DNA of 64,000 nucleotides from Marchantia polymorpha subsp. ruderalis (Eukaryota > Streptophyta > Marchantiopsida > Marchantiales > Marchantiaceae): the NCBI GenBank assembly GCA_037833965.1, contig AP031357.1:11986001-12050000 (forward strand). Reading direction: 5' to 3'. Within the stretch, counting starts at the first letter, position 1. Each line of letters starts with the position of its first letter. Of the stretch, positions 1-64,000 are shown piece by piece. Under the pieces are notes generated by a model. That model did no database searches and was not told the DNA's origin. It saw nothing but the letters and a program-made list of their open reading frames with translations. The position numbers and the translations under genes are program-made.

Positions 1-1010
1 TTAGGACTTAAAGGGTATAAAGTAGTTCAAGGCTCTTGCCTTGGGATTCTTCCAGTTTCGGAAGTGTATATTAGGAACTCATTTTCTCTGCGTGTTTGTG
101 TCATTAGTTCTGTCACCGCGCAAGAGGAGCTACAGCTTGACGAAGATACCGCATTTTGTAGCTGAAGGCCTTCGGCCGAATGTTCAGAGCTAGTGTACTG
201 GTTAGATACTTGAGCAGTTTGGATCTACACCTGCGGGGGATTGCTGAATGCTCAGAGCTAGTAACTGGTTAGATACTTGAACAGTTCGTCCCTACACCTT
301 GGGGTGATTGTTCCTGTTTGTACTCCTTCGGGATGTTTCCCCTGAATGCCAAAGTGAAGTTTTGTTACTTCGAGTAAACCTTGGTTGTAATTCAGGTTAC
401 GCTGCAGAAGGCGTCCTCGGGGCAAACCTCTGTAGTATTTCTGGGAATGACTAGTGCTTGGGAATTCAAACTCGTCAATAAACTGTTATGATGTGCAACT
501 GAATCTTTTCTCAATTGAGTTTCTCAGTTCGGAACTATATTCTCTGCGCGTTTTGTGAGTTGAGTGTGTTGTTCACCGCGTGTGAGTGACTTCGGTTTGA
601 CGAAGATACCGCATCCGAAGTAGGAAGTGCAACCCAGGTGCCTTGCGCTAGCAGAAACTAGTGGAAGGGTTGTAAAAGCCGGAGTTGGGAGTCACTACCT
701 GCAGATTCGCTGAATGTACTCGTGAGAAACTTTCCCCCTGAAATCTTAAGTAGAGGTCCTAACCGACCTCTGAGTTGTGTTTCTATAGTTTCACATGTGT
801 GTTGGGGTGAACTACGCTGCACTGTGCGTCCTCTGAGTGACCTCTGAGTTGAGCACTTGCAGTACTTCTGGGAGTGACAGTCGCCTGAGAATTCAAACTC
901 TTCAATAGTCTGTTAAACGTGACACTTTGTACTCTGTGTGTTGCCATTGTCCCTGTGGGTTTGACCTTTTTGCTGCTATACTGCAGTTTTAGCCTTTGGT
1001 GGGTTATTAC
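1..1010. repeat. Left arm of a ~1-kb inverted repeat
   Basis: This stretch reappears in reverse complement at 2111-3101. The outermost shared part is the sequence at 1-25, matched just before 3101. The innermost part ends with GTGGGTTATTAC near 1003-1014, matched at 2111. The arm is itself repetitive. A block at about 60-500 recurs at about 520-925, sharing TTGACGAAGATACCGCA, a TCACCGCG motif and GAATTCAAACTC. A shorter unit of about 67 bp (CAGAGCTAGT..ACTGGTTAGATACTTGA) is doubled near 185-290. No protein is recognisable in it. The left boundary lies at or before the window start. It may be a terminal repeat of a foldback-type element; that reading is inference. Confidence 0.8.
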
Positions 1011-1019
1011 ATTCGGGTA

Positions 1020-2119
1020 AGTGTGCAAGTAACTAATAATTCCATGAACGATTTGAAGGTGAAGGGTTTAGGATTGTGGATTCTGCATGTATCGACTCGC
1101 CATATTAGTTGCAAAAATAATGTCTGAGCGGGTGCGTGTCAAAAATATCAAGAGTCCCACTACTCGCCGGTACAGAGTGGCATAGACAGGCGGCGTTTCA
1201 GTATCATGTCGTAGTTGGATTCCGTCATTGAGAGTAATCTCCAAGAGGCGAGCATCTAGATGCCCAAGTTCTCGTAGAATTTTCTCAGCATATACAGCTT
1301 GGTAGAGAAGAGTCTATCAGCTGTGCGCAGAAATTGTACTCCAATTTATGTTTGGACGGAACCAAGGTCCGTCATGACAAAGTCTTATAACAAGTCATTA
1401 ATGAGTTGGTTTACAAGACCTGAATAACTCCATGTTACCATGAGATCATTGACATAAAGAATCAAAATGACGATTCTGGTCGATAGTACAAATTGGTGTA
1501 AGCGCGGCTACATGATAGTCCTTGCTCTTGAAGGTACGTGTCAATGCGGCTATACCAGGCCCTCGGAGTTTGATGTATCCCATACAAAGCTTTGTGCAGT
1601 TTACACACGCAATGCTCTTGGCCAGGAATAGTAAATTCTTGCGGTTGCTATAAGAAAATCTCTTCTTTAATCACCTCAATAAGAAATGCGGTTTGAACGT
1701 CAAGATGTCGAATGACCAATCCGAATGGCCAGCCAGAAACAACACAAATTGTCTCCCATTTAACAACCGGCGCGAAAGTCTCATGATAGTCAACACTGTG
1801 TTTTTGTTCAAAGCCTCTTGCTACCAATCGGGCCTTGTGTCGTGGTGGCTGTCCAAATTGGCTCGGTTTGATTTTGTACACCCAATGCGCCGTAATCGTT
1901 TTCTTTGCACGGAGTCATGTCAACTAGTTCCCAAGTCTGATTTTGCATGATGGAGTCGTACTCCGATTGCATGGCCTGTTGCCAGACAGGATTGTCGCAT
2001 ACATCATGAAAAGTAAGATCCTCTCCTGTGTCCAAGTCAACAGAGATAAGAGTGGAACCTTCGAAAGAAGATTCGAAGTTGATGGTGTCACCGTTGAGTT
2101 CAAGCTTGTAATAACCCAC
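1020..2119 (-). pseudogene. Copia reverse transcriptase fragment between the inverted arms
   Basis: Read on the minus strand, this encodes the RVT_2 region typical of Ty1/Copia pol. Recognisable pieces, in order, are an AMQSEYDSIMQNQTWELV segment near 1950, a KARLVARGF..DYHETFAPVVK segment near 1770-1830, LDVQTAFL near 1690, a VCKLHKALYGI..PRAWY segment near 1560-1600, the polymerase box as YVND instead of YVDD near 1450, and a TRTRSDIIFATNMASRYMQNP segment near 1090-1140. Several frameshifts and stops break it. It starts and ends at the inverted-repeat arms, so it looks like captured or interrupted pol without gag or integrase. The order matches the Copia remnant at 7308-9467, so the two may once have been one element. 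Confidence 0.85.
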
Positions 2120-3101
2120 TAAAGGCTAAAACTGCAATATAGTGGTAGAAAGGTCGAACCCACAGGGATAGAGGAACACACAGGGTACAAAGTGTCACGT
2201 TTAACAGACTATTGAGGAGTTTGAATTCTCAAGCGACTGTCACTCCCAGAAATACTGCAAGTGTTCACTCGGAGCTCACTCGGAGGTCGCACAGTGCAGC
2301 GTAACACACACACACACTCACCTGAAACTACAGACACACAACCCAGAGATCGGTTAGGACCTATACTCAAGATTTCAGGAGGAAAGTCTCTCGCGAGTAC
2401 ACTCAGCGAAGCTGCGGGTAGTGACTCCCAACTCTGGCTTTTACAACCCTTCCACTAGCTGCCTGCTAGCGTAGAGAAACCCGGATTGGACTTCCTACTT
2501 CGGATCGAAGTCAATCATACGCGGTGAACAACACTCTCAACTCACAAAACGCGCAGAGAACACAGGTCCGCACAGAAGGACTCAATGAGAAACATTCCAG
2601 TAACACACCACAATAGTCTATTGAAGAGTTTGAATTCTTACGCACTTGTCATTCCCAGAAATACTACAGGGGTTACCCCAAAGGCACCTGCTGCAGCGTA
2701 ACCTGAATTTACAACCAAGGCTTACACGAAGTAGCAAAACTTCACTTTGGCATTCAGGGGAAAAATCCCGAAGGAGTACAATCAGAAATAGTCACTCGAA
2801 GGTGTAAGGGGGAAATTGTTCAAGTATCTAACTCGTCACTGGCTCTTAGCATTGGCATTCATCCGCAGGTGCAGATCCGAACTACTCAAGTCTCTAATCA
2901 ATATACTAGCTCTGAACATTCGGCCGAAGGCCTTCAGCTACAAAATGCGGAACGCCAAGTTGTAGCTCCTCTTGCGTGGTGACAGAACTACGGACACAAA
3001 CACGCAAAGAAAATGAGTTCCTAATCAGCACTTCCGATGTTGGGAAAGATCCCAAGGCAAGACGCCTTGAACTACTTTATACCTTCTAAGTCCTAACACT
3101 A
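2111..3101. repeat. Right arm of the ~1-kb inverted repeat
   Basis: This is the reverse complement of the left arm at 1-1010, diverged by substitutions and small indels. It carries the same landmarks in inverted order, for example CGGCCGAAGGCCTTCAGCTAC near 2922-2942 against 161-181. Beyond 3101 the match stops and a short run of CACTACACTATACTGCACTACGCTACAC-like low-complexity repeat follows, shared with nothing at the left end that can be seen in this window. Confidence 0.8.
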
Positions 3102-3118
3102 CACTATACTGCACTACG

Positions 3119-4345
3119 CTACACGCCGGCACGGAACCACGCTACACTACACTGTGCGGAACCTGTGCTTCGCTTCCTGCGCGACGGACTGCCGCGCATT
3201 AACTTCCTACCCTGCCAGTTCTCAGCTCGACTGCGCAGTCCCAATTGCCGCAACACCGCGGAAACCTCCGTCTCAAGGGTGGCCATGGTGTCTCGCGCCT
3301 TCGACAGAAAAGAATCCAGCTTCTTCGCTTCCCGCCGCCGACTCCGACTGTCACCTTCCAACAACCCGGCTACACGAAGCTCTAACTCACGCAGTGTGAA
3401 TTTCTCCTACGCCGCCACTTCCCAGTGGGCGTAGCCCTTGAGATAGTGGGCGACACGCCTCGCCATCTCTTCCTTCGTGCGATCTGCCTCTCGCCTGCGA
3501 TCGTCTTCAATTACTACCAACTGCGATTCGGCCTCCGTACGCTGTGCTCTCAATTCTCCGCACTCCGACTGCAGCCTGCGGATTAAGTCCTCATCCGCCT
3601 GTCGTGCGAGCTGACACTGCTCCAACAACCGCGTCTGTCGCACGAGCTCCTCTGACAAAACCTGATTCTGAGTCTTCTCAAAAATCAGCGCTTCCGTGAC
3701 TTTCACCATATCCTTGGTGAGCTCTTCCAGTCTCCCATTCTTCACCTTGTCGTAGTGGGTGTACGTTTTCCGAATGAGATTGTACTGACCCCACAAGCAT
3801 TCATGCTTCTTTCGCAGTTCCTTAAGTTCCCGGTACACCCGAGCTAGCAGCTTGCTGGTGTGGACTTTAGTGCGAGTTCGCCTGCACACTAACTCGACGT
3901 AGGACCCAGGCTGGCGAGGATCCGCGTACTTATCCACCTTGCGATCCAAGTACCTCAGCAGAGGTACTACCTGCTCACAGAGCGCCGCCGCCGGCGCACC
4001 AACTATTTCTTCCTCCTCCTCCTCCTCGGTGTCTCCCGATCCCAACACTGATTCCGTGGATCCTCCTTCGTCATCATCCGAAGGGAGGATTTCGGTCGCC
4101 ATTGATTGCGTTGGCGACTGGCCTGAGTGAGGCTGCGAGTGGTCTGCGTGTTCTGCCGCCGATGGCGCTCCTGCAGCTTCGCTGCTCCCTGCTAGAATGT
4201 CCAAGGCGGTGGGTGAATGCGGCCGTGCCACATCCCCATCGTCCGCCTGTCGTACGTCGATCGTAACTCCTTCGCCGTCGACGTCCACCGCCGAAGGTGA
4301 TTGAGCGGAATGTGTCTGCGCGGGGTGCAATTGTGCATCGCGCAC
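3119..4345 (-). pseudogene. Coiled-coil C-terminal part of the same repetitive family
   Basis: The frame is open from 4345 to a TAG at 3407-3409 and continues in the same frame to 3119. It encodes an acidic, Pro/Ser-rich N-terminal stretch with a run of seven glutamates, then about 170 residues of charged heptad-like coiled coil (LARVYRELKELRKKHECLWG onward). The coiled coil goes on past the TAG (LRELELRVAGLLEGDSRSRR). Upstream the same frame extends beyond 4345 through another TAG near 4407. The phase differs from the 4672-6129 block, so either a frameshift or an intron lies in the roughly 300-bp gap. I do not know a function. It is probably the C-terminal half of one decayed multi-domain protein. 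Confidence 0.55.
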
Positions 4346-4429
4346 GCGAATTTCATCCTGCAGACAGCCAATCCGCTCCTCCGTTAAGTCATGTTCCCTC
4401 GATCGGTCCTACTCCCTAGATCGGTCCTG

Positions 4430-7000
4430 CGCGAGGGATGCGTCTGGCCTACGCGTAGGCGCAATCCTCGGCGCGTAATCCGCCGCAGGCGCAGCGCCGA
4501 AGGCGTCTACCGCCGAAGGTGATAGAGCCGAAGGCCGCCCGCCCGATGTCTATTGGCCTGAAGGCCTGGCGCTGAAGGCGCAAATCCCGGCGCTCTGTCC
4601 GCCATAGGGCCTTGCCCCGAAGGCCCTTGAGCCGAAGGCGGATCTTCCGCCGGCTCCTTCCCCTTCCTACGTTATACCGGGAGTGAGTCCTGCCTACGCA
4701 TAGGCGGCCGCCTATGCGTAGGCGAACTTTCTCTGCCTACGCGTAGGCAGAGGTCCATGCCTGCAAGGGGTCGCCTATCCACAGGGAGTCGCCTGTGCGT
4801 AGGCGGCATACTCGTCCGCATCGCACGTGGTAACTCCTGACCCGAAGGCCGTCTCTCGTCCGCCGGAGGCGTAGCGTGGTCCACCGCTCCTGCGGACGTC
4901 CGCGCAGTCCCATCCTTCTCCGGGGACGCACTTCCCTTCTCTGTGACGATCGTCGCCGTTTCCGCGCTGCTGGCTGGTAACACAAGCCTGCGCGCCTTCT
5001 GCTTCGGCCGGCTGCATACTTCGGGTAGTGGCCGCTGCCGTATGGGAGCAGTGGGTTCTCGATGTTGCTCCTCCTCCGGTTCCTCTCTCCATCTTTGTTT
5101 CCGCGGCACTCTCGCTGCGGGTGTGTTTCTTCCCTCGTCCCGCTGAGTCGGTGGAGTGGAAGTTGGCGAATCCTCCGCGTCGGTGTCTACTTCGTTATCC
5201 CGCACATACTTCCCGGGATGGTCGACTGACAATGGCGGAAAGCGAGCATGCTCCGCCGCGGTCAAACAATTCCTCTGTCGATAAAAGTTTATCAAGAAGG
5301 GGGAGAGGTGATTGAGAGTTCCCCCTTTTTCCTCATATGCATGCTGTCGCATCACCCTATGTAGGATGCGCGCCCAGTGAACTGGAGCTCCGACTAATGT
5401 GAGCTCCACAAAAGATACCTGCCACAACGTGATGTACGAAGTGCGGTGCGGCTACAACAATTGCAGCAGCACCGCCGCTACAGTTCTGCGGAAACGATCT
5501 TTGTAGTCGCGGGTCTTGTACCCGTTCTTGAAAGACCTCTCCCGCTTGAACAATTCCACGATTTGCGCTTCGTCCTGCTTCGACACCTTGACGTTCTCAC
5601 TATCAAATAGGAGGTACCCGTCGTCGCCTGCACACCTCCCCAATGCCTGTGCCCAATCGTGGACGGTCCACCTATCTACATGCGGACGCAATCCGCGCGT
5701 AGGTAGTCGCTCAGCGTCCAACCATTCGCGCATCATGTCTACACACACGTAATTCCATCCCCACATGAACTCAAGTTTCCTTGAAATCAGCCGGTCCTCA
5801 AAAGCACGCAACCCGTTCAGTGGAAGCCGGAATGGCATCATCCGCAGCCTGTTCAACTTCGACATCGCGTTCTTGAAATTAGCTTGCGCAACAACTCTCT
5901 CTCTGCTCTACTCGAGCCTCTTGCTCGCGCTTCTGCCTCCTCTGCAAACTCTAATTTCTCTCAATTCCAACTGCCGCGCACTCAATTCTCTCTCAGCCAC
6001 CGAGTAAGTCTCCGCGCGGCGATGTCTAGAGTGTCTATCAGCTAGCAGGTGAACGCGCGCAGCTCGCACCAGAAAGTGAAATCGCGAATTCAAGAATGGG
6101 GCGTCATCCGTCTCCTCGTTGAAGGTCATGGTCGGCTCTTGGTCGTGAAGGTCGGATCACTTGATGGCCGCGCCGGCTCCGCGCTATAACGGCCTCCTCT
6201 CTCACGCGCGGCTTCACGCTCCGCCGACGCCGACTTAACTCACACGCTCGAATTGGCAATTTGAACTCCGCTAGCGTACTATGCCGCAGACATGGGTGCG
6301 CAGCGCCGAAGGCGGATTTCTCGCCGGCGCGCTACACTCCTTCGTACTTAACTTTGGCTAGTCCCGCTCCGCCGAAGGCAATCGTCCGCGCATGGGACAA
6401 AAATTGAACTCCCTTCTGCGTAGGCAGAATCCCTGGCGGAATCTCCGCCGGCGCAGAACTTCATCTGCCTGTGCGTAGGCGTTCGCCTACGCGTAGGTGA
6501 ATCCCGTCCGCGCAGGTTCCTTGCCGTAGGCGCAGCGCCGAAGGCGGCTGTGCCGAAGGCGTTGACCGCGGTCATCGGACTCCGTCGAGTTTGTCCATTT
6601 CTCTCGCCTCTCCGTCGGCGCTCTTGTCCCCGTAATTCCGACCGGCCGAAGGCGCACTCGTCCGTTCCGTCCGTACGGTCTATACGGATTTACTACTCCG
6701 CCGGGTTCTCGCCCGTCTGTGATGCACTGGCGCCGAAGCCGCTGTACAATTTCCAACCCCGAAGGCGCATCTCTAGGGCCGAAGGCGGGCTTCCCGCCGA
6801 CGCCGAAGCGCCTGTGCGTAGGCGGCCTTCGCGTCCGCCTGTGCATAGGTTTCAGTCCTCCCCGCCTACGAGTAGACGTCATTCGCGGCGAACATCCTGC
6901 CGACGTCAAACCCTATTTCGCCTATGCGTAGGCGAACTTCCCTCGTCCGCGCATCGGACAAACCTTCCTCGCCTACGCGTAGGCGGAGATCTTCGTATAT
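4430..7000. repeat. Cluster of short palindromes (CCTACGCGTAGG type and GCCGAAGGC type)
   Basis: The GC-rich segment contains many copies of GCCTACGCGTAGGC or one-base variants, for example near 4444, 4692-4718 (two back to back), 4736, 4790, 6468-6500, 6806, 6920 and 6970. Many copies of GCGCCGAAGGCG or CCGAAGGC are mixed in. Each is a self-complementary or near-palindromic unit of 10-14 bp. They occur in both the coding and non-coding portions of the decayed gene, so coding constraint does not explain them. Confidence 0.75.
4672..6129 (-). pseudogene. N-terminal conserved part of a repetitive plant protein family, broken by amber stops
   Basis: One reading frame runs from an ATG at 6129 to a TAA at 4672, interrupted by two TAG codons at 5908-5910 and 5452-5454 with no frame change. 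The middle carries the conserved core (VDRWTVHDWAQALGRC, then FKNGYKTRDYKDRFRRTVA, then WQVSFVELTLVGAPVHWARIL). It is followed by NHLSPFLINFYRQRNCLTAAE and a charged low-complexity tail. From memory, proteins with this core are numerous among hypothetical proteins of Marchantia polymorpha; the family has no function known to me and behaves like a transposon-borne gene. Several short palindromes of the region fall inside the low-complexity coding part. The identification rests on recollection, not on a search. Confidence 0.6.
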
Positions 7001-7307
7001 TTCGACCTTCATAACTCCCGGAGTACTCATCCGTTCGTGGCGTTCTTGGGCTCGTTAGAATCAGCGCGTCAAGCTCTTTCCAACAAAACCCTAATCAAGT
7101 CGAGGCGTTTGGGAATTGATCAGGTTCTGAAGGATTTCTCTAGCGCCGAAGGCGGATTACGCACCTTGCGCTGAAGGGGTACTCCTTCAGAGCCCGTCGT
7201 TTAGGGCGGCGCCTATCCCCGACGTTGCGCCCAACTCCTAGATTCTACGAGATCTTTCGAGATTCTTTGAGATCATCCAGTTTCATTCTATTTTGATGCA
7301 CCGGTGG

Positions 7308-9467
7308 CTATTTACACTGCTGCCGCGGTACAGTTTTCCAAAAATGTTTTAAATTCCTCAAAAATACCAAAAGTGGGGTACCACAAAGCTGGTACACGTA
7401 CTCCAAAAGATGTTGAGGTGACTGACGTGTGCGAGTGGAGCGCCGAGGTGGTGGATCTTGTACACCTTGATTGACGCGTTGTAGTTGCGTGGAGTGCGGT
7501 AGAGAATCAGCTGGTAGCGAATCTTGTGGTTGCGGCACAGTAGATGACTACGGAACTTTAGCATATGATTCGGTCAGTTGTTGACTTTGGGTGAAACGTG
7601 GGCAAGTTGTGGTGAAGGTTTTGGAACTAGATGAGCAATGACTGGCAGTGTTGACAGGATCCTTGATAACTGCAATTGGAGCAAAGGTTAGAGGCGCCGT
7701 GACTCCATGTAACTCGTTCGGTATCTTTGGCAAAGAAGTAAAAGCCAAAGGATGCGCGGAGCTGCTCATCTAAGTCAGATAAGAATCTGATGGATCTTCG
7801 ACGTCCACATGTGAAGATTCAATGATGCAAACATCACGCAAAACAAAAACGCATCGCTTGAAAGGCTGGAAACACCGATATCTTTTAGCTTGATCGTCGT
7901 GGCTAAGCAAAATGCATTGCTCCAAGTGCGCATCCAGCTTGCCCAAGTTGGAAGAACTATCTTTGACGTAGATGGTGGATCCAAAGATTCTTAAATGAGC
8001 AACTCACGATTTGCGATTGAAAAAAATATCCACAAGAGTTCAATCTAGAAAGGCCTTGCTGGATCGTAAATTTAGAATAATACATGCAGCCTTCACCGCT
8101 TCAACCCAAAGAAAGTTGGTAAGTTTTTTGTCAATGAGCAAACAACGAATGATGTCAAGCAATGATATGTTCTTCCGCTCAACAACTCTGTTCTTCCGCG
8201 GAGTTTGAGGTACAGTGAGCTAACAACGAATTCCATGAGATTCACAGAAATCTATGAAGGCCTGTGACGTATACTCCTCACCATTATAGGATCGTAAGGT
8301 GGGGCAATTTTTCAGCAAGAACGAACACCGTCGCCTTAATGTGACGGTGTTGGTTCTTGTTAAAAAATTTTGATTTTTTCAAGCACTTCTGATTTGCGAA
8401 CTATGAAGTAAACCCATGTTTGAGGAGAAAAATCGTCAATGAAGCTAACAAAATACCTCGCACTACCTAGAGAAGGTTGGCAAAAAGGACCACAAACGTC
8501 CGAGTGAATCAAGTGCAGGGGCTGCTCAGCCCTCGTGTCTAAACGTTTGGATATCTTTGTTTGCATTTGCTTCCCTTGAAAGCAGCTCGAACAAGGTCTA
8601 TCCGGTAACTGGAGTCGCGGCATACCTGTAATAGCATCGGATAGAATCATCCGCCGTATCCATTCTTTGCAAAAATGCCCCAACCTGCGGTGCCATATGT
8701 CAAATTTTGAAGGCTGCTCCGAAGAGATGGAATATCACAACTGCTTCACCTTCAAGTCGTTCATGAAATTATCCATTACTTGTGCACTTATTTAGACTAT
8801 GGACTTTTCTATGCAAAGGGGGAGGAATACATACTCTGGAGGTACTAAGACGGCAACTATGTTCAAGATGCATATGTTTAAAAACATCGTACTGGCTTGA
8901 TAAGTTCAAAAAAGTATAATAATTTACCATGTCCTCAAGATTTCCACAATTGAACTCTTCAAGCATATAAGAGATGTTTTTCACTTCCGTGAGGTGTTCA
9001 TCCATGGTAATGCTTTTGATCTTCTTGAGGCAAAAGAATTTATCTATCATTTGAGCTTGCCTTGGGCCTTGGTCATAGCGGTGTTTAAGTGCATTCTAAA
9101 GATCATACGAGTCATTGTATCACTTGAAAAGCTTCAAGTCGAACATTCTGGAATTTTTCATGAACAAGCTCATACATTTGAACCATTATGATATTTCCAC
9201 CGTTCCCATGGGAGAAGACGAGAGTGTGGTGCAATAGAAGAACAAACCATCTCTCTAAAGCTCAAGTTTAATTCTGAACAACCAAACTCAGTAGTTTGAA
9301 GCACCAGCAAAGTGATATGAGTTTGGTAAATTTGCTTCATCTGGAGCTACTGCTAAGCGGTCGGTGGCTCCGTGTTGGTTTCTCTACGAGCCTCCACCTC
9401 CATTGCCAGAACTGGCAGGAGGAGTGTGATCGAGGATAACAGTACTGGAACTAGTAACAACTGACAT
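7308..9467 (-). pseudogene. Copia retrotransposon remnant: gag, integrase and linker
   Basis: Read on the minus strand from an ATG at 9467, the start looks like a Copia gag (MSVVTSSSTVILDHTPPASS). A gag middle follows at 8769-9050 (EHLTEVKNISYMLEEFN, SQYDVFKHMHLEH). At 8360-8683 come the pre-integrase zinc region and the start of the integrase core (GHFCKEW, CSSCFQGKQ, LHLIHSDVCGPF, YFVSFIDDFS). Pieces of the integrase C-terminal part follow, then the linker before reverse transcriptase (RRSTRTRQSPQHL near 7400-7440). Multiple stops and frameshifts break it, and it ends abruptly at about 7308 beside the GC-rich region. Reverse transcriptase is missing here, but a Copia reverse transcriptase on the same strand lies at 1020-2119. 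Confidence 0.8.
8740..8830 (+). pseudogene. Small plus-strand Copia fragment (end of reverse transcriptase)
   Basis: The plus strand reads LLHLQVVHEIIHYLCTYLDYG, then GLFYAKG, like the stretch following the Copia polymerase (HLQ..RILRYL..T..GL.Y). The same sequence exists in minus orientation at about 1020-1065. The fragment lies inside the minus-strand Copia remnant, so it was inverted or inserted there. It is short, and its identity rests on this one motif and the second copy. Confidence 0.5.
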
Positions 9468-9605
9468 GATTGATGAAAAAAATATAAAAATATAACAAGT
9501 GGTACACTTGTACGAGATAACTGCGATCTGCAACCTCTCCGCTGATTCTCACTTAGGTTTACCTCATATGACTTTGCGCTAGCTCATCATGGTTCTAGAA
9601 GACTA

Positions 9606-10136
9606 TCATTTCTCCTTATACTCATAACTTTTCTCCATTCTTATAGCAATTCGAATGGCTTTAGCTTTAGAAGAAGACTTCTCATATTTCACCTTACTTC
9701 GAATCTCGAGTCTCAAACCTCCAACAAAGTTTTTCATGAGCATTGCCCGTATCCCCACGATTGTAGCATCCACTTCGTCTCCACCCTTCCTCAACACCAC
9801 ATGGAATCTTGACTTGAACTTCTCAGTTCTCTCTACCTAGGTCTTCATCTTCTCGTTCTTTCCTTGTTTCAAGAAGATGATCTCACACATTAGCTTTTCA
9901 TAACTTTCATTGGAAAGAAAGGTTTTGATCAGGTACTTCGTCAATGTCTTCCAAGTGTCATCCTCCAAATGCTCCCTCTTGTACTCTTTGTACCACTTGA
10001 GAGCAGAATCTTCCAAAAAATCCGGCAAAAGCATAGCTCACTTGTCCTTCTTCCTCTCATTGTTTCATATGCAAGTCCTCTTGAAGTCTCTAACAAAAGA
10101 TTCTACATCCTCATTCTCCCTTCCATAAAACACCGG
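9606..10136 (-). pseudogene. Partial gag of Ty3 family B
   Basis: The minus strand encodes LLPDFLEDSALKWYKEYKRE near 9975-10034 and VLRKGGDEVDATIVGIRAML near 9740-9797. Both match the gag of the family B element at 61797-63494 almost residue for residue. A frameshift or stop at about 9837 separates the pieces, and the C-terminal half with the zinc knuckle and protease is deleted. It is a non-functional remnant of the retrotransposon capsid gene. Confidence 0.85.
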
Positions 10137-10358
10137 AAGCTTTCCTATTTTCAAATAATTTTTATTTTATTTTATTGGAAATCTATATAGGACTTTCTAA
10201 TACAATACAAATAACACTAACTCTATCCTTGAGTAGTTCATCCAAGGAAACACAAATTGGCTCATTAAATATAGCCATAGTTCTCTACTCCCTTAGACAC
10301 ACAACGAGTCTTACCCTCATCATCATCTTCTCTATCATCCGAATAATGATCTTCATCT

Positions 10359-10670
10359 CTAGTTGGAGGTTGAACCAGCCGAGGTCACTTTCTCCGTTTC
10401 AGCATTTAGCTTGCCGTCAAAACCTTCCACAAGTGATTCTAGAAGCTCCTTCACTCCGCTGCAATCTTGTCCCGCCGGTAGTCTTATCACTCCACAATTG
10501 TCACAAAAGGTCGTGTTTTGAGATTCATGTGGAGATGATGGTCCTGAGTGAAATTTCAACTCTCCCAATTTACTCTTGCTCCTCAATCTTTTATCCTTGT
10601 TCCGTAAGGAAAAATTGATAGCCTTATGTCCCTCCTATTTACAATAAAAGCAAGTCATTTTTTACTTTTG
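10359..10670 (-). pseudogene. Leader ORF with CCHC knuckle, family B (older copy)
   Basis: Upstream of gag on the minus strand lies a reading frame beginning with a zinc-knuckle-like CFYCK.EGHKAINF (the last cysteine replaced by phenylalanine) near 10625-10665. It continues through LRNKDKRLRSK to a CDNCGVIRLPAGQDC segment and ends at 10359. The newer copy at 63717-64000 encodes nearly the same peptide, with the final cysteine kept. An internal stop interrupts the knuckle here. Function unknown. Confidence 0.6.
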
Positions 10671-11483
10671 GAGATTGATCCACTACTCTTTCTTCAATCT
10701 ACACCTTGAATTCTCTTGTATTAGAGTTCAAGAGACTATAACATCCAAGCCTTGAGGCACTTTGGATAATCTAATCTTCCAGTCCCCTTGTTCACTTATT
10801 TTTCCATAAAGTAGAAACCACTCAAAAAACATTTCCCAGAAGCGTTATCTATTTGGCATAAACTGAGAATAAGAAAATTCAAAACTTTTGCTCTCTTATC
10901 CTGATTTTGTACCCCCTAAACTTCAAAATAGCAAAATAGCATAATTTGTCTTCAGACGTGATATCTCAATGATATTTTAGCTCACACATAGGTTATGTTC
11001 CGATACACACTTGTACAAAGCTTCAGAAGCTAGCTTGAAAGACACAAAAAGTAATTTACTCCACACAAAGTTTTCTGAGAGCAAACTTTTGGCACTCGTG
11101 AAAACACCTCAACTTCTAATACTTATATCTTTCTGTAAACTCATGAATTAGACCTGAAACAAAAATTGGAACATTCTTTACCTTCCAATCTAGTATCAAT
11201 AAAAACTTTGAAAAATACTTTCAAAAATACTTTTTCTATATCTAACATCACTTTTTTCTCAAAATCATGTGTTTACGTGAAGAAAACATACAAAATCACT
11301 TCTAGGCTATCATATGAGACTACTGGATAAACAAAGTGAATTTCACTCTCAAGTATACTCTCAGCTCTTTCATTCTCCAACGTTAACTCCAAGTGATACC
11401 TCATGGACATTTTTTCTCGAGCTAAAAATCTAATTTTAAACATTTCACTTTCTAGATTGAGGACCCGGCAATTAAACAAAAAA

Positions 11484-13335
11484 TGCAACCTCCGGGCTGA
11501 CTCTCACTTAGGTTTACCTCAGATGGCTTTGCGGTAGCTTATCATGGTCCTCAAAGATTAGGATTTATCCTTATACTCATAGCTCAAACACCCATTCACA
11601 CAATTTCTCAATGTATCACTCCAACTCACACACACATCAACATTCCAAGGTACTAAAAATCATCACTCTTTCATATATGAAACAAGTTTCTATTGCTACT
11701 TTCAGGTTGTGGTGAGTAGATTTTGCGGTAGCAATTCCTTTGGAGTTGGAACTCAAGCTAAAATTTTACAAGAAGATTTCAATTAGCTAGGCGCAACTAC
11801 CTCTAAATTTTAAGACTCAACAAAAATGGTGTGAATGAGTTCTCAAGTTGGAGCTTGGAGTTTCAGGTTGTGGTGAGTAGATCTTGGGGTAGCAATTTCT
11901 TCGCGTTGGAGTTAGAACTCAAGCTAAATTTTTTCAATGAGATTTGACTTGACCGAACGCAACTACTTGTAAATTTTGAGATCCAATGGAGGTGATGCAA
12001 ACAAATGTTCAGGTTCGGAGCTTGGAGTTTCAAGTTGTGGTGAGTGGATCTTGCGGTAGCAATTCCTTCGCGTTGGAGTTGGAACTCAAGTTGAAATTCT
12101 GCAGCGAGATTAGAGTTGATTGAACGCTACTACGTGTAAATTTTGAGTCCTAACGGAGGTGGTCTGAACAAGTTCTCAAGTTTGGAGCTTGGAGTTTCAG
12201 GTTGTGGTGAATAAGTCTTGTGGTAACAATTTTCTCGCGTTGAAGTTGGAACTCGAGTTGAAATTTTGCAGCAAGATTTGCGTTGACCGGACGCAACTAC
12301 TTGTAAATTTTGAGATCCAACGGAGGTGGTGTGAACAAGTTTTCAGATTCATAGCTTGGAGTTTCACGTTGTGGTGAGTAGATCTTGAGGTAGCAATTCT
12401 TTTGCGTTGGAGTTGGAACTCAAGTTCAAATTTTGAAAGGAGATTTTAGTTGGCCGAACGCAACTACTTGTAAATTTTGAGATTCAACGGAGGTGGTGTG
12501 AAGGAGTTCTTAGGTTGGAGCTTGAAGTTTCAGGTTGTGGTGAGTAGATCTTGCGGTAGCAATTACTTCGCGCTAGAGTTGAAACTCGAGTTGATAAATT
12601 GCAAGAAGATTTTAGTTGGCTGGACGTAACTACTTGTAAATTTGGAGACCCAACGGAGGTGTTCTGAAGGAGTTCTTAGGTTGGAGCTTGGAGTTTCAGA
12701 TTGTGGTGAGTAGATTTTGCGATATCAATTACTTCGGCTTGGAGTTGGAACTCAAGCTGAAACTTTGCAGCGAGATTTGAGTTGGCTGGATGCAAATCAC
12801 CTGTAAATTTTGAGACCTACCGGAGGTGATGTGAACAAGTTTCCAGGTTTGGAGCTTGAAGTTTCAGGTTGTGGTGAGTAGATCTTGCGGTAGCAATTCA
12901 CTTGCGTTGGAGTTAGAACTCAAGCTGAAATTTTGCAGGGAGATTTGAGCCATGCCATTTGTAACTTTCCAACTTTTAGAACCTCCACTTGCCACCAAGT
13001 CAATATTAGACTTGGTCTAACCAATGAAAATTTTTCTTACTTAGTCAAACCAATCAAAATTAAATATGAAGTCAAAAATCTTTTCTCTTAAAATCTAGAC
13101 TTTTGTACAAGACAAAATAGAAGTCCTCACTCAAATCTTGTAAATTTTTTCTAGTTATTTCGCCAAGTATAGATATTATAATTAAACATAGTTATAACTT
13201 GATAAACTTAGTTATAACTAGCTAGACTTAATCGTAACTAGCTAGATGTAGTCATAAGTAGCTAAACTTAGTCATAACTAAGCTAACCATAATTAACTCC
13301 TTGGCTACTTGTGGTTCTATTTTACACATACAACA
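11484..13335 (-). repeat. LTR of the older family B copy, enlarged by a tandem array
   Basis: The first ~215 bp (TGCAACCTCCGGGCTGACTC onward) and the last ~390 bp (from about 12950) align with the 841-bp LTR at 57857-58697, including the ACTTAGTCATAACTAGCTAG-like run before the end. Between them, 11700-12950 is a tandem array that the newer LTR lacks. The terminal dinucleotides are TG at 11484-11485 and CA at 13334-13335. Confidence 0.8.
11700..12955. repeat. Minisatellite: eight copies of a ~166-bp unit
   Basis: The marker GTTGTGGTGAGTAGATC or a close variant occurs near 11705, 11867, 12033, 12200, 12368, 12534, 12700 and 12868, giving spacings of 162-168 bp. Each unit also holds a GGTAGCAATTCCTTCGCGTT part, GGAACTCAAG, ACGCAACTACTTGTAAATTT and CCAACGGAGGTG. 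No reading frame runs through the array. Confidence 0.9.
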
Positions 13336-13477
13336 TCCGGTCGTACTGATCAAGGTGCGTAGAAAACTACTATAGAGAAAGAAAGGAACAAGTCTCACTC
13401 CTGAGTGTGATTAGGAAATGTGGAAATCATCACTAAATGTGGAAAAGAGCAAGGAAATTCATCCGGAAGCCGAACCG

Positions 13478-13489
13478 GCTCTGATACCA
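13478..13489 (-). other. Copia primer-binding site (initiator tRNA-Met)
   Basis: The minus strand reads TGGTATCAGAGC, the complement of the 3' end of plant initiator methionine tRNA used by most Copia elements to prime minus-strand DNA. It directly follows the LTR end (..TTCTAACA) on the minus strand, in the expected position upstream of the gag start at 9467. The distance to gag is large because the family B copy lies between them. Confidence 0.85.
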
Positions 13490-14345
13490 TGTTAGAATGT
13501 GCACATAGGTATAACTGTGGAAAACAAGAATGTTTAATGATAATAAAAGAGAATCACATAAATACCTTTGAGGTCCCTAAAAAGCAAGGAAGCCCAAAGG
13601 ACGAGCTCCACACGTTCGCTATGGGAACGAGATAGAGGGAGGACACCCTAAACTCTAATTCCGAGTGAACACACACATTTCAACACTGATTTCAATGCTA
13701 CAATGGTTGCTATATCTTGATTGAAAACTATTGTGGCTGCACTTTCTAGCAATTGCAAAACTACTCTAACTTAATATTGAAAGAATAAAACGTTGTAAGA
13801 AATTGTTGAAAATCAAGGTGTAATTGATTGTTAGTCACAATATAACATAAATGCAACTTAACTCTATTTGGTTCTTCTTCCAGTATCGTATTGCTTTTTA
13901 CATATCACAAGAAAAAGTAACTAAACTTGATAGAGCAGGGATTTATAAGAATGAGACTTACTAGAATGACTAGTTTTTGCCTATTCATAACACAAGTGTA
14001 CAAAACTCGTTTTGTTAGAAAGCTATGAACAATAAAGTGAGTTTTCCCAATAAAGAAAATGAAATTACTCTTTGCTTTTAAGTGAAAGAAGAGATTTCCA
14101 CCATTGAGGCAATCCAGCACAATGAAAAACTTATAATCAGTTTGAGATGCATAACGTAAAATATAGATCTATAGTTATCAATCAAATCAATATATTGTAT
14201 CATCATTTGAATTAATCAGAATTGTGCATGTACAAAATTCTTTACTTAGATCTTTTGGCTTGAAAAATCTAATCCAAGCAAAGATTTATTATTCAATTCA
14301 GTTTATGGTTTCCTCCTCTTACGTTTTCCACACAATAGAGTGCTA
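13490..14345 (-). repeat. 5' LTR of the Copia remnant
   Basis: The LTR starts at TGTTAGAATGTGCAC (13490), immediately beside the primer-binding site. The other end is uncertain; a TG..CA boundary near 14340 (GTGCTACA on the plus strand) is plausible. The other LTR of this element is not visible in the window, so the boundary cannot be fixed by comparison. Confidence 0.5.
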
Positions 14346-15545
14346 CACTTGAACAATTGTTGTATAATTACTCTTTATTTTTCCTTGAACTTCCAAAATA
14401 ACACCGCGAAGAACTTTCTCATCATTAATAACACATTTGATATCTAATATAACATCCAAAAGAGGTTTACAATCATTGTTAACATTTGAATAACTATTAC
14501 TATCATCCATAACATCTTGAAGAGACAATTCCAAATCGTGCAAATAATCAAAAGTAACATATAAGTTGCAATTTTTGAATGTTATTCACAAATTTACGAT
14601 AAAAAATGAGATTAAATTTTTTTTAAATGCATATATTTGATCATACCATAAAAAATCCAATTCAATGCATGCACTTATAAAAAAATTCTATGAAATTGAT
14701 TAAACCACATTTTTTAAGCTAGTTTATAACAATTCTTTTCTTCTCTTTCCACCATGATATTTACCAAAATTCCCAATATTCTTTTTAATGTTAAGTCACT
14801 TGGCCTGATAAACATGTCAGATGTTGTTGTTGTGTCAATTCTTGTTGCTAGTTGACATTGCTCGTGAGCTTTCAAATTATGCAAGGACATGTTCATCACA
14901 ATTAGTAGACTCTGAGCTATGTTATCACTCTTTGATGCCCATTTTTTCTATTTGCATCCAAACTTCTCTTGATATTTCAACACAAATGTTTCTCTCATTA
15001 AATTCCAATTCTAACATGAAGTTTTGTTCATCTTGATTCACGATTAAATCTCCACAATATTGTTACTCTTGTAGTTTTGCACCATACTCCGTCAACAAGT
15101 GAAAATGATATGTTAACAACTCTAGATCCTAATTATATATCATTCTTTCATGTTGCTAACCCTCCTTTAATCCATGTTATTGAATTATGTATGCTACTTG
15201 GTGCACATCAAAATCTTGCATTAATGTTTACACATGTTTTTTTTCAAAACTCACGAACAACCACATGAAGACAACATAGAATTACAATCTCAAATCATGT
15301 ACATAGTTCTTGATTTTGGACATAAAATCTTAACGAATTGGGCTTTGAAAAAATTGAAAATGCCATCAAAATACAACATAAATATTATATAAAAAATGCA
15401 ATGGCTTTTGTACTTGCACATAGTGAGGAAGTAATTTGAGCAATAAAAACATACTACAGGCAAAAATGGCATAAAATAAAAATGAATATTTTTGATATCA
15501 ATTGTTGTGAATTCATCACAAGAAAATAAAAATTATTCAAGTCAA
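14346..15545. other. AT-rich spacer without a recognisable gene
   Basis: Only short unrelated reading frames occur here, with no splice pattern or protein similarity that I recognise. It lies between the Copia LTR and the satellite. Confidence 0.6.
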
Positions 15546-16560
15546 TAGTTAATTTTTATTTTGCAATTGATACTAGCACGCTTTATCCGTTGAGTTATGT
15601 TGGCTTTGTTAATAAAATTTGACTTTAACTCAAATTTTTTAACATTCAAGAAGTTGGAATTTTACAATGGAGTTTTACAATTGATAGTTGCACGCTCTAA
15701 TCACTCATCTATATTGAATTTGTTATTAAAATTTGACTTTAATTTCATTTTTCAACACTCAAAAAATTGAAACTAATGAAGTTTTGCAATTGGTGATTGC
15801 ACGCTTTATTCACTCAGACATATTGGTTTTGTTATTAAAATTTTACTTTAACTCAAATTTTTAACACTCAAGAAGTTGAAGCTGATGGAGTTGTGAAATT
15901 GTTAGTTGTACGCTCTCTCTGCTGACCTATACGGGGTTTGTTGTTAAAATTCAACTTTACTTCAAATTTTTAACAATTTTTAACACAAGAAGTTGGAATT
16001 GAGAAAGTTTGACAATTGATAGTTTCACGCTCTATCAATTGAGCTATATTGGCTTTGTTGTTAAAATTTGACTTTAACTTAATTTTTTTTAACTCAAAAA
16101 GTTGAAATTGATGGAGTTTTGCAATTGATTGTTGCACGCTCTATCCGCTAAGCTATATTGGCTTTGTTGCTAAAATTTGATTTTAATCAAATTTTTATAA
16201 GCTCAAAAAGTTGGAATTGATGGAGTTTTGCAATTGGCAGTTCCACGCTCTATCCACTAGCTATATTGATTTTGTTGTTAAAATTCAACTTTAACTCAAT
16301 TTTTTAACACTCAAGAAGTTGAAGCTGATGGAATTTTGCTATTGGTAGTTGCACGCTCTCCGTTGAACTATACTGGCTTTGTGGTTAAAACCTTATTATA
16401 ACTCAAAGTTTTTAACACTCAAGAAGTTGAAGCTGATGGAATTTTGTTATTGGTAGTTGCACGCTCTCCGTTGAACTATACTGGCTTTGTGGTTAAAAAC
16501 TTATTATAACTCAAAGTTTTTCACACTCAAAAAATTGAAATTGATAGACTTTTGCAATTG
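15546..16560. repeat. ~109-bp satellite with tRNA-like core, left block
   Basis: The motif GTTGCACGCTCTATCCGCTGAGCTATATTGG and variants recurs near 15576, 15690, 15799, 15908, 16026, 16134, 16243, 16351 and 16459, a period of 108-118 bp. Between cores lie AT-rich segments (TTTGTTGTTAAAATTTGACT, AACACTCAAGAAGTTG). The reverse complement of the core reads ATAGCTCAGCGGATAGAGCG then TGCAACTATCAATTGCA. This has the A-box and D-arm of a tRNA followed by a five-pair anticodon-like stem with a seven-base loop. No T-arm or B-box follows, so these are not tRNA genes. Confidence 0.9.
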
Positions 16561-18527
16561 CAGTAAAACCCCCGATAAGTTATAGCCTCGGTGGAAGGGG
16601 ATTTTGATAACTTACGGGAGGTTATAACTTTTGGGAGGTATGTACCGTAACCAATCAGCCGACCCTTAACCCTAAGTGCATTTTGACTATGTACGTCATC
16701 TAGGCAGTGTAATATTAGAAGCTCGCTCCTCGCACTCCCCCGCGCTTCTATCCCTCTTCCCACTTCTTCGTTCTCAGCTCTTCGCCCCTTCACTCTGCTT
16801 TTCTTCGCACTCCTTGCTCATCTACTATTTTCATCGGCAGCAGCATGGCACCACGCTTCACCAATGAGCAACGCCTTCAAATCTGTAAATATAAGGAAGC
16901 CAACACTTCGTTGTCACAGGCAGAAGTTGCAGCATGGACCAAGGGAAAATTTGGGCTTACAGTGGCACCATCGCAAGTCACCATTAGCAAGATTCTAAAG
17001 AAGAAGCATGATTATGAGCTAATGGATGAACACGAGCTTCACGCGAGAAGGCCGAGAACTGTGAATTTTCCCGATCTTGAAGAAGCACCTTCACTCTATG
17101 TCCTGCAGTGCCAGCACCGGAATGTCTTCATTACATACGATCTCATCAAAGCGCAAGGTCAACGATTTGCAGAAATGCTCAAAATACTTGAAGGCAGCAT
17201 CAAATTTTCAAATGGATGGCTGTATAAGTTGTTGTCCCGCAACAAACTAAAGAGCTTTAAAATCCATGGTGAAGCCGGATCAGTCGATGATGATGCGATC
17301 GAAGCGGCAATGCCAGCATTACGGCTCGTATCGCTGCCTTCAATCCGGAAGATGTCCATAGTATGGACGAAACAGGCCTTTTTTACAGTATGGTGCCAGA
17401 TACGACAATTGCCCAACAACGTTTTGCTGGTTCTAAAAAGTACAAAACCATGATCACTCTCGCACTCACTGCAAATTCCAATGGGTCTCACAAATTGCCG
17501 CCATTTTTCATTGGACACGTCCAGAAACCTCGTTGCTTCAATCGCAAAACTGGCGAACAGCTTGGTTTTTATTACCGAGCAAATAAAAAAGACTGGATGA
17601 CTGGGATGTTTTTCCAAGAGTGATTAAAGCGCTTTGATGCAGAGATGCGTGCGGCAAATTGCCACATCCTGCTGTTGATGGACAATGCACCTTCACATAT
17701 CACTGATGAGTGCCCAACTCCAAATGTTGAAGTATGCCCACTGCCGCCAAACACGACGTCAAAGATTCAGCCCATGGACGCCGGGATTATCGCTGCTTTC
17801 AAGAGACATTACCGACACTTCCACTTGCAAAATGCATTGGATCGTGATGAGAAGAATGAGGTCAACCTCTACAAAGTTGATCAACTTACCGCAACGAGGT
17901 GGTGCCTCGCATCATGGAACGAGATATCGCAGCAGACGATCGAGAACTGCTTTCGCCACACAGGACTGTTCGAGGCTGTAGAAGACGACTGTCGGGCGTT
18001 TTTAGAAGAGGAGTAGGTCGAGAAAGAGCTCACGGATGCTCTACACAGGTTATCTTTGCGGGATCCAATGCCAATTGCATCGCTGTTGAATCCGATCGAG
18101 GAAAGCGGTGTGGAGCATATGTTCATGAATGACGAGGAGATCGCAAACCTTGTTACTGGCCAGGAGAATGACCCATCCATCGGAGACCCTGAGGAGGAGG
18201 AACCAGCACAACTTACACGTGCTGAAAAGCTAAAAGGGTTATCGGTGGTGATTTCAATGTGAAATCCAGCGGATCCTGTGGAGCACCAAGTACATTGTCA
18301 GCTACGTAGAATCCAAAGCACCATTCGATTCAAAAATCTTCAACAAGCGACGCTCGATGGCTGGCTTAAGTAGTAATAAAAAACCTCTGAAAAGTTATTT
18401 TGGTCATTGAGGACATAACTTATGCTTTATAACTTAGTCCCCATAGAACGATGTTTGTTCCGTAAATTTTTGATAACTTACGAGGGGTTATAACTTAGCG
18501 GGGGATAACTTAGCGGAGGTTTTACTG
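16561..18527 (+). mobile_element. pogo/Tigger-like DNA transposon inserted in the satellite
   Basis: The ends are inverted repeats. The left end reads CAGTAAAACCCCCGATAAGTTAT, and the right end in reverse complement reads CAGTAAAACCTCCGCTAAGTTAT. Inside both ends the motif TAACTTA is repeated in several copies (subterminal repeats). Satellite units flank both sides and one unit is split. The bases next to both ends are TG, whereas pogo elements normally duplicate TA, so the target-site duplication is either mutated or mis-delimited. The element carries one broken transposase gene on the plus strand. Confidence 0.9.
16845..18262 (+). pseudogene. pogo/Tigger transposase (CENP-B-like HTH plus DDE_1), broken
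   Basis: The start MAPRFTNEQRLQICKYKEAN opens a CENP-B-type helix-turn-helix region (about residues 1-60), followed by a second DNA-binding HTH ending near GWLYKLLSRNKLKSF. The DDE_1 catalytic core follows, with Asp in MDETGLFYSMVP (about 17363), Asp in LLMDNAPSHIT (about 17680) and the third Asp in QPMDAGIIAAFKRHY (about 17773). Three lesions inactivate it: a frameshift between about 17315 and 17330, a TGA at 17621-17623 and a TAG at 18014-18016. The C-terminal tail is acidic and ends at 18262. The family cuts and pastes DNA in the nucleus. This copy could not make a whole enzyme. Confidence 0.9.
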
Positions 18528-19290
18528 TGGTTGTTCTATACTCTATCTGCTGAGCTATGTCAGCTTTGTTATTAAAATTTGAGTTTAAGTCAATTTTTTA
18601 ACACTCAAGAAGTTGGAACGGAAAGATTTTTGCAATTGATAGTTGCACGCTCTATTCGATGAGCTATACTAACTTTGTTGTTAAATTTTGATTTTAACTC
18701 AAATTTTTAACACCCAAGAAGTTGAAGCTAATGGAGTTGTGTAATTGGTAGTTATATGTTCTTTCCGATGAGCTATGTTGGCTTTGTGACTAAAAATTTA
18801 CTAAAACTGAAAATTTTTTACACTAAAGAAGTTGAAGCTGATGGAGTTTTGTTATTGGTAGTTGCATGCTCTCTTTGTTGAACTATATTGGCTTTGTGGT
18901 TAAAAACTTACTATAATTCAAAATTTTTAACATTCAAGGAATTGGAGCTGATGGAGTTATGGAGTTGGTAGTTGCACGCTTTGTTCGCTAAGCTATATTG
19001 ACTTTGTTGTTAAAATTTTACTTTGGCTCAATTTTTTAACACTGGAGATTCTGGCTTTGTTGTTAAAATATGATCTTAATTCCATTTTTTAATACTCAAG
19101 AAACTGGCTTTATTGTTAAAATTTGACTTTAATTCAATTTTTTTGCACTCAAGAAACTAGAGCTGATGGAGTTTTGCAATTAATAGTTGTAGATTCTATT
19201 TGCTGAGCTATATTAACTTTGTTGTTAAAATTTGACATTGACAAAAAACTTTAACACTCATGAAGTTGAAACAATGGAATTTTGCAATTG
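18528..19290. repeat. ~109-bp satellite with tRNA-like core, right block
   Basis: This continues the array at 15546-16560 beyond the inserted transposon. Cores occur near 18531, 18644, 18753, 18863, 18973 and about 19190, again 109-110 bp apart. Toward the right end the units become shorter and more diverged (19040-19140 lacks clear cores), as expected at the edge of an array. Confidence 0.85.
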
Positions 19291-22200
19291 ATAATTAAAT
19301 TTTGATTAAGTGATTAAATTTTATTTTATGTATATTTATAGTGATTTAAATATTAAAAATAAAATTTGGAAAAATAATAAATACAAATTTAAAATCACAC
19401 AAATTTCCAGCTGAGCGTATTTTATTTTATTTAAAAAATAATTTATGAAATTGTAAAATAAGATAGACGTAAACACAATGAAAATACAAAATCTATTATC
19501 CAATACATTCTTGTTTGAAGTAAATCAGATTTTTAATTTTTTCTAAAATTCTAGTTTGAAATTGCTTTCAACGATGCCACATCAAAATCTCACTATGAAC
19601 ATACATCATTTCTTCATGAACATCCCACATTTTCAATATAAATGTTTAATTTTTTATTTTTTACATCAAATTTTCTTTCTATGTACTGCAAACATATATA
19701 AAACGTGCTTTACACTTGAATATGCAAATATTAATAAATACATTTATACAATATTCTAAGCGTAACAATCATCCATATAGACTAAATATGTTGGCATTTG
19801 TTTTAAACATATATCTACACACATAAAACAAACTAGAAATGGACTAGATCTCAAAAATACCTTCAAATATAAAATGTACAAATAATGATTGGATTTACTG
19901 GAGTTATAGATTTCAATGCAACCATCTCTTGAATAACAAAATCAAAATATAAAAATTTGTTTCTAATCAGATCAGAATTTCAATGTTTTAGCTTTAATTT
20001 TTTTGCAAAAGAAGCTCTCATTATTTGTGTTTTTTTGTTGTTGAATATTTCAAGCAATAGACAATCTCATTTAATGATAATTATATGCAATCAAACTAAA
20101 AAATGAAAACTGCATAATAACAAAACACAACACACAACATGTTATACATTCTCAGCAAATAAATAAAATATGTAATGTATATAAATGATTTAACAAGAAT
20201 ATAATAATTTTTTTTTAAATACACTGTGTCATTTGAAAATATCAGTAATTAAATACACAATTAAACCTACGTTATTATTTGATTGTTGCAAATATGATAT
20301 TCAACACAAGGATCTAATTTAGAAAATAATGAATTATGACACCCAATTGCTATTTGGATTGAAGACTCAACATAAAATTTGGAAACAGATTTGCAATTTT
20401 ATAGTGCTAATGTAGAGGAACAAAATGAAGATGGGCATCAATACAAACTTCCAGAGACTGTTCATCATTTTTATGAAACATATTTGTTTTCCTTATCACT
20501 TTTGCTTGTATGTTATGCAAATCTTTCAAATCAATTATATCATCTTGAGCTCCTCTGATAAATCATGGAAACGGAGCAGTATTATCAAAAATACACTCAG
20601 GATTCTGCACTTGAATCTATTATTTTAAATGCATATGCTAAACTTGTGGAATAGTCCAACACTATCTGAACAATTGCTTTATGTTTTGTCTGAGCTTATT
20701 TGTAATTTGTGAAGCATATGCACACTTGATACTCCAAGGAACAACTTCATTTTTTGCAATACTTCCGTGGCATCTCTCGCCTTCATCATTACAATGATTT
20801 TTGCAATACAATGTAAAAATAATTAGTATCATTGCATAATTATAACATATACATCAGAATATTCAGATTATAAAAATATTCAAATAAAATACACGTACTT
20901 TCGTTTGTAATACATGACTGCAATATTAAGTTCAAATTAGTAATTGTAACAAAAAATTTCAAACACATATTTTTTTAGATGATCATTGAACTTTTTTTGT
21001 TTTGCTCATGGTCTTCTATTGTAACCTATATCAAAAGTTGGATAGATGAATTTTCTGGATATTGTGTTTGAAATTCAAGAAGTATTATTAAATGATTCAA
21101 ATGTAAGTGAACATGTAAGTGAAAGTTTTTATCCAAGCTGTCTTGGGACCAATTTTTCATTGGTTTGTTTTTTTCAAAATGTTGACTAATACTCATATAT
21201 TTTTAAAATTTTTTTTTACTCTTATATTTCTTACAATTTTGTGCTTGTAATTTGATTGTAACTAAAATAATCAAGATTTCATTTTAAACTTCATGTTTCT
21301 ACTAAATTTCAACTTTCTTTATCATTGCATCTCAAAGATATGACCATGGCAAGATTAAAATTTTAAAATTTTAAATCTAGAGACAAAGATTTCAAAACTT
21401 TCACAACTTTGTGTGTAGATCTTGTTGTGCTTCAAGGGTGCCTGTGCCCAATCTTATCTTTGTACAAAAATGAAATCTTATGCTATTTAATTTAACCTTT
21501 TGATCTTCATGTGAATTTGAGTACAAAAGCTTGTCAAAGTTTCATGATGTTTTTAATAAACTAAGTAATAGTTATATGTATCATCCGCGAAGATGAAAAA
21601 ACTAAAAGTGGTTAATCTATGAGCATTATTCAAGAAAGCTAAGAAATGTGCAATACAAAATATCAATATTTTCCCATGATTTTCTATTTCCAAACCTAGA
21701 ATACTGACTCTCTGTATCTATGACAGTGTTGATAATTGAAGAAAAATATAGAGGCTTTGATATACTTTGATGTATACATTAGACTTGATTGTGTTACACT
21801 TGTGGCCTAAAATGTATCTCAATTAGTTGATGTTTAGAACAATATAAACTATATGTTTAACATCCAAGTGCATAACAACTCTAATATTTAAATCTCCAAA
21901 GTAGCAAAGAGAGTATTTTTACCAAAATTATGTTTGCAATAATCAATCGTCAAAGAAAGATTTTTTTGATGAATCTTTTATTGTGACAAATAAAATATGA
22001 TGTCTAAATATTTTTGAAGAGCTATATTTCAGAGTATGCATGTTTGTCTTAAAACATGTAATTTAATATAAAAAAGGATAGAAAAATTTGAACTTTTTTA
22101 ATATTTAATTGGTTTTATAATAATTCACATGTTAAAAATCCATGCATTTGAATTATAAGTAAAAAATTTTATGTGCTAGATAATATTTCAGATGATCAGT

Positions 22201-22384
22201 GATATTATCAAGTCATATATTCATAAACATTGATGAATTATAATGATGAAATTTTATTTTTTTCTATTTACATGTATATTTACCTAAATAGATTAATAAA
22301 TATTTAGATAGTATTTATCTTTAGAGTTTTATAATTATTATCTTTGAATAATCTTCTTTTAATTGCGTATCAAACTTCTTTACA
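19291..22384. other. Long AT-rich region without a recognisable gene
   Basis: The sequence is strongly AT-rich with many homopolymer runs. No open frame above about 70 residues is convincing and no known protein motif was seen on either strand. It is probably intergenic or decayed repeat DNA. Confidence 0.6.
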
Positions 22385-22618
22385 TTTGAATCTATATATA
22401 GCTACCGGGGCGAAACAAAAACATAGAAAAGCAAGATAGATCATCGGTACAAATATTAAAGTGAATTGTTCATCCCAGCTTTCCGAAGTCATAACAATCT
22501 TTGAATCTAAATATAGTTTTGTTTTATCGGGGGCGAAACAACATACAAAAGTAAGAAAGATCATCGGTACAAAGGTTAAAGTGAAATGTTCATCCCAGCT
22601 TTCCGAAGTCATTACAGG
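22385..22618. repeat. Tandem duplication of ~118 bp
   Basis: The segment beginning TTTGAATCTA at 22385 is repeated from 22500. Shared stretches include GATCATCGGTACAAA (22439 and 22559) and TTCATCCCAGCTTTCCGAAGTC (22469 and 22589). The offset is 120 bp over most of the unit and 115 bp at its left end because of a small indel. No coding function is visible. Confidence 0.85.
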
Positions 22619-25600
22619 CGTTGATGGCAAGGTAAGTTCAAATTGTTTTCCATCATTAGCTTTGTCAGCCCCTTTTTTATTAACTACTTGAGCTTGAAGA
22701 ATGGAAGGGGACTACATGTTTGGCCAGATTAGGGTTAAAAAAAACTGGATATTTACACCAAGTGACGCATTAAAGCAATTTATGCTCCTGACGCACAAAC
22801 ACGAAGTTGAAAAGAAGAAAACTTTAGAAGACGATATATTTATTGTAGATTTATCGGACAATGCAAGCAGTTGTTCTCTCTGTATTTCAGGTGCTGCATC
22901 TAATAATTACCATATAGGTTCTCTACAGTGTTGAAAAAGAAGCAACAATAAAGTCAAGTGAAGACCTGTCTTCACTTGACATTTGGTTTAACTACTTTCA
23001 TTATGCTTTTTCTATAATGAACAACCATGAAAGTCTCGTTTGAAATGGAATATGTACAAAAATTTTGCTCGATGTTTTTTTCCAGGGATACTTAGACCTG
23101 GATAGCTGTGATCTTGCCCACACTTCATGCCATGCAGTGTCCTTTGGTGGAGGCTATCATAGCCCAAGTCGAAAACGTCGTCCTGTCACATTGAGCCCGG
23201 GCTGGAGTCGCTGGAGTCGACCGAGAGTTCGGTTCGAGCCACACAAAGGTGCTAACAAGCGAGGAGAGATTAGAACACTGACCAGAAAAGAAGGAAATTT
23301 TGAATGAAGAGATGTATATTACGGTAAATGCAGGACTCATATGCATGGATACTGAAAATGAAGAGAGCGAAGTCACGAAACTCATGGAGATCAATTAAGA
23401 ACGAACTAAAGATGCATCACTACTTCCGCGTAATGTTTGTACTGAATTTTGTTGATATATGAATGTCACACGTAGTATTGAAAATAGGATGACGTTAACT
23501 CGTTTCACGATGATTGTGTCCACAGCTGTAGTGTAGCTGGAAAACACTCATTACTTGCCATAATTTTACACACAAAATCGACGCCAGTCTTCTCATTCTA
23601 TTTTCAGCGTTCGTGTACTTGCGTGATTGTAGCTGAGCTTGAAAGATTGTCACTTCAACGATTCCCATCCGTCAGACCCACACTTCGAGCCCAAAGTGAG
23701 CATGAAAGTATAGTCAACACCCCTTCATTTGTCTTATAAATTTCATGAGCGCGTTACATATGCGAATGTCAACAATACTCTGTTCTCAGTTTCTAGAAGT
23801 TTTAGAGAAATTCGAAAAACAAATGAAACAATAAATATGAATTTTTGAAATGCGATGAAATTCACAGAATAATGTGGATTTGACGATGGCTTGCAACCAG
23901 GTTGGCATGGCTTCTGCAGACCATGATATAAAATTGTGTCAACATAAATATGTGGAATATGTACTCCTTTGTCCCTTTGTCCCTTGTGTTATAGTAGTGC
24001 TAATGCACGTTGTCTACTGTTCAGAGAAAATGGAGTTTCGATTATATGTCGCCCTTTGGACTGCGCCAGAGTTTACAAGAATTGAATTACTAATTAATCT
24101 TCGATTCTCCTAGTACGAGAATTTCTTGCCTCGCTCAAGTGTCTGCTTCAACGTCTATGGTCAATTTTTTATGGAATCATCCAGATACACACACAGCAGA
24201 GCGGTCGTTGCTTGTCGCAGGAGTCAAACCTCAATCGTCTGAGTTGAACAGATGATGAACAGAATTTGCACTTCATAGGACCACTTTGGCTTGCTGCCAA
24301 TTTTTGAGTCAGCTGAGAAGAAAGGTCAGAGCATATGTGGACCCCTATCTACAACTACAGAACACTCAAATTGTCAATAATCGTAGACCCCACCTGAGAA
24401 GGATAACGAGACGAGGTATGGGTTCTTTCCATGAAGTAAAACTTCAGCTAGAACCTACTAATCAAAAGAATAGTACGCGCATATTAAAATGAGTGTGTTT
24501 CTTTCTTCTGGTAGCTTTAACCAACTGGATAAGCAGTACCATGCATGTCTTCTGCTAAGAACATGCTGGAAATATTTCGTCACCTAATAACTGAAGAAAA
24601 CTCTTGTCTCAGGATAATCAACCAGTAAGTACATATGTGAAATGAATGATCAGCTGAGACACATTTATAAATTCAATGACTGCGAATGTTCATCATTAGG
24701 TGATAAGTAGTATCCATATGCCAGAAGCACAGAGGTTTGGTCCATGTGCTCGTCCTCATAGGTATAAACCTTCAGGCTGAGGAATCCCTTCAGAACTATG
24801 CCGATGCACATCAGTCCAAGAATTTCGAAAAGGCTTCGGTGATTTTTACAGGTCTTTGCACTGAGCTGAGACTGAAGGTCTTCATTTATGTTGACAACCA
24901 ACCTGCAGATGGATGGTGTTCTACACATCAGTACACGAGAAGACAAGGTTACCAGATCTTGGGGATAACAAAGCAAGTCATGAAAATAACAGCAACTGCT
25001 TTTGGCAAGGGCTACATATATCTATACGTCAAAGTCGCATTACACTCGACTTACAGCTTAGCTTCAGAACTTCATCTACCAATTCGTGGATGTGATTTCA
25101 TTTTGCTCATAATGACCATACAGAAGAGTCATGATCAGATAGCTAGCAACCGAAAAAGAAACAGCGAAACTGCTCGCTAGATATGCGAAACAACTGTTGC
25201 ATCCACAATCTGAAATATTTCTATATTGAGGAACCTGATCTCTTCAGATCCACCATCCTAGCTAGAATTATGTGGCCATGAAAAGAGAATCTCACAGACC
25301 GCTTTGAAGTTGTATCTTGAGTTAGCCATAACACTATACTCGCAGTCCAATTCTAGTGCAGTGTTCAGTCATCTCTCTTTCCCGTATTGAAATTTTTTTA
25401 TCTTAAATTACGTTGTCCGAGTACATCACTGTTCTTAATGTCATGTTTAACTTAGTATGTTTAGTATATCGCTTTCAATCTAATGGATATAATATCTAGT
25501 GAGATTACATCTACGAGTAAAATTTAGCTAATATCGTAAGAAATTATATTTCTAATTTATTTCACATATAATGGGGTCTGGAGAAAAATATGTTGAAAGT

Positions 25601-27341
25601 TCTTTATTTGGAATGTGGGAGATATTGATGTAGTAAGTTATGAAACTTTGGAGTTCAAAATATTAAATTTTTATATAATGGATATTTTATCGTGATTTTT
25701 TTTATTTGATGATATATCATATTGATAATAATTTTTTGCTCTAATGGATAAGTAAAACTCGATACATCATTTTTTTCTTTCTATAATTTGGTTTATATAA
25801 ATGCAAATTTTTCATCTATTTATACATTATGAATATTAACTTGTGGTGATGTTCAATATTAGGATTTGAATTCATCATTAATTATGGAAACAATCTAGCA
25901 AAAATCAGTGTTTTTCCAATAGGTTTATCTACAGCAAATCTTTTCTCAACGAGATATTGCCTGAGCTTACAAAAGATGCATAAACTGGTATCATTACCCA
26001 CTAATCTTTACAATCACTAGATTCTCTAACAAATAAACTTGAATTTGAGTGCAAACAGCTTTGTGTTAAGTTTCTACTTGTGATACATTCAAAATTGTAT
26101 GAGTCATAACAATGACGTGCAGAGCCACCAAGTATGTAACACCACTAAGTAAACACAAAGATATGTGAAAGGTTCTTGGTTGCTTCGCGATATCCATGGT
26201 AATGGATCCAGACTGAGCATGTGAATTTATTCATATTAGGACGTTGAATATCTGATGAGGAACGTTTCCTTCTGCAGTAGCTTATAGTAAGACGGTTTGA
26301 GAGACCGCAGGTCCCCCCAATCCGACTTATAAATGGCATGACTCGAGACCCCAGGTCCCAAAGTCATGTTTACCCTCTTTTATTTCCGTTTACCATATAC
26401 TGAGTTCTTATGTCTATGTTCTATTCTCTTCATAAATGTCAAGTATTCTTGGTCCTAATGCTCCACGCACCATGATTGAGAGAGGGAGTTCTCTCCGTCG
26501 AGATGTCAATCCGGTCAATTCTCCTCACAGTCCACATCTAGCTATTTCTGTAACTTCAACAAACTGTCAATGTGCTGTGTAATCCGTGATCATAAAGCAA
26601 GCAGACGACTTCTGATGGCATCTACAAGGAACATGCAAGAGAATCTGTGTCTAGTCTGATCAACGTTGCATTGAAGACTTGTGTAGACGTGCACACAAGC
26701 AGCCAGTCCTGCTGCAATAAATTCCTCGATGTGGCTCGAAATTCGAGATTCACATTCCAGTTTACGTTTGCCGACTCTTGCTCTTACATGTGTCCTCCAA
26801 TTTGTCTGACGTACATTCTATTGATCAGACTGCAGCCACGACTTTCTCATAGTCGTCACTAAAACCATAAATTTACAGTTGTGATGAGTCTGTCAACATG
26901 TGTACTATATGATCTAAGTGATTTCAAGCATACACCAAGTATGGACGTGTTCAGAGGTGAGCTTCTCTCGATCTTTCACAACAATCAAGGACTAGTCGAG
27001 CACATTGCACAGAGGAATGTCAAATGGATCTGTGCAGGGTTTGATAACTGTGATGTAAGCTTGGATACACATTCATCAAATTGCCTTCGAGAATGAGGGA
27101 AGACATGTAACTATTGTACCTGAATACTGTCAAAGTCAATCTTTTGAATTTTGTGGACTTTCAAGTGTTCGAGGTCAAGGTGATGACCACAGTGCCTCAC
27201 TGTTGAAAAATCTGAACACGCCAACTAAAATGTATGAAACGGAGCCGTGGATTCACTTCACGACTGGAAAGCAACATATTTATAGAACACTTGAAAATGA
27301 AATAAACCTGAAGCCAGCTCCGAATCGACGAAAATCAAGAA
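22619..27341. other. Region with no gene I can support
   Basis: Several plus-strand frames of 70-150 residues occur (for example 22701-22934 and 24737-25180), but none shows a family motif I recognise or a convincing chain of splice sites. Base composition is less AT-rich than on the left. Unrecognised exons or an RNA gene cannot be excluded. Confidence 0.5.
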
Positions 27342-27403
27342 ATGGCATGCGCAATGTCTCTCTTGTATCAGCATTGGATACTCCTCTTGTTATTCTTCGG
27401 GGC
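27342..27403 (+). CDS. Candidate signal-peptide exon of the LRR receptor-like protein
   Basis: An ATG at 27342 opens a frame starting MACAMSLLYQHWILLLLFFG, which has the hydrophobic core expected of a secretory signal peptide. A GT that could be a splice donor follows (GGGGCAG then GTACC, 27404). The large LRR frame downstream lacks a signal peptide of its own, so a 5' exon is expected. However, the phase of this donor does not match the most likely acceptor near 27866, so an extra exon or another donor would be needed. Treat this as a suggestion only. Confidence 0.3.
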
Positions 27404-27866
27404 AGGTACCTTCATATTTACCGACGAAACTCCAGACATGAGTCCTCGTGAGGAGGTTTTGAAGGATACTCCAGGTCAATCTCACGATCGTAGACAACTT
27501 GGTGGTGCTTCAACAAGTGTTTTACATCTGTCTAAATTGGAGGCCAGTCTGAGCATGAGCAATGATTCTTTTGACAGGTAGAACCAGAAGAACCACCATT
27601 CTCTCCAGAACCTGCACGTAGTGCTGAATCAGTAGTTGGAACATTCTGATATTCACAAGTCTGAGCTCGGTGACGTCTATCCTCCCGGAATCTGCATGGA
27701 CTGTTGCAGACGACACGAAGAGTGGAAATTATGCATACTCTGATACACATCTTCTAGAGCATAATGTTCCTTGATTCTGTCTGAGGCTTGTTCTCCTTAA
27801 AGTTGAACTCTGATTTCCTTGAACTTTGGATTGACGCACTGGATACGATACTGTTCTTGTTGAAGG

Positions 27867-30800
27867 GAAGCACTGGTGCAGTTTACGAGGGGCATAAGCG
27901 GAGATCCGAGAGGAGCGCTTGCCGACTGGAAACTCAATAACACCGATCACGTCTGCTCCTGGAGTGGGATTGGATGCAAAAACCAGCGGGTAGCCTCCAT
28001 CAATTTGGAAAGGAAGGAGCTCAAGGGAGTCATCGGTGATTCCTTGGGAAAATTCCCTCATCTGCAAACGTTGAATCTCTCTGGTAACCACTTTGTTGGG
28101 CCTATACCTGTAAGCCTGGGCGAGAGCAAGTCATTGGTTATTTTGGACCTGAGCTGCAACTCACTGCAAGGCCAAATTCCTCGTCAGTTAGGCCGCCTGA
28201 AGTCATTGAGTTCACTTCGACTAGATTTCAACTCGGATCTATCGGGACTCATCCCAGAAGATTTGGGGAAATGTTCTAATCTGTCTGAACTGATCATTGG
28301 ATTCACCAACATTACTGGGCCTTTTCCTCGTTTGGGAAATCTCAGTAAGCTAGAGGTGTTACACATATACTCGAATCCAAATCTTGGAGGCATGATCTCC
28401 AAAGATTGGGGCGCCCTATCTGGAAGTTTAACAGCCCTTCTGTTGGAGAACAATTCTCTTGTGGGAGAGATACCCTCCGGGATAGCTAGGCTCGCAAAAC
28501 TAGAGCATCTCTCATTAAGGCAGAATAACCTGACAGGCTTGATCCCCGCGGAGATCAGACAGCTTCTGCATCTGAAAACCATCGATCTGGGATTTAACAA
28601 CTTCTCTGGAGATTTATCGAGGTCAAATGCTTGGTCGAGCCCGTTGGAAAAGCTGGATCTGAGCGTGAACAGTTTTGAAGGAATAGTTTCAAACATCGTG
28701 AAGGCGCTCAACTCGAGCTCGCTGAAGTACCTGGATTTGAGCAACAACTCGCTGACAGGCAGCCTTCCCCCAGAGCTTGGAGAGCTGGAGCACCTGGAGG
28801 TCCTGAACATATCCAACAACATGCTCGAGGGACCCGTACCTGCTGCCTTTCGACGGTTGACTAACCTGACAGAAGGTCGCTTGAACAATGCTGGTCTTGA
28901 CGGAGCTGTCCTGGACACCTTTCAGCCTCTACAGCGTCTCCGTGTCCTCAGTCTGGCGAAGAACAACTTCAAGGGTAATCTTTCATTCAACTTCTCTACT
29001 TTGCTGGAAGAGCTCGATCTTAGTACTAATCTTTTCAGAGGGCAGATCCCAGCAACTGTTATCCACCTGGAAAATCTGAAGATACTGAGACTGAGTGAAA
29101 ACCAGCTCGAGGGCAGTATTCCTAAAGAGGTGGGACGCTTGAAGAGTCTGCGACATCTAGACCTTGGGTCCAATCTGCTTACAGGACCTATTCCAAAAGA
29201 GGTGGGAAGCTTGAGGAGTCTCCAAGTGCTAGACCTTGGGTACAATCAGCTCACAGGATCTATCCCGAAAGAGATCGGATCACTTCAAAACCTGACAGAC
29301 TTCGTCCTTAGAGGCAATAATCTCAATGGAACACTTCCCTCTGAGCTATCACGGCTTTCTCAGTTGAGGAAGCTGCATCTCAAGAGAAACTTTTTCGAAG
29401 GTAGGTTGTCAGAGAAGCTTCTATCTGACATGGTCAATCTAGTATACCTCGACTTCAATGAAAATAGATTGTCAGGGCCCTTACCCAAAGCACTGGGGAA
29501 GCTGAAGTCATTGCAGAAACTCCGACTGAACCTCAATCAGTTCAGTGGAGGTATTCCGCAGGAGATCGGGAATCTAGAGCAGCTGCAGGATCTGGATCTC
29601 GGGCTAAATAGCCTCACAGGCATCTTGCCTGACTCGATCTCAAAGCTCAGAAATCTCGCAGCCTTTCGTGTTCCCAACAATCAATTGTCTGGATCAATTT
29701 CTGGAGCGCTCACAGGTCTCAGCAAATTAAGCATTCTAAACCTGGGGCATTGCTTGTTCAATGATTCTCTAGAATCTTTGAATGAGACTTTTGACTCCTG
29801 GAAAGGTTTGACAGAGATGTACCTGGATACAAACAGATTCACAGGATCTATACCTAGCTCAATCGGGGGATTGGTATTTCTAAAAAGTTTGTTCCTCCAC
29901 AGCAACAATCTCACAGGAGAAATACCACGCGAGCTTGGGAACTTAGAATTCTTGGAGGATCTTATGATCGGTAACAACAGCTTGAGAGGAGATCTACCTC
30001 GTGAACTGGGTAAACTTAGCAGGTTAACAAAATTGGATGCGTCCGCAAACAATCTGGGATCAAAAGTACCACCTGAGTTTGGGAATCTCTCAAGTTTGAT
30101 CAACTTGACCTTGTACGAAAACGGTTTCACAAGTCTACCCGAACAACTAGGATCTCTGTCACAGTTGGGATCAATCGTCATTTACTCCAACCTTCTGCGC
30201 GGAAATATACCCAGGTCACTCTCCAACTGTTCAAGTCTCACAATTTTGAATATGGGAGACAACCTATTTACCGGCCAAGTACCGGGAGACTTGGGTAAAA
30301 TGACCAATCTCCAAATCCTGCACCTGGATACCAATCTCCTCGTAGGTGAAATTCCGAAGGAGCTCGGACTGATCCAAGGACTCGTAGGTCTCTGGATCTT
30401 TGAAAACAAGCTGATTGGAACCATACCTGATACCTTCTCGAACTGTACGAACCTTGAACGGCTGCGAGTGGCTCATAACCATCTGAGTGGAAAGCTCACC
30501 TATGATTTCAGCAAGAATCCATCATTGATGACTCTGTCGTTGGCTTCCAACCTCTTTGAGGGGACAATCCCAGTCGGGCTCAGAAACCTCGAAAAACTCG
30601 AGGTGGTAGATCTGAGCAAGAACATGTTCAGTGGATCAATTCCTGATGTCTCTTTCACAGGGAATACAACGACGCTGTTGCGTGTTCTGAGCCTAGCGGG
30701 CAACAAACTGGAGGGCACGGTTCCAGCTTGGATTTGGAGGATGAGTTCTCTGCAGATATTAGATCTTTCAGAGAACAAACTCAGTGGAAACCTCCCAGCA

Positions 30801-31535
30801 GCAGATCTTCTTCAACTGAAGGGAATGAATGTCACGAGGCAAGTAACGTCCAATCTGCAAGATAGTGCTCTGTATGAAGTGGTCTACATAACCGTGAATG
30901 GCCAGGAGCTGTTCTGGAATTGGATTCTTCAGACGGTCATTAGTTTTGATTTGTCCAGCAACAACTTCTCGGGTGAGATCCCAGCTACTCTTGGTGCTCT
31001 TCACGGTATCCTGTTTCTCAATCTCTCGAGAAATCATTTCACTGGATCCATACCACCAGAGCTGGGATCACTCGCCGAGCTGAGTTCCTTGGACCTCTCA
31101 TCAAATCAACTCACTGGGCCTATCCCCACTGAGATCGCACGTTTGGGCTCGCTGGGATCACTGCATCTTGAGAACAACAAGTTGTCAGGGTGCATCCCAC
31201 TTATGAATAGTTTCAACACCAGGTACGGAAACTCCTCATACTTGCCGGGGAATCCTGATCTCACTGGCGATCCTATCAACAGAACTTGCAAGCCTTACGT
31301 GCCGATTGAGAATCCCTCTAAAACCTTAATGAACTTGATGGACCGCGTTTCGGCAAAAGCATTTGCAGCTGGTGCTGTTATTGGATTCTCTCTCGTCTGG
31401 ACTTACATAATTTTCTCGAAAAGAGGTCGCAACTGGCTTCTTCGAGTACATTCGAATACGTTCTCAGAAAATGAGTTTTCCACTGTAGTTCGTCATCTGA
31501 GAGATGCACTGGAAGCTCGACACAGGCCAATTTAG
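27867..31535 (+). CDS. Large leucine-rich-repeat receptor-like protein (no kinase)
   Basis: The open frame encodes about 1,220 residues after a likely splice acceptor near 27866 (TTGTTGAAG). It begins EALVQFTRGISGDPRGALAD, the usual start of the LRRNT_2 cap, followed by the paired cysteines of CSWSGIGC. About 40 plant-type extracellular LRRs follow (LxxLxLxxNxLxGxIP). The repeats are interrupted near residues 980-1020 by a non-LRR island (LKGMNVTRQV..ITVNGQELF), then the last four LRRs and a C-terminal cap (NNKLSGCIP, then NRTCKPY). A transmembrane segment (AFAAGAVIGFSLVWTYIIF) and a basic cytoplasmic tail of about 45 residues end the protein at the TAG at 31533. There is no kinase domain, so it is an RLP that would signal through a partner receptor kinase or SOBIR1-like adaptor. 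The ligand is unknown. Many Asn-x-Ser/Thr sites suit an extracellular domain. The true start codon is unresolved. Confidence 0.9.
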   Translation, partial: EALVQFTRGISGDPRGALADWKLNNTDHVCSWSGIGCKNQRVASINLERKELKGVIGDSLGKFPHLQTLNLSGNHFVGPIPVSLGESKSLVILDLSCNSLQGQIPRQLGRLKSLSSLRLDFNSDLSGLIPEDLGKCSNLSELIIGFTNITGPFPRLGNLSKLEVLHIYSNPNLGGMISKDWGALSGSLTALLLENNSLVGEIPSGIARLAKLEHLSLRQNNLTGLIPAEIRQLLHLKTIDLGFNNFSGDLSRSNAWSSPLEKLDLSVNSFEGIVSNIVKALNSSSLKYLDLSNNSLTGSLPPELGELEHLEVLNISNNMLEGPVPAAFRRLTNLTEGRLNNAGLDGAVLDTFQPLQRLRVLSLAKNNFKGNLSFNFSTLLEELDLSTNLFRGQIPATVIHLENLKILRLSENQLEGSIPKEVGRLKSLRHLDLGSNLLTGPIPKEVGSLRSLQVLDLGYNQLTGSIPKEIGSLQNLTDFVLRGNNLNGTLPSELSRLSQLRKLHLKRNFFEGRLSEKLLSDMVNLVYLDFNENRLSGPLPKALGKLKSLQKLRLNLNQFSGGIPQEIGNLEQLQDLDLGLNSLTGILPDSISKLRNLAAFRVPNNQLSGSISGALTGLSKLSILNLGHCLFNDSLESLNETFDSWKGLTEMYLDTNRFTGSIPSSIGGLVFLKSLFLHSNNLTGEIPRELGNLEFLEDLMIGNNSLRGDLPRELGKLSRLTKLDASANNLGSKVPPEFGNLSSLINLTLYENGFTSLPEQLGSLSQLGSIVIYSNLLRGNIPRSLSNCSSLTILNMGDNLFTGQVPGDLGKMTNLQILHLDTNLLVGEIPKELGLIQGLVGLWIFENKLIGTIPDTFSNCTNLERLRVAHNHLSGKLTYDFSKNPSLMTLSLASNLFEGTIPVGLRNLEKLEVVDLSKNMFSGSIPDVSFTGNTTTLLRVLSLAGNKLEGTVPAWIWRMSSLQILDLSENKLSGNLPAADLLQLKGMNVTRQVTSNLQDSALYEVVYITVNGQELFWNWILQTVISFDLSSNNFSGEIPATLGALHGILFLNLSRNHFTGSIPPELGSLAELSSLDLSSNQLTGPIPTEIARLGSLGSLHLENNKLSGCIPLMNSFNTRYGNSSYLPGNPDLTGDPINRTCKPYVPIENPSKTLMNLMDRVSAKAFAAGAVIGFSLVWTYIIFSKRGRNWLLRVHSNTFSENEFSTVVRHLRDALEARHRPI

Positions 31536-34246
31536 AATAGTATATATATATATAGGAATTGCCTTCATGTTCCAAAGGGTTAGATAGGACTTTGTTGCTT
31601 CTACGAGGGGCAATGCCCAAATGACAATGGAGTGCCTGTAACCATTAGACCAAAAGAGTATAGGCCAAAAGATGCTACTAATTGATGGAGGATCTTGTCA
31701 GCCCTAAGGGAAGTCACCACAATTTAAGGCACTTCCAGGAGTCTGGACCTGTTTGACCGCGAGGTGCATTGTTGTTCAGATATATTGCCCACGCTGTTTA
31801 ATCTTGAGTAATTGGAGTTCAGGTTTTTGCCTTTTCAGTGTTAAGAAGACTCTTACTGTCGGGGCGGCCCAGTGCACCTTTAGCCTAAACCTCGGCTTAC
31901 CATGCACGTACGTATGGCTTTGTCTCAGTTCAATTTTCTGTAGCTAAAGATGCATAACACATGCCCTGCTGCAATGTATCAATGCCCCAATGGTCAATTC
32001 ACGTCTTGGACTTGTTGCTCCGTTGGTGCTGACGATAGCGATGTGTTAGAAGAGAGCTCGCATCATCGTCTCATTGAATGTGCAAGTCGACTGACGACTA
32101 TACTCGCTAGCCCTGTAAAAAACGGATTTTATTTACATCTGCACTGTTTCCATGATTGTCATTGTCAGACTCCTGATTATATCGCTTACAGTAGACCGAG
32201 GCTTATGATGCTCGTCGTCTGCTGATCCTAATTCACTTCACTTGTAGCCCGCATGGCTAACCACGTTGCAGTACTACTATGTATTTTCCGACAAGGCATG
32301 CCAACTCGTTTCCTCGTTATTTTCCCCTCGTCGATCGTTGCCGTTGTTCATGGAATACAATCCGTGCAATGGTCATAAGAATAAACACGTTTCCCTTGAG
32401 GATGGACATAGGATGGCCCACAAATCGACTCGGTGTGCAAATGTAAACTATATGATATATGAGGTAGGACCAATTGTCAAGCACGTCAAACTTACGAGCG
32501 GTCAAGTATGTGGATGGGACGATCCAATTGGCCTGCATGTTTGCAGCGTGAACTACTTCTCCTCACCGTCCTGTCAACGGAAGTAGATGATCGGCGGACA
32601 GCTCCAAAGGTCTTATGAGGTCACGTGGTTGAGACTTCTGGTCCCAACTGCACTGAACGACGAATCGAGAATCGATAGACAGGATGTGAAGACTCTCTTT
32701 GAGCTGTAACTGCAACGTTTTCTGGAACGGACGACGGTGCGTCGTTTCTCTCTTAACAAAATCAGTCCTCGTCGTCAATCTGTTGTTCTTGGTCGAGGCG
32801 GCCAAGCGCCATGTGTAGATCGGACGTTCCTTTCGGCATCAATATCTCCAAGCTGCATACACGTGGCTCCGCTTTATGATCAGAGCCTAGGTAGTGCTTT
32901 CGTTCTGTTCCATGCTGAATGTTATGCTTCTGTTGTCGACGAACACGCAGCTGCTATCATTTTCGCTTATTTCGACCAAAATTAACCTTGGACTTAACAC
33001 CATCCTGCAAGTTACGGTCGTGGTCAAAACGGCATGAAACCGACGTAATCAACAACGGTCCCCGAACTAACCTCAACCAGGGCTCGCTACGATTTCTTCT
33101 ATTTCCAGACAAGTTTCGGTGAATGATCGGGAAGACTTCCGAGAAAATCGCTTGATGGCAGGCTTTTCTCCTGTTAATTTTTCCAGGCCTATTATTCTAA
33201 GCTGCTTCACACTTTGGAACAAGAATCCTTCAGTTACTTTTGTTCCGATTTTCGCCGATTGCAAGCCTGTTATTTACCCCTGCATGCTCCGATGTGAGGA
33301 CTCAATGATTATCGTCCATGGGATTCCTGAACTACTCACTTTTCTGAGTCTGCTTTCAAGTGAAGCCCACTTATTCTATACCACGTTTTCAAGCTCCGAT
33401 GTGAGGACTCAATGATTATCGTCCATGGGATTCCTGAACTACTCACTTTTCTGGGTCTCCTTTCAAGTGAAGCCCCCTTATTCTATACCACGTTTTCAAA
33501 TGCCGAAGGAGATGGTTGATAAATGAAGACATCAGTTGATTTACGACGGTATACCAGGATTTATCAGCATACAAGAGTAGTGTTTTATCCTAAAGGCTTG
33601 TTTTTTATCTGTCAATGAAGTTGAATAATTGAATTATAATTACTTTTCACTGTCATAATTTGAATGTTTGAAATGACAATGAATTTTCCACATAAATATT
33701 GAGTATAGAATTTCCAAATTTTGTGCCTAATGTTTTTTATCTCATGTCTTGAGAACCACTACCATCAGAATGAGTCGATTAAAACAAGTTCAGTTCATTG
33801 TATAGTTCAGGTCATTTAATTATGAAGTCTAACTTACCAAAAAAAAATCCAAAGAACTCCACATATAAATACAACATATGTAAATATCTAATTTCTTATG
33901 CAAGTTATTTTCAACATCATCAAAAATATGTTTTTGGATAGATTTTCAAATATTCTTCTTTCATCAAGTATGAAACTGTTTGCATTGAGAAGCAAGGATG
34001 ATGAAAAAATCAATTCGTTTCAAAATTAAAAGAGTTAGAGTACATTTTCATTTCATTTTAAAAAAAAATTTGAAATTTTATTGATATAATGATTTTAAAG
34101 ATTACGTATAATATATTAATTTTGAGTAAGAACAAAAACTTGTTGGTGAATGTGTGAAAAAAGATTAACAATTGCTTTACAAATCTACAGCGTAGTCTAA
34201 GACTTTATAATTAAAGATACAGAGGAAGACGAAGAAAGCAGCAAAC
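31536..34246. other. Spacer 3' of the LRR gene; no gene recognised
   Basis: A short (TA)n tract lies at about 31541-31554, within the presumed 3' UTR. Frames at 31950-32225 and 33119-33415 are open but have no recognisable motif. The stretch from 33540 to 34150 is AT-rich. Apart from the 107-bp duplication listed separately, nothing else was identified. Confidence 0.55.
33286..33499. repeat. Tandem duplication of 107 bp
   Basis: The segment starting GCTCCGATGTGAGGACTCAA at 33286 is repeated from 33393 with only a few substitutions, ending at about 33499 (ACCACGTTTTCAA in both). The near identity suggests a recent duplication. Confidence 0.9.
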
Positions 34247-34552
34247 ATGCGGGTTGTGAATGAAAAAGTTAGCAAAGTTGTGAACAAGGATATAAAGAAA
34301 TGTAAGGCGGTTGTGAAAAAGTCAAAGAAGCAACTGAAGTCCAAGAAGGCCACAAAAGCTGCCAAGGATCCAAACGAACATAAGAGTTCATCAATTGACT
34401 TCTTCATGAAATCGTTTAAGGAAGATCATGGGGATGACAATGGTGTCGTAGTGTTTAGCGAAGCCGAAGGAGAAAAATGGAAGATTGTCAAGTCTCAGAT
34501 GAAGAAGCAAGAATACAATCCGTCTATGTCAGCTTACAACAAGCAAAAGTAA
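34247..34552 (+). pseudogene. HMG-box (HMGB-type) derived sequence
   Basis: The 101-residue frame has a lysine-rich N-terminus, then KATKAAKDPNEHKSSSIDFF, which matches the start of a plant HMGB box (KDPNxPKRxxSAFFxFM). GEKWK follows in the right place, and a C-terminal helix ends EYNPSMSAYNKQK. The spacing from KDPN to GEKWK and on to YNK is near that of an HMGB domain, but several core hydrophobic and basic residues are changed (for example the PKRP segment), so DNA binding is doubtful. The frame stops at a TAA at 34550-34552, exactly where the amplified repeat begins. HMGB proteins bend DNA in chromatin; this copy looks decayed. Confidence 0.7.
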
Positions 34553-35770
34553 GACAATGATGAGCACAACCAAGTAACACTTGAGGAATGAAGATTGTCA
34601 AATCTCAACAGAAGAAGCAAGAATACGATAAGTCTATGTCAGCTTACAACAAGCAAAAGTAAGACAATGATGAGCACAACCAAGGAACACTTGAGGAATG
34701 AAGATTGTCAAATCTCAACAGAAGAAGCAAGAATACGATAAGTCCGTTTCAACTTACAATAAGCAAAAGTATGACAACGAAAAGTACAACCAAGTAACAC
34801 TTCAGTAATCGAATAAGTCAAAGCAATCCAAAATCAATGACAACGCTGAGCAGTCAAAGCAATCCAAAATCAATGACAACGCTGAGCAATCTATGTCAAC
34901 TTAAATCAAGCAAAAGTAGGACAATGAAGAGTAGTACGAAGTAACATTTGAGGAATCAAATAAGTCAAAGCAATTCAACATTAAGGACGTCGATGAGCAT
35001 TCTATATCAACTTACAACAAGCAAAAGTATGACAATGAAGAGGACCAAGAAAAAGTTGAAGAATCGAATAGGTCAAAGCAATCCAAAATCAATAACGACA
35101 ATTACCAGTTTGTGTCAACTTACAACAAGCAAAAGTAGGACAATGAAGAGTACAATAAATGAACACTTAAGTAATCAAATCAGTCAAAGCAATCCGAAAT
35201 CAATGAGGACGATGAGCAGTCTATGCCAGCTTACAACAAACAAAAGTAGAACAATTAAGAGGACGACCAAGGAACACTTGAGTAATCAAATCAGTCAAAG
35301 CAATCCAAAATCAATGAGGACGATGAGCAGTTTATGTCATCTTACAACAAGCAAAAGTATGACAATAAAGAGTATGATCAAAGAACACTTGAGGAATCAA
35401 ATAAATCAAAGCAATCCAAAATCAATGAGGACGATTAGCAGTCTATGTCACCTTACAACAAGCAAAAGTATGACAATGAAAACTACCACCAAGGAACACT
35501 TGAGGAATGAACAAGTCATAGCAATCCAAAATCAATGAGGACGATGGACAATCTATGTCAACTTACAATTAGCAAAAGTAGGACAATGAAGAGTACGATC
35601 AAGGAACATTTGAGAAATCAAATAAGTCAAAGCAATCCAAAATCAATAACGACATTGAGTAGTCTATGTCAGCTGTCAACAAGCAAAAGTAAGACAATGA
35701 AGAGTACGACCAAGCAACATATGAGGAATCGAATAAGTCAAAACAATCCAAAATCAATTGCGATTGAGCT
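34484..35770 (+). repeat. 111-bp (37-codon) tandem array grown from an HMGB C-terminus
   Basis: About 11-12 units follow the HMG box. The first two or three units repeat MKIVKSQ..KKQEYDKSMSA and YNKQK (34484, 34588, 34699). Later units carry EESNKSKQSKINEDDEQSMS, then TYNKQKYDNEEYDQGTL. The landmark TCAAAGCAATCC falls at 35184, 35295, 35406, 35516 (variant), 35628 and 35739, a period of 110-112 bp, so the codon frame is mostly kept from unit to unit. The encoded peptide resembles the last HMG helix plus the acidic Ser/Lys tail of plant HMGB proteins. Each unit now contains stops (often AAGTAGGAC in place of AAGTATGAC), so no long protein is made. Confidence 0.85.
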
Positions 35771-37850
35771 TCTTGTTGCCTTTGTTTTGCCGCTATTATT
35801 CTTCATTAGACCTCATTGAGTAAAGATTGTTCAAATTTAATCATAATATTTTTCTTGTTTTGTCTTGAATCTAAAGTATATTCACTTAACATTTACCTTT
35901 GTCATTCATAAAAGTAACGTGTCTTGATGAAAAATATCTATGTGCATCACGATTGGGACAATCTCTTGAAATGTGCACTGTTTGTTTATAGACATAACAT
36001 TGTAACTTGTTTGAAACCTTGTAACTTGTTTGAATCTCTTTCCGTGATGTGAAAAGTTTGAGGTTGAAAGAAATTGAACGCTCATCTGTGTCATTTGTGA
36101 CAACATAGCAACTTCCATTCTTGAAGCCGTGTTGGACGGATGAATTGTACTTATTGACGATGAAGCATTCAATGTATTATGATGAACATCTAAAATCTCT
36201 TTTTGTGCTCTAGTTTGAAGTAATTTAAGCAATAATCAGATCACAAAGTGTTTTATCGCCAATTGCTCAATTTTTGCAAAAATTGGATTTTCATCACTAT
36301 TTCCTTGGACGATTGGATTCCCAATTATCCAATCAAACAAACTTTGTACGTGTAATCTTCAAACTTCTCTAACAACTCTTGTTTAATTTGACTTAGCTCA
36401 CAAATATATACATACATGATGATGAAATATTAAATATTTGTATCAGTCAATTATCTGTAAAGCAATTTAAATTATTATTATTTACTTAAAAAAATACATT
36501 GAAATATATTATTATGTAAATTAAAAATATTATATAAATAATTATATTTAAATCATTCACTGTATATAATAGACATATGAGTGCATATACTTTAAAATGA
36601 TGTTATATAAAATTTTAAATGATTATTATTTATCGTTTTGAAACTATAAATTGGGATATGATCAAAACAATCTTCTTTTATAGATAACAATTCCAAGTCA
36701 TGATATAAATTTAGTTAAAAAAAATTAAAATATTTGCATATTTTCATGACCTCACAATGATATTGTTTCTTCTAGCAAGATGTCATGAACTTATAATTTG
36801 TAGGGTAAAATTTGAAACCAGTACTACTTAATAAATTTCATTTAAATAAAATTGAATTGATTTTTTTGTCATGAAGTCTAAAATCAAAAAAATTATTCAA
36901 AACATCAACAAATAATTACAATTGATTCATGAATATTTTTCCAATTTAATAATATTATATCACATTAGTTTGACTTGTTTAAAAATTTCTAAAAACATGA
37001 AATTTTATATTAAGATGAACAAAAATGACATAGTATGACATCTTATGTAATAAATATGCATATTCAAAAAATTTCATCAAAGTTTGTGATAAATTTTGAA
37101 AAATATCATGATTGACAAATACAGACATTTCAATGATTGAATTATCTTTGTTATGTTTGAATCAAATTAGAAAAGTATTTTATTTTTGAATAACAAAACA
37201 ATACATTTAAAAAAAATTTTATTTTATATTATGAATGTATGAGTGATTATGAATTTGACTTTGATACACATATTTATTTTTTTTGGATAAAAAAAAATTA
37301 TGCTTTTTTTATCAATCTTTTATTTTGATAAATCAAATACTTTTGTCATTTTTCTATCTTTTCTCAATCTATGATTTTTGATAATTACTCATGAAGCTAT
37401 ATGAAATGTATATAGTATATCTTACTCATGTTATTCATGACTTTAAATTGTTTTCAATTTTATCCTGAAGTGATAAATTGTCAGATGACGTGCTCATTCT
37501 CAACTTGTCTGTCATATTTCCTCTTCAATGGTTTAGCTTAACTCCATGTCCAGTCGCATATGCAATCTAATGTTTGTTTGTTCGTTTCTCCCTTTTACGC
37601 GTTCATTTTAGCATGTCCAATCACCGATGAAGTCTTCAATTTTCTGGTCTTTTTCCCCTATTATATTAAATATAAAAATATTTAAGCTATGAAACATTCA
37701 CAATTCGATTTATAAGAGTTTAAATCCACTTCGAATTCGAGATAACTCTATGAAACGAGACTCACAATCATGTGATTTTATCATTACATATATCTCTAGT
37801 CGACGCTGTGATAGTAGAAATTGATGCAGATCTTCACTCTGAAGTGGAAT
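35771..37850. other. AT-rich intergenic region
   Basis: The sequence is very AT-rich, particularly 36400-37450, with long A or T runs and no protein-like frame. It separates the HMGB-derived array from the GC-rich promoter region of the BLISTER homologue. Confidence 0.65.
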
Positions 37851-38319
37851 ACTGAAAGCATATGGAAATTTACTACCAAGGGATCAGGAAATGTCAAAAT
37901 AGCTGCATTCGTCGTAAAAATTGGAGCAGGGGAAAGTGGAAGTTCCGGGCCGAGGAACTAATTTCACGTAGGGCACGCAAGCTACTCAAAGGGAAAACAG
38001 GCCAAAAGAAGTTAAAGCGCTGGTGGAAACGCAGAGGGAGCCAATGGGGTGCACGCAATCATCACAAGTCGTACGACCCGTGAAGGCAAGAGGAAAACGC
38101 CACCGGCCAGATCACGGTGCGCGGCCGAAGCAAAGCGAACTAAAGCAGAGCGATGACGGAAAGGACAGGCCAGGCCCGCAAAGGACAAGCGTGCACGCGC
38201 TGAGAGTCGCGGCCGCGACTGGTGAGCGTCGGGGCGCAGGTAATGTCGGCGCAGGTCATGACGCGCCGAGAACGGCTGCGAAGAGTGAAGTGCTGTGCTG
38301 GCAGAGTGCGAGCAGACAG

Positions 38320-38385
38320 GCGGATTTAAAACCAGCCGACTGAGCCTTCTCTTCTTTCCTTCCTTCCTTTCTTTCTCTCTGCGTC
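38320..38385 (+). promoter_or_regulatory. Candidate core promoter of the BLISTER homologue
   Basis: A TATA-like TTTAAAA occurs at about 38326-38332. A long pyrimidine patch (CTTCTCTTCTTTCCTTCC onward, about 38346-38378) begins roughly 20 bp downstream, as in many plant promoters. The surrounding 37950-39350 is GC-rich against an AT-rich background. If transcription starts here the 5' leader would be about 850 bases, possibly with an intron. This is positional inference. Confidence 0.4.
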
Positions 38386-39215
38386 GAGCTCTGTTTTGTT
38401 TTGTTCTGTTCTGTTGTCGCCTCCCGTCGCCCTCGCCCTTCCTTCATTCGTGTTCTGCTAATTCTTCTTCCTGCTCTTCTTCTGCTGCGACCTCTGTCTC
38501 GGTTATTTATGTTTATGAGGTCTCGTGGCTCGGGCTGTCAAACCTGCAATCGTGTTGGGCTGAAATTCTGTCACCCGCATCGCGTCGTCCTCGTCGCTAC
38601 GGCGAGTGTGTCTTGAGAATTGAATGAGACGATGATGTCGTGTGTGCCCTCGTCTGTATCTCCTCGACCTTTTGCTTCAATCTCGCGATCGCGCTCCGCG
38701 GTGGTGGAGGTACAGAGGCGCATACAGTGGTTAGAATGTGGAAGGCGAGATCTCTCCGGGGACTACTGTAGTGTACTCGTTTGAGGGTGTGCAGTGTTTA
38801 TTGAGGAGCGGTGCTGGGAGTGGCGTGGCGTGGAGTGGAGTGGGGGAGGGACAGGGAAGCGGAGGGGTAGGGGCGAGACGTAAGTGAGAAGCGCAGAGAG
38901 CCAAGAATTTAGGGAAGACAGTATGGAGGATTTGATGAGGAGGTCGAGGAGGAGCAGAGTAACCTTGGAGCTAGGAAGGGGAAGCGAGGAACTCGAGCGG
39001 AGCTGCCCTAATTAATGGGAGTCTGTTGGTGTAGCGGGAGCCTTGCCCGGTCCAGGAGGATGGAGTTAGCTCTAGTCGATGTATATGTAATTCGCGAACG
39101 GGAATATGAGGGAGGAGTCGCACGTAGTAGACGCAGGTTGAAGGGACGAGCGGAACGAGAGAAATCCACAGGCCATGCATGCTGATTGCCGTCCCACTGC
39201 CGGGCCACGTACGGC

Positions 39216-42200
39216 ATGGCTGCCCCTGCACCCTCTCCTTATCGATCTTCGCCACCCTCCTCTATCCCTTCGAATGCAGGACCTTCATCTTCTTCATCCG
39301 CCCATCCTGCCTCCTCCAAAAAGCAGCAAGATGTAGCTGCTGGACGTCGTCGGGTATACCATTCTTTCTTTCTCTGTTCACTTGGTTTTTTTTTCTATAT
39401 ATATATATCGGGTAAATAATCTGCTCATCTGGTCTAACCGACTCGAGAATGTCTTTCGAATCTCTGACTCGTCACGAAGCAGACGAGTTTCGATGTTATG
39501 AAATCGACAAGTTCGCTTTTCATCAGATCCACTCGGTGCTGGCACACACGTCTGCCTGTTTTGTGGAGTGTGAAAGTCATCTGGATATGGGCATAATTCC
39601 GTCTCAGTTGACAACTGGCTAGCGATCTTGGAAATTCTTTTGAAAGCGGATCTCAGTATGTTACATCCCATTGCTGATGACGTTGAGAGATTATCTTAGC
39701 TGGTAGATTACTAGTATCTTTGCCTTCTTGGATGAATCGGTGTTGTCCTACGGAAGGATTACACACTCACGAAAGTGACTGCAATTTGAACTTGAAGCTG
39801 TTGCTATCAAATTGGTCTTTATAATACCTCCGTAGGCCTATAGTACGATCACAATCCTTGAGTGATGAAGGAGTGGAATTTCTGGCCTCAGGTCACCGTA
39901 CGTAAGTCTTTGTTCGAGGTCAAGCCACAGTAGAATTACCGGAAATTAGGACTTACTACAGTGCTGTGATCGAGGTCTCGTTCGGCCTGTCACCACTTCC
40001 TTGACCCTGATGACAGCTTCTTATGGCCGCCGCATATTTTTCTTTCAGTTTTGCCAGAAAATAACGAAATTGTATACTGAGACGGATTTTGTCCCGCGAA
40101 AAAACTTTGTACCTATCCCGGTGGTGCTACTTGATATGTACATGGTTCGTTGATCTGTCCTTCAGACAGTATCATATATAGTTTGTCTGTGTGTGTCAGC
40201 TGACACACAGAGACACACATCGAAGCCATACGAACATGTGTCATCGAACTGTGTCATAGACACAGTTCGAAAAGCGAAGCCATACGCAGCAATTAATAGG
40301 AACAAATATAATTAATTGCCAGAAATTGTTCTGGTAAGCATCGTCCAGGACTGGTTGTCAAAGGTCAAGGATTGAGTTGGACTGTTAGTAGTTGGTTGCA
40401 AGTAAATGCGTACCAATAGAATACAAACTTCAAACTCGAATGGAAACCATCTGCCGCGATGAAGGAATTTTAGCAGCTGGCAATTTTAGTCTCAGCATTG
40501 AATTGTTCGTTCCATTGTTCCATTCTCAAAACTGCTGGGTTTGGATTGAACGATAAATTTGCTCTAGAAACTTCTAAGAAACAATGAGCCATCTGAGAAA
40601 CTGGTCGGTAGTTTTTAAAGTATACTTGTAAACAGTCAATTAATCAATCAAAAGAGTAATTTTTTAAATCTCTGTGTACCTTGTACAACCTCAGGATTGA
40701 GTAAGTTACGCGTTGAAATTGTTGTTTCAAACCTAGATTGATCAAGTATTGGATGATCTCAAGCGAAGGGAAATGGAGTTAAGGTGTAGGAGGTCTCAAG
40801 CTTCACTTTATTTGGGTATACTAACTAGTTTTTCTCTGCTTTGTTTCAGTGGGAGGCGTTCAAGAATGAGAAAAAGGCTGGTAAACAACGGAAGACCCCC
40901 GCTGGACCCACCAATAATGAATCAAGTCCGAATGCCCCCGAGGATGAACAGCAGCGTGTAGCTGGCAGTGTTTCAGTCCCACCAAGCACATCGGCGGTTT
41001 CTAATGGACATGTCTCGAAAGACAACCATCAAGATGGAGCTGATACGAGCTCCCGAGAAGTCTTTACGACCGCAGAGGTGGCCAAGGTTCCAATGTTTGA
41101 CAGCCTGGAAAATTTACCGTCTTCAAATGCGGAAGCTCGACTTCGTGAGGCGGAACAAGATTTCGACTCGAAAGTACCTTCTAGTAACTATGATCTTGAT
41201 ACAATTAGAGGATCACATATACACGGAACTGATCAACCTAGTATTGGCTCAACAGGACGCCCTTTTGGAAGAACAGAAAGTGTTCCAAGCTTTCAGGCTT
41301 CAATGCCGACTTCCTCCGCCAATAATTACACATACAGCAGAAACGGGTTTGGAAAGCCAACAGCTCCACTTGGTGGTATTGGTCCATTAATTCTCCCTGC
41401 GTCTACACCTCCACTTGTACCTCAGCACCTTGAAGCCCCAATCTCCGTTGGTAATTTTGGCAAGGTAGATACTGCTCAAACTCCACCTCTTGTACGTCCT
41501 TCTCCTTTCACTCTCCCATTTCCTGCAAGTCAAGCATTCCAAAACAATCCGTTACCTGCAACCCAGAGACCGGGTGGAGGAAGTTTGGTGAAGTTAGACA
41601 ACAAGCTGTTTTCAAACACTGCACGTATAGAAGATCATCCTCCAAGCTCTATGGAGCCAGAGCAAGAATTGGTGTCTTCTGCAAGGCCCTCAGGGTTCCA
41701 AGCATCGGTGCCTGCAAGTGAATGGATGAGGCCTGACAGGCAGACTGGTGAGCTTGAAATCATCTTGAGTGGATATTTGACTTCAATGCGGCATTGTGTA
41801 GAGTGAGTCAACTGTCCCTTATAGCTCATTAAGTTCAAAAACTCTCTTCTAAGTCTGATGACTGTTTCTCGTCATGGTTTGTGTCGCAGATGGAAATGCA
41901 TCAAATGCAGGTATTACTGCTATTTTTCCTAGGAATAATGAAAGTTGGAGGATGCCCGAGTCGGAAACAGAAAAAGTACCAATTTCAGCTGTGAATAGGT
42001 GGTTTAGCACAGTACCTCCTCCCATTAGTACTTCTAGTAATTTTGTTCCGGTGCCTCTTCCCCACTCTGATGCACCAGACCCCAAGTACCTGCCATTTCA
42101 TATCCCTCCCAAGTCATATCCTTCTCCTACATATTCTGTCCCTCGTAAATCAGAACCTTCTCTGCCACCTTCTCTACTGAGTATGAACGATTCTTCAGAT

Positions 42201-45200
42201 ACCAGAACCTCTTCAAACGCGTCAATCCAACCACCGCTTTTTAGTACCAGTGGTTTTGACAGTGCACCTGTTCTATCCGATGAATTATCTGCCTCTTCTT
42301 TTATAAAAAATGGTATCGTGGAGCCTAAAACCAGCCCTTATAGGCCCAACTCAAGATCAACTGCTGCTCTAGAATCTCCAACCCAAACTAAGAAAGTGGC
42401 GGAGCCTGTGGATCAGAACTGGCAACTACCTCCAACAAAATCTGCAGTAGATGACTTTTCTATGCTGGAACAGGTATTTTCCTGGAACTCAAAGATTATG
42501 ATGCAGTTTGAATTAGCAGATTGGGTCAATACATATGTTGATAGGTCAGGTCGCAATTTTCGGTCTCATCCCAACAAACAATTTGATTATTAGCGGATGT
42601 CATTTGAATGCAGCACATTGAGGATTTGACTCAAGAAAAGTTCTCATTGCAACGGGGTCTTGATGCTGCCAGAGCTCTAGCGGACACGTTAGTACAGGAG
42701 AATTCCGCTCTTGCTGAAGATTATAACAAGCAGGTACTACGTCTATGCTCTTCTTGTGTACACTTCAAGAGTCAGAAACTTGATGCATCAGCCACTGAGT
42801 ATGAATGTGTGTAGCGTGAGAACTCTTGGGTCGCAGCAAGGTACATGCTCTCCTCAAATTATCACTGACTAGTGTTCACGTTTCGTATAATTGCCGCCGT
42901 GAAGCAGGTAACCAGGCGTCAGCTAGTGAAAAAGTAATATACCTGGTTGCGTTGTTTATAAACATTGACTGCAGTGTCTACAGAAATTCCTATGTCGAAT
43001 TGTGTCTGTCGCGTTTGAATGAATATCAATTTTGCAGGGAGCGTTGGTGAACGAGCTGAAAGATGAGACTGAGAGACAGAATGGAGAGATGCGTGCCCAA
43101 GCTGTACGTTCCTTGTGTCTTCTACCCGTTCTTCCTGTAATTTAGATCTTATAAAACCATCTCTTCGTCTGAGTGTACCCTACAATGGAGAGAACCGTAC
43201 GTCATGATTTCTGCTACAGGTCGATGTCACCTTGTGCATATTGACGGGAGCACCTTTCGACGATGTGCATTGATTAGCTCAATGATGACGTGTTATCTTG
43301 AGATATCCTGAGAGTAGAAGCCTTCAAGAGATGTCAGTGAGACCAGTTCATATGTGAGAGATATATGCCCCGTCTGTAGTATGTCATAAACCTGTCGCAT
43401 TGACAGCGAATACTCGACTCTTCAAAGCATGTGAGTGATGAGCCTCATGTGCAAATAATGTTCAATGTCTCCACCTCGATGACCTGGTATATTTACAAGT
43501 CCGCACATCTGCAAATTTTAATTTTCGACAGTCTTCTTTGTACGAAGTTCTTTGTATTCTGAATTTCCTCGTCAGCCGTTGCTGTATTATGTTCTATGTT
43601 TATGATTCGTAAAATGGCCGGTCCTTACCTTCAATGCAGGTGGTGGTAAAGAATCTGAAATCTGAAAGGGATAAAGCAATTCAAGAAAGCAAAGCAGCTG
43701 TTGGACGAGCTCAAGCCCTTGCTGCCGAGGTTATTGCCCTTGAAGAGAAGGTATATTTCTTTGAGTGAGGATTGTTATGTTCTCCATCGCCTGTGCCATT
43801 TATGCTCAAGTTGAAAACACTCTGCGGTGATAGGTTTTGAAACTTGGCACTCCCTTTACCTTTGCGAGGTGTATGCTGGTTCACTAGCTCCACATCCTTT
43901 GCCTGATGAGGGAGAGCTATTCCCAAAAGAATAATTGAACATGCCGAGCCGCAAATTCAGATAGTCTTTTAGACGGAAAGTAAAGCATGGTTGCCGCTAA
44001 TTTGAAACTACTCGATTTGCACAGTACAGGTTGAACCCTCGTCAATTAGAAATGATACGCTTTAGAATGCGTTGGCAGTGATGAGGATTAAGTTGTCCAT
44101 CTTTTAGAGTTTTTCCTTGCACATGTTGAAGTAGAGCTCAGTTTCTTGCAGGTTCTTAGATCTCGTTCTCAAGAACTGAAGCTGCACCGGGAGATGGAGT
44201 CTCTATCTGCTGATACCGAGTCTCAAAAGTATTGTTTACAACCTTTTGTTTGTAATTAATTTTTAAGCACATTTCGTGTCATTCATAAGAGTTATACATG
44301 ATTCTCACATGAATTTCTAGATGTTCAGATTCGTTTACATTATATGTTAGCTTCCATATGACCAACATCGGCTTCTTGTTACAATGTTTTGGTACCAGAA
44401 CAGCGCTGGTCAACAAAACTGTGTGTGGTGCTAGAATGGTTAGAATGACTTTTGTACAATACGGGTACTTCAAGTTGATGAAATATCTACCATCCTTGCA
44501 GACGACAGATTACGTCTCTAGAGAAGGATCGAGCGAATTTGCGATCTCTTGTGGAAGCTCTACAAGAAGGTACAGTCCAAATTATGTGCTCAAACTACGA
44601 TTGTGCTGAAAAGGCTGACTGGTTTCTACCTGCAAAGTATTATATATACTCCATTTGGGCGACATTGAGTTGTCCATTTCGGGGAACTACGATGCAGAAC
44701 TGTGTCTTTGCTCTGCTGCCCTTTCTAGATTATGCCCCTTGACTTTCCTTCCTAGTTTTGGTTCTCATCGCAGCCTTTAGAATAATGTTCAAAGTTCTTT
44801 CTTTCATGATTCAACCTCTGTATGTGCTCCACCAATGTTTGTGCTGCGCTTGTTCGTCGCCAGAAAAATCTCTTCTTCAAGCACGTCTTCGGAAAGCTGT
44901 TAATGTTGAGGATGGACGACTTGCCACTAGTGATGTTCCTTTACCATCAGCAGCAAGTGCCATCAGAAAATCGGATGTTTCTACTTCCACGGAAGATTTG
45001 GGTACGTTGTGAACCCTCGGAAATGGATACACTGATCTAGTTTTCGGAAAATAAAATCAAATTTGGCCTCATCTTGGTTTTGACATGGCATTTAATGGAG
45101 AAATAATTCCAATAAAGTCGTAAAGTTTAGAGCTGGTTTGGTCTTCCGAAAGATTCTTCTTTAACTGCAGGGTTGAAGATTACACGTGCTGTTGACAGTG

Positions 45201-46730
45201 ACCTTCATTCTAGCGAATGATTCTCCGTAGAGAAGTAGAGTTGAAGAGAAGTAACTTCCTCGGCCGAAAAATCCATTGAAGCTTGGACGATTGCATATTT
45301 ATCTGTATAGAGGTGCGCCAGAGCACCTACGCTGACATCGGTTGCCAAAGACAACTTGCTTTAAACACAGCTGGTGAACTAATTCGGAATCAGAATGGCA
45401 GACACCTAACGTTTTCTAATTCACGCCTTTACGGCTTCTCCTTATGTTATTGAAAGATGGCTGGATGAAGATTTCAAGTCAGGTCCTTCTATCCATAATA
45501 TCGAATAAACTACTTCCTTCTAATTGTCTGGATATGCTGTCTGAAACGTGCAGAGTTGGAAGCCTTTTTGACCGCGGGTACCGCAGTGTTACTTCCCTCG
45601 TCACAACTTTCCCTCGAGAATTCTCAACCAGCTGGATTTCCGTCTTTGGATCAACAGCATGGACAACCTGCTATCATGCCTTCAGTTCAGATAACACCAC
45701 TTTTGTCTCCTTCCCATGTGGGTCAAAGCTCAGAATCGTCCTCGACGCATATAACAGCCAGGGCGTCCCTTATCCAGTCTTCTACAGGTCCAACGGGCGC
45801 CAGTCTCGGTGGACGTAGTCTTCATTTGGGCTCGGGATCTGCGAGTATTCCTCACGATCAAGTAGTGATTGTTGAGAATATCAACAATCTAATTTCGGAG
45901 GTAAATATCAATTTGCTTTCTTCTTACATGAGATCTAACTTTGTGAAGCACTTTGCCGAAAATAAGTTTGTTTTAGTGTTTCGAGCGTATCACCTGAACT
46001 GGATTATATATCGTGTTTCCTCTGGTCTGTGCAAATCAGTTGGCAGAAGAGAAGGAGGCTCTTTTGAAAGCTCTAAGAGCTTCTGAGTCCGTGGGAGCTT
46101 CTGAGTTGAGGGTAATACACTTCCTGACATCGAAAAGTATATTGAGTTTCTTCAGTTTCAAGATTGAACACGCATACCAATCCTTCATGGTCAAAACTTT
46201 GTTGTGTTTTAGTTTTGAGAAGTATCTGAGTGATGAATCTATTTCAAGTTCCTCTGCTCTTATTATTAATTTCTCATATTTTTAGCGCTAATACTGACAA
46301 AGTTTTTGGTTTGTAACAGGCCTTGAATGCAGAACTGTCTCAGAAGTTGGAAGTGCAAACACAGCGTTTAGAGCTGGCAGTAGCACAAAGCATGGCACAC
46401 GGTTCTACTCCAACAATAGAAAATGCATATGAAACGTCTCGATTGGGACCTGTGTACGTCGATGAAGGAGATGAGGTATGCTTAGTACATGTATATGCTC
46501 TTCATCTCTTTTCCCGGTTCCCGCGAGAGGTTGGAGAATATGCATTTTTCAGTTGGAATTTTCGAAGTATGTGAGTACAACACTTTCTTAGCAAAGACGT
46601 GGGGATGTGCTACAGTGAGAAGCATTATTCATATAACTCTACGGTCATGCGTGCGCAGGTGGTGGATAGAGTACTTGGATGGATTATGCAGTTGTTTCCC
46701 AGTGGTTCATCGAGGCGTAAGCGTCTGTGA
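39216..46730 (+). CDS. BLI: BLISTER-like coiled-coil protein, 13 exons, 948 residues
   Basis: Exons joined at GT-AG sites: 39216-39353, 40850-41747, 41890-42473, 42614-42733, 43038-43103, 43640-43750, 44152-44228, 44502-44569, 44864-45001, 45554-45900, 46040-46111, 46320-46475, 46659-46730. They total 2,847 nt in one open frame ending at TGA. The N-terminus carries the signature DVAAGRRR joined to WEAFKNEKKAGKQ across the 1.5-kb first intron, matching the GKRRLEEFRKKKAA start of Arabidopsis BLISTER as I remember it. A long Ser/Pro-rich disordered stretch follows (exons 2-3). The C-terminal half is coiled coil: HIEDLTQEKFSLQRGLDAAR, AAEVIALEEKVLRSRSQELK, QITSLEKDRANLRSLVEALQ, LEVQTQRLELAVAQSM. 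It ends VVDRVLGWIMQLFPSGSSRR. In Arabidopsis, BLISTER binds the Polycomb protein CURLY LEAF and also affects stress responses. This copy is longer than the Arabidopsis protein (about 714 residues, from memory), mainly in the disordered part. Confidence 0.93.
40190..40269. repeat. Two palindromes in the first intron of the BLISTER homologue
   Basis: TGTGTGTCAGCTGACACACA near 40190-40209 is a perfect 20-bp palindrome. CGAACTGTGTC at 40245-40255 and GACACAGTTCG at 40259-40269 form a perfect 11-bp inverted repeat around a 3-base loop. A direct repeat CGAAGCCATACG flanks the second one (about 40221 and 40276). They lie deep inside the intron, away from splice sites. Confidence 0.85.
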
Positions 46731-47038
46731 GAAGGAAATGTTTACGACTGTTCAAGTAAACTCATGTCTTTTTTAGAACTCGAAGTGTGGTGAATTACAC
46801 ATGATGATTGAAATTTGTTAGAGTTGTCAGTCAGGTGAAGTAGCTCTGGCTGGAGCAACCTCCTTGAGGCAACCTCGTGTAATATGTTAGATTTAAAAAT
46901 TAAGGTTCACCGCCTAAAATTCTTTGAACCAGAGTCACGCCCAAAAGTTGTCCCCCATCTACAACATTTCTTTTTATCCAAAAGCCGGACTGTACCTGTT
47001 AACCCTCTTTCAAGTGCAGCCTTTTTGAATTCGTGATG

Positions 47039-47044
47039 AATAAA
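47039..47044 (+). terminator. Candidate polyadenylation signal of the BLISTER homologue
   Basis: AATAAA lies about 310 bases after the stop codon at 46730 and is followed by a T-rich stretch. It is the canonical hexamer in a reasonable position, but plant signals are degenerate and other sites are possible. Confidence 0.4.
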
Positions 47045-48068
47045 TATTTAGTTTTTATTGTTATTGGTCACTAACCACCAACCTTCGTCTTGAAGATGAC
47101 ACTGGCTCTGGAGCTTTAGGCTGCGTCAGCTTTAATGTGGATAAAGCTTGAAATATTCTGGAATCTCATCGTGGTGAAATGTTTGATTGTGTACGTGAAA
47201 CGTTCGATTGTGAGACAAAGTCGACCTATAGAAATATTCGTGCTCTGCCTCTGATTAATCTTCAGTGGTTCTTTCTTCAGTTGGTTCAGTCATAAGAATT
47301 CGAGCTGATACTGATGCTGTATGTTTGTGTTCCCTCCAACCATGTCGTGGATTTCATGTAATCAGTGGAAAGTGAAGAATGGAAAGATTTGAGCACCATT
47401 ATCGTGTGACTGGAACTCACATTAAGATGCTGATTTGAGGGAAGGCAGCGGTAGAGAATCAGCAGTCACATAGAGATAAATGCAAAGACCAGCATTCCGT
47501 TTAAGCGTCTATATTGAATTGAAGTGGACGATCCTATCGAAGACTTCTAGAAGGGAGTGTCCAGGTGCAAACAGTCACCACGACTTTTAGAATACATGAA
47601 CTTGCAGAGCTATGGTTTTGGATGGAAAGGGAAAACCTTGCACTCACGTCTGGACATTTGAAATGTACAACGAGCAAGACACTATTCGGTACATCGCATG
47701 GTTCGGACCTAGTCACTTCGAATGAACGACTAACACTTCGCTTCCTAGACTCCACGCATTTGGCGATAGGTGTTGTAGACTCTTTCCGGCGCAAGACAGC
47801 GATGGAACTAACGAATGTTCCCACACCGAAATGGTTTGAAGCGCAGCGAAGGCTCAAGGTATCCACAATCAGAGCAGTGCTTGACCGCGTGCATCCTCCT
47901 CAAGGTTTGCACATTTGAAGGCTAAAGAAAACCGCGAGTTATGGAATTGATAAAATCATACGGGCCCACGTGGATAGCAAAAACCCAAAGTAATGTTATA
48001 ACAAGCCGCACAAGGAAATGTTTTTGCTATACACCCTCTCATACCAAGAAGCTGATGTCATGTGTATG

Positions 48069-48344
48069 CACGTTAGTGCAGTTGCAGATCGAAGTTGGTG
48101 TCGATTTAAGTTCAGACGTTGGATTCGAGTGTGAGTCGGGTGACGTTGGGAGTCGCTAACGTTGAGACGCGGAGCTTAGGCTAGGTTGACTTTACAGGTT
48201 TATATTCACGTTAGTGCAGTTGCAGATCGAAGTTGGTGTCGATTTAAGTTCAGACGTTGGATTCGAGTGTGAGTCGGGTGACGTTGGGAGTCGCTAACGT
48301 TGAGACGCGGAGCTTAGGCTAGGTTGACTTTACAGGTTTATATT
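48069..48344. repeat. Exact tandem duplication of 138 bp
   Basis: The unit starting CACGTTAGTGCAGTTGCAGA at 48069 is followed at 48207 by a second copy. I saw no difference between the two through GGTTTATATT at 48197-48206 and 48335-48344. Such identity means a very recent duplication or an assembly artefact. Confidence 0.93.
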
Positions 48345-48351
48345 CGAGGCG

Positions 48352-48380
48352 AACTCGAAGAACTGACAGTTCTTCGAGTT
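48352..48380. repeat. Perfect 14-bp inverted repeat (hairpin)
   Basis: AACTCGAAGAACTG at 48352-48365 is followed, after a single A, by CAGTTCTTCGAGTT at 48367-48380. It lies eight bases after the 138-bp duplication. The near absence of a loop makes a cruciform or long-stem transcript possible, but no gene context supports a role. Confidence 0.9.
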
Positions 48381-49574
48381 GAGCCTTACGCGTCGGGGTT
48401 TTTCTCCTTCGCTTCGACTTTTAGTCCACCTACGAGTAGTGAGTTTGGCTCGACTCTTTGTGTATTTGTGTTTCGACATTCCTTTTACTCGAAGAACTGC
48501 GTCTTGTGTTGTGTTCTTGTTTCTGGTGCCGAATATGTCAGTGTCGGTGTGGTGTTCGTTGGTTCATTCTCCGGTGGTCATGTCTGTGTTTTATCACTCC
48601 CTCACCGAAGGCTCGGAGGGCTCAACAGAGTGTGATATACTAGTAGGTGTGAGGGTTTGTTTATCTACGCGCGTGGTACGCTTCGGTGTTTTTGTTGTGG
48701 TGGCGCGAGAAAAGTGGAAGAGCGTAATTTGAATAAAGAGCAAAAATTTAGAGGTTGTGCGAGGTGTTTTGCGGTCCGGGTTGCTTTTCTGAGGTTTCGC
48801 ATTTATCATAAGGGATTTGGAACGGTGGAGGTGAAGACCTGCCGTACTTAGGGAGAGGTCGTGTTGAGGTTCTTGGAGCTCGTGGTATCGTTTTGAATTT
48901 GTGATACTAGGTTAATTTTGAGGTGAAATCGGGAGAACAGATTGTTCGAAGATTGTTCGAAGAAAGGAAGAACAGGATACGAGTATGGCATGATGATGCA
49001 GCCACCGGTAGGGGTTGGACCTCCGACTCCACAGTCGAGTGACGGAAAGCAGCGTGAGGATGATGTAGAGAAGTAGGACGGAAGCAGGCCATGGAGCGAG
49101 AAGCATATTTGTGGTCTGTATCGGACATGTAGAGGGAGGAGTTGTGATCATTTCCTTCCTGCTGTGTTTAGCATTCTTTCCCGACCAAAAATTAAATCCG
49201 TACAGCTTTGCTTGCAGCCCACTCTCGGACGTAGAGATACGATTGAAGAGTGGATTCCAACAGCTACATCCTCGAGCATACATCTATCTATTCACAAGTG
49301 TTGTCCAGCTTCTACGATTTAGAAGTGTTTGACACCCCGTAATCTTTCGATATTCCGATGTACTATTGAGGTTCATATCTCAAACCTGCAGCAGGTTACA
49401 ATATCCTCCTGACTAATTGTGTGCGCACGTTGCTGTTAGTTGGCCACGGCCAGACGCAAGAGCCAGAGCTGAAAGTTGTAAGAGCTTTGCAAGTTCTGGT
49501 ACCATTCGCTGTCTCTCAACGGTGGGTAAAATTTTCGAAGACAGGAGCTCGCCATGTCGAGCAGAACTTTGACA

Positions 49575-49872
49575 TCAATGCTCTACAGGTTTCAAAGGAT
49601 GGGCACGTAGGGAACTTAAATCAAGATTCGAGTCCAACTCTTCATCTAGCTCTCCAACAACTTCAATGTTATCTCCACGGATTATATAAAGTCCAAGCAC
49701 CAACTGCTCCACTCTAGCCTTCGTAGAATAAACGCGTTCATGAGACTCGTCGAGTATGAGATTGGTGGCCTGGCCGAAACCCCCTGAGAACACCCACAAT
49801 GTTGCGACCGTCGTTGGTAATTACGAATATGGTTTGATCAACCAGTGACTCGAGTCCGCTAGCGGAGGCCAT
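49575..49872 (-). pseudogene. LSM8: LSm8-like gene without introns, one-base frameshift
   Basis: The minus strand from an ATG at 49872 reads MASASGLESLVDQTIFVITN then DGRNIVGVL, the Sm1 motif of LSm8. After a frame change it reads GFGQATNLILDESHERVYST, LVLGLYIIRGDNIEVVGELD and LSSLRAHPLKPVEH. The full span equals the ~98-residue LSm8 family length plus one extra base. The extra base lies in a run of five C (plus strand 49780-49784), where four would keep the frame. LSm8 is the subunit that defines the nuclear LSm2-8 ring on the 3' end of U6 snRNA. The copy has no intron, so it may be a retrocopy, although no poly-A tail or flanking repeat was seen. A sequencing error in the C run would restore a complete gene. 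Confidence 0.88.
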
Positions 49873-51134
49873 GTCTTTCATATGTTTGTCACCAAGATAC
49901 CGATCTTGTGATCGCGCGGAAGTTAATCATCAGGGGAACTTAATTTTGCTGTGCCTGATGCCATTGTGGCACTGCTGTACTCTTCAGGGGCCAAGTTCTC
50001 CCGTACAACTCCAGCGAAAGTGTAATGTGGGACAACATGTAGTGGCTTGTATGAAGGCCGGAGAATAGAAGTAGTCTATCAGAAGCCCGCCTCGAGGAGG
50101 ATTGAGTGTGATGTTGGAGGTGACTTGCTACATGTCACAGTCAAACTATGTCTAGTAAATAGCGATCACTCCTAAAATAGTAGCTACGGTTTGAATCGAA
50201 GTAGGCATTATCAAATCTGATGCAAATTGGTCTGTGGTATTGAAAGTCAAAGAGAAAAATCTGGTGATTTCATTACGCGTCTGTTTTTAGTAGGTTATTT
50301 TTTTAGGCCTTTGTGGGTAGTAGTGATAGAAGAAATCAATTTGCTACAGTGGGAGAGAAGTACAATTGTCATCGATGGTTTTATCATCCTTTGTATACGG
50401 AAGTTAGTAAGTGTGCACATGTTTGATCACTAATAAGAAGAAAAAAAAATCAAAGAGAAAAGAGAGAAAAAAATAGAAAAAAAATAGAAATTATTTTTCT
50501 GGAGAAACTGAGAATTTGCACTCAGTCTCATTTATTATGATTTTTCAGTTGTGAAAATAATGGTTTTATCATTATTACTTTTGTCTATGTGGAACAATTA
50601 GGGTAGATAGGTTTTTCCTATTTGTTATATTCCTTGCCCCTGGTTGAAGCGTGAAGTGGAGGTATGAGGTGAAGTACGGGACAGCTCGGCGTGGATATCA
50701 TCTTTGCGACAGGATGAACGGAATGGCGTTGCAGGCGCTGGAGACGGAAGGTGGTAGGGGGCGATGGAGTTCGACTCGGGGTCGCGATGCGAGGCGATGT
50801 CCCGTGTGTTGTGTTGTTCTGTGTTGTGTTTCATTTCGGCTGGAGAGTCGTTGCTAGCTGTTTGCTTGTGTTTGAATCCTCTCCAGTCTGGCTTGTTGAT
50901 GCGCGCCCATGTCTGGGTTGACATTGATTTCCGGAGTAGTTTTATTCCAGTGTGCTGTCGATAGTGCGGCTGGATTTGATCACCGGCGCCTATCTTTGTT
51001 TCTCTCATGGTGAAACTGGAGTGATGACTAGTGGACCATGAAAGTCTCCTTGCGGTGATGATAGGTTAGGTTGCCCATACCCATAGTCAGTAGAGCTAGA
51101 GCAGGTTAGTGCAGGGACGAGGGCAGGTGGAGTT
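49873..51134. other. Spacer and unresolved 5' end of the methyltransferase retrotransposon
   Basis: A purine-rich stretch lies at about 50430-50490 (runs of A with G). The 5' LTR of the element to the right should lie in or near this region, but its 3' LTR is outside the window and no tRNA primer-binding site could be recognised, so the boundary is not set. Open frames here show no known motif. Confidence 0.5.
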
Positions 51135-53083
51135 GTGGCAGTGGTGCCGGTTGGTGAGTCAGTCATCACGGAGGAGTTTGGTGGTTCCGTTGAGGACCGT
51201 GAAGGATTTACGCGGAGTGAGTTGAGGTATCGGCTACCTCATCCTAGCGCATCTGTGGTTGCAGAGGCGCGGGGTGTGGCAGATAGTGGATCTTTGGTGG
51301 TGATATCATCTAGGGTCCCACACTCGTGGACTGGGGACATGGACGGTATGTACGGGGCCATGAAGGGCCCACGGCGGTACTCTGGGCAGTGGGCACCATT
51401 GAGTTGGATGATTTCATCCAGGAGTTTGACACGTGGTGCGATATGCAGTTCTTGCGTAACCCCACGTTGTTTACACCCTTCTTTGCATGGAAGGGGTTGT
51501 TTCAGCATCTAGAGGGGCCTCCCATGGATGACTACCATAAGTTTGGGAGAGAGTATGCTGTGGAGATTGACGCATGGAGGCGTCATTGGTCTCCAAACTA
51601 TACGTCGATCACCCAGGATGGTGTTGGTACCAGTGGAGGTGCAACTGATAGCATCACCGATGGTACTAGTGGAGCAGGTACCACCAGCGGTGCTGTGGGC
51701 GTTGCCAGCACGAGTAGGGAAACTACTGGCGTACCTTCGTTCAGCCCCATTCCTGACTTCTTCAAGAGGTTGAGGAAGAACTATCAGGGGGTGAGGACGG
51801 AGAAGTTGAGGAGTCTCCAGGAGTTTGAGCGGAAGATTGGTGAGAGTCTTTGGGAGGCATACACGCGTATGCGGCGGTTGATCTCAGTTACTCACGGTGT
51901 AACTGAGGCACAGGCGGTCCAATATTGGTACAGGATACTGGACAGAGAGCTACGGCGGAGGGTTCGAGATGCTACTCTCTTGAGCGATGCGTCACCGACA
52001 TTGGCCTCTGTGTTTGCTCTTTCTGAGAAGATTGAGCTTAACATAGTGGAGGAGAGAGTGGTGACTTTTTCATTCGCTAGAGACGCAGCCACTACCTCTC
52101 GTGTCCCGCAGAGCACGGCACAGTCTAAACCCTTTGGTGATGGTAGTGGTGGGGGTCGCGGAGTGCAGACACGACACCAAACGGCCGCTAGAGATACAGG
52201 GGCACGTGCACCAGTGCCGTCGTTTGTTGGCCAGCAGCAGGGACCAGCATGTTGGACATGTGGAGGGGATCATCTGCGGAGAGATTGTCCCCAGGAGGCC
52301 GGAGGTTGGAGTTCACAGGCCAGACCCCAGTCAGCACAGGTGGTGTGTGACCATTGTGGTCGAGCAGGTCATACTCGAGATCGATGTTTTGATCTTCATC
52401 CAAAGTTGACATCTGGTGGTAGAGGTCGTGGTGGTGATGCTCCACGGGGCCGAGGTGGCCGCGGTGGTAGAGGTGCTGGTGCAGTTGGACGACCGGTAGC
52501 GAGTGCTGCGTCAGCTACAGAGAGCGCGATGGCGGCCCGGATTGAGCAGTTGGAGCAGAGGCTTGCTGCTATGGCTGCTACTTGGGCGAGCTCGTCCACA
52601 TTTCACGAGGGAGAGGATTTCCCTTATTTAGCGAGTGCAGCACAGGTGGAGGCATCGGTTGCAGTGACTAGAGGTGCAGCTCAAGCTCTAGAGCCACGCG
52701 GTGCGACAGGGGAGTTGGATCCTCAGAGGGGTGAGGGTGGGCGTCAGGCCAGACTTCCCTAGTCGTTTTTGTTGTCAGAGGTGGGCAATACTTCATCCAT
52801 GAGACCTGTACCACCTAGTGAACTTAGTGGGAGGACTGAGACATCTACGTCACGTGTGGTGGACACGGACACACCATCTAGTGCAGTGACGCGGATGGCT
52901 AGCTCAGTGATGAGATCTCCACTATTTTCAGCTATGGAGCTGATGGACTCTGGGATTGACTTGGCTCGGGTTTTTCGTGCAGCAGCCACTTTGTGTGAAT
53001 GTGGGAGTATCACTGCTACAAGTGCCGAGATTGGCGAGACTATTGGTGAGGAGCTTTCCTCTACGACTCCATCGAGCGATTGA
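51135..53083 (+). pseudogene. gag of the methyltransferase retrotransposon
   Basis: The main frame runs 51326-52762 and goes on in the same frame after a TAG at 52760 to 53083. The start is upstream in another phase; DGMYGAMKGPRRYSGQ near 51340-51390 then shifts into GTIELDDFIQEFDTWCDMQF, so one frameshift lies near 51385-51400. The capsid-like part ends near the Ser/Thr/Gly-rich stretch, followed by a second helical part (KLRSLQEFERKIGESLWEAY). Two zinc knuckles follow, CWTCGGDHLRRDCP (C-x2-C-x3-H-x4-C) and VCDHCGRAGHTRDRC (C-x2-C-x4-H-x4-C), then a Gly/Arg-rich nucleic-acid-binding tail. Gag would package element RNA. Confidence 0.85.
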
Positions 53084-53084
53084 G

Positions 53085-55166
53085 TCGAGATGGCAGGCGG
53101 CAGCGGCACGGATGGAGTCCTTGCCAGCCCGACCAGCCATTGATCGGAAGAGGATTGTCCCTGGTGTGTGTATGATGGACAACCGGAGCGGTGTATTTTG
53201 CTTGGTGAGTGCTACAGGGCATGTGTATGTCCCAGCCAGATTGTTGCTGGATTCTGGTGCACAGCCTTTGATGTTGGGCAAGATTGCCTGCATTAGTTTG
53301 GGAGTTCGGAGGTCCGAGTTGGAGCCTTGTCTGTTCCAGATTCAGACATCACTCGGTGGCACCAGCGATAGGTCTTACGGGATGACCAGAGAGCGCATAT
53401 CAGTGCAGTTGAGGCATGGTCATGCTAAGGATAGCTCGCAGTTTGGAGTTCGAGCGGTGGTTACATCAGCAGAGTCATATGATGTGCTTGTTGGTGGAGC
53501 GGTGTTATATCCGATGGGATTTCGGATGGATTATTGGACGGAGACGGCAGCTTATCGCCCTGGTTGGGAGTCCGGTGATGGACGTATGAGTGAGCTACCT
53601 GTGAGGTTCATTTCTCGAGATCGACTTTTTGGATCTTCTCCTGCAGTTTTAGCCTCTATTGCGGGTTTCAGTGGAGTGCTCACATGGCCTGATGACTTGT
53701 TGGAGGGGAACAGGTCAGCCGAGGATACTCCAATCTATGAGGAGGTGGAGGAGATGGTGAGTCTTGCAGCGGCAGTGTCATCATCTTTGGATGTTCCACT
53801 TTTGGGTTCTTGCCACGCATTACAGCATGAGGCTGATAGGTTGGTGAAGAAGTCTTGGAGTGAGGCCTCTTTACCAGCAGAGGCAGAGCGAGTCTTAGGT
53901 GGTCGGCTAGTATGTGGTCTTAGCACCCTATCACCATTAGTTACTACACCTATCGTATGGGAGTATTCCCCAGAGGTTGTTTGTTTGCTAGATCTTTTTG
54001 GAGGAATTAGCATGGGTTTGGCTGCAGTGTTGCAGTCAGGTATTCTTGTACGTAGATACTTGTACGTGGAGAAGTACGAGACTGCACGTCAGGTTTCTTC
54101 ACGACATGTTACACAGTTGATGCAGTGTTTTACTTTGTTGTTGCCGCGATCAGCTGTTCGAGGATACCAGAAGGCGTTGCCTTCAGACATTTCATTGCTG
54201 GGGGCGCCAGACCTCGATCGAATTGGACATATCGATTTGGTGATTGCGGGATGGCCATGTCAGGGGCACACACGCGCTGGGCATGGAGCAGGGTTACATG
54301 ATCCGAGATCTCGGATGTTTTGGGAGATGCTACGAGTGTTACGTCATCTCCAGGAGCAGCAGACACGTTCTCCCGCATACATTCTAGAGAACATAACATT
54401 GTTGGATGACACTCGGGCCCAGTTGATGGCGAGTGTCCATGAGGTCAGGGCATGGATTGGATCAGCAGTGTTGTTGGATGCTGCGAGGGTTGGTTCACGT
54501 GCTCATCGTGCACGTTTGTGGTGGACCAACCTTGTACCACGAGAGATATTGCGTCATGCGTATGATTCTGTGCATCGTGATCCTACCCTCACCGTTGACA
54601 GGATCTTGGATGTCTCTCGATACTCTCAGGTGGTGAGAGTGGCGGATAGATCACCCATGGCATTGGTGAACCACGTAGGTCAGCCTCGGATGGCTTTGCC
54701 TACGTTGGTTAGTTATCTGGCATCACATGCATATTGTGATGGGGGACTTGGAGTACTGTGGGACAGTATCCTACATCAGTTGGTGGAGCCCAACGCTGAT
54801 GAGAGAGAGCGTGCGATGGGGTTTCTTACTGGTGTGACCGCGGCTTCTTCAGTTTCAGAGGCGTCGCGTCGTCAGGTTTTGGGTCAGGCTATGGACCTGA
54901 ACTGCTTGACGTGGATTGTGAGCTTGGGTTTGGCCGAGCAACGCCGTTTGAGCGCAGATTTGGTGGTTGTTACATCACTTATTAGCTCATTGCCTACTGG
55001 GACGGTAGTGGCAATGGCTAGGGGCGACTTGCAAGATTTTTGTCATCCTTGGAGTTCATGGAAAGTGTCGAGAGGACTTGCGAGAGTAGACGCCTATGCA
55101 GTTGGAGATGTTGGTCACGGGGAGGTTGCTACGAAGGAGGGTACGGAGAACCCTCCTTTGGAGTAG
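53085..55166 (+). CDS. Protease plus DNMT3-like cytosine-C5 methyltransferase (pol part)
   Basis: The open frame extends from 52956, overlapping gag, but recognisable pol starts near 53085. Residues are counted from 52956. Protease: LLLDSGAQPLMLG with active-site Asp near residue 99, and YDVLVGGAVLYPMGF as the C-terminal flap region. Methyltransferase: motif I LDLFGGISMG (about 345), motif IV GWPCQGHTRAG with catalytic Cys 435 (codon 54258-54260), motif VI ENI (478), motif VIII AHRARLWW (about 517), and motifs IX-X ERERAMGFLTG and RRQVLGQAMD (about 610-645). The AHRAR stretch after a DAxxV segment, and the late ERxxGF box, resemble DNMT3/DRM-type enzymes, although PCQ rather than PCN stands at the active site. 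All motifs needed for methyl transfer from S-adenosylmethionine to cytosine are present. The frame closes at TAG 55164-55166, right before reverse transcriptase in the same frame. Confidence 0.88.
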   Translation, partial: SRWQAAAARMESLPARPAIDRKRIVPGVCMMDNRSGVFCLVSATGHVYVPARLLLDSGAQPLMLGKIACISLGVRRSELEPCLFQIQTSLGGTSDRSYGMTRERISVQLRHGHAKDSSQFGVRAVVTSAESYDVLVGGAVLYPMGFRMDYWTETAAYRPGWESGDGRMSELPVRFISRDRLFGSSPAVLASIAGFSGVLTWPDDLLEGNRSAEDTPIYEEVEEMVSLAAAVSSSLDVPLLGSCHALQHEADRLVKKSWSEASLPAEAERVLGGRLVCGLSTLSPLVTTPIVWEYSPEVVCLLDLFGGISMGLAAVLQSGILVRRYLYVEKYETARQVSSRHVTQLMQCFTLLLPRSAVRGYQKALPSDISLLGAPDLDRIGHIDLVIAGWPCQGHTRAGHGAGLHDPRSRMFWEMLRVLRHLQEQQTRSPAYILENITLLDDTRAQLMASVHEVRAWIGSAVLLDAARVGSRAHRARLWWTNLVPREILRHAYDSVHRDPTLTVDRILDVSRYSQVVRVADRSPMALVNHVGQPRMALPTLVSYLASHAYCDGGLGVLWDSILHQLVEPNADERERAMGFLTGVTAASSVSEASRRQVLGQAMDLNCLTWIVSLGLAEQRRLSADLVVVTSLISSLPTGTVVAMARGDLQDFCHPWSSWKVSRGLARVDAYAVGDVGHGEVATKEGTENPPLE

Positions 55167-56170
55167 GTGTCATATCAACTAGTGACAGTATCGCCTCCCT
55201 CTTGTGGGTCCATGGAGGAGGAGTGGGAGCCATCGATTGGTTCTCAGATCACCGGAGGAGAGAGACGACGGTTGACACAATTCTTACGTGACTATAGGAG
55301 TTGTTTTGCCTTCAGTATGAAGGAGTTGGGTACTTTGATTGGACCCGGCATACGGATAGAGTTGGCTAATGATACGCCAATCTTCCGTCGTCCCTATCGA
55401 TATAGTGATATGGAAAGGGACTTGATTCAGAGTCGGACGTTGGAGTTATTGGAGGCTGGGTTAGTGGAGTTGTCGCATGGTGAGTATGCTTCAGCCACTG
55501 TTATGCCAGCGAAGAAGGATGTACATGGTAACTACACGGATAGGTGGATGTGTGGAGATTACCGTCCTATCAATCGGCACACGAAGGCCGATAAGTATGC
55601 CATACCTACACCTGAGGAGATCTTCGATGTGGTGGAGCATGCGAGAATTTTTAGTACTTTGGATCTTCGGGCGGGATACCATCAATTGCCGATTTGAGAG
55701 GTGGACAAGGCCAAGACAGCGTTTTGGGGTGTCAACTCCCACGGCAAGGATTGTTTGTATCAGTGGCGATTCTTACCCTTTGGGTTGAAGAATGCACCTG
55801 CCGAGTTCCAGAGAGTAATGGACAGGATTCTAGCTGGGCTAGATTTTGTCAGATGTTACATTGATGATATCTTGGTGTTTAGCGACACGGTGGAGCAACA
55901 CCAGATACATTTGCAGATTGTGCTTGAGCGGTTGAGGGCTCATGGTCTGCGGTTACATCCTGGGAAGTGTAGGTTCTTCCAGAAGAAGGTGGAGTACTTG
56001 GATCATGTGATCTACCCAGGTGGTTTGGGAGTTCAGCAGGCAAAGGTGGAGGCTATTGCGCGCATTCCTCGTCAGCGGATGTGAGTAGAGTTCGTGCGTT
56101 CATGGATTTGACAAACTATTACCGGAGATATGTGAAGGCATTCAGTGCTATAGCGAAGCCTTTGAACTAG
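55167..56170 (+). pseudogene. Reverse transcriptase of the methyltransferase retrotransposon
   Basis: The frame continues from the methyltransferase. Recognisable motifs are PYRYSDMERDLIQSRTLELL, MCGDYRPINRHT, FSTLDLRAGYHQLPI, WRFLPFGLKNAPAEFQRVMD and the polymerase box YIDDILVF (about 55858). They are followed by RLHPGKCRFFQKKVEYLDHV. A TGA at 55695-55697 stands where an arginine codon is likely. A frameshift near 56080 moves the thumb segment (VRAFMDLTNYYRRYVKAFS) to another phase, and a TAG at 56168-56170 follows. The catalytic aspartates are present, but no intact enzyme can be made. Confidence 0.9.
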
Positions 56171-56854
56171 TTGCTGAAGTCGGATCAGGAGTGGCAATGG
56201 GGAGATGAGCAGGAGAGAGCTTTTGTTGAACTCAAGGCCAGGTTGGTGGCCGCTCCCATCTTGAGGAGACCTATCAGAGGTCGACCATACCAGTTGCACA
56301 CTGATTGGAGTATGTTGGGACTTGGAGCGGTGTTGACGCGGTGTGATGATGAGGGCAAGGAGTTTGTGATTGCGTACGCTAGTCATTCGAACAATGCAGC
56401 AGAGTCGCGGTATAGTTCGTACAAGGGAGAGTGTTTGGCAGCGGTGTGGGCTGTGGCACACTTCAGGTGCTACTTGTTTGGTACGCAGTTTACCCTTGTT
56501 ACCGATCATCAACCGCTCAAGTGGTTGATGGAGTCTGACAAGCTCACATGGAAGCTTGCACGGTGGGCTCTCATCTTACAGGAGTACGACTTTCAGGTGG
56601 TGCATAGGCCTGGAGTTGCGAACCTGGATGCCGACGGTTTGAGTCGGAACCCATGCACTAGTCAGGAGGATGACACTGGAGCTAGGTGGCATGGTGAGGA
56701 TGATGAGGAGATGGTGCCCGGTTGGCATGCATCGGCCTTCATGTGTTGGTTACGTGGAGCCTCTAGTAGTGAGGACCGCTTGACATCTTACTCTAGTCAG
56801 AGAGTAGATAATCAGTCTTCGGATACTGAGGTTGAGGATGGTGGTGTGGACTAG
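56171..56854 (+). CDS. RNase H of the methyltransferase retrotransposon
   Basis: The open frame encodes a Ty3-type RNase H. Landmarks are LHTDWSMLGLGAVLTRCDDE (TDWS in place of the usual TDAS), YSSYKGECLAAVWAVAHFR with the catalytic Glu, VTDHQPLKWLM with the next Asp, and HRPGVANLDADGLSRNP with the last Asp. A variable acidic linker follows and ends at TAG 56852-56854. It would degrade the RNA of the RNA-DNA hybrid. It is open but disconnected from reverse transcriptase by the frameshift and stop upstream. Confidence 0.85.
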   Translation: MLKSDQEWQWGDEQERAFVELKARLVAAPILRRPIRGRPYQLHTDWSMLGLGAVLTRCDDEGKEFVIAYASHSNNAAESRYSSYKGECLAAVWAVAHFRCYLFGTQFTLVTDHQPLKWLMESDKLTWKLARWALILQEYDFQVVHRPGVANLDADGLSRNPCTSQEDDTGARWHGEDDEEMVPGWHASAFMCWLRGASSSEDRLTSYSSQRVDNQSSDTEVEDGGVD

Positions 56855-57856
56855 CGTGATGTTCACGATGATGCGTTGGTGTTGGAGTTCCTACGGACCA
56901 GTATGGTGCCAGGCACAGTGGGTGCCAAGGAGCGAGATTGTGTTCTCCAGCGGGCGAAGAGATACCGATTGGAGGGAGCACATGTTCTCCGAGTGTGGAA
57001 GGACGGTAGGGTATGAGTAGTACCGCATCCAACTCAGAGAGAACGCATTGTGAGGCATGCTCATGAGGAGTTGGGACATTTTGGAGTGAAGCGTACGTAT
57101 AGCTTACTCCTTGGTCAGTATTGATGGCGTGGTATGCATACACAGGTACAGCAGTTGGTATCACGTTGCATGGTTTGTGATCGAGTGAGGGCATCGTTCA
57201 ATGCCCCGACACTAGAGTTACATCCCTTACCTATCATGGGATTGGGTTACCGTTGGAGTTTGGACTTTGCTGGACCACTATCTTTGACTACACGACATCA
57301 TCGGTATGTGTTGGTGATGGTGGAGCATTTCTCCAAGTGGATTGAGTTGGTGGTATTACCTGACAAGGCGAGTAAGGGAGTAGCATATGCTTTCCTTGAC
57401 AAGGTGCTTAGTCACTTTGGTGCACCAGCTGAGGTGTTGACCGTTCAGGGGACAGAGTTTCAAGGTGAGTTTCAGGTCTTGTGTGACAAGACGCTGATTG
57501 ATCACCGGACTAGTTCCCGAGATCATCCAGAGGCGGATGGTTTGGCTGAGCGGATGGTACAGACGGTGAAGAGAGCGTTGCGCAAGTATGGCCTACAGAA
57601 GGGGCATCTTGGGGACTGTGATATTCAGCTACCATGGTTGGCCATGGGATATCGATTCAGTCGTCAAGCATCCTTGGCTTCGTTTTCACCATATTTTCTA
57701 TTGTACGGCCGAGATCCAGATTTGCCTGCAGCAATTCGTCGTGAGTCTAGCGAGGTGGTGAACCTTGATGATCCAGATATATGGGTGAGAGTGTGTTCCC
57801 AACTCTTTCGGCGAGTTATGCCTGCAGCGTTTGAGAACCTTGCGATTGCTGAGCAC
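56855..57856 (+). pseudogene. Integrase of the methyltransferase retrotransposon, truncated
   Basis: The same frame as RNase H continues through a TGA at 57014-57016 and a TGA at 57122-57124. The HHCC zinc domain is readable (RHAHEELGHFGVKRTYSLL, then CMVCDRV). The core has the first Asp in WSLDFAGPLS. The second position reads LTVQGTEFQGEF, where a valine replaces the usual Asp before the QGTEF box. The Glu in ADGLAERMVQTVKRAL is kept. The reading continues to AENLAIAEH-like sequence and is cut at 57857 by the LTR of the next element, so any C-terminal domain is missing here. Confidence 0.88.
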
Positions 57857-58697
57857 TGCAACCTCCGGGCTGACTCTCACTCAGGTTTACCTCTGATGGC
57901 TTTGTGGTAGCGCATCATGGTTCTAGAAGACTAGGATTTATACTCTCACTCATGTCCAAAACACCTTCTCTCACAAACTCTCATGTATCACTCCAACTCA
58001 CACACAAACTCACATCACCCTCTTCACATAAACGCAAACACACGTCGATACTCCAAGATACTCAAAAACTTCACTCCTTCATTACTGAAACAAGTACTCA
58101 CACATGACTCTCCAACTTGCTTGAGAGGTGTTACTCTACCTCTCTATTTATACGACTTGAGAAGTTACCATAGTAACATGTGGTAATTTCTCCTAACTTA
58201 CTTTTACCTAGGTAAGTTTGACTAACCTCCTCTACGTGGCAACATGCCATTGGCCTACCTGAACCTTCTAGAAGCTTCCGGAATCCAAGGTTGAGGTGGC
58301 GACATGCCATTGGAAGCTTTTAAACTTCTACAAGCTTCCTAGCCACTAAGTCAACATTAGACTTAGTCTAGCCAATCATCTTTCATACATTTAGTCAAAC
58401 CAATCAAATCCAAGCTTCTAGTCAAATATCTAATCCCTTGGAATCTAGAACTTTTGTATAAGACAAAATAGAAGTGCTCACTCCTTGTAAAGGACAAAAT
58501 AGAAGTGCTCACTCCATTCTTCTAGAACTCCGCTAATTATTCCGCCAACTATAGACATTGTAGCTAAACTTAGTCATGGCTAGATAAACTTAGTTATAAC
58601 TAACTAGTTTAGTCATAACTAGCTAGTCTTAGCTATGCCTTGGCTAATCATCCTCATTCCCTTGACCACTTCTAAGACTTAGTACATATGTGCAACA
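57857..58697 (-). repeat. 3' LTR of the family B element (841 bp)
   Basis: On the plus strand it begins TGCAACCTCCGGGCTGACTC and ends CATATGTGCAACA, giving TG..CA ends. The 5-base flank on the left is AGCAC; the matching right flank is outside the window. Next to it, 58698-58714 on the minus strand reads GTAAATGTAAGACAGGG, the purine-rich primer tract expected before a 3' LTR. The LTR contains a small tandem duplication of GACAAAATAGAAGTGCTCAC (about 58463 and 58492). Confidence 0.88.
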
Positions 58698-58732
58698 CCC
58701 TGTCTTACATTTACCCCCGAACTAAGATTTCA

Positions 58733-60373
58733 CTACGCCCTCGGAGTGAAAGAATCTGATCTTCGATGGAATAACTTCAACTTGTCGTGGTTGACTCGAT
58801 CGAAGTGACGTCCCCCTAACTCCTTGATGTCATAAGTGAAATTTCCCCACACCTTCTCAACTATGAAAGGTCCAAAATACTTAGAAAGAAACTTTTTCCT
58901 AGCTCTCTTGTATCTAATTGCATCAAAGAGCATCACCCAATCACCTTCCTTGAACGGCTTCAAGTTCTGGTTTCCACTTCGTTTGTCGTGATACTTCTTG
59001 TGCAACTGTTGAGCCCGCTCCACTCGTACCATGGCTAGTGCTCGAGCTTCCTCCAACTCCATCAATTGTTGTTGGCGAAACTTGATGGCTTCTGCTCTAT
59101 TTGATTTCTTCAACCTTTGCTGGATTGTTGTGAATGTTGTCAAGTCAAACTGTATGGGAAGTTTTGACTCAACTCCATACACCATCCGAAAAGGTGAGTA
59201 TCCGGTAGATGTCTTCCATATTGTGCGATACTCCCATAAGATAGCATGGAGCCTCTTGTCCCAATTGTGTTTACTCCCGTCCATGTCTGCATCCTTGGCC
59301 AACATCATACACAAAGTGTAGTTGGTCCGCTCCGCCAACCCGTTAGCGTTAGGTTTGTAGGAAGTGGTCACTCGAGCCTTGATGGAAAAGTGCTCCAACA
59401 TGGCTTGAATCATACTTCCCACAAATTCTCCTCCTCTATCTGATACTAACTCCAATGGACAACCAAATCGAGTAATGATTCTCTCATACAAAAATCTACC
59501 AACCTCCTTCTCATTAGTAGATTTAAGTGGTCTTGCCTCTACCCACTTCGTAAGATAATCTGTAGCTATCACAATGAACTTATTCCCTCGAGGAGTAAGA
59601 TTCAAAGGACCTACAAAATCTATTCCCCACTTTTCAAAAGGACCTAACACTGGTACAGAAATCATAGGAGGGGTTTTCATGGACTTTTTAGCAAAAGCTT
59701 GACACACATCACAACTTTTGCAATATTCCACACAATCCTTAAAAATACCCTTCCAATGATAACCAGCATCAAGAATTTTGAAGGCAGTTACCTTCCCCGC
59801 AAAATGTCCTCCACATACTGCACCATCATGAAACTCCTTCATGAGTTGTAATGCCTCTCCTCTCCCAACCGCCCTTCGTAGAAGTCCGTCAGCTCCTTGA
59901 TGAAAAAGTACCTTCTCCATGATCATATAAGGTTGACATCTCTTCACTAATGCATTTTTCTCCCTTTGATGCATTCCTTGAGGAAACTCTACTCTAGAGA
60001 TGAAATCCCAAATTTCCTTGTACTCCTCCGGTACTGTTGTCACCGTGTCCATGACTAGCAAGTCCTCATCCGGAAAGGTGTCATCTACTGACTGATCTCC
60101 TCCATCATCATATGCTCTCGACATCAAATCCGCATTAGCATGCTTCTTTCCAGGTCTATCCTCAATGGTATAATCAAACTCTGCTAGTAGTAGCTTCAAT
60201 CTAGCTATCCTCCCTTCAGCATTAGGCTTGTTGAAAATGTATTTCAAAGCCTTATGATCAGTCACTATAGTGAATCTCCCACCCAACAAATAATGTCGAA
60301 ACTTCTTAAGTGAGAAGATTACAGCTAAGGCCTCTCTCTCTGTCACTGAGTAGTTCTTCTCCGCTTGAACCAT
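58733..60373 (-). CDS. RNase H (end) and integrase of family B
   Basis: The frame starts within RNase H (QAEKNYSVTEREALAVIFSL with the catalytic Glu, then TIVTDHKALKYIF). It passes HANADLMSRAYDD into integrase, with the HHCC domain (HDGAVCGGHF and CKSCDVCQAF) and a core with Asp in WGIDFVGPLN, Asp in VSDRGGEFVG and Glu in NGLAERTNYTL. A C-terminal part follows, with KYHDKRSGNQNLKPFKEGDW and FGPFIVEKVWG. It ends at 58733. The catalytic D, D, E triad is complete. It would insert the element DNA into the host genome. A frameshift near 60412 separates it from the reverse transcriptase frame. Confidence 0.92.
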   Translation of the reverse strand: MVQAEKNYSVTEREALAVIFSLKKFRHYLLGGRFTIVTDHKALKYIFNKPNAEGRIARLKLLLAEFDYTIEDRPGKKHANADLMSRAYDDGGDQSVDDTFPDEDLLVMDTVTTVPEEYKEIWDFISRVEFPQGMHQREKNALVKRCQPYMIMEKVLFHQGADGLLRRAVGRGEALQLMKEFHDGAVCGGHFAGKVTAFKILDAGYHWKGIFKDCVEYCKSCDVCQAFAKKSMKTPPMISVPVLGPFEKWGIDFVGPLNLTPRGNKFIVIATDYLTKWVEARPLKSTNEKEVGRFLYERIITRFGCPLELVSDRGGEFVGSMIQAMLEHFSIKARVTTSYKPNANGLAERTNYTLCMMLAKDADMDGSKHNWDKRLHAILWEYRTIWKTSTGYSPFRMVYGVESKLPIQFDLTTFTTIQQRLKKSNRAEAIKFRQQQLMELEEARALAMVRVERAQQLHKKYHDKRSGNQNLKPFKEGDWVMLFDAIRYKRARKKFLSKYFGPFIVEKVWGNFTYDIKELGGRHFDRVNHDKLKLFHRRSDSFTPRA

Positions 60374-60413
60374 TTGTCTACTAGCATAGGCAATTGGATG
60401 ATCATGCTTTTCA

Positions 60414-61784
60414 TCATTGACTCAAGGTGCATCCTACAGCAATATTTGATGCATCTGTGTAGAGAATGAAAGGTTTACCCCAATCCGGTTTCGCCAAAAT
60501 TGGAGCCGTCACCAACGCCTTCTTGAGAACTTCGAACGCCGTCTTTGCAGCTTCATCCTTGAAAATGAGTTCGTACTCCACTCCCTTCTTCATGTAATTT
60601 GTCAAGGCATGAGCTTTGTTGGAGAAGGACAAGATGAACCGTCGATAGTACCCCACCATACCAAGGAATTGCCTCAACTTGGTTAAAGTCGCCGGAAAAG
60701 GTAACTCCATGATCCGTGTCACCTTCTCTGGGTCCACCGCTATACCATTCTTGGAGATGATATGCCCCAACAATAGGCCTTTCTCACATCCAAAAATGCA
60801 TTTTTCTGGATTGAGTGAAGCCTTAGCTTCCTCCAGCCGTTGAAGTATTTTGATCAAATGATCAAAATGATCCGCTTTCCTCCCGTAAACACAAAAATCA
60901 TCTATGAAATCCCTTACAAACTTTCCAATGAAAGGTTCAAACACTCTATTCATGAACCTTTGAAAAGTGGCAGGAGCATTACATAGACCAAACGGCATCA
61001 CTCTAAAAGCGAAGGTTCCCCATGAAGTGGTAAAAGTTGTTTTGAGTTGGTCTTCTAAGGCAATTTGGATTTGGTTATAGCCACTATAACCATCTCCAAA
61101 ACTATACCACTCATGGCCAGCAACCTCCTCTAGAATCTCATCTATGAAAGGCAGGGGATAGTAGTCTTTCTTTGTGACAGCATTCAACTTTTTGTAATCT
61201 ACGCACACTCGTAGCTTACCATTCTTCTTCTTCACTATCACAATTGGAGACACCCATTCAGAATTTTCTACCTCGTAGATGAAGCCAGCCTCCTTGAGCT
61301 TGTCGATCTCCTCCTTCACCACAAGAGCCGTAGGTGGATTTATTCGGCGTTGCTTTTGCCGAATATGACGAGCTTTCTCCTCCAACTCGATGCGATGAGT
61401 CTCCAACGTCACATGCTTAAGATCCTTGTAACTAAAGGCAAAAACATGAATATATTTGCAAAATATATCCAGAAACTTTGCCTTTTCCTCCTTGGTAACC
61501 TTGGGACCAAACCTGAGAGTGGACAGTCGTCGACACACCTCCTCTTCGCTCATCTCCACTTTGTCAGGATCTTTCTTCACTCCAGGCCTAGGCAACAACT
61601 CCATGGCAGCAATGACTTGTACTTGAACATTATCATCAGAAGAGTACTCTGATGATGTTTCTTGATCAGAAGTTGAGATGTCTGTGTCAACTTCTGAAAA
61701 GCTACCACTCTCTTCACTCTCAGATTTCCAATACTCGTCAGTTGGTCTATCTGAGTCAGTGGTGGATTCCCCTCCTCTCGTCAA
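60414..61784 (-). CDS. Reverse transcriptase and RNase H start of family B
   Basis: The frame carries a Ser/Asp/Glu-rich N-terminal stretch and then the Ty3 reverse transcriptase: RINPPTALVVKEEIDKLKEA, VCVDYKKLNAVTKKDYYPLP, YSGYNQIQIA, FRVMPFGLCNAPATFQRFMN, polymerase box FIDDFCVYG (FIDD instead of YVDD) and LLGHIISKNGIAVDPEKV. It ends with FILYTDASNIAVGCTLSQ, the start of RNase H, then a stop caused by the frameshift near 60412. It is in the same frame as gag, separated by a TGA at 61797-61799, so a Gag-Pol fusion through that codon or an ancestral sense codon there is likely. Confidence 0.92.
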   Translation of the reverse strand: MTRGGESTTDSDRPTDEYWKSESEESGSFSEVDTDISTSDQETSSEYSSDDNVQVQVIAAMELLPRPGVKKDPDKVEMSEEEVCRRLSTLRFGPKVTKEEKAKFLDIFCKYIHVFAFSYKDLKHVTLETHRIELEEKARHIRQKQRRINPPTALVVKEEIDKLKEAGFIYEVENSEWVSPIVIVKKKNGKLRVCVDYKKLNAVTKKDYYPLPFIDEILEEVAGHEWYSFGDGYSGYNQIQIALEDQLKTTFTTSWGTFAFRVMPFGLCNAPATFQRFMNRVFEPFIGKFVRDFIDDFCVYGRKADHFDHLIKILQRLEEAKASLNPEKCIFGCEKGLLLGHIISKNGIAVDPEKVTRIMELPFPATLTKLRQFLGMVGYYRRFILSFSNKAHALTNYMKKGVEYELIFKDEAAKTAFEVLKKALVTAPILAKPDWGKPFILYTDASNIAVGCTLSQ

Positions 61785-61796
61785 AGGAACCTTAAC

Positions 61797-63494
61797 TCAA
61801 TGGTTCTTTGGGCCTATCCTTAAATAGCTCTTGTGCCATCGGTCCGTAGTCCTTACCGCCCTCAACCAAGGACGTCCCAACAGCAAGTCGTAGCTAGCTT
61901 CCTTGAGAATTTGGAAGGAAAGCAAAGTTTGCACTCCCCTCACACTAACCACAACTTTGTCTACCACCCCCAGTGGTCTTACCTTCTGTTTGTTGGCCAT
62001 ACCAACAATTATGCTAGAAGGTCTAGAAGGTTGCATACCCAACTTCTGCATCAACCTCTCAGACATGGCATTCACAGCCGATCCACCATCAACCAACACA
62101 TCTGATACATCATGTCCATTGATCCTCACTTCGATCTTTGAAGCATGTGTACATACCTCTGAAGCAGCCGCATCCACCACCCCAACTCCCACATTGGTCA
62201 TGTGAGCCTTCCCCTTAGATTTCCGCTTCTTGGTCCTTGTGGAGCTAAGACCTCCTCTTAACTCCTTCCGAATAGCTGGATTCAAGGCAATCAGCTGACC
62301 AACTGTTATATTGGCCTTCTGATTTCCTACATCCTCCACCACGTCATACTTAGCTTGAGAAGATGAAATGGAAAAGTCATCCATGCCCAACTTCTTCCTT
62401 GGTACTCTTGGTTGACTCACTCCACTTGACCGTGTACTTCGACTTGGCGTGTCCTCCATGAAAATTGACTCGTCCGCAAATCGGGCACGCTTCTTCTCAT
62501 GAGCAAGGATATCCACTTTCGATTTTGAGCTCTCCCCTTTCTCAAAAGTGCATTGATGAGGGAATACATCAATGGATGCTACTCCCTTATCCTTGGCTTG
62601 TTGCATGGCCGGTGCATTGTTGTTGTGCCGAACTCCATCATGTTGTCGAGGGTTAGGACAATTCCTCTGAAAATGAGGACCTCCACAAGAAAAGCAAGAA
62701 ACCGCAAAGTTTCCTGAAGGTGGATTCCCTCTTGGAGGATAATTTCCATACTCCCTAGAACCTCCTCCTACGTTCTGATTCCTCTTCTCCCACAACTGTA
62801 CTACATTGATCTTGAGATCTGCTAGAGTCTCCGTGATAGATTTCAACTCATTTTGAAAATCCACACTAGGATTCGCTATCGTGGATGAAGTAGAAGGGTT
62901 TGAAACAATGGACCTTCCTACAACCGGTGGAGCTACTTCTCTAGCCACCAAGCTAGAATCATCATCTTCTAAGCTCTCCTCCATTCTAATAGCAATTCGA
63001 ATGGCTTCAGCCTTAGAAGAGGGCTTCTCGTATCTCACCTTACTTCGAATCTTAGGTCTCAAGCCTCCAACGAAGTTCTTCATGAGCATCGCCCTTATCC
63101 CCACCATTGTAGCATCCACTTCGTCTCCGCCCTTCCTCAACACCACGTGGAATCTAGATTCCAACTTCTCGGTTCTCTCCACATAGGTCCTCACCTTCTC
63201 GTTCTCTCCTTGTTTCAAGAAGGTGACCTCACACATCAGCTTTTCATAACTTTCACTGGGAAGAAAGTTTTCGATCAGGTTCTCCGTTAATGTCTCCCAC
63301 GTGTCGTCCTCTGAATGCTCCCTCTTGTACTCCTTGTACCACTTGAGAGCAGAATCTTCCAAGAAATCCGGCAAAAGCATAGCCCACTCGTCCTTCTTCC
63401 TCTCATTGTTTCCTATGCAAGCCCTCTTGAAGTCCCTAACAAAAGCTTCTACATCCTCATTCTCCCTCCCATAAAATACCGGAAGCTTCCCCAT
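61797..63494 (-). CDS. gag-protease of family B
   Basis: The 565-residue frame starts MGKLPVFYGRENEDVEAFVR, the typical Ty3 gag start, with WAMLLPDFLEDSALKWYKEY in the capsid. The zinc knuckle is CFSCGGPHFQRNCPNP (about residue 275). The C-terminal part contains the aspartic protease: VRINGHDVSDVLVDGGSAVN with active-site Asp as DGGS rather than DSGA, and YDLLLGRPWLRAV. It ends at TGA 61797-61799. It would form the particle and mature the polyprotein. Confidence 0.92.
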   Translation of the reverse strand: MGKLPVFYGRENEDVEAFVRDFKRACIGNNERKKDEWAMLLPDFLEDSALKWYKEYKREHSEDDTWETLTENLIENFLPSESYEKLMCEVTFLKQGENEKVRTYVERTEKLESRFHVVLRKGGDEVDATMVGIRAMLMKNFVGGLRPKIRSKVRYEKPSSKAEAIRIAIRMEESLEDDDSSLVAREVAPPVVGRSIVSNPSTSSTIANPSVDFQNELKSITETLADLKINVVQLWEKRNQNVGGGSREYGNYPPRGNPPSGNFAVSCFSCGGPHFQRNCPNPRQHDGVRHNNNAPAMQQAKDKGVASIDVFPHQCTFEKGESSKSKVDILAHEKKRARFADESIFMEDTPSRSTRSSGVSQPRVPRKKLGMDDFSISSSQAKYDVVEDVGNQKANITVGQLIALNPAIRKELRGGLSSTRTKKRKSKGKAHMTNVGVGVVDAAASEVCTHASKIEVRINGHDVSDVLVDGGSAVNAMSERLMQKLGMQPSRPSSIIVGMANKQKVRPLGVVDKVVVSVRGVQTLLSFQILKEASYDLLLGRPWLRAVRTTDRWHKSYLRIGPKNH

Positions 63495-63716
63495 TTCCCA
63501 CTAATTTTTTTTTTTTTTTCTTTTCTATTGGAAATTTATATGGGGCTTCCTAATACAATATAAACAACACTAACTCCATCCTTGAGTAATTCATCAAAGG
63601 AAACACAAAAGGAATTGGTTGTTCCAAGATAGCCAAAGCTCTCTCCTCTCCTAGGCATACGATGAGTCTTACCCTCATCATCATCTTCTCCATCATTCGA
63701 ATGATGATCTCCATCT

Positions 63717-64000
63717 TCAGTTGGAGCTTGAACCCGCTGAGGTCACTTTCTCTGTTTCAGCACTTAGCTTGCCGTCAAACCCTTCCACAAGTGATTCCAG
63801 AAGTGCCTTCACTCCGCTGCATTCGTGTCCCGCTGGTAGCCCAATCACTCCGCAATTGTCACAGAAGGTCGCGCTTTGGGATTCATGTGGCGATGATGGT
63901 CCCAAGTGAAGTTTCAAATCTCCCAAGTTCCTCTTGCTCCTCAATCTTCTATCTTTGTTCCGCAGGGAACAATTGACAACCTTATGGCCCTCCTCTCCAC
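63717..64000 (-). CDS. Leader ORF with zinc-knuckle, upstream of gag, family B
   Basis: The frame enters from the right edge, reading EEGHKVVNCSLRNKDRRLRS, the second half of a CCHC knuckle whose first cysteines are outside the window. It continues through a CDNCGVIGLPAGHEC segment (C-x2-C..C) and a LLESLVEGFDGKL helix to a stop at 63717. It lies about 220 bases upstream of the gag ATG and in the same frame. The older copy at 10359-10670 keeps it, so it is a property of the family. Its role is unknown; it could be an extra nucleic-acid-binding gag part or a captured gene. Confidence 0.65.
   Translation of the reverse strand, partial: GEEGHKVVNCSLRNKDRRLRSKRNLGDLKLHLGPSSPHESQSATFCDNCGVIGLPAGHECSGVKALLESLVEGFDGKLSAETEKVTSAGSSSN

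Follow-up and report, generated by a model that had tools for sequence, protein, structure and literature searches.

A predicted DNMT3-type cytosine methyltransferase carried by a split-repeat Ty3-like retrotransposon family of Marchantia polymorpha

Captured methyltransferases in described retroelements

Cytosine DNA methyltransferases (DNMTs) captured by retrotransposons were reported by de Mendoza et al. in 2018 (PMC5890265), the study that a preliminary description of the present locus had cited. According to the available part of that report, the charophyte alga Klebsormidium nitens harbors KnitGypsy-Dnmt3, a Gypsy-type element whose polyprotein ORF, described as a Pol ORF, includes an intronless, unpermuted Dnmt3 under purifying selection; a figure legend gives this element Gypsy domains with repeats as in a DIRS retrotransposon. 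A Gypsy element combining a DNMT3 with DIRS-like repeats has thus already been described in one charophyte alga. The same text describes captured DNMTs in two Symbiodinium elements, SymbioDIRS-Dnmt3 (in two coexisting domain orders) and SymbioLINE-Dnmt, which use a DIRS tyrosine recombinase or LINE machinery, and treats the methyltransferase of DIRS elements as an unrelated adenine type. As far as the sources available in part go, split direct repeats (A1, B1, A2, and B2) occur in DIRS/PAT and Ngaro elements, which use a tyrosine recombinase (PMC4157794), and chromoviruses (i.e., chromodomain Ty3 elements) carry a histone-reader-type domain after the integrase (PMC3350952, PMC2864245). DAM- and DCM-encoding elements have been named in green algae and charophytes (PMC6338049), and the accessible text of PMC12344493 only restates the 2018 finding for streptophytes.

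We analyzed a 64,000-nucleotide stretch of the Marchantia polymorpha subsp. ruderalis genome (C8:11986001-12050000, hereafter the window) holding one copy of a comparable family. Like KnitGypsy-Dnmt3, the family has an unpermuted DNMT3-type domain in a polyprotein ORF of a Gypsy-type element, and its split repeats fit the DIRS-like repeats of that legend. Compared by description, the two differ in position: the algal DNMT is placed in the Pol ORF, whereas the Marchantia DNMT lies in the gag-protease ORF before a conserved UAG codon. A captured DNMT is shared with the Symbiodinium elements, the existence of two domain orders among relatives recalls SymbioDIRS-Dnmt3, and the order of the split repeats is that of DIRS/PAT and Ngaro. 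In contrast to the tyrosine recombinase or LINE machinery of those elements, however, the Marchantia family encodes an rve integrase, and its copies have TGTC...GACA ends with 4-bp target duplications. A histone-reader-type domain follows the integrase as in chromoviruses, but it is a PHD finger rather than a chromodomain and is accompanied by the DNMT. The matches listed in our three protein searches (120 of 152 in one of them) included no K. nitens protein. The literature searched, which lay mostly outside subscription journals, yielded no account of a DNMT3-Ty3 element in a bryophyte, and the available portions of PMC6453930, PMC3286476, PMC11244446, and PMC12440569 held nothing that alters this.

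A decayed copy and its methyltransferase domain

The preliminary description had placed a DNMT3-like enzyme of a land-plant Ty3 element at 53085-55166. Pfam, profile, and fold comparisons agree with that description, as does the order of reverse transcriptase (RT), RNase H, and rve integrase, which is the Ty3/Gypsy order. The domain lies in the interval proposed, which makes up only about a fifth of an element extending from 48056 to beyond the window. The parts of this copy are as follows.

48052..48055, no strand: left target-site duplication CTGA; its right partner lies past the window's end, at about 66826, just after the element
48056 to about 66825, plus strand: whole element, its 3' end beyond the window, interrupted by a nested Ty3 element
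48056..48486, plus strand: terminal repeat A1 of the split repeat (A1/A2 identity, 93.7% over 287 bases)
51326..53083, plus strand: gag part of ORF1 with a zinc-knuckle-like motif, in ORFs 51326-52762 and 52769-53083
53085..53885, plus strand: aspartic protease (LLLDSGAQ) and linker, by sequence motif
53943..55163, plus strand: predicted C5-methyltransferase of DNMT3 type, with an open frame and its catalytic motifs
55164..55178, plus strand: ORF1/ORF2 boundary; the stop here lies three codons before the UAG site of other copies
55167..56081, plus strand: RT, interrupted by a stop at 55695-55697 (RVT_1, 3.1e-24 on 55701-56081)
56171..56851, plus strand: RNase H (PF17917, 6.4e-34)
57017..57856, plus strand: first part of the integrase (rve, 1.5e-11), cut at 57856 by another element
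57857..64000, minus strand: nested Ty3 element within the integrase, continuing to about 65692 outside the window (target duplication GCAC)
L111 1693-2137, outside the window: integrase end and PHD finger, resuming past the nested element
L111 2302-2825, outside the window: A2 flanked by B1 and B2

This copy is an old, decayed member of a high-copy family with near-identical recent copies. Its gag is broken by a stop and lies in a different frame from the protease, and the zf-CCHC Pfam match was weak, under the cut-off. A search of the window frame with Pfam profiles for retroviral-type proteases, which had been suggested as a check, returned no match at E values up to 1; such matches were seen only in relatives P0038 and P0110. 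The protease, the DNMT, and the open frame of RT (from 55167) share one frame, as had been claimed, but a stop codon (55164-55166) separates DNMT from RT. Stops and a frame change break the region from RT to RNase H, with the family RT model matching both pieces of RT, and the DNMT frame remains open. The PHD finger was recognized by the family model (4.7e-23) and by Pfam (2.7e-10). Set against the majority sequence of 12 Marchantia records, the protease-DNMT part differs in 30 of 591 columns; 18 of the 26 unambiguous changes are C>T or G>A and none runs in the opposite direction, an excess that would fit long methylation or plain drift toward AT. Within A1, positions 48065-48340 form a 138-bp tandem duplication with copies 99% identical. 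Elsewhere in the window, 63400-64000 is 85% identical to 10054-10636, which places a relative of the nested element near the window's start, and an open frame of 1,219 residues at 27876-31535 appears by eye to be LRR receptor-like, with a leucine-rich-repeat pattern.

The open frame at 52956-55166 (plus strand) gave a significant match to Pfam PF00145 DNA_methylase (E value of 3.2e-8; 33.8 bits against a cut-off of 22), as the preliminary description had anticipated. Its best solved structure by sequence was human DNMT3A (2e-8), and a profile built from 24 relatives matched DNMT3A at 2e-21, DRM at 7.7e-9 (over part of the domain), and HhaI at 1.2e-6. An AlphaFold model of 53943-55088 had a mean pLDDT of 87.9 (68 sequences). 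All 50 Foldseek matches listed for this model were DNMT3-family entries, DNA-bound DNMT3 structures among them, with TM-scores by target of about 0.8 for catalytic-domain chains. At the level of sequence and modeled structure, the domain is confirmed as a DNMT3-type C5-methyltransferase that is closer to DNMT3 than to other C5-methyltransferases.

Every motif listed earlier was found (LDLFGG, GWPCQ, EN, AHRAR, ERERAMGF, and LGQAMD), in the unpermuted order I-IV-VI-VIII-X. The rearranged order (VI-X before I-IV) was seen only in host sequences L114 and L115. The proposed likeness to DNMT3/DRM enzymes therefore stands for DNMT3, on sequence and fold; an affinity with DRM is rejected on the unpermuted order together with the weaker, partial DRM profile match. 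Relatives were called type A where the DNMT precedes RT or RNase H and type B where it comes after either of these. The ENI of the window copy is unusual, being the sole I where 22 of 23 type A rows have V, i.e., the usual ENV. All 145 rows counted (23 of type A, 122 of type B) have the catalytic cysteine and the glutamate of EN, and motif VIII is nearly invariant. Motif IV is GWECQ-like in 84 of the 122 type B rows (e.g., P0143), with E replacing P before the catalytic cysteine.

Copies, reading frames, and ends of the family

We searched the genome (241,466,482 bases in 9 contigs) with the DNMT protein. At least 98 places matched at 82 to 100% identity (726 first-look candidates), forming groups near 92% and 85% identity. 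A genome search with PF00145 scored 123 matches; motif order marks C6:12459429 as a host DNMT3 and C2:342518 and C3:19066770 as DRM genes. Long stretches were read from ten copies, and the ends from nine more.

In all ten copies read at length, ORF1 encodes gag, protease, and DNMT in one open frame of 1,358 to 1,365 codons, spanning from about 2.8 kb upstream of the DNMT start to 1,275 or 1,287 bases past it. The frame closes with UAG in these ten and in five further copies (L068-L072), i.e., in 15 of 15 with the window copy excluded; two of L068-L072 have an additional stop upstream. The hexamer after the UAG is CAACAA in 2 of the 15 copies and CAACCA in 13, the latter matching UAG-CARYYA, the readthrough context of tobamoviruses. 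ORF2, in phase with ORF1, has 1,042 to 1,045 codons in 8 of 10 copies; it has 906 codons in C6:8.94 and is interrupted in C9:10.91. Being collinear with the window copy and with copy ends, it is read as RT, RNase H, integrase, and the PHD finger. The DNMT, which had been assigned to the pol region, thus belongs in other copies to the gag-protease ORF upstream of the conserved UAG. The window copy has no stop at that site and ends at its own codon; because the UAG of other copies lies three codons downstream, the DNMT-RT boundary is real and the window's own stop is a product of decay. A reading of the DNMT-RT stop as decay alone was dropped, since the UAG of other copies marks a true boundary.

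The ORF closes at the equivalent position in Calypogeia P0003 and P0026 and Sphagnum P0071 and P0099, too. These ORFs, and those of P0005, P0006, P0025, and P0039, stop 70 residues beyond the DNMT model, for which reason the ORF1/ORF2 boundary seems old. In P0056, P0125, P0141, and Closterium P0150, DNMT continues into RT without a stop; given these proteins and the type B position of DNMT after RNase H, the gag-side placement, as read from sequence, is not general.

Selection was assessed from dN/dS between the two subfamilies in segments from gag to integrase (the integrase end and PHD finger left out), with 20 pairs per segment from nine of the ten copies read at length; C9:10.91 was left out because of inserted DNA. 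Median dN/dS was 0.21 for gag, 0.14 for protease, 0.19 for DNMT, 0.05 for RT, 0.04 for RNase H, and 0.07 for integrase. The dS of DNMT was 0.259, compared with about 0.6 for gag and protease, and gene exchange between the subfamilies may account for the low value. Among 59 complete type B polyproteins, which were found via their DNMT, median identity was 0.450 for DNMT versus 0.454 for RT. Judged from these substitution rates, DNMT is maintained in the Marchantia genome by purifying selection, less strictly than RT.

The window copy alone, broken and interrupted as it is, could suggest that a host DNMT gene or retrocopy landed by chance in one element, with no carrier family. We give this reading a negligible probability. 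Chance insertion or artefact is rejected by the number of genomic places and by purifying selection; it is further contradicted by the open gag-protease-DNMT frame in each of the ten copies read at length, by the same arrangement in other bryophytes and in Closterium, and by a tree position apart from host DNMT3.

Complete copies were found, but their ends are not the two ordinary long terminal repeats that had been expected. The layout is A1-internal-B1-A2-B2, a DIRS/Ngaro-like arrangement of split repeats, in which A is about 250 to 300 bp and begins TGTCATG and B is 112 or 119 bp. The ends of the window copy became clear from other copies; ordinary repeats of at least 60 bases were absent from window positions 44000-64000, and ordinary long terminal repeats are excluded by the presence of the split ones. 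We examined 20 copies, 8 of which were unscorable (end missing from the stretch or interrupted); the other 12 all had TGTC...GACA ends and an exact 4-bp target duplication. In 10 of the 12, A1 and A2 were 98.8 to 100% identical. The value for C6:8.42 was 93.7%, from gaps without mismatches, and that of the window copy was the same with 15 mismatches. These identities indicate that most scored insertions are young and that the window copy is older. The scanned proteins gave no Phage_integrase match, i.e., no tyrosine recombinase, and the rve integrase was present. None of ten tRNA primer sequences clearly matched 47000-51400, the nearest having 2 mismatches. The pairing of split repeats with a DDE integrase raises the question of how the cDNA is completed.

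Relatives, origin, and possible role of the enzyme

Three protein searches yielded 271 distinct proteins, 270 of them with a scored DNMT; because the searches were seeded with DNMT, the counts cover DNMT-bearing relatives and give no frequency of DNMT-less ones. Marchantia polymorpha is the source of close named proteins (P0114, 91.9% over 658 residues). Type A comprised 14 proteins, with 51 more fitting it; by source labels, the hosts of both sets are Marchantia, Calypogeia, Riccia, Sphagnum, and Closterium. Type B comprised 101, of which 59 had the complete order RT-RNase H-DNMT-integrase-PHD, with 26 more fitting; its hosts are Haematococcus lacustris and, by reading of the label, Chromochloris zofingiensis, and the order also occurs in metagenome proteins. 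The remaining 78 were assigned to neither type. P0236 has a G-patch domain between its DNMT and integrase, and some other type B proteins are listed with one. One family member, P0040, is filed under a bacterial metagenome-assembled genome (Candidatus Obscuribacterales) and is probably misbinned algal or plant DNA.

One DNMT tree included 174 of the 271 element proteins (those with a single match over >80% of the model), the window domain, and human DNMT3A. Another tree took all 58 usable viral sequences and 40 of the 122 type B sequences. Two reduced trees combined 37 of the 271 proteins and the window domain with 9 of the 58 viral sequences and human DNMT3A, the second adding a single DNMT3 and a single DRM of the host. 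The window protein had no match among viral contigs; searches by alignment yielded other C5-methyltransferases, which served as tree outgroups. The C5-methyltransferases of viral contigs L053-L060 and L062 (IMG/VR) grouped with human DNMT3A, apart from other viral methyltransferases (support, 0.723), and four of these contigs were recovered again in the reduced trees.

Type B formed one clade in both reduced trees (UFBoot of 99 and 98), a clade including P0101 of undecided type, and in an RT tree with one outgroup (support, 0.93). The relation between types A and B was weak (UFBoot of 39 at one node of a reduced tree; UFBoot of 69 for type A in the tree with host genes). A phylogeny of the kind proposed earlier, with few references, tentatively set the element DNMTs outside plant DNMT3, as sister (UFBoot of 80) to a group joining some viral-contig enzymes with human DNMT3A and the DNMT3 and DRM of the host. 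Fold and catalytic motifs are common to the element enzymes, the host DNMT3/DRM proteins (L113-L115), and mammalian DNMT3; the element enzymes differ in forming this separate clade and in carrying extra residues between motifs I and IV that neither host nor human sequences have. The integrase-PHD part of type A (P0042) can be aligned with that of type B, so that within one element lineage the DNMT either moved or was acquired twice. The sequences lead us to favor one old capture, a reading that falls short of proof.

For the role of the enzyme, we propose an explanation that, taken as a whole, has about an even chance of being correct. The DNMT would be made in Gag-like rather than Pol-like amounts, with occasional readthrough of the UAG yielding ORF2 and a high ratio of Gag-protease-DNMT to RT-integrase-PHD. 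The protease would liberate the DNMT inside the particle, where it would methylate the double-stranded cDNA of the element, either ahead of integration or during it. A new copy would thus be premarked for host maintenance methylation, limiting damage and avoiding recognition as foreign, and the PHD finger of the integrase would guide insertion toward chromatin with one particular type of histone H3 tail. In that case the element would hold a writer and a reader of the host silencing code. Solved relatives of the PHD finger include CHD4, MLL3, DPF2/3, PHF21A, KDM5A/B, UHRF1, BAZ2, and AIRE, several of which read unmodified H3K4. In the available text of PMC5890265, cDNA methylation, evasion of recognition, and host benefit are discussed, and SymbioDIRS DNMT domains methylated CG in yeast. 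The KnitGypsy domain produced no methylation in yeast, a result its authors deem inconclusive (PMC5890265), and this null counts against self-methylation. So do the weaker constraint on DNMT than on RT (0.19 versus 0.05) and the low dS of DNMT, while relatives without the stop and the type B order count against a gag-side explanation.

The same yeast result would suit a domain that sets no heritable DNA methylation but instead acts on RNA, guards the cDNA against damage, or serves the particle structurally or by binding. The E before the catalytic cysteine of most type B enzymes would suit it as well; the invariant cysteine and glutamate and the near-invariant motif VIII are nevertheless what one expects of an enzyme, and the fold match to DNA-bound DNMT3 structures also argues against such a role, which we consider quite unlikely. 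Somewhat unlikely, too, is that the DNMT targets host chromatin or other elements instead of the element's own cDNA, e.g., curbing copy number or competitors and being kept because it spares the host. DNMT3-type enzymes methylate chromatin, the PHD finger could link element proteins to it, and host benefit is among the ideas of de Mendoza et al. (PMC5890265, available part). However, a DNMT in the gag-protease ORF favors packaging into particles, and purifying selection at the level of the element demands a gain for the element itself.

Several findings are new within the literature searched. The family occurs in a bryophyte in many copies, including recent, nearly identical ones; its DNMT lies on the gag side, ahead of a conserved UAG; its integrase bears a PHD finger; and its target duplications link split repeats with a DDE integrase. 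The branch in chlorophytes and metagenomes, in which the domains follow a different order, is also new in this sense, although it may be partly known, since the accessible text of PMC6338049 names such elements.

A wider reading, which we offer tentatively and think doubtful, is that a Ty3-like element captured a DNMT3-type enzyme once in green algal and land-plant ancestry, or that the enzyme spread between these groups, and that it has since been retained as the writer in a kit of writer and reader. In bryophytes, the writer would have come to lie upstream of a readthrough stop, so that it would be produced as a structural protein is and enter every particle, and insertions would be born methylated. 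If this were true, elements with split repeats and a DDE integrase would be a retroelement class between Ty3 and DIRS. Transposons are usually the targets of cytosine methylation, and here a Marchantia retrotransposon family appears to encode a writer of the very mark that normally hits transposons. Marchantia is a transformable model plant with methylomes, and what a retrotransposon gains from a methyltransferase may therefore be tested directly in this host.
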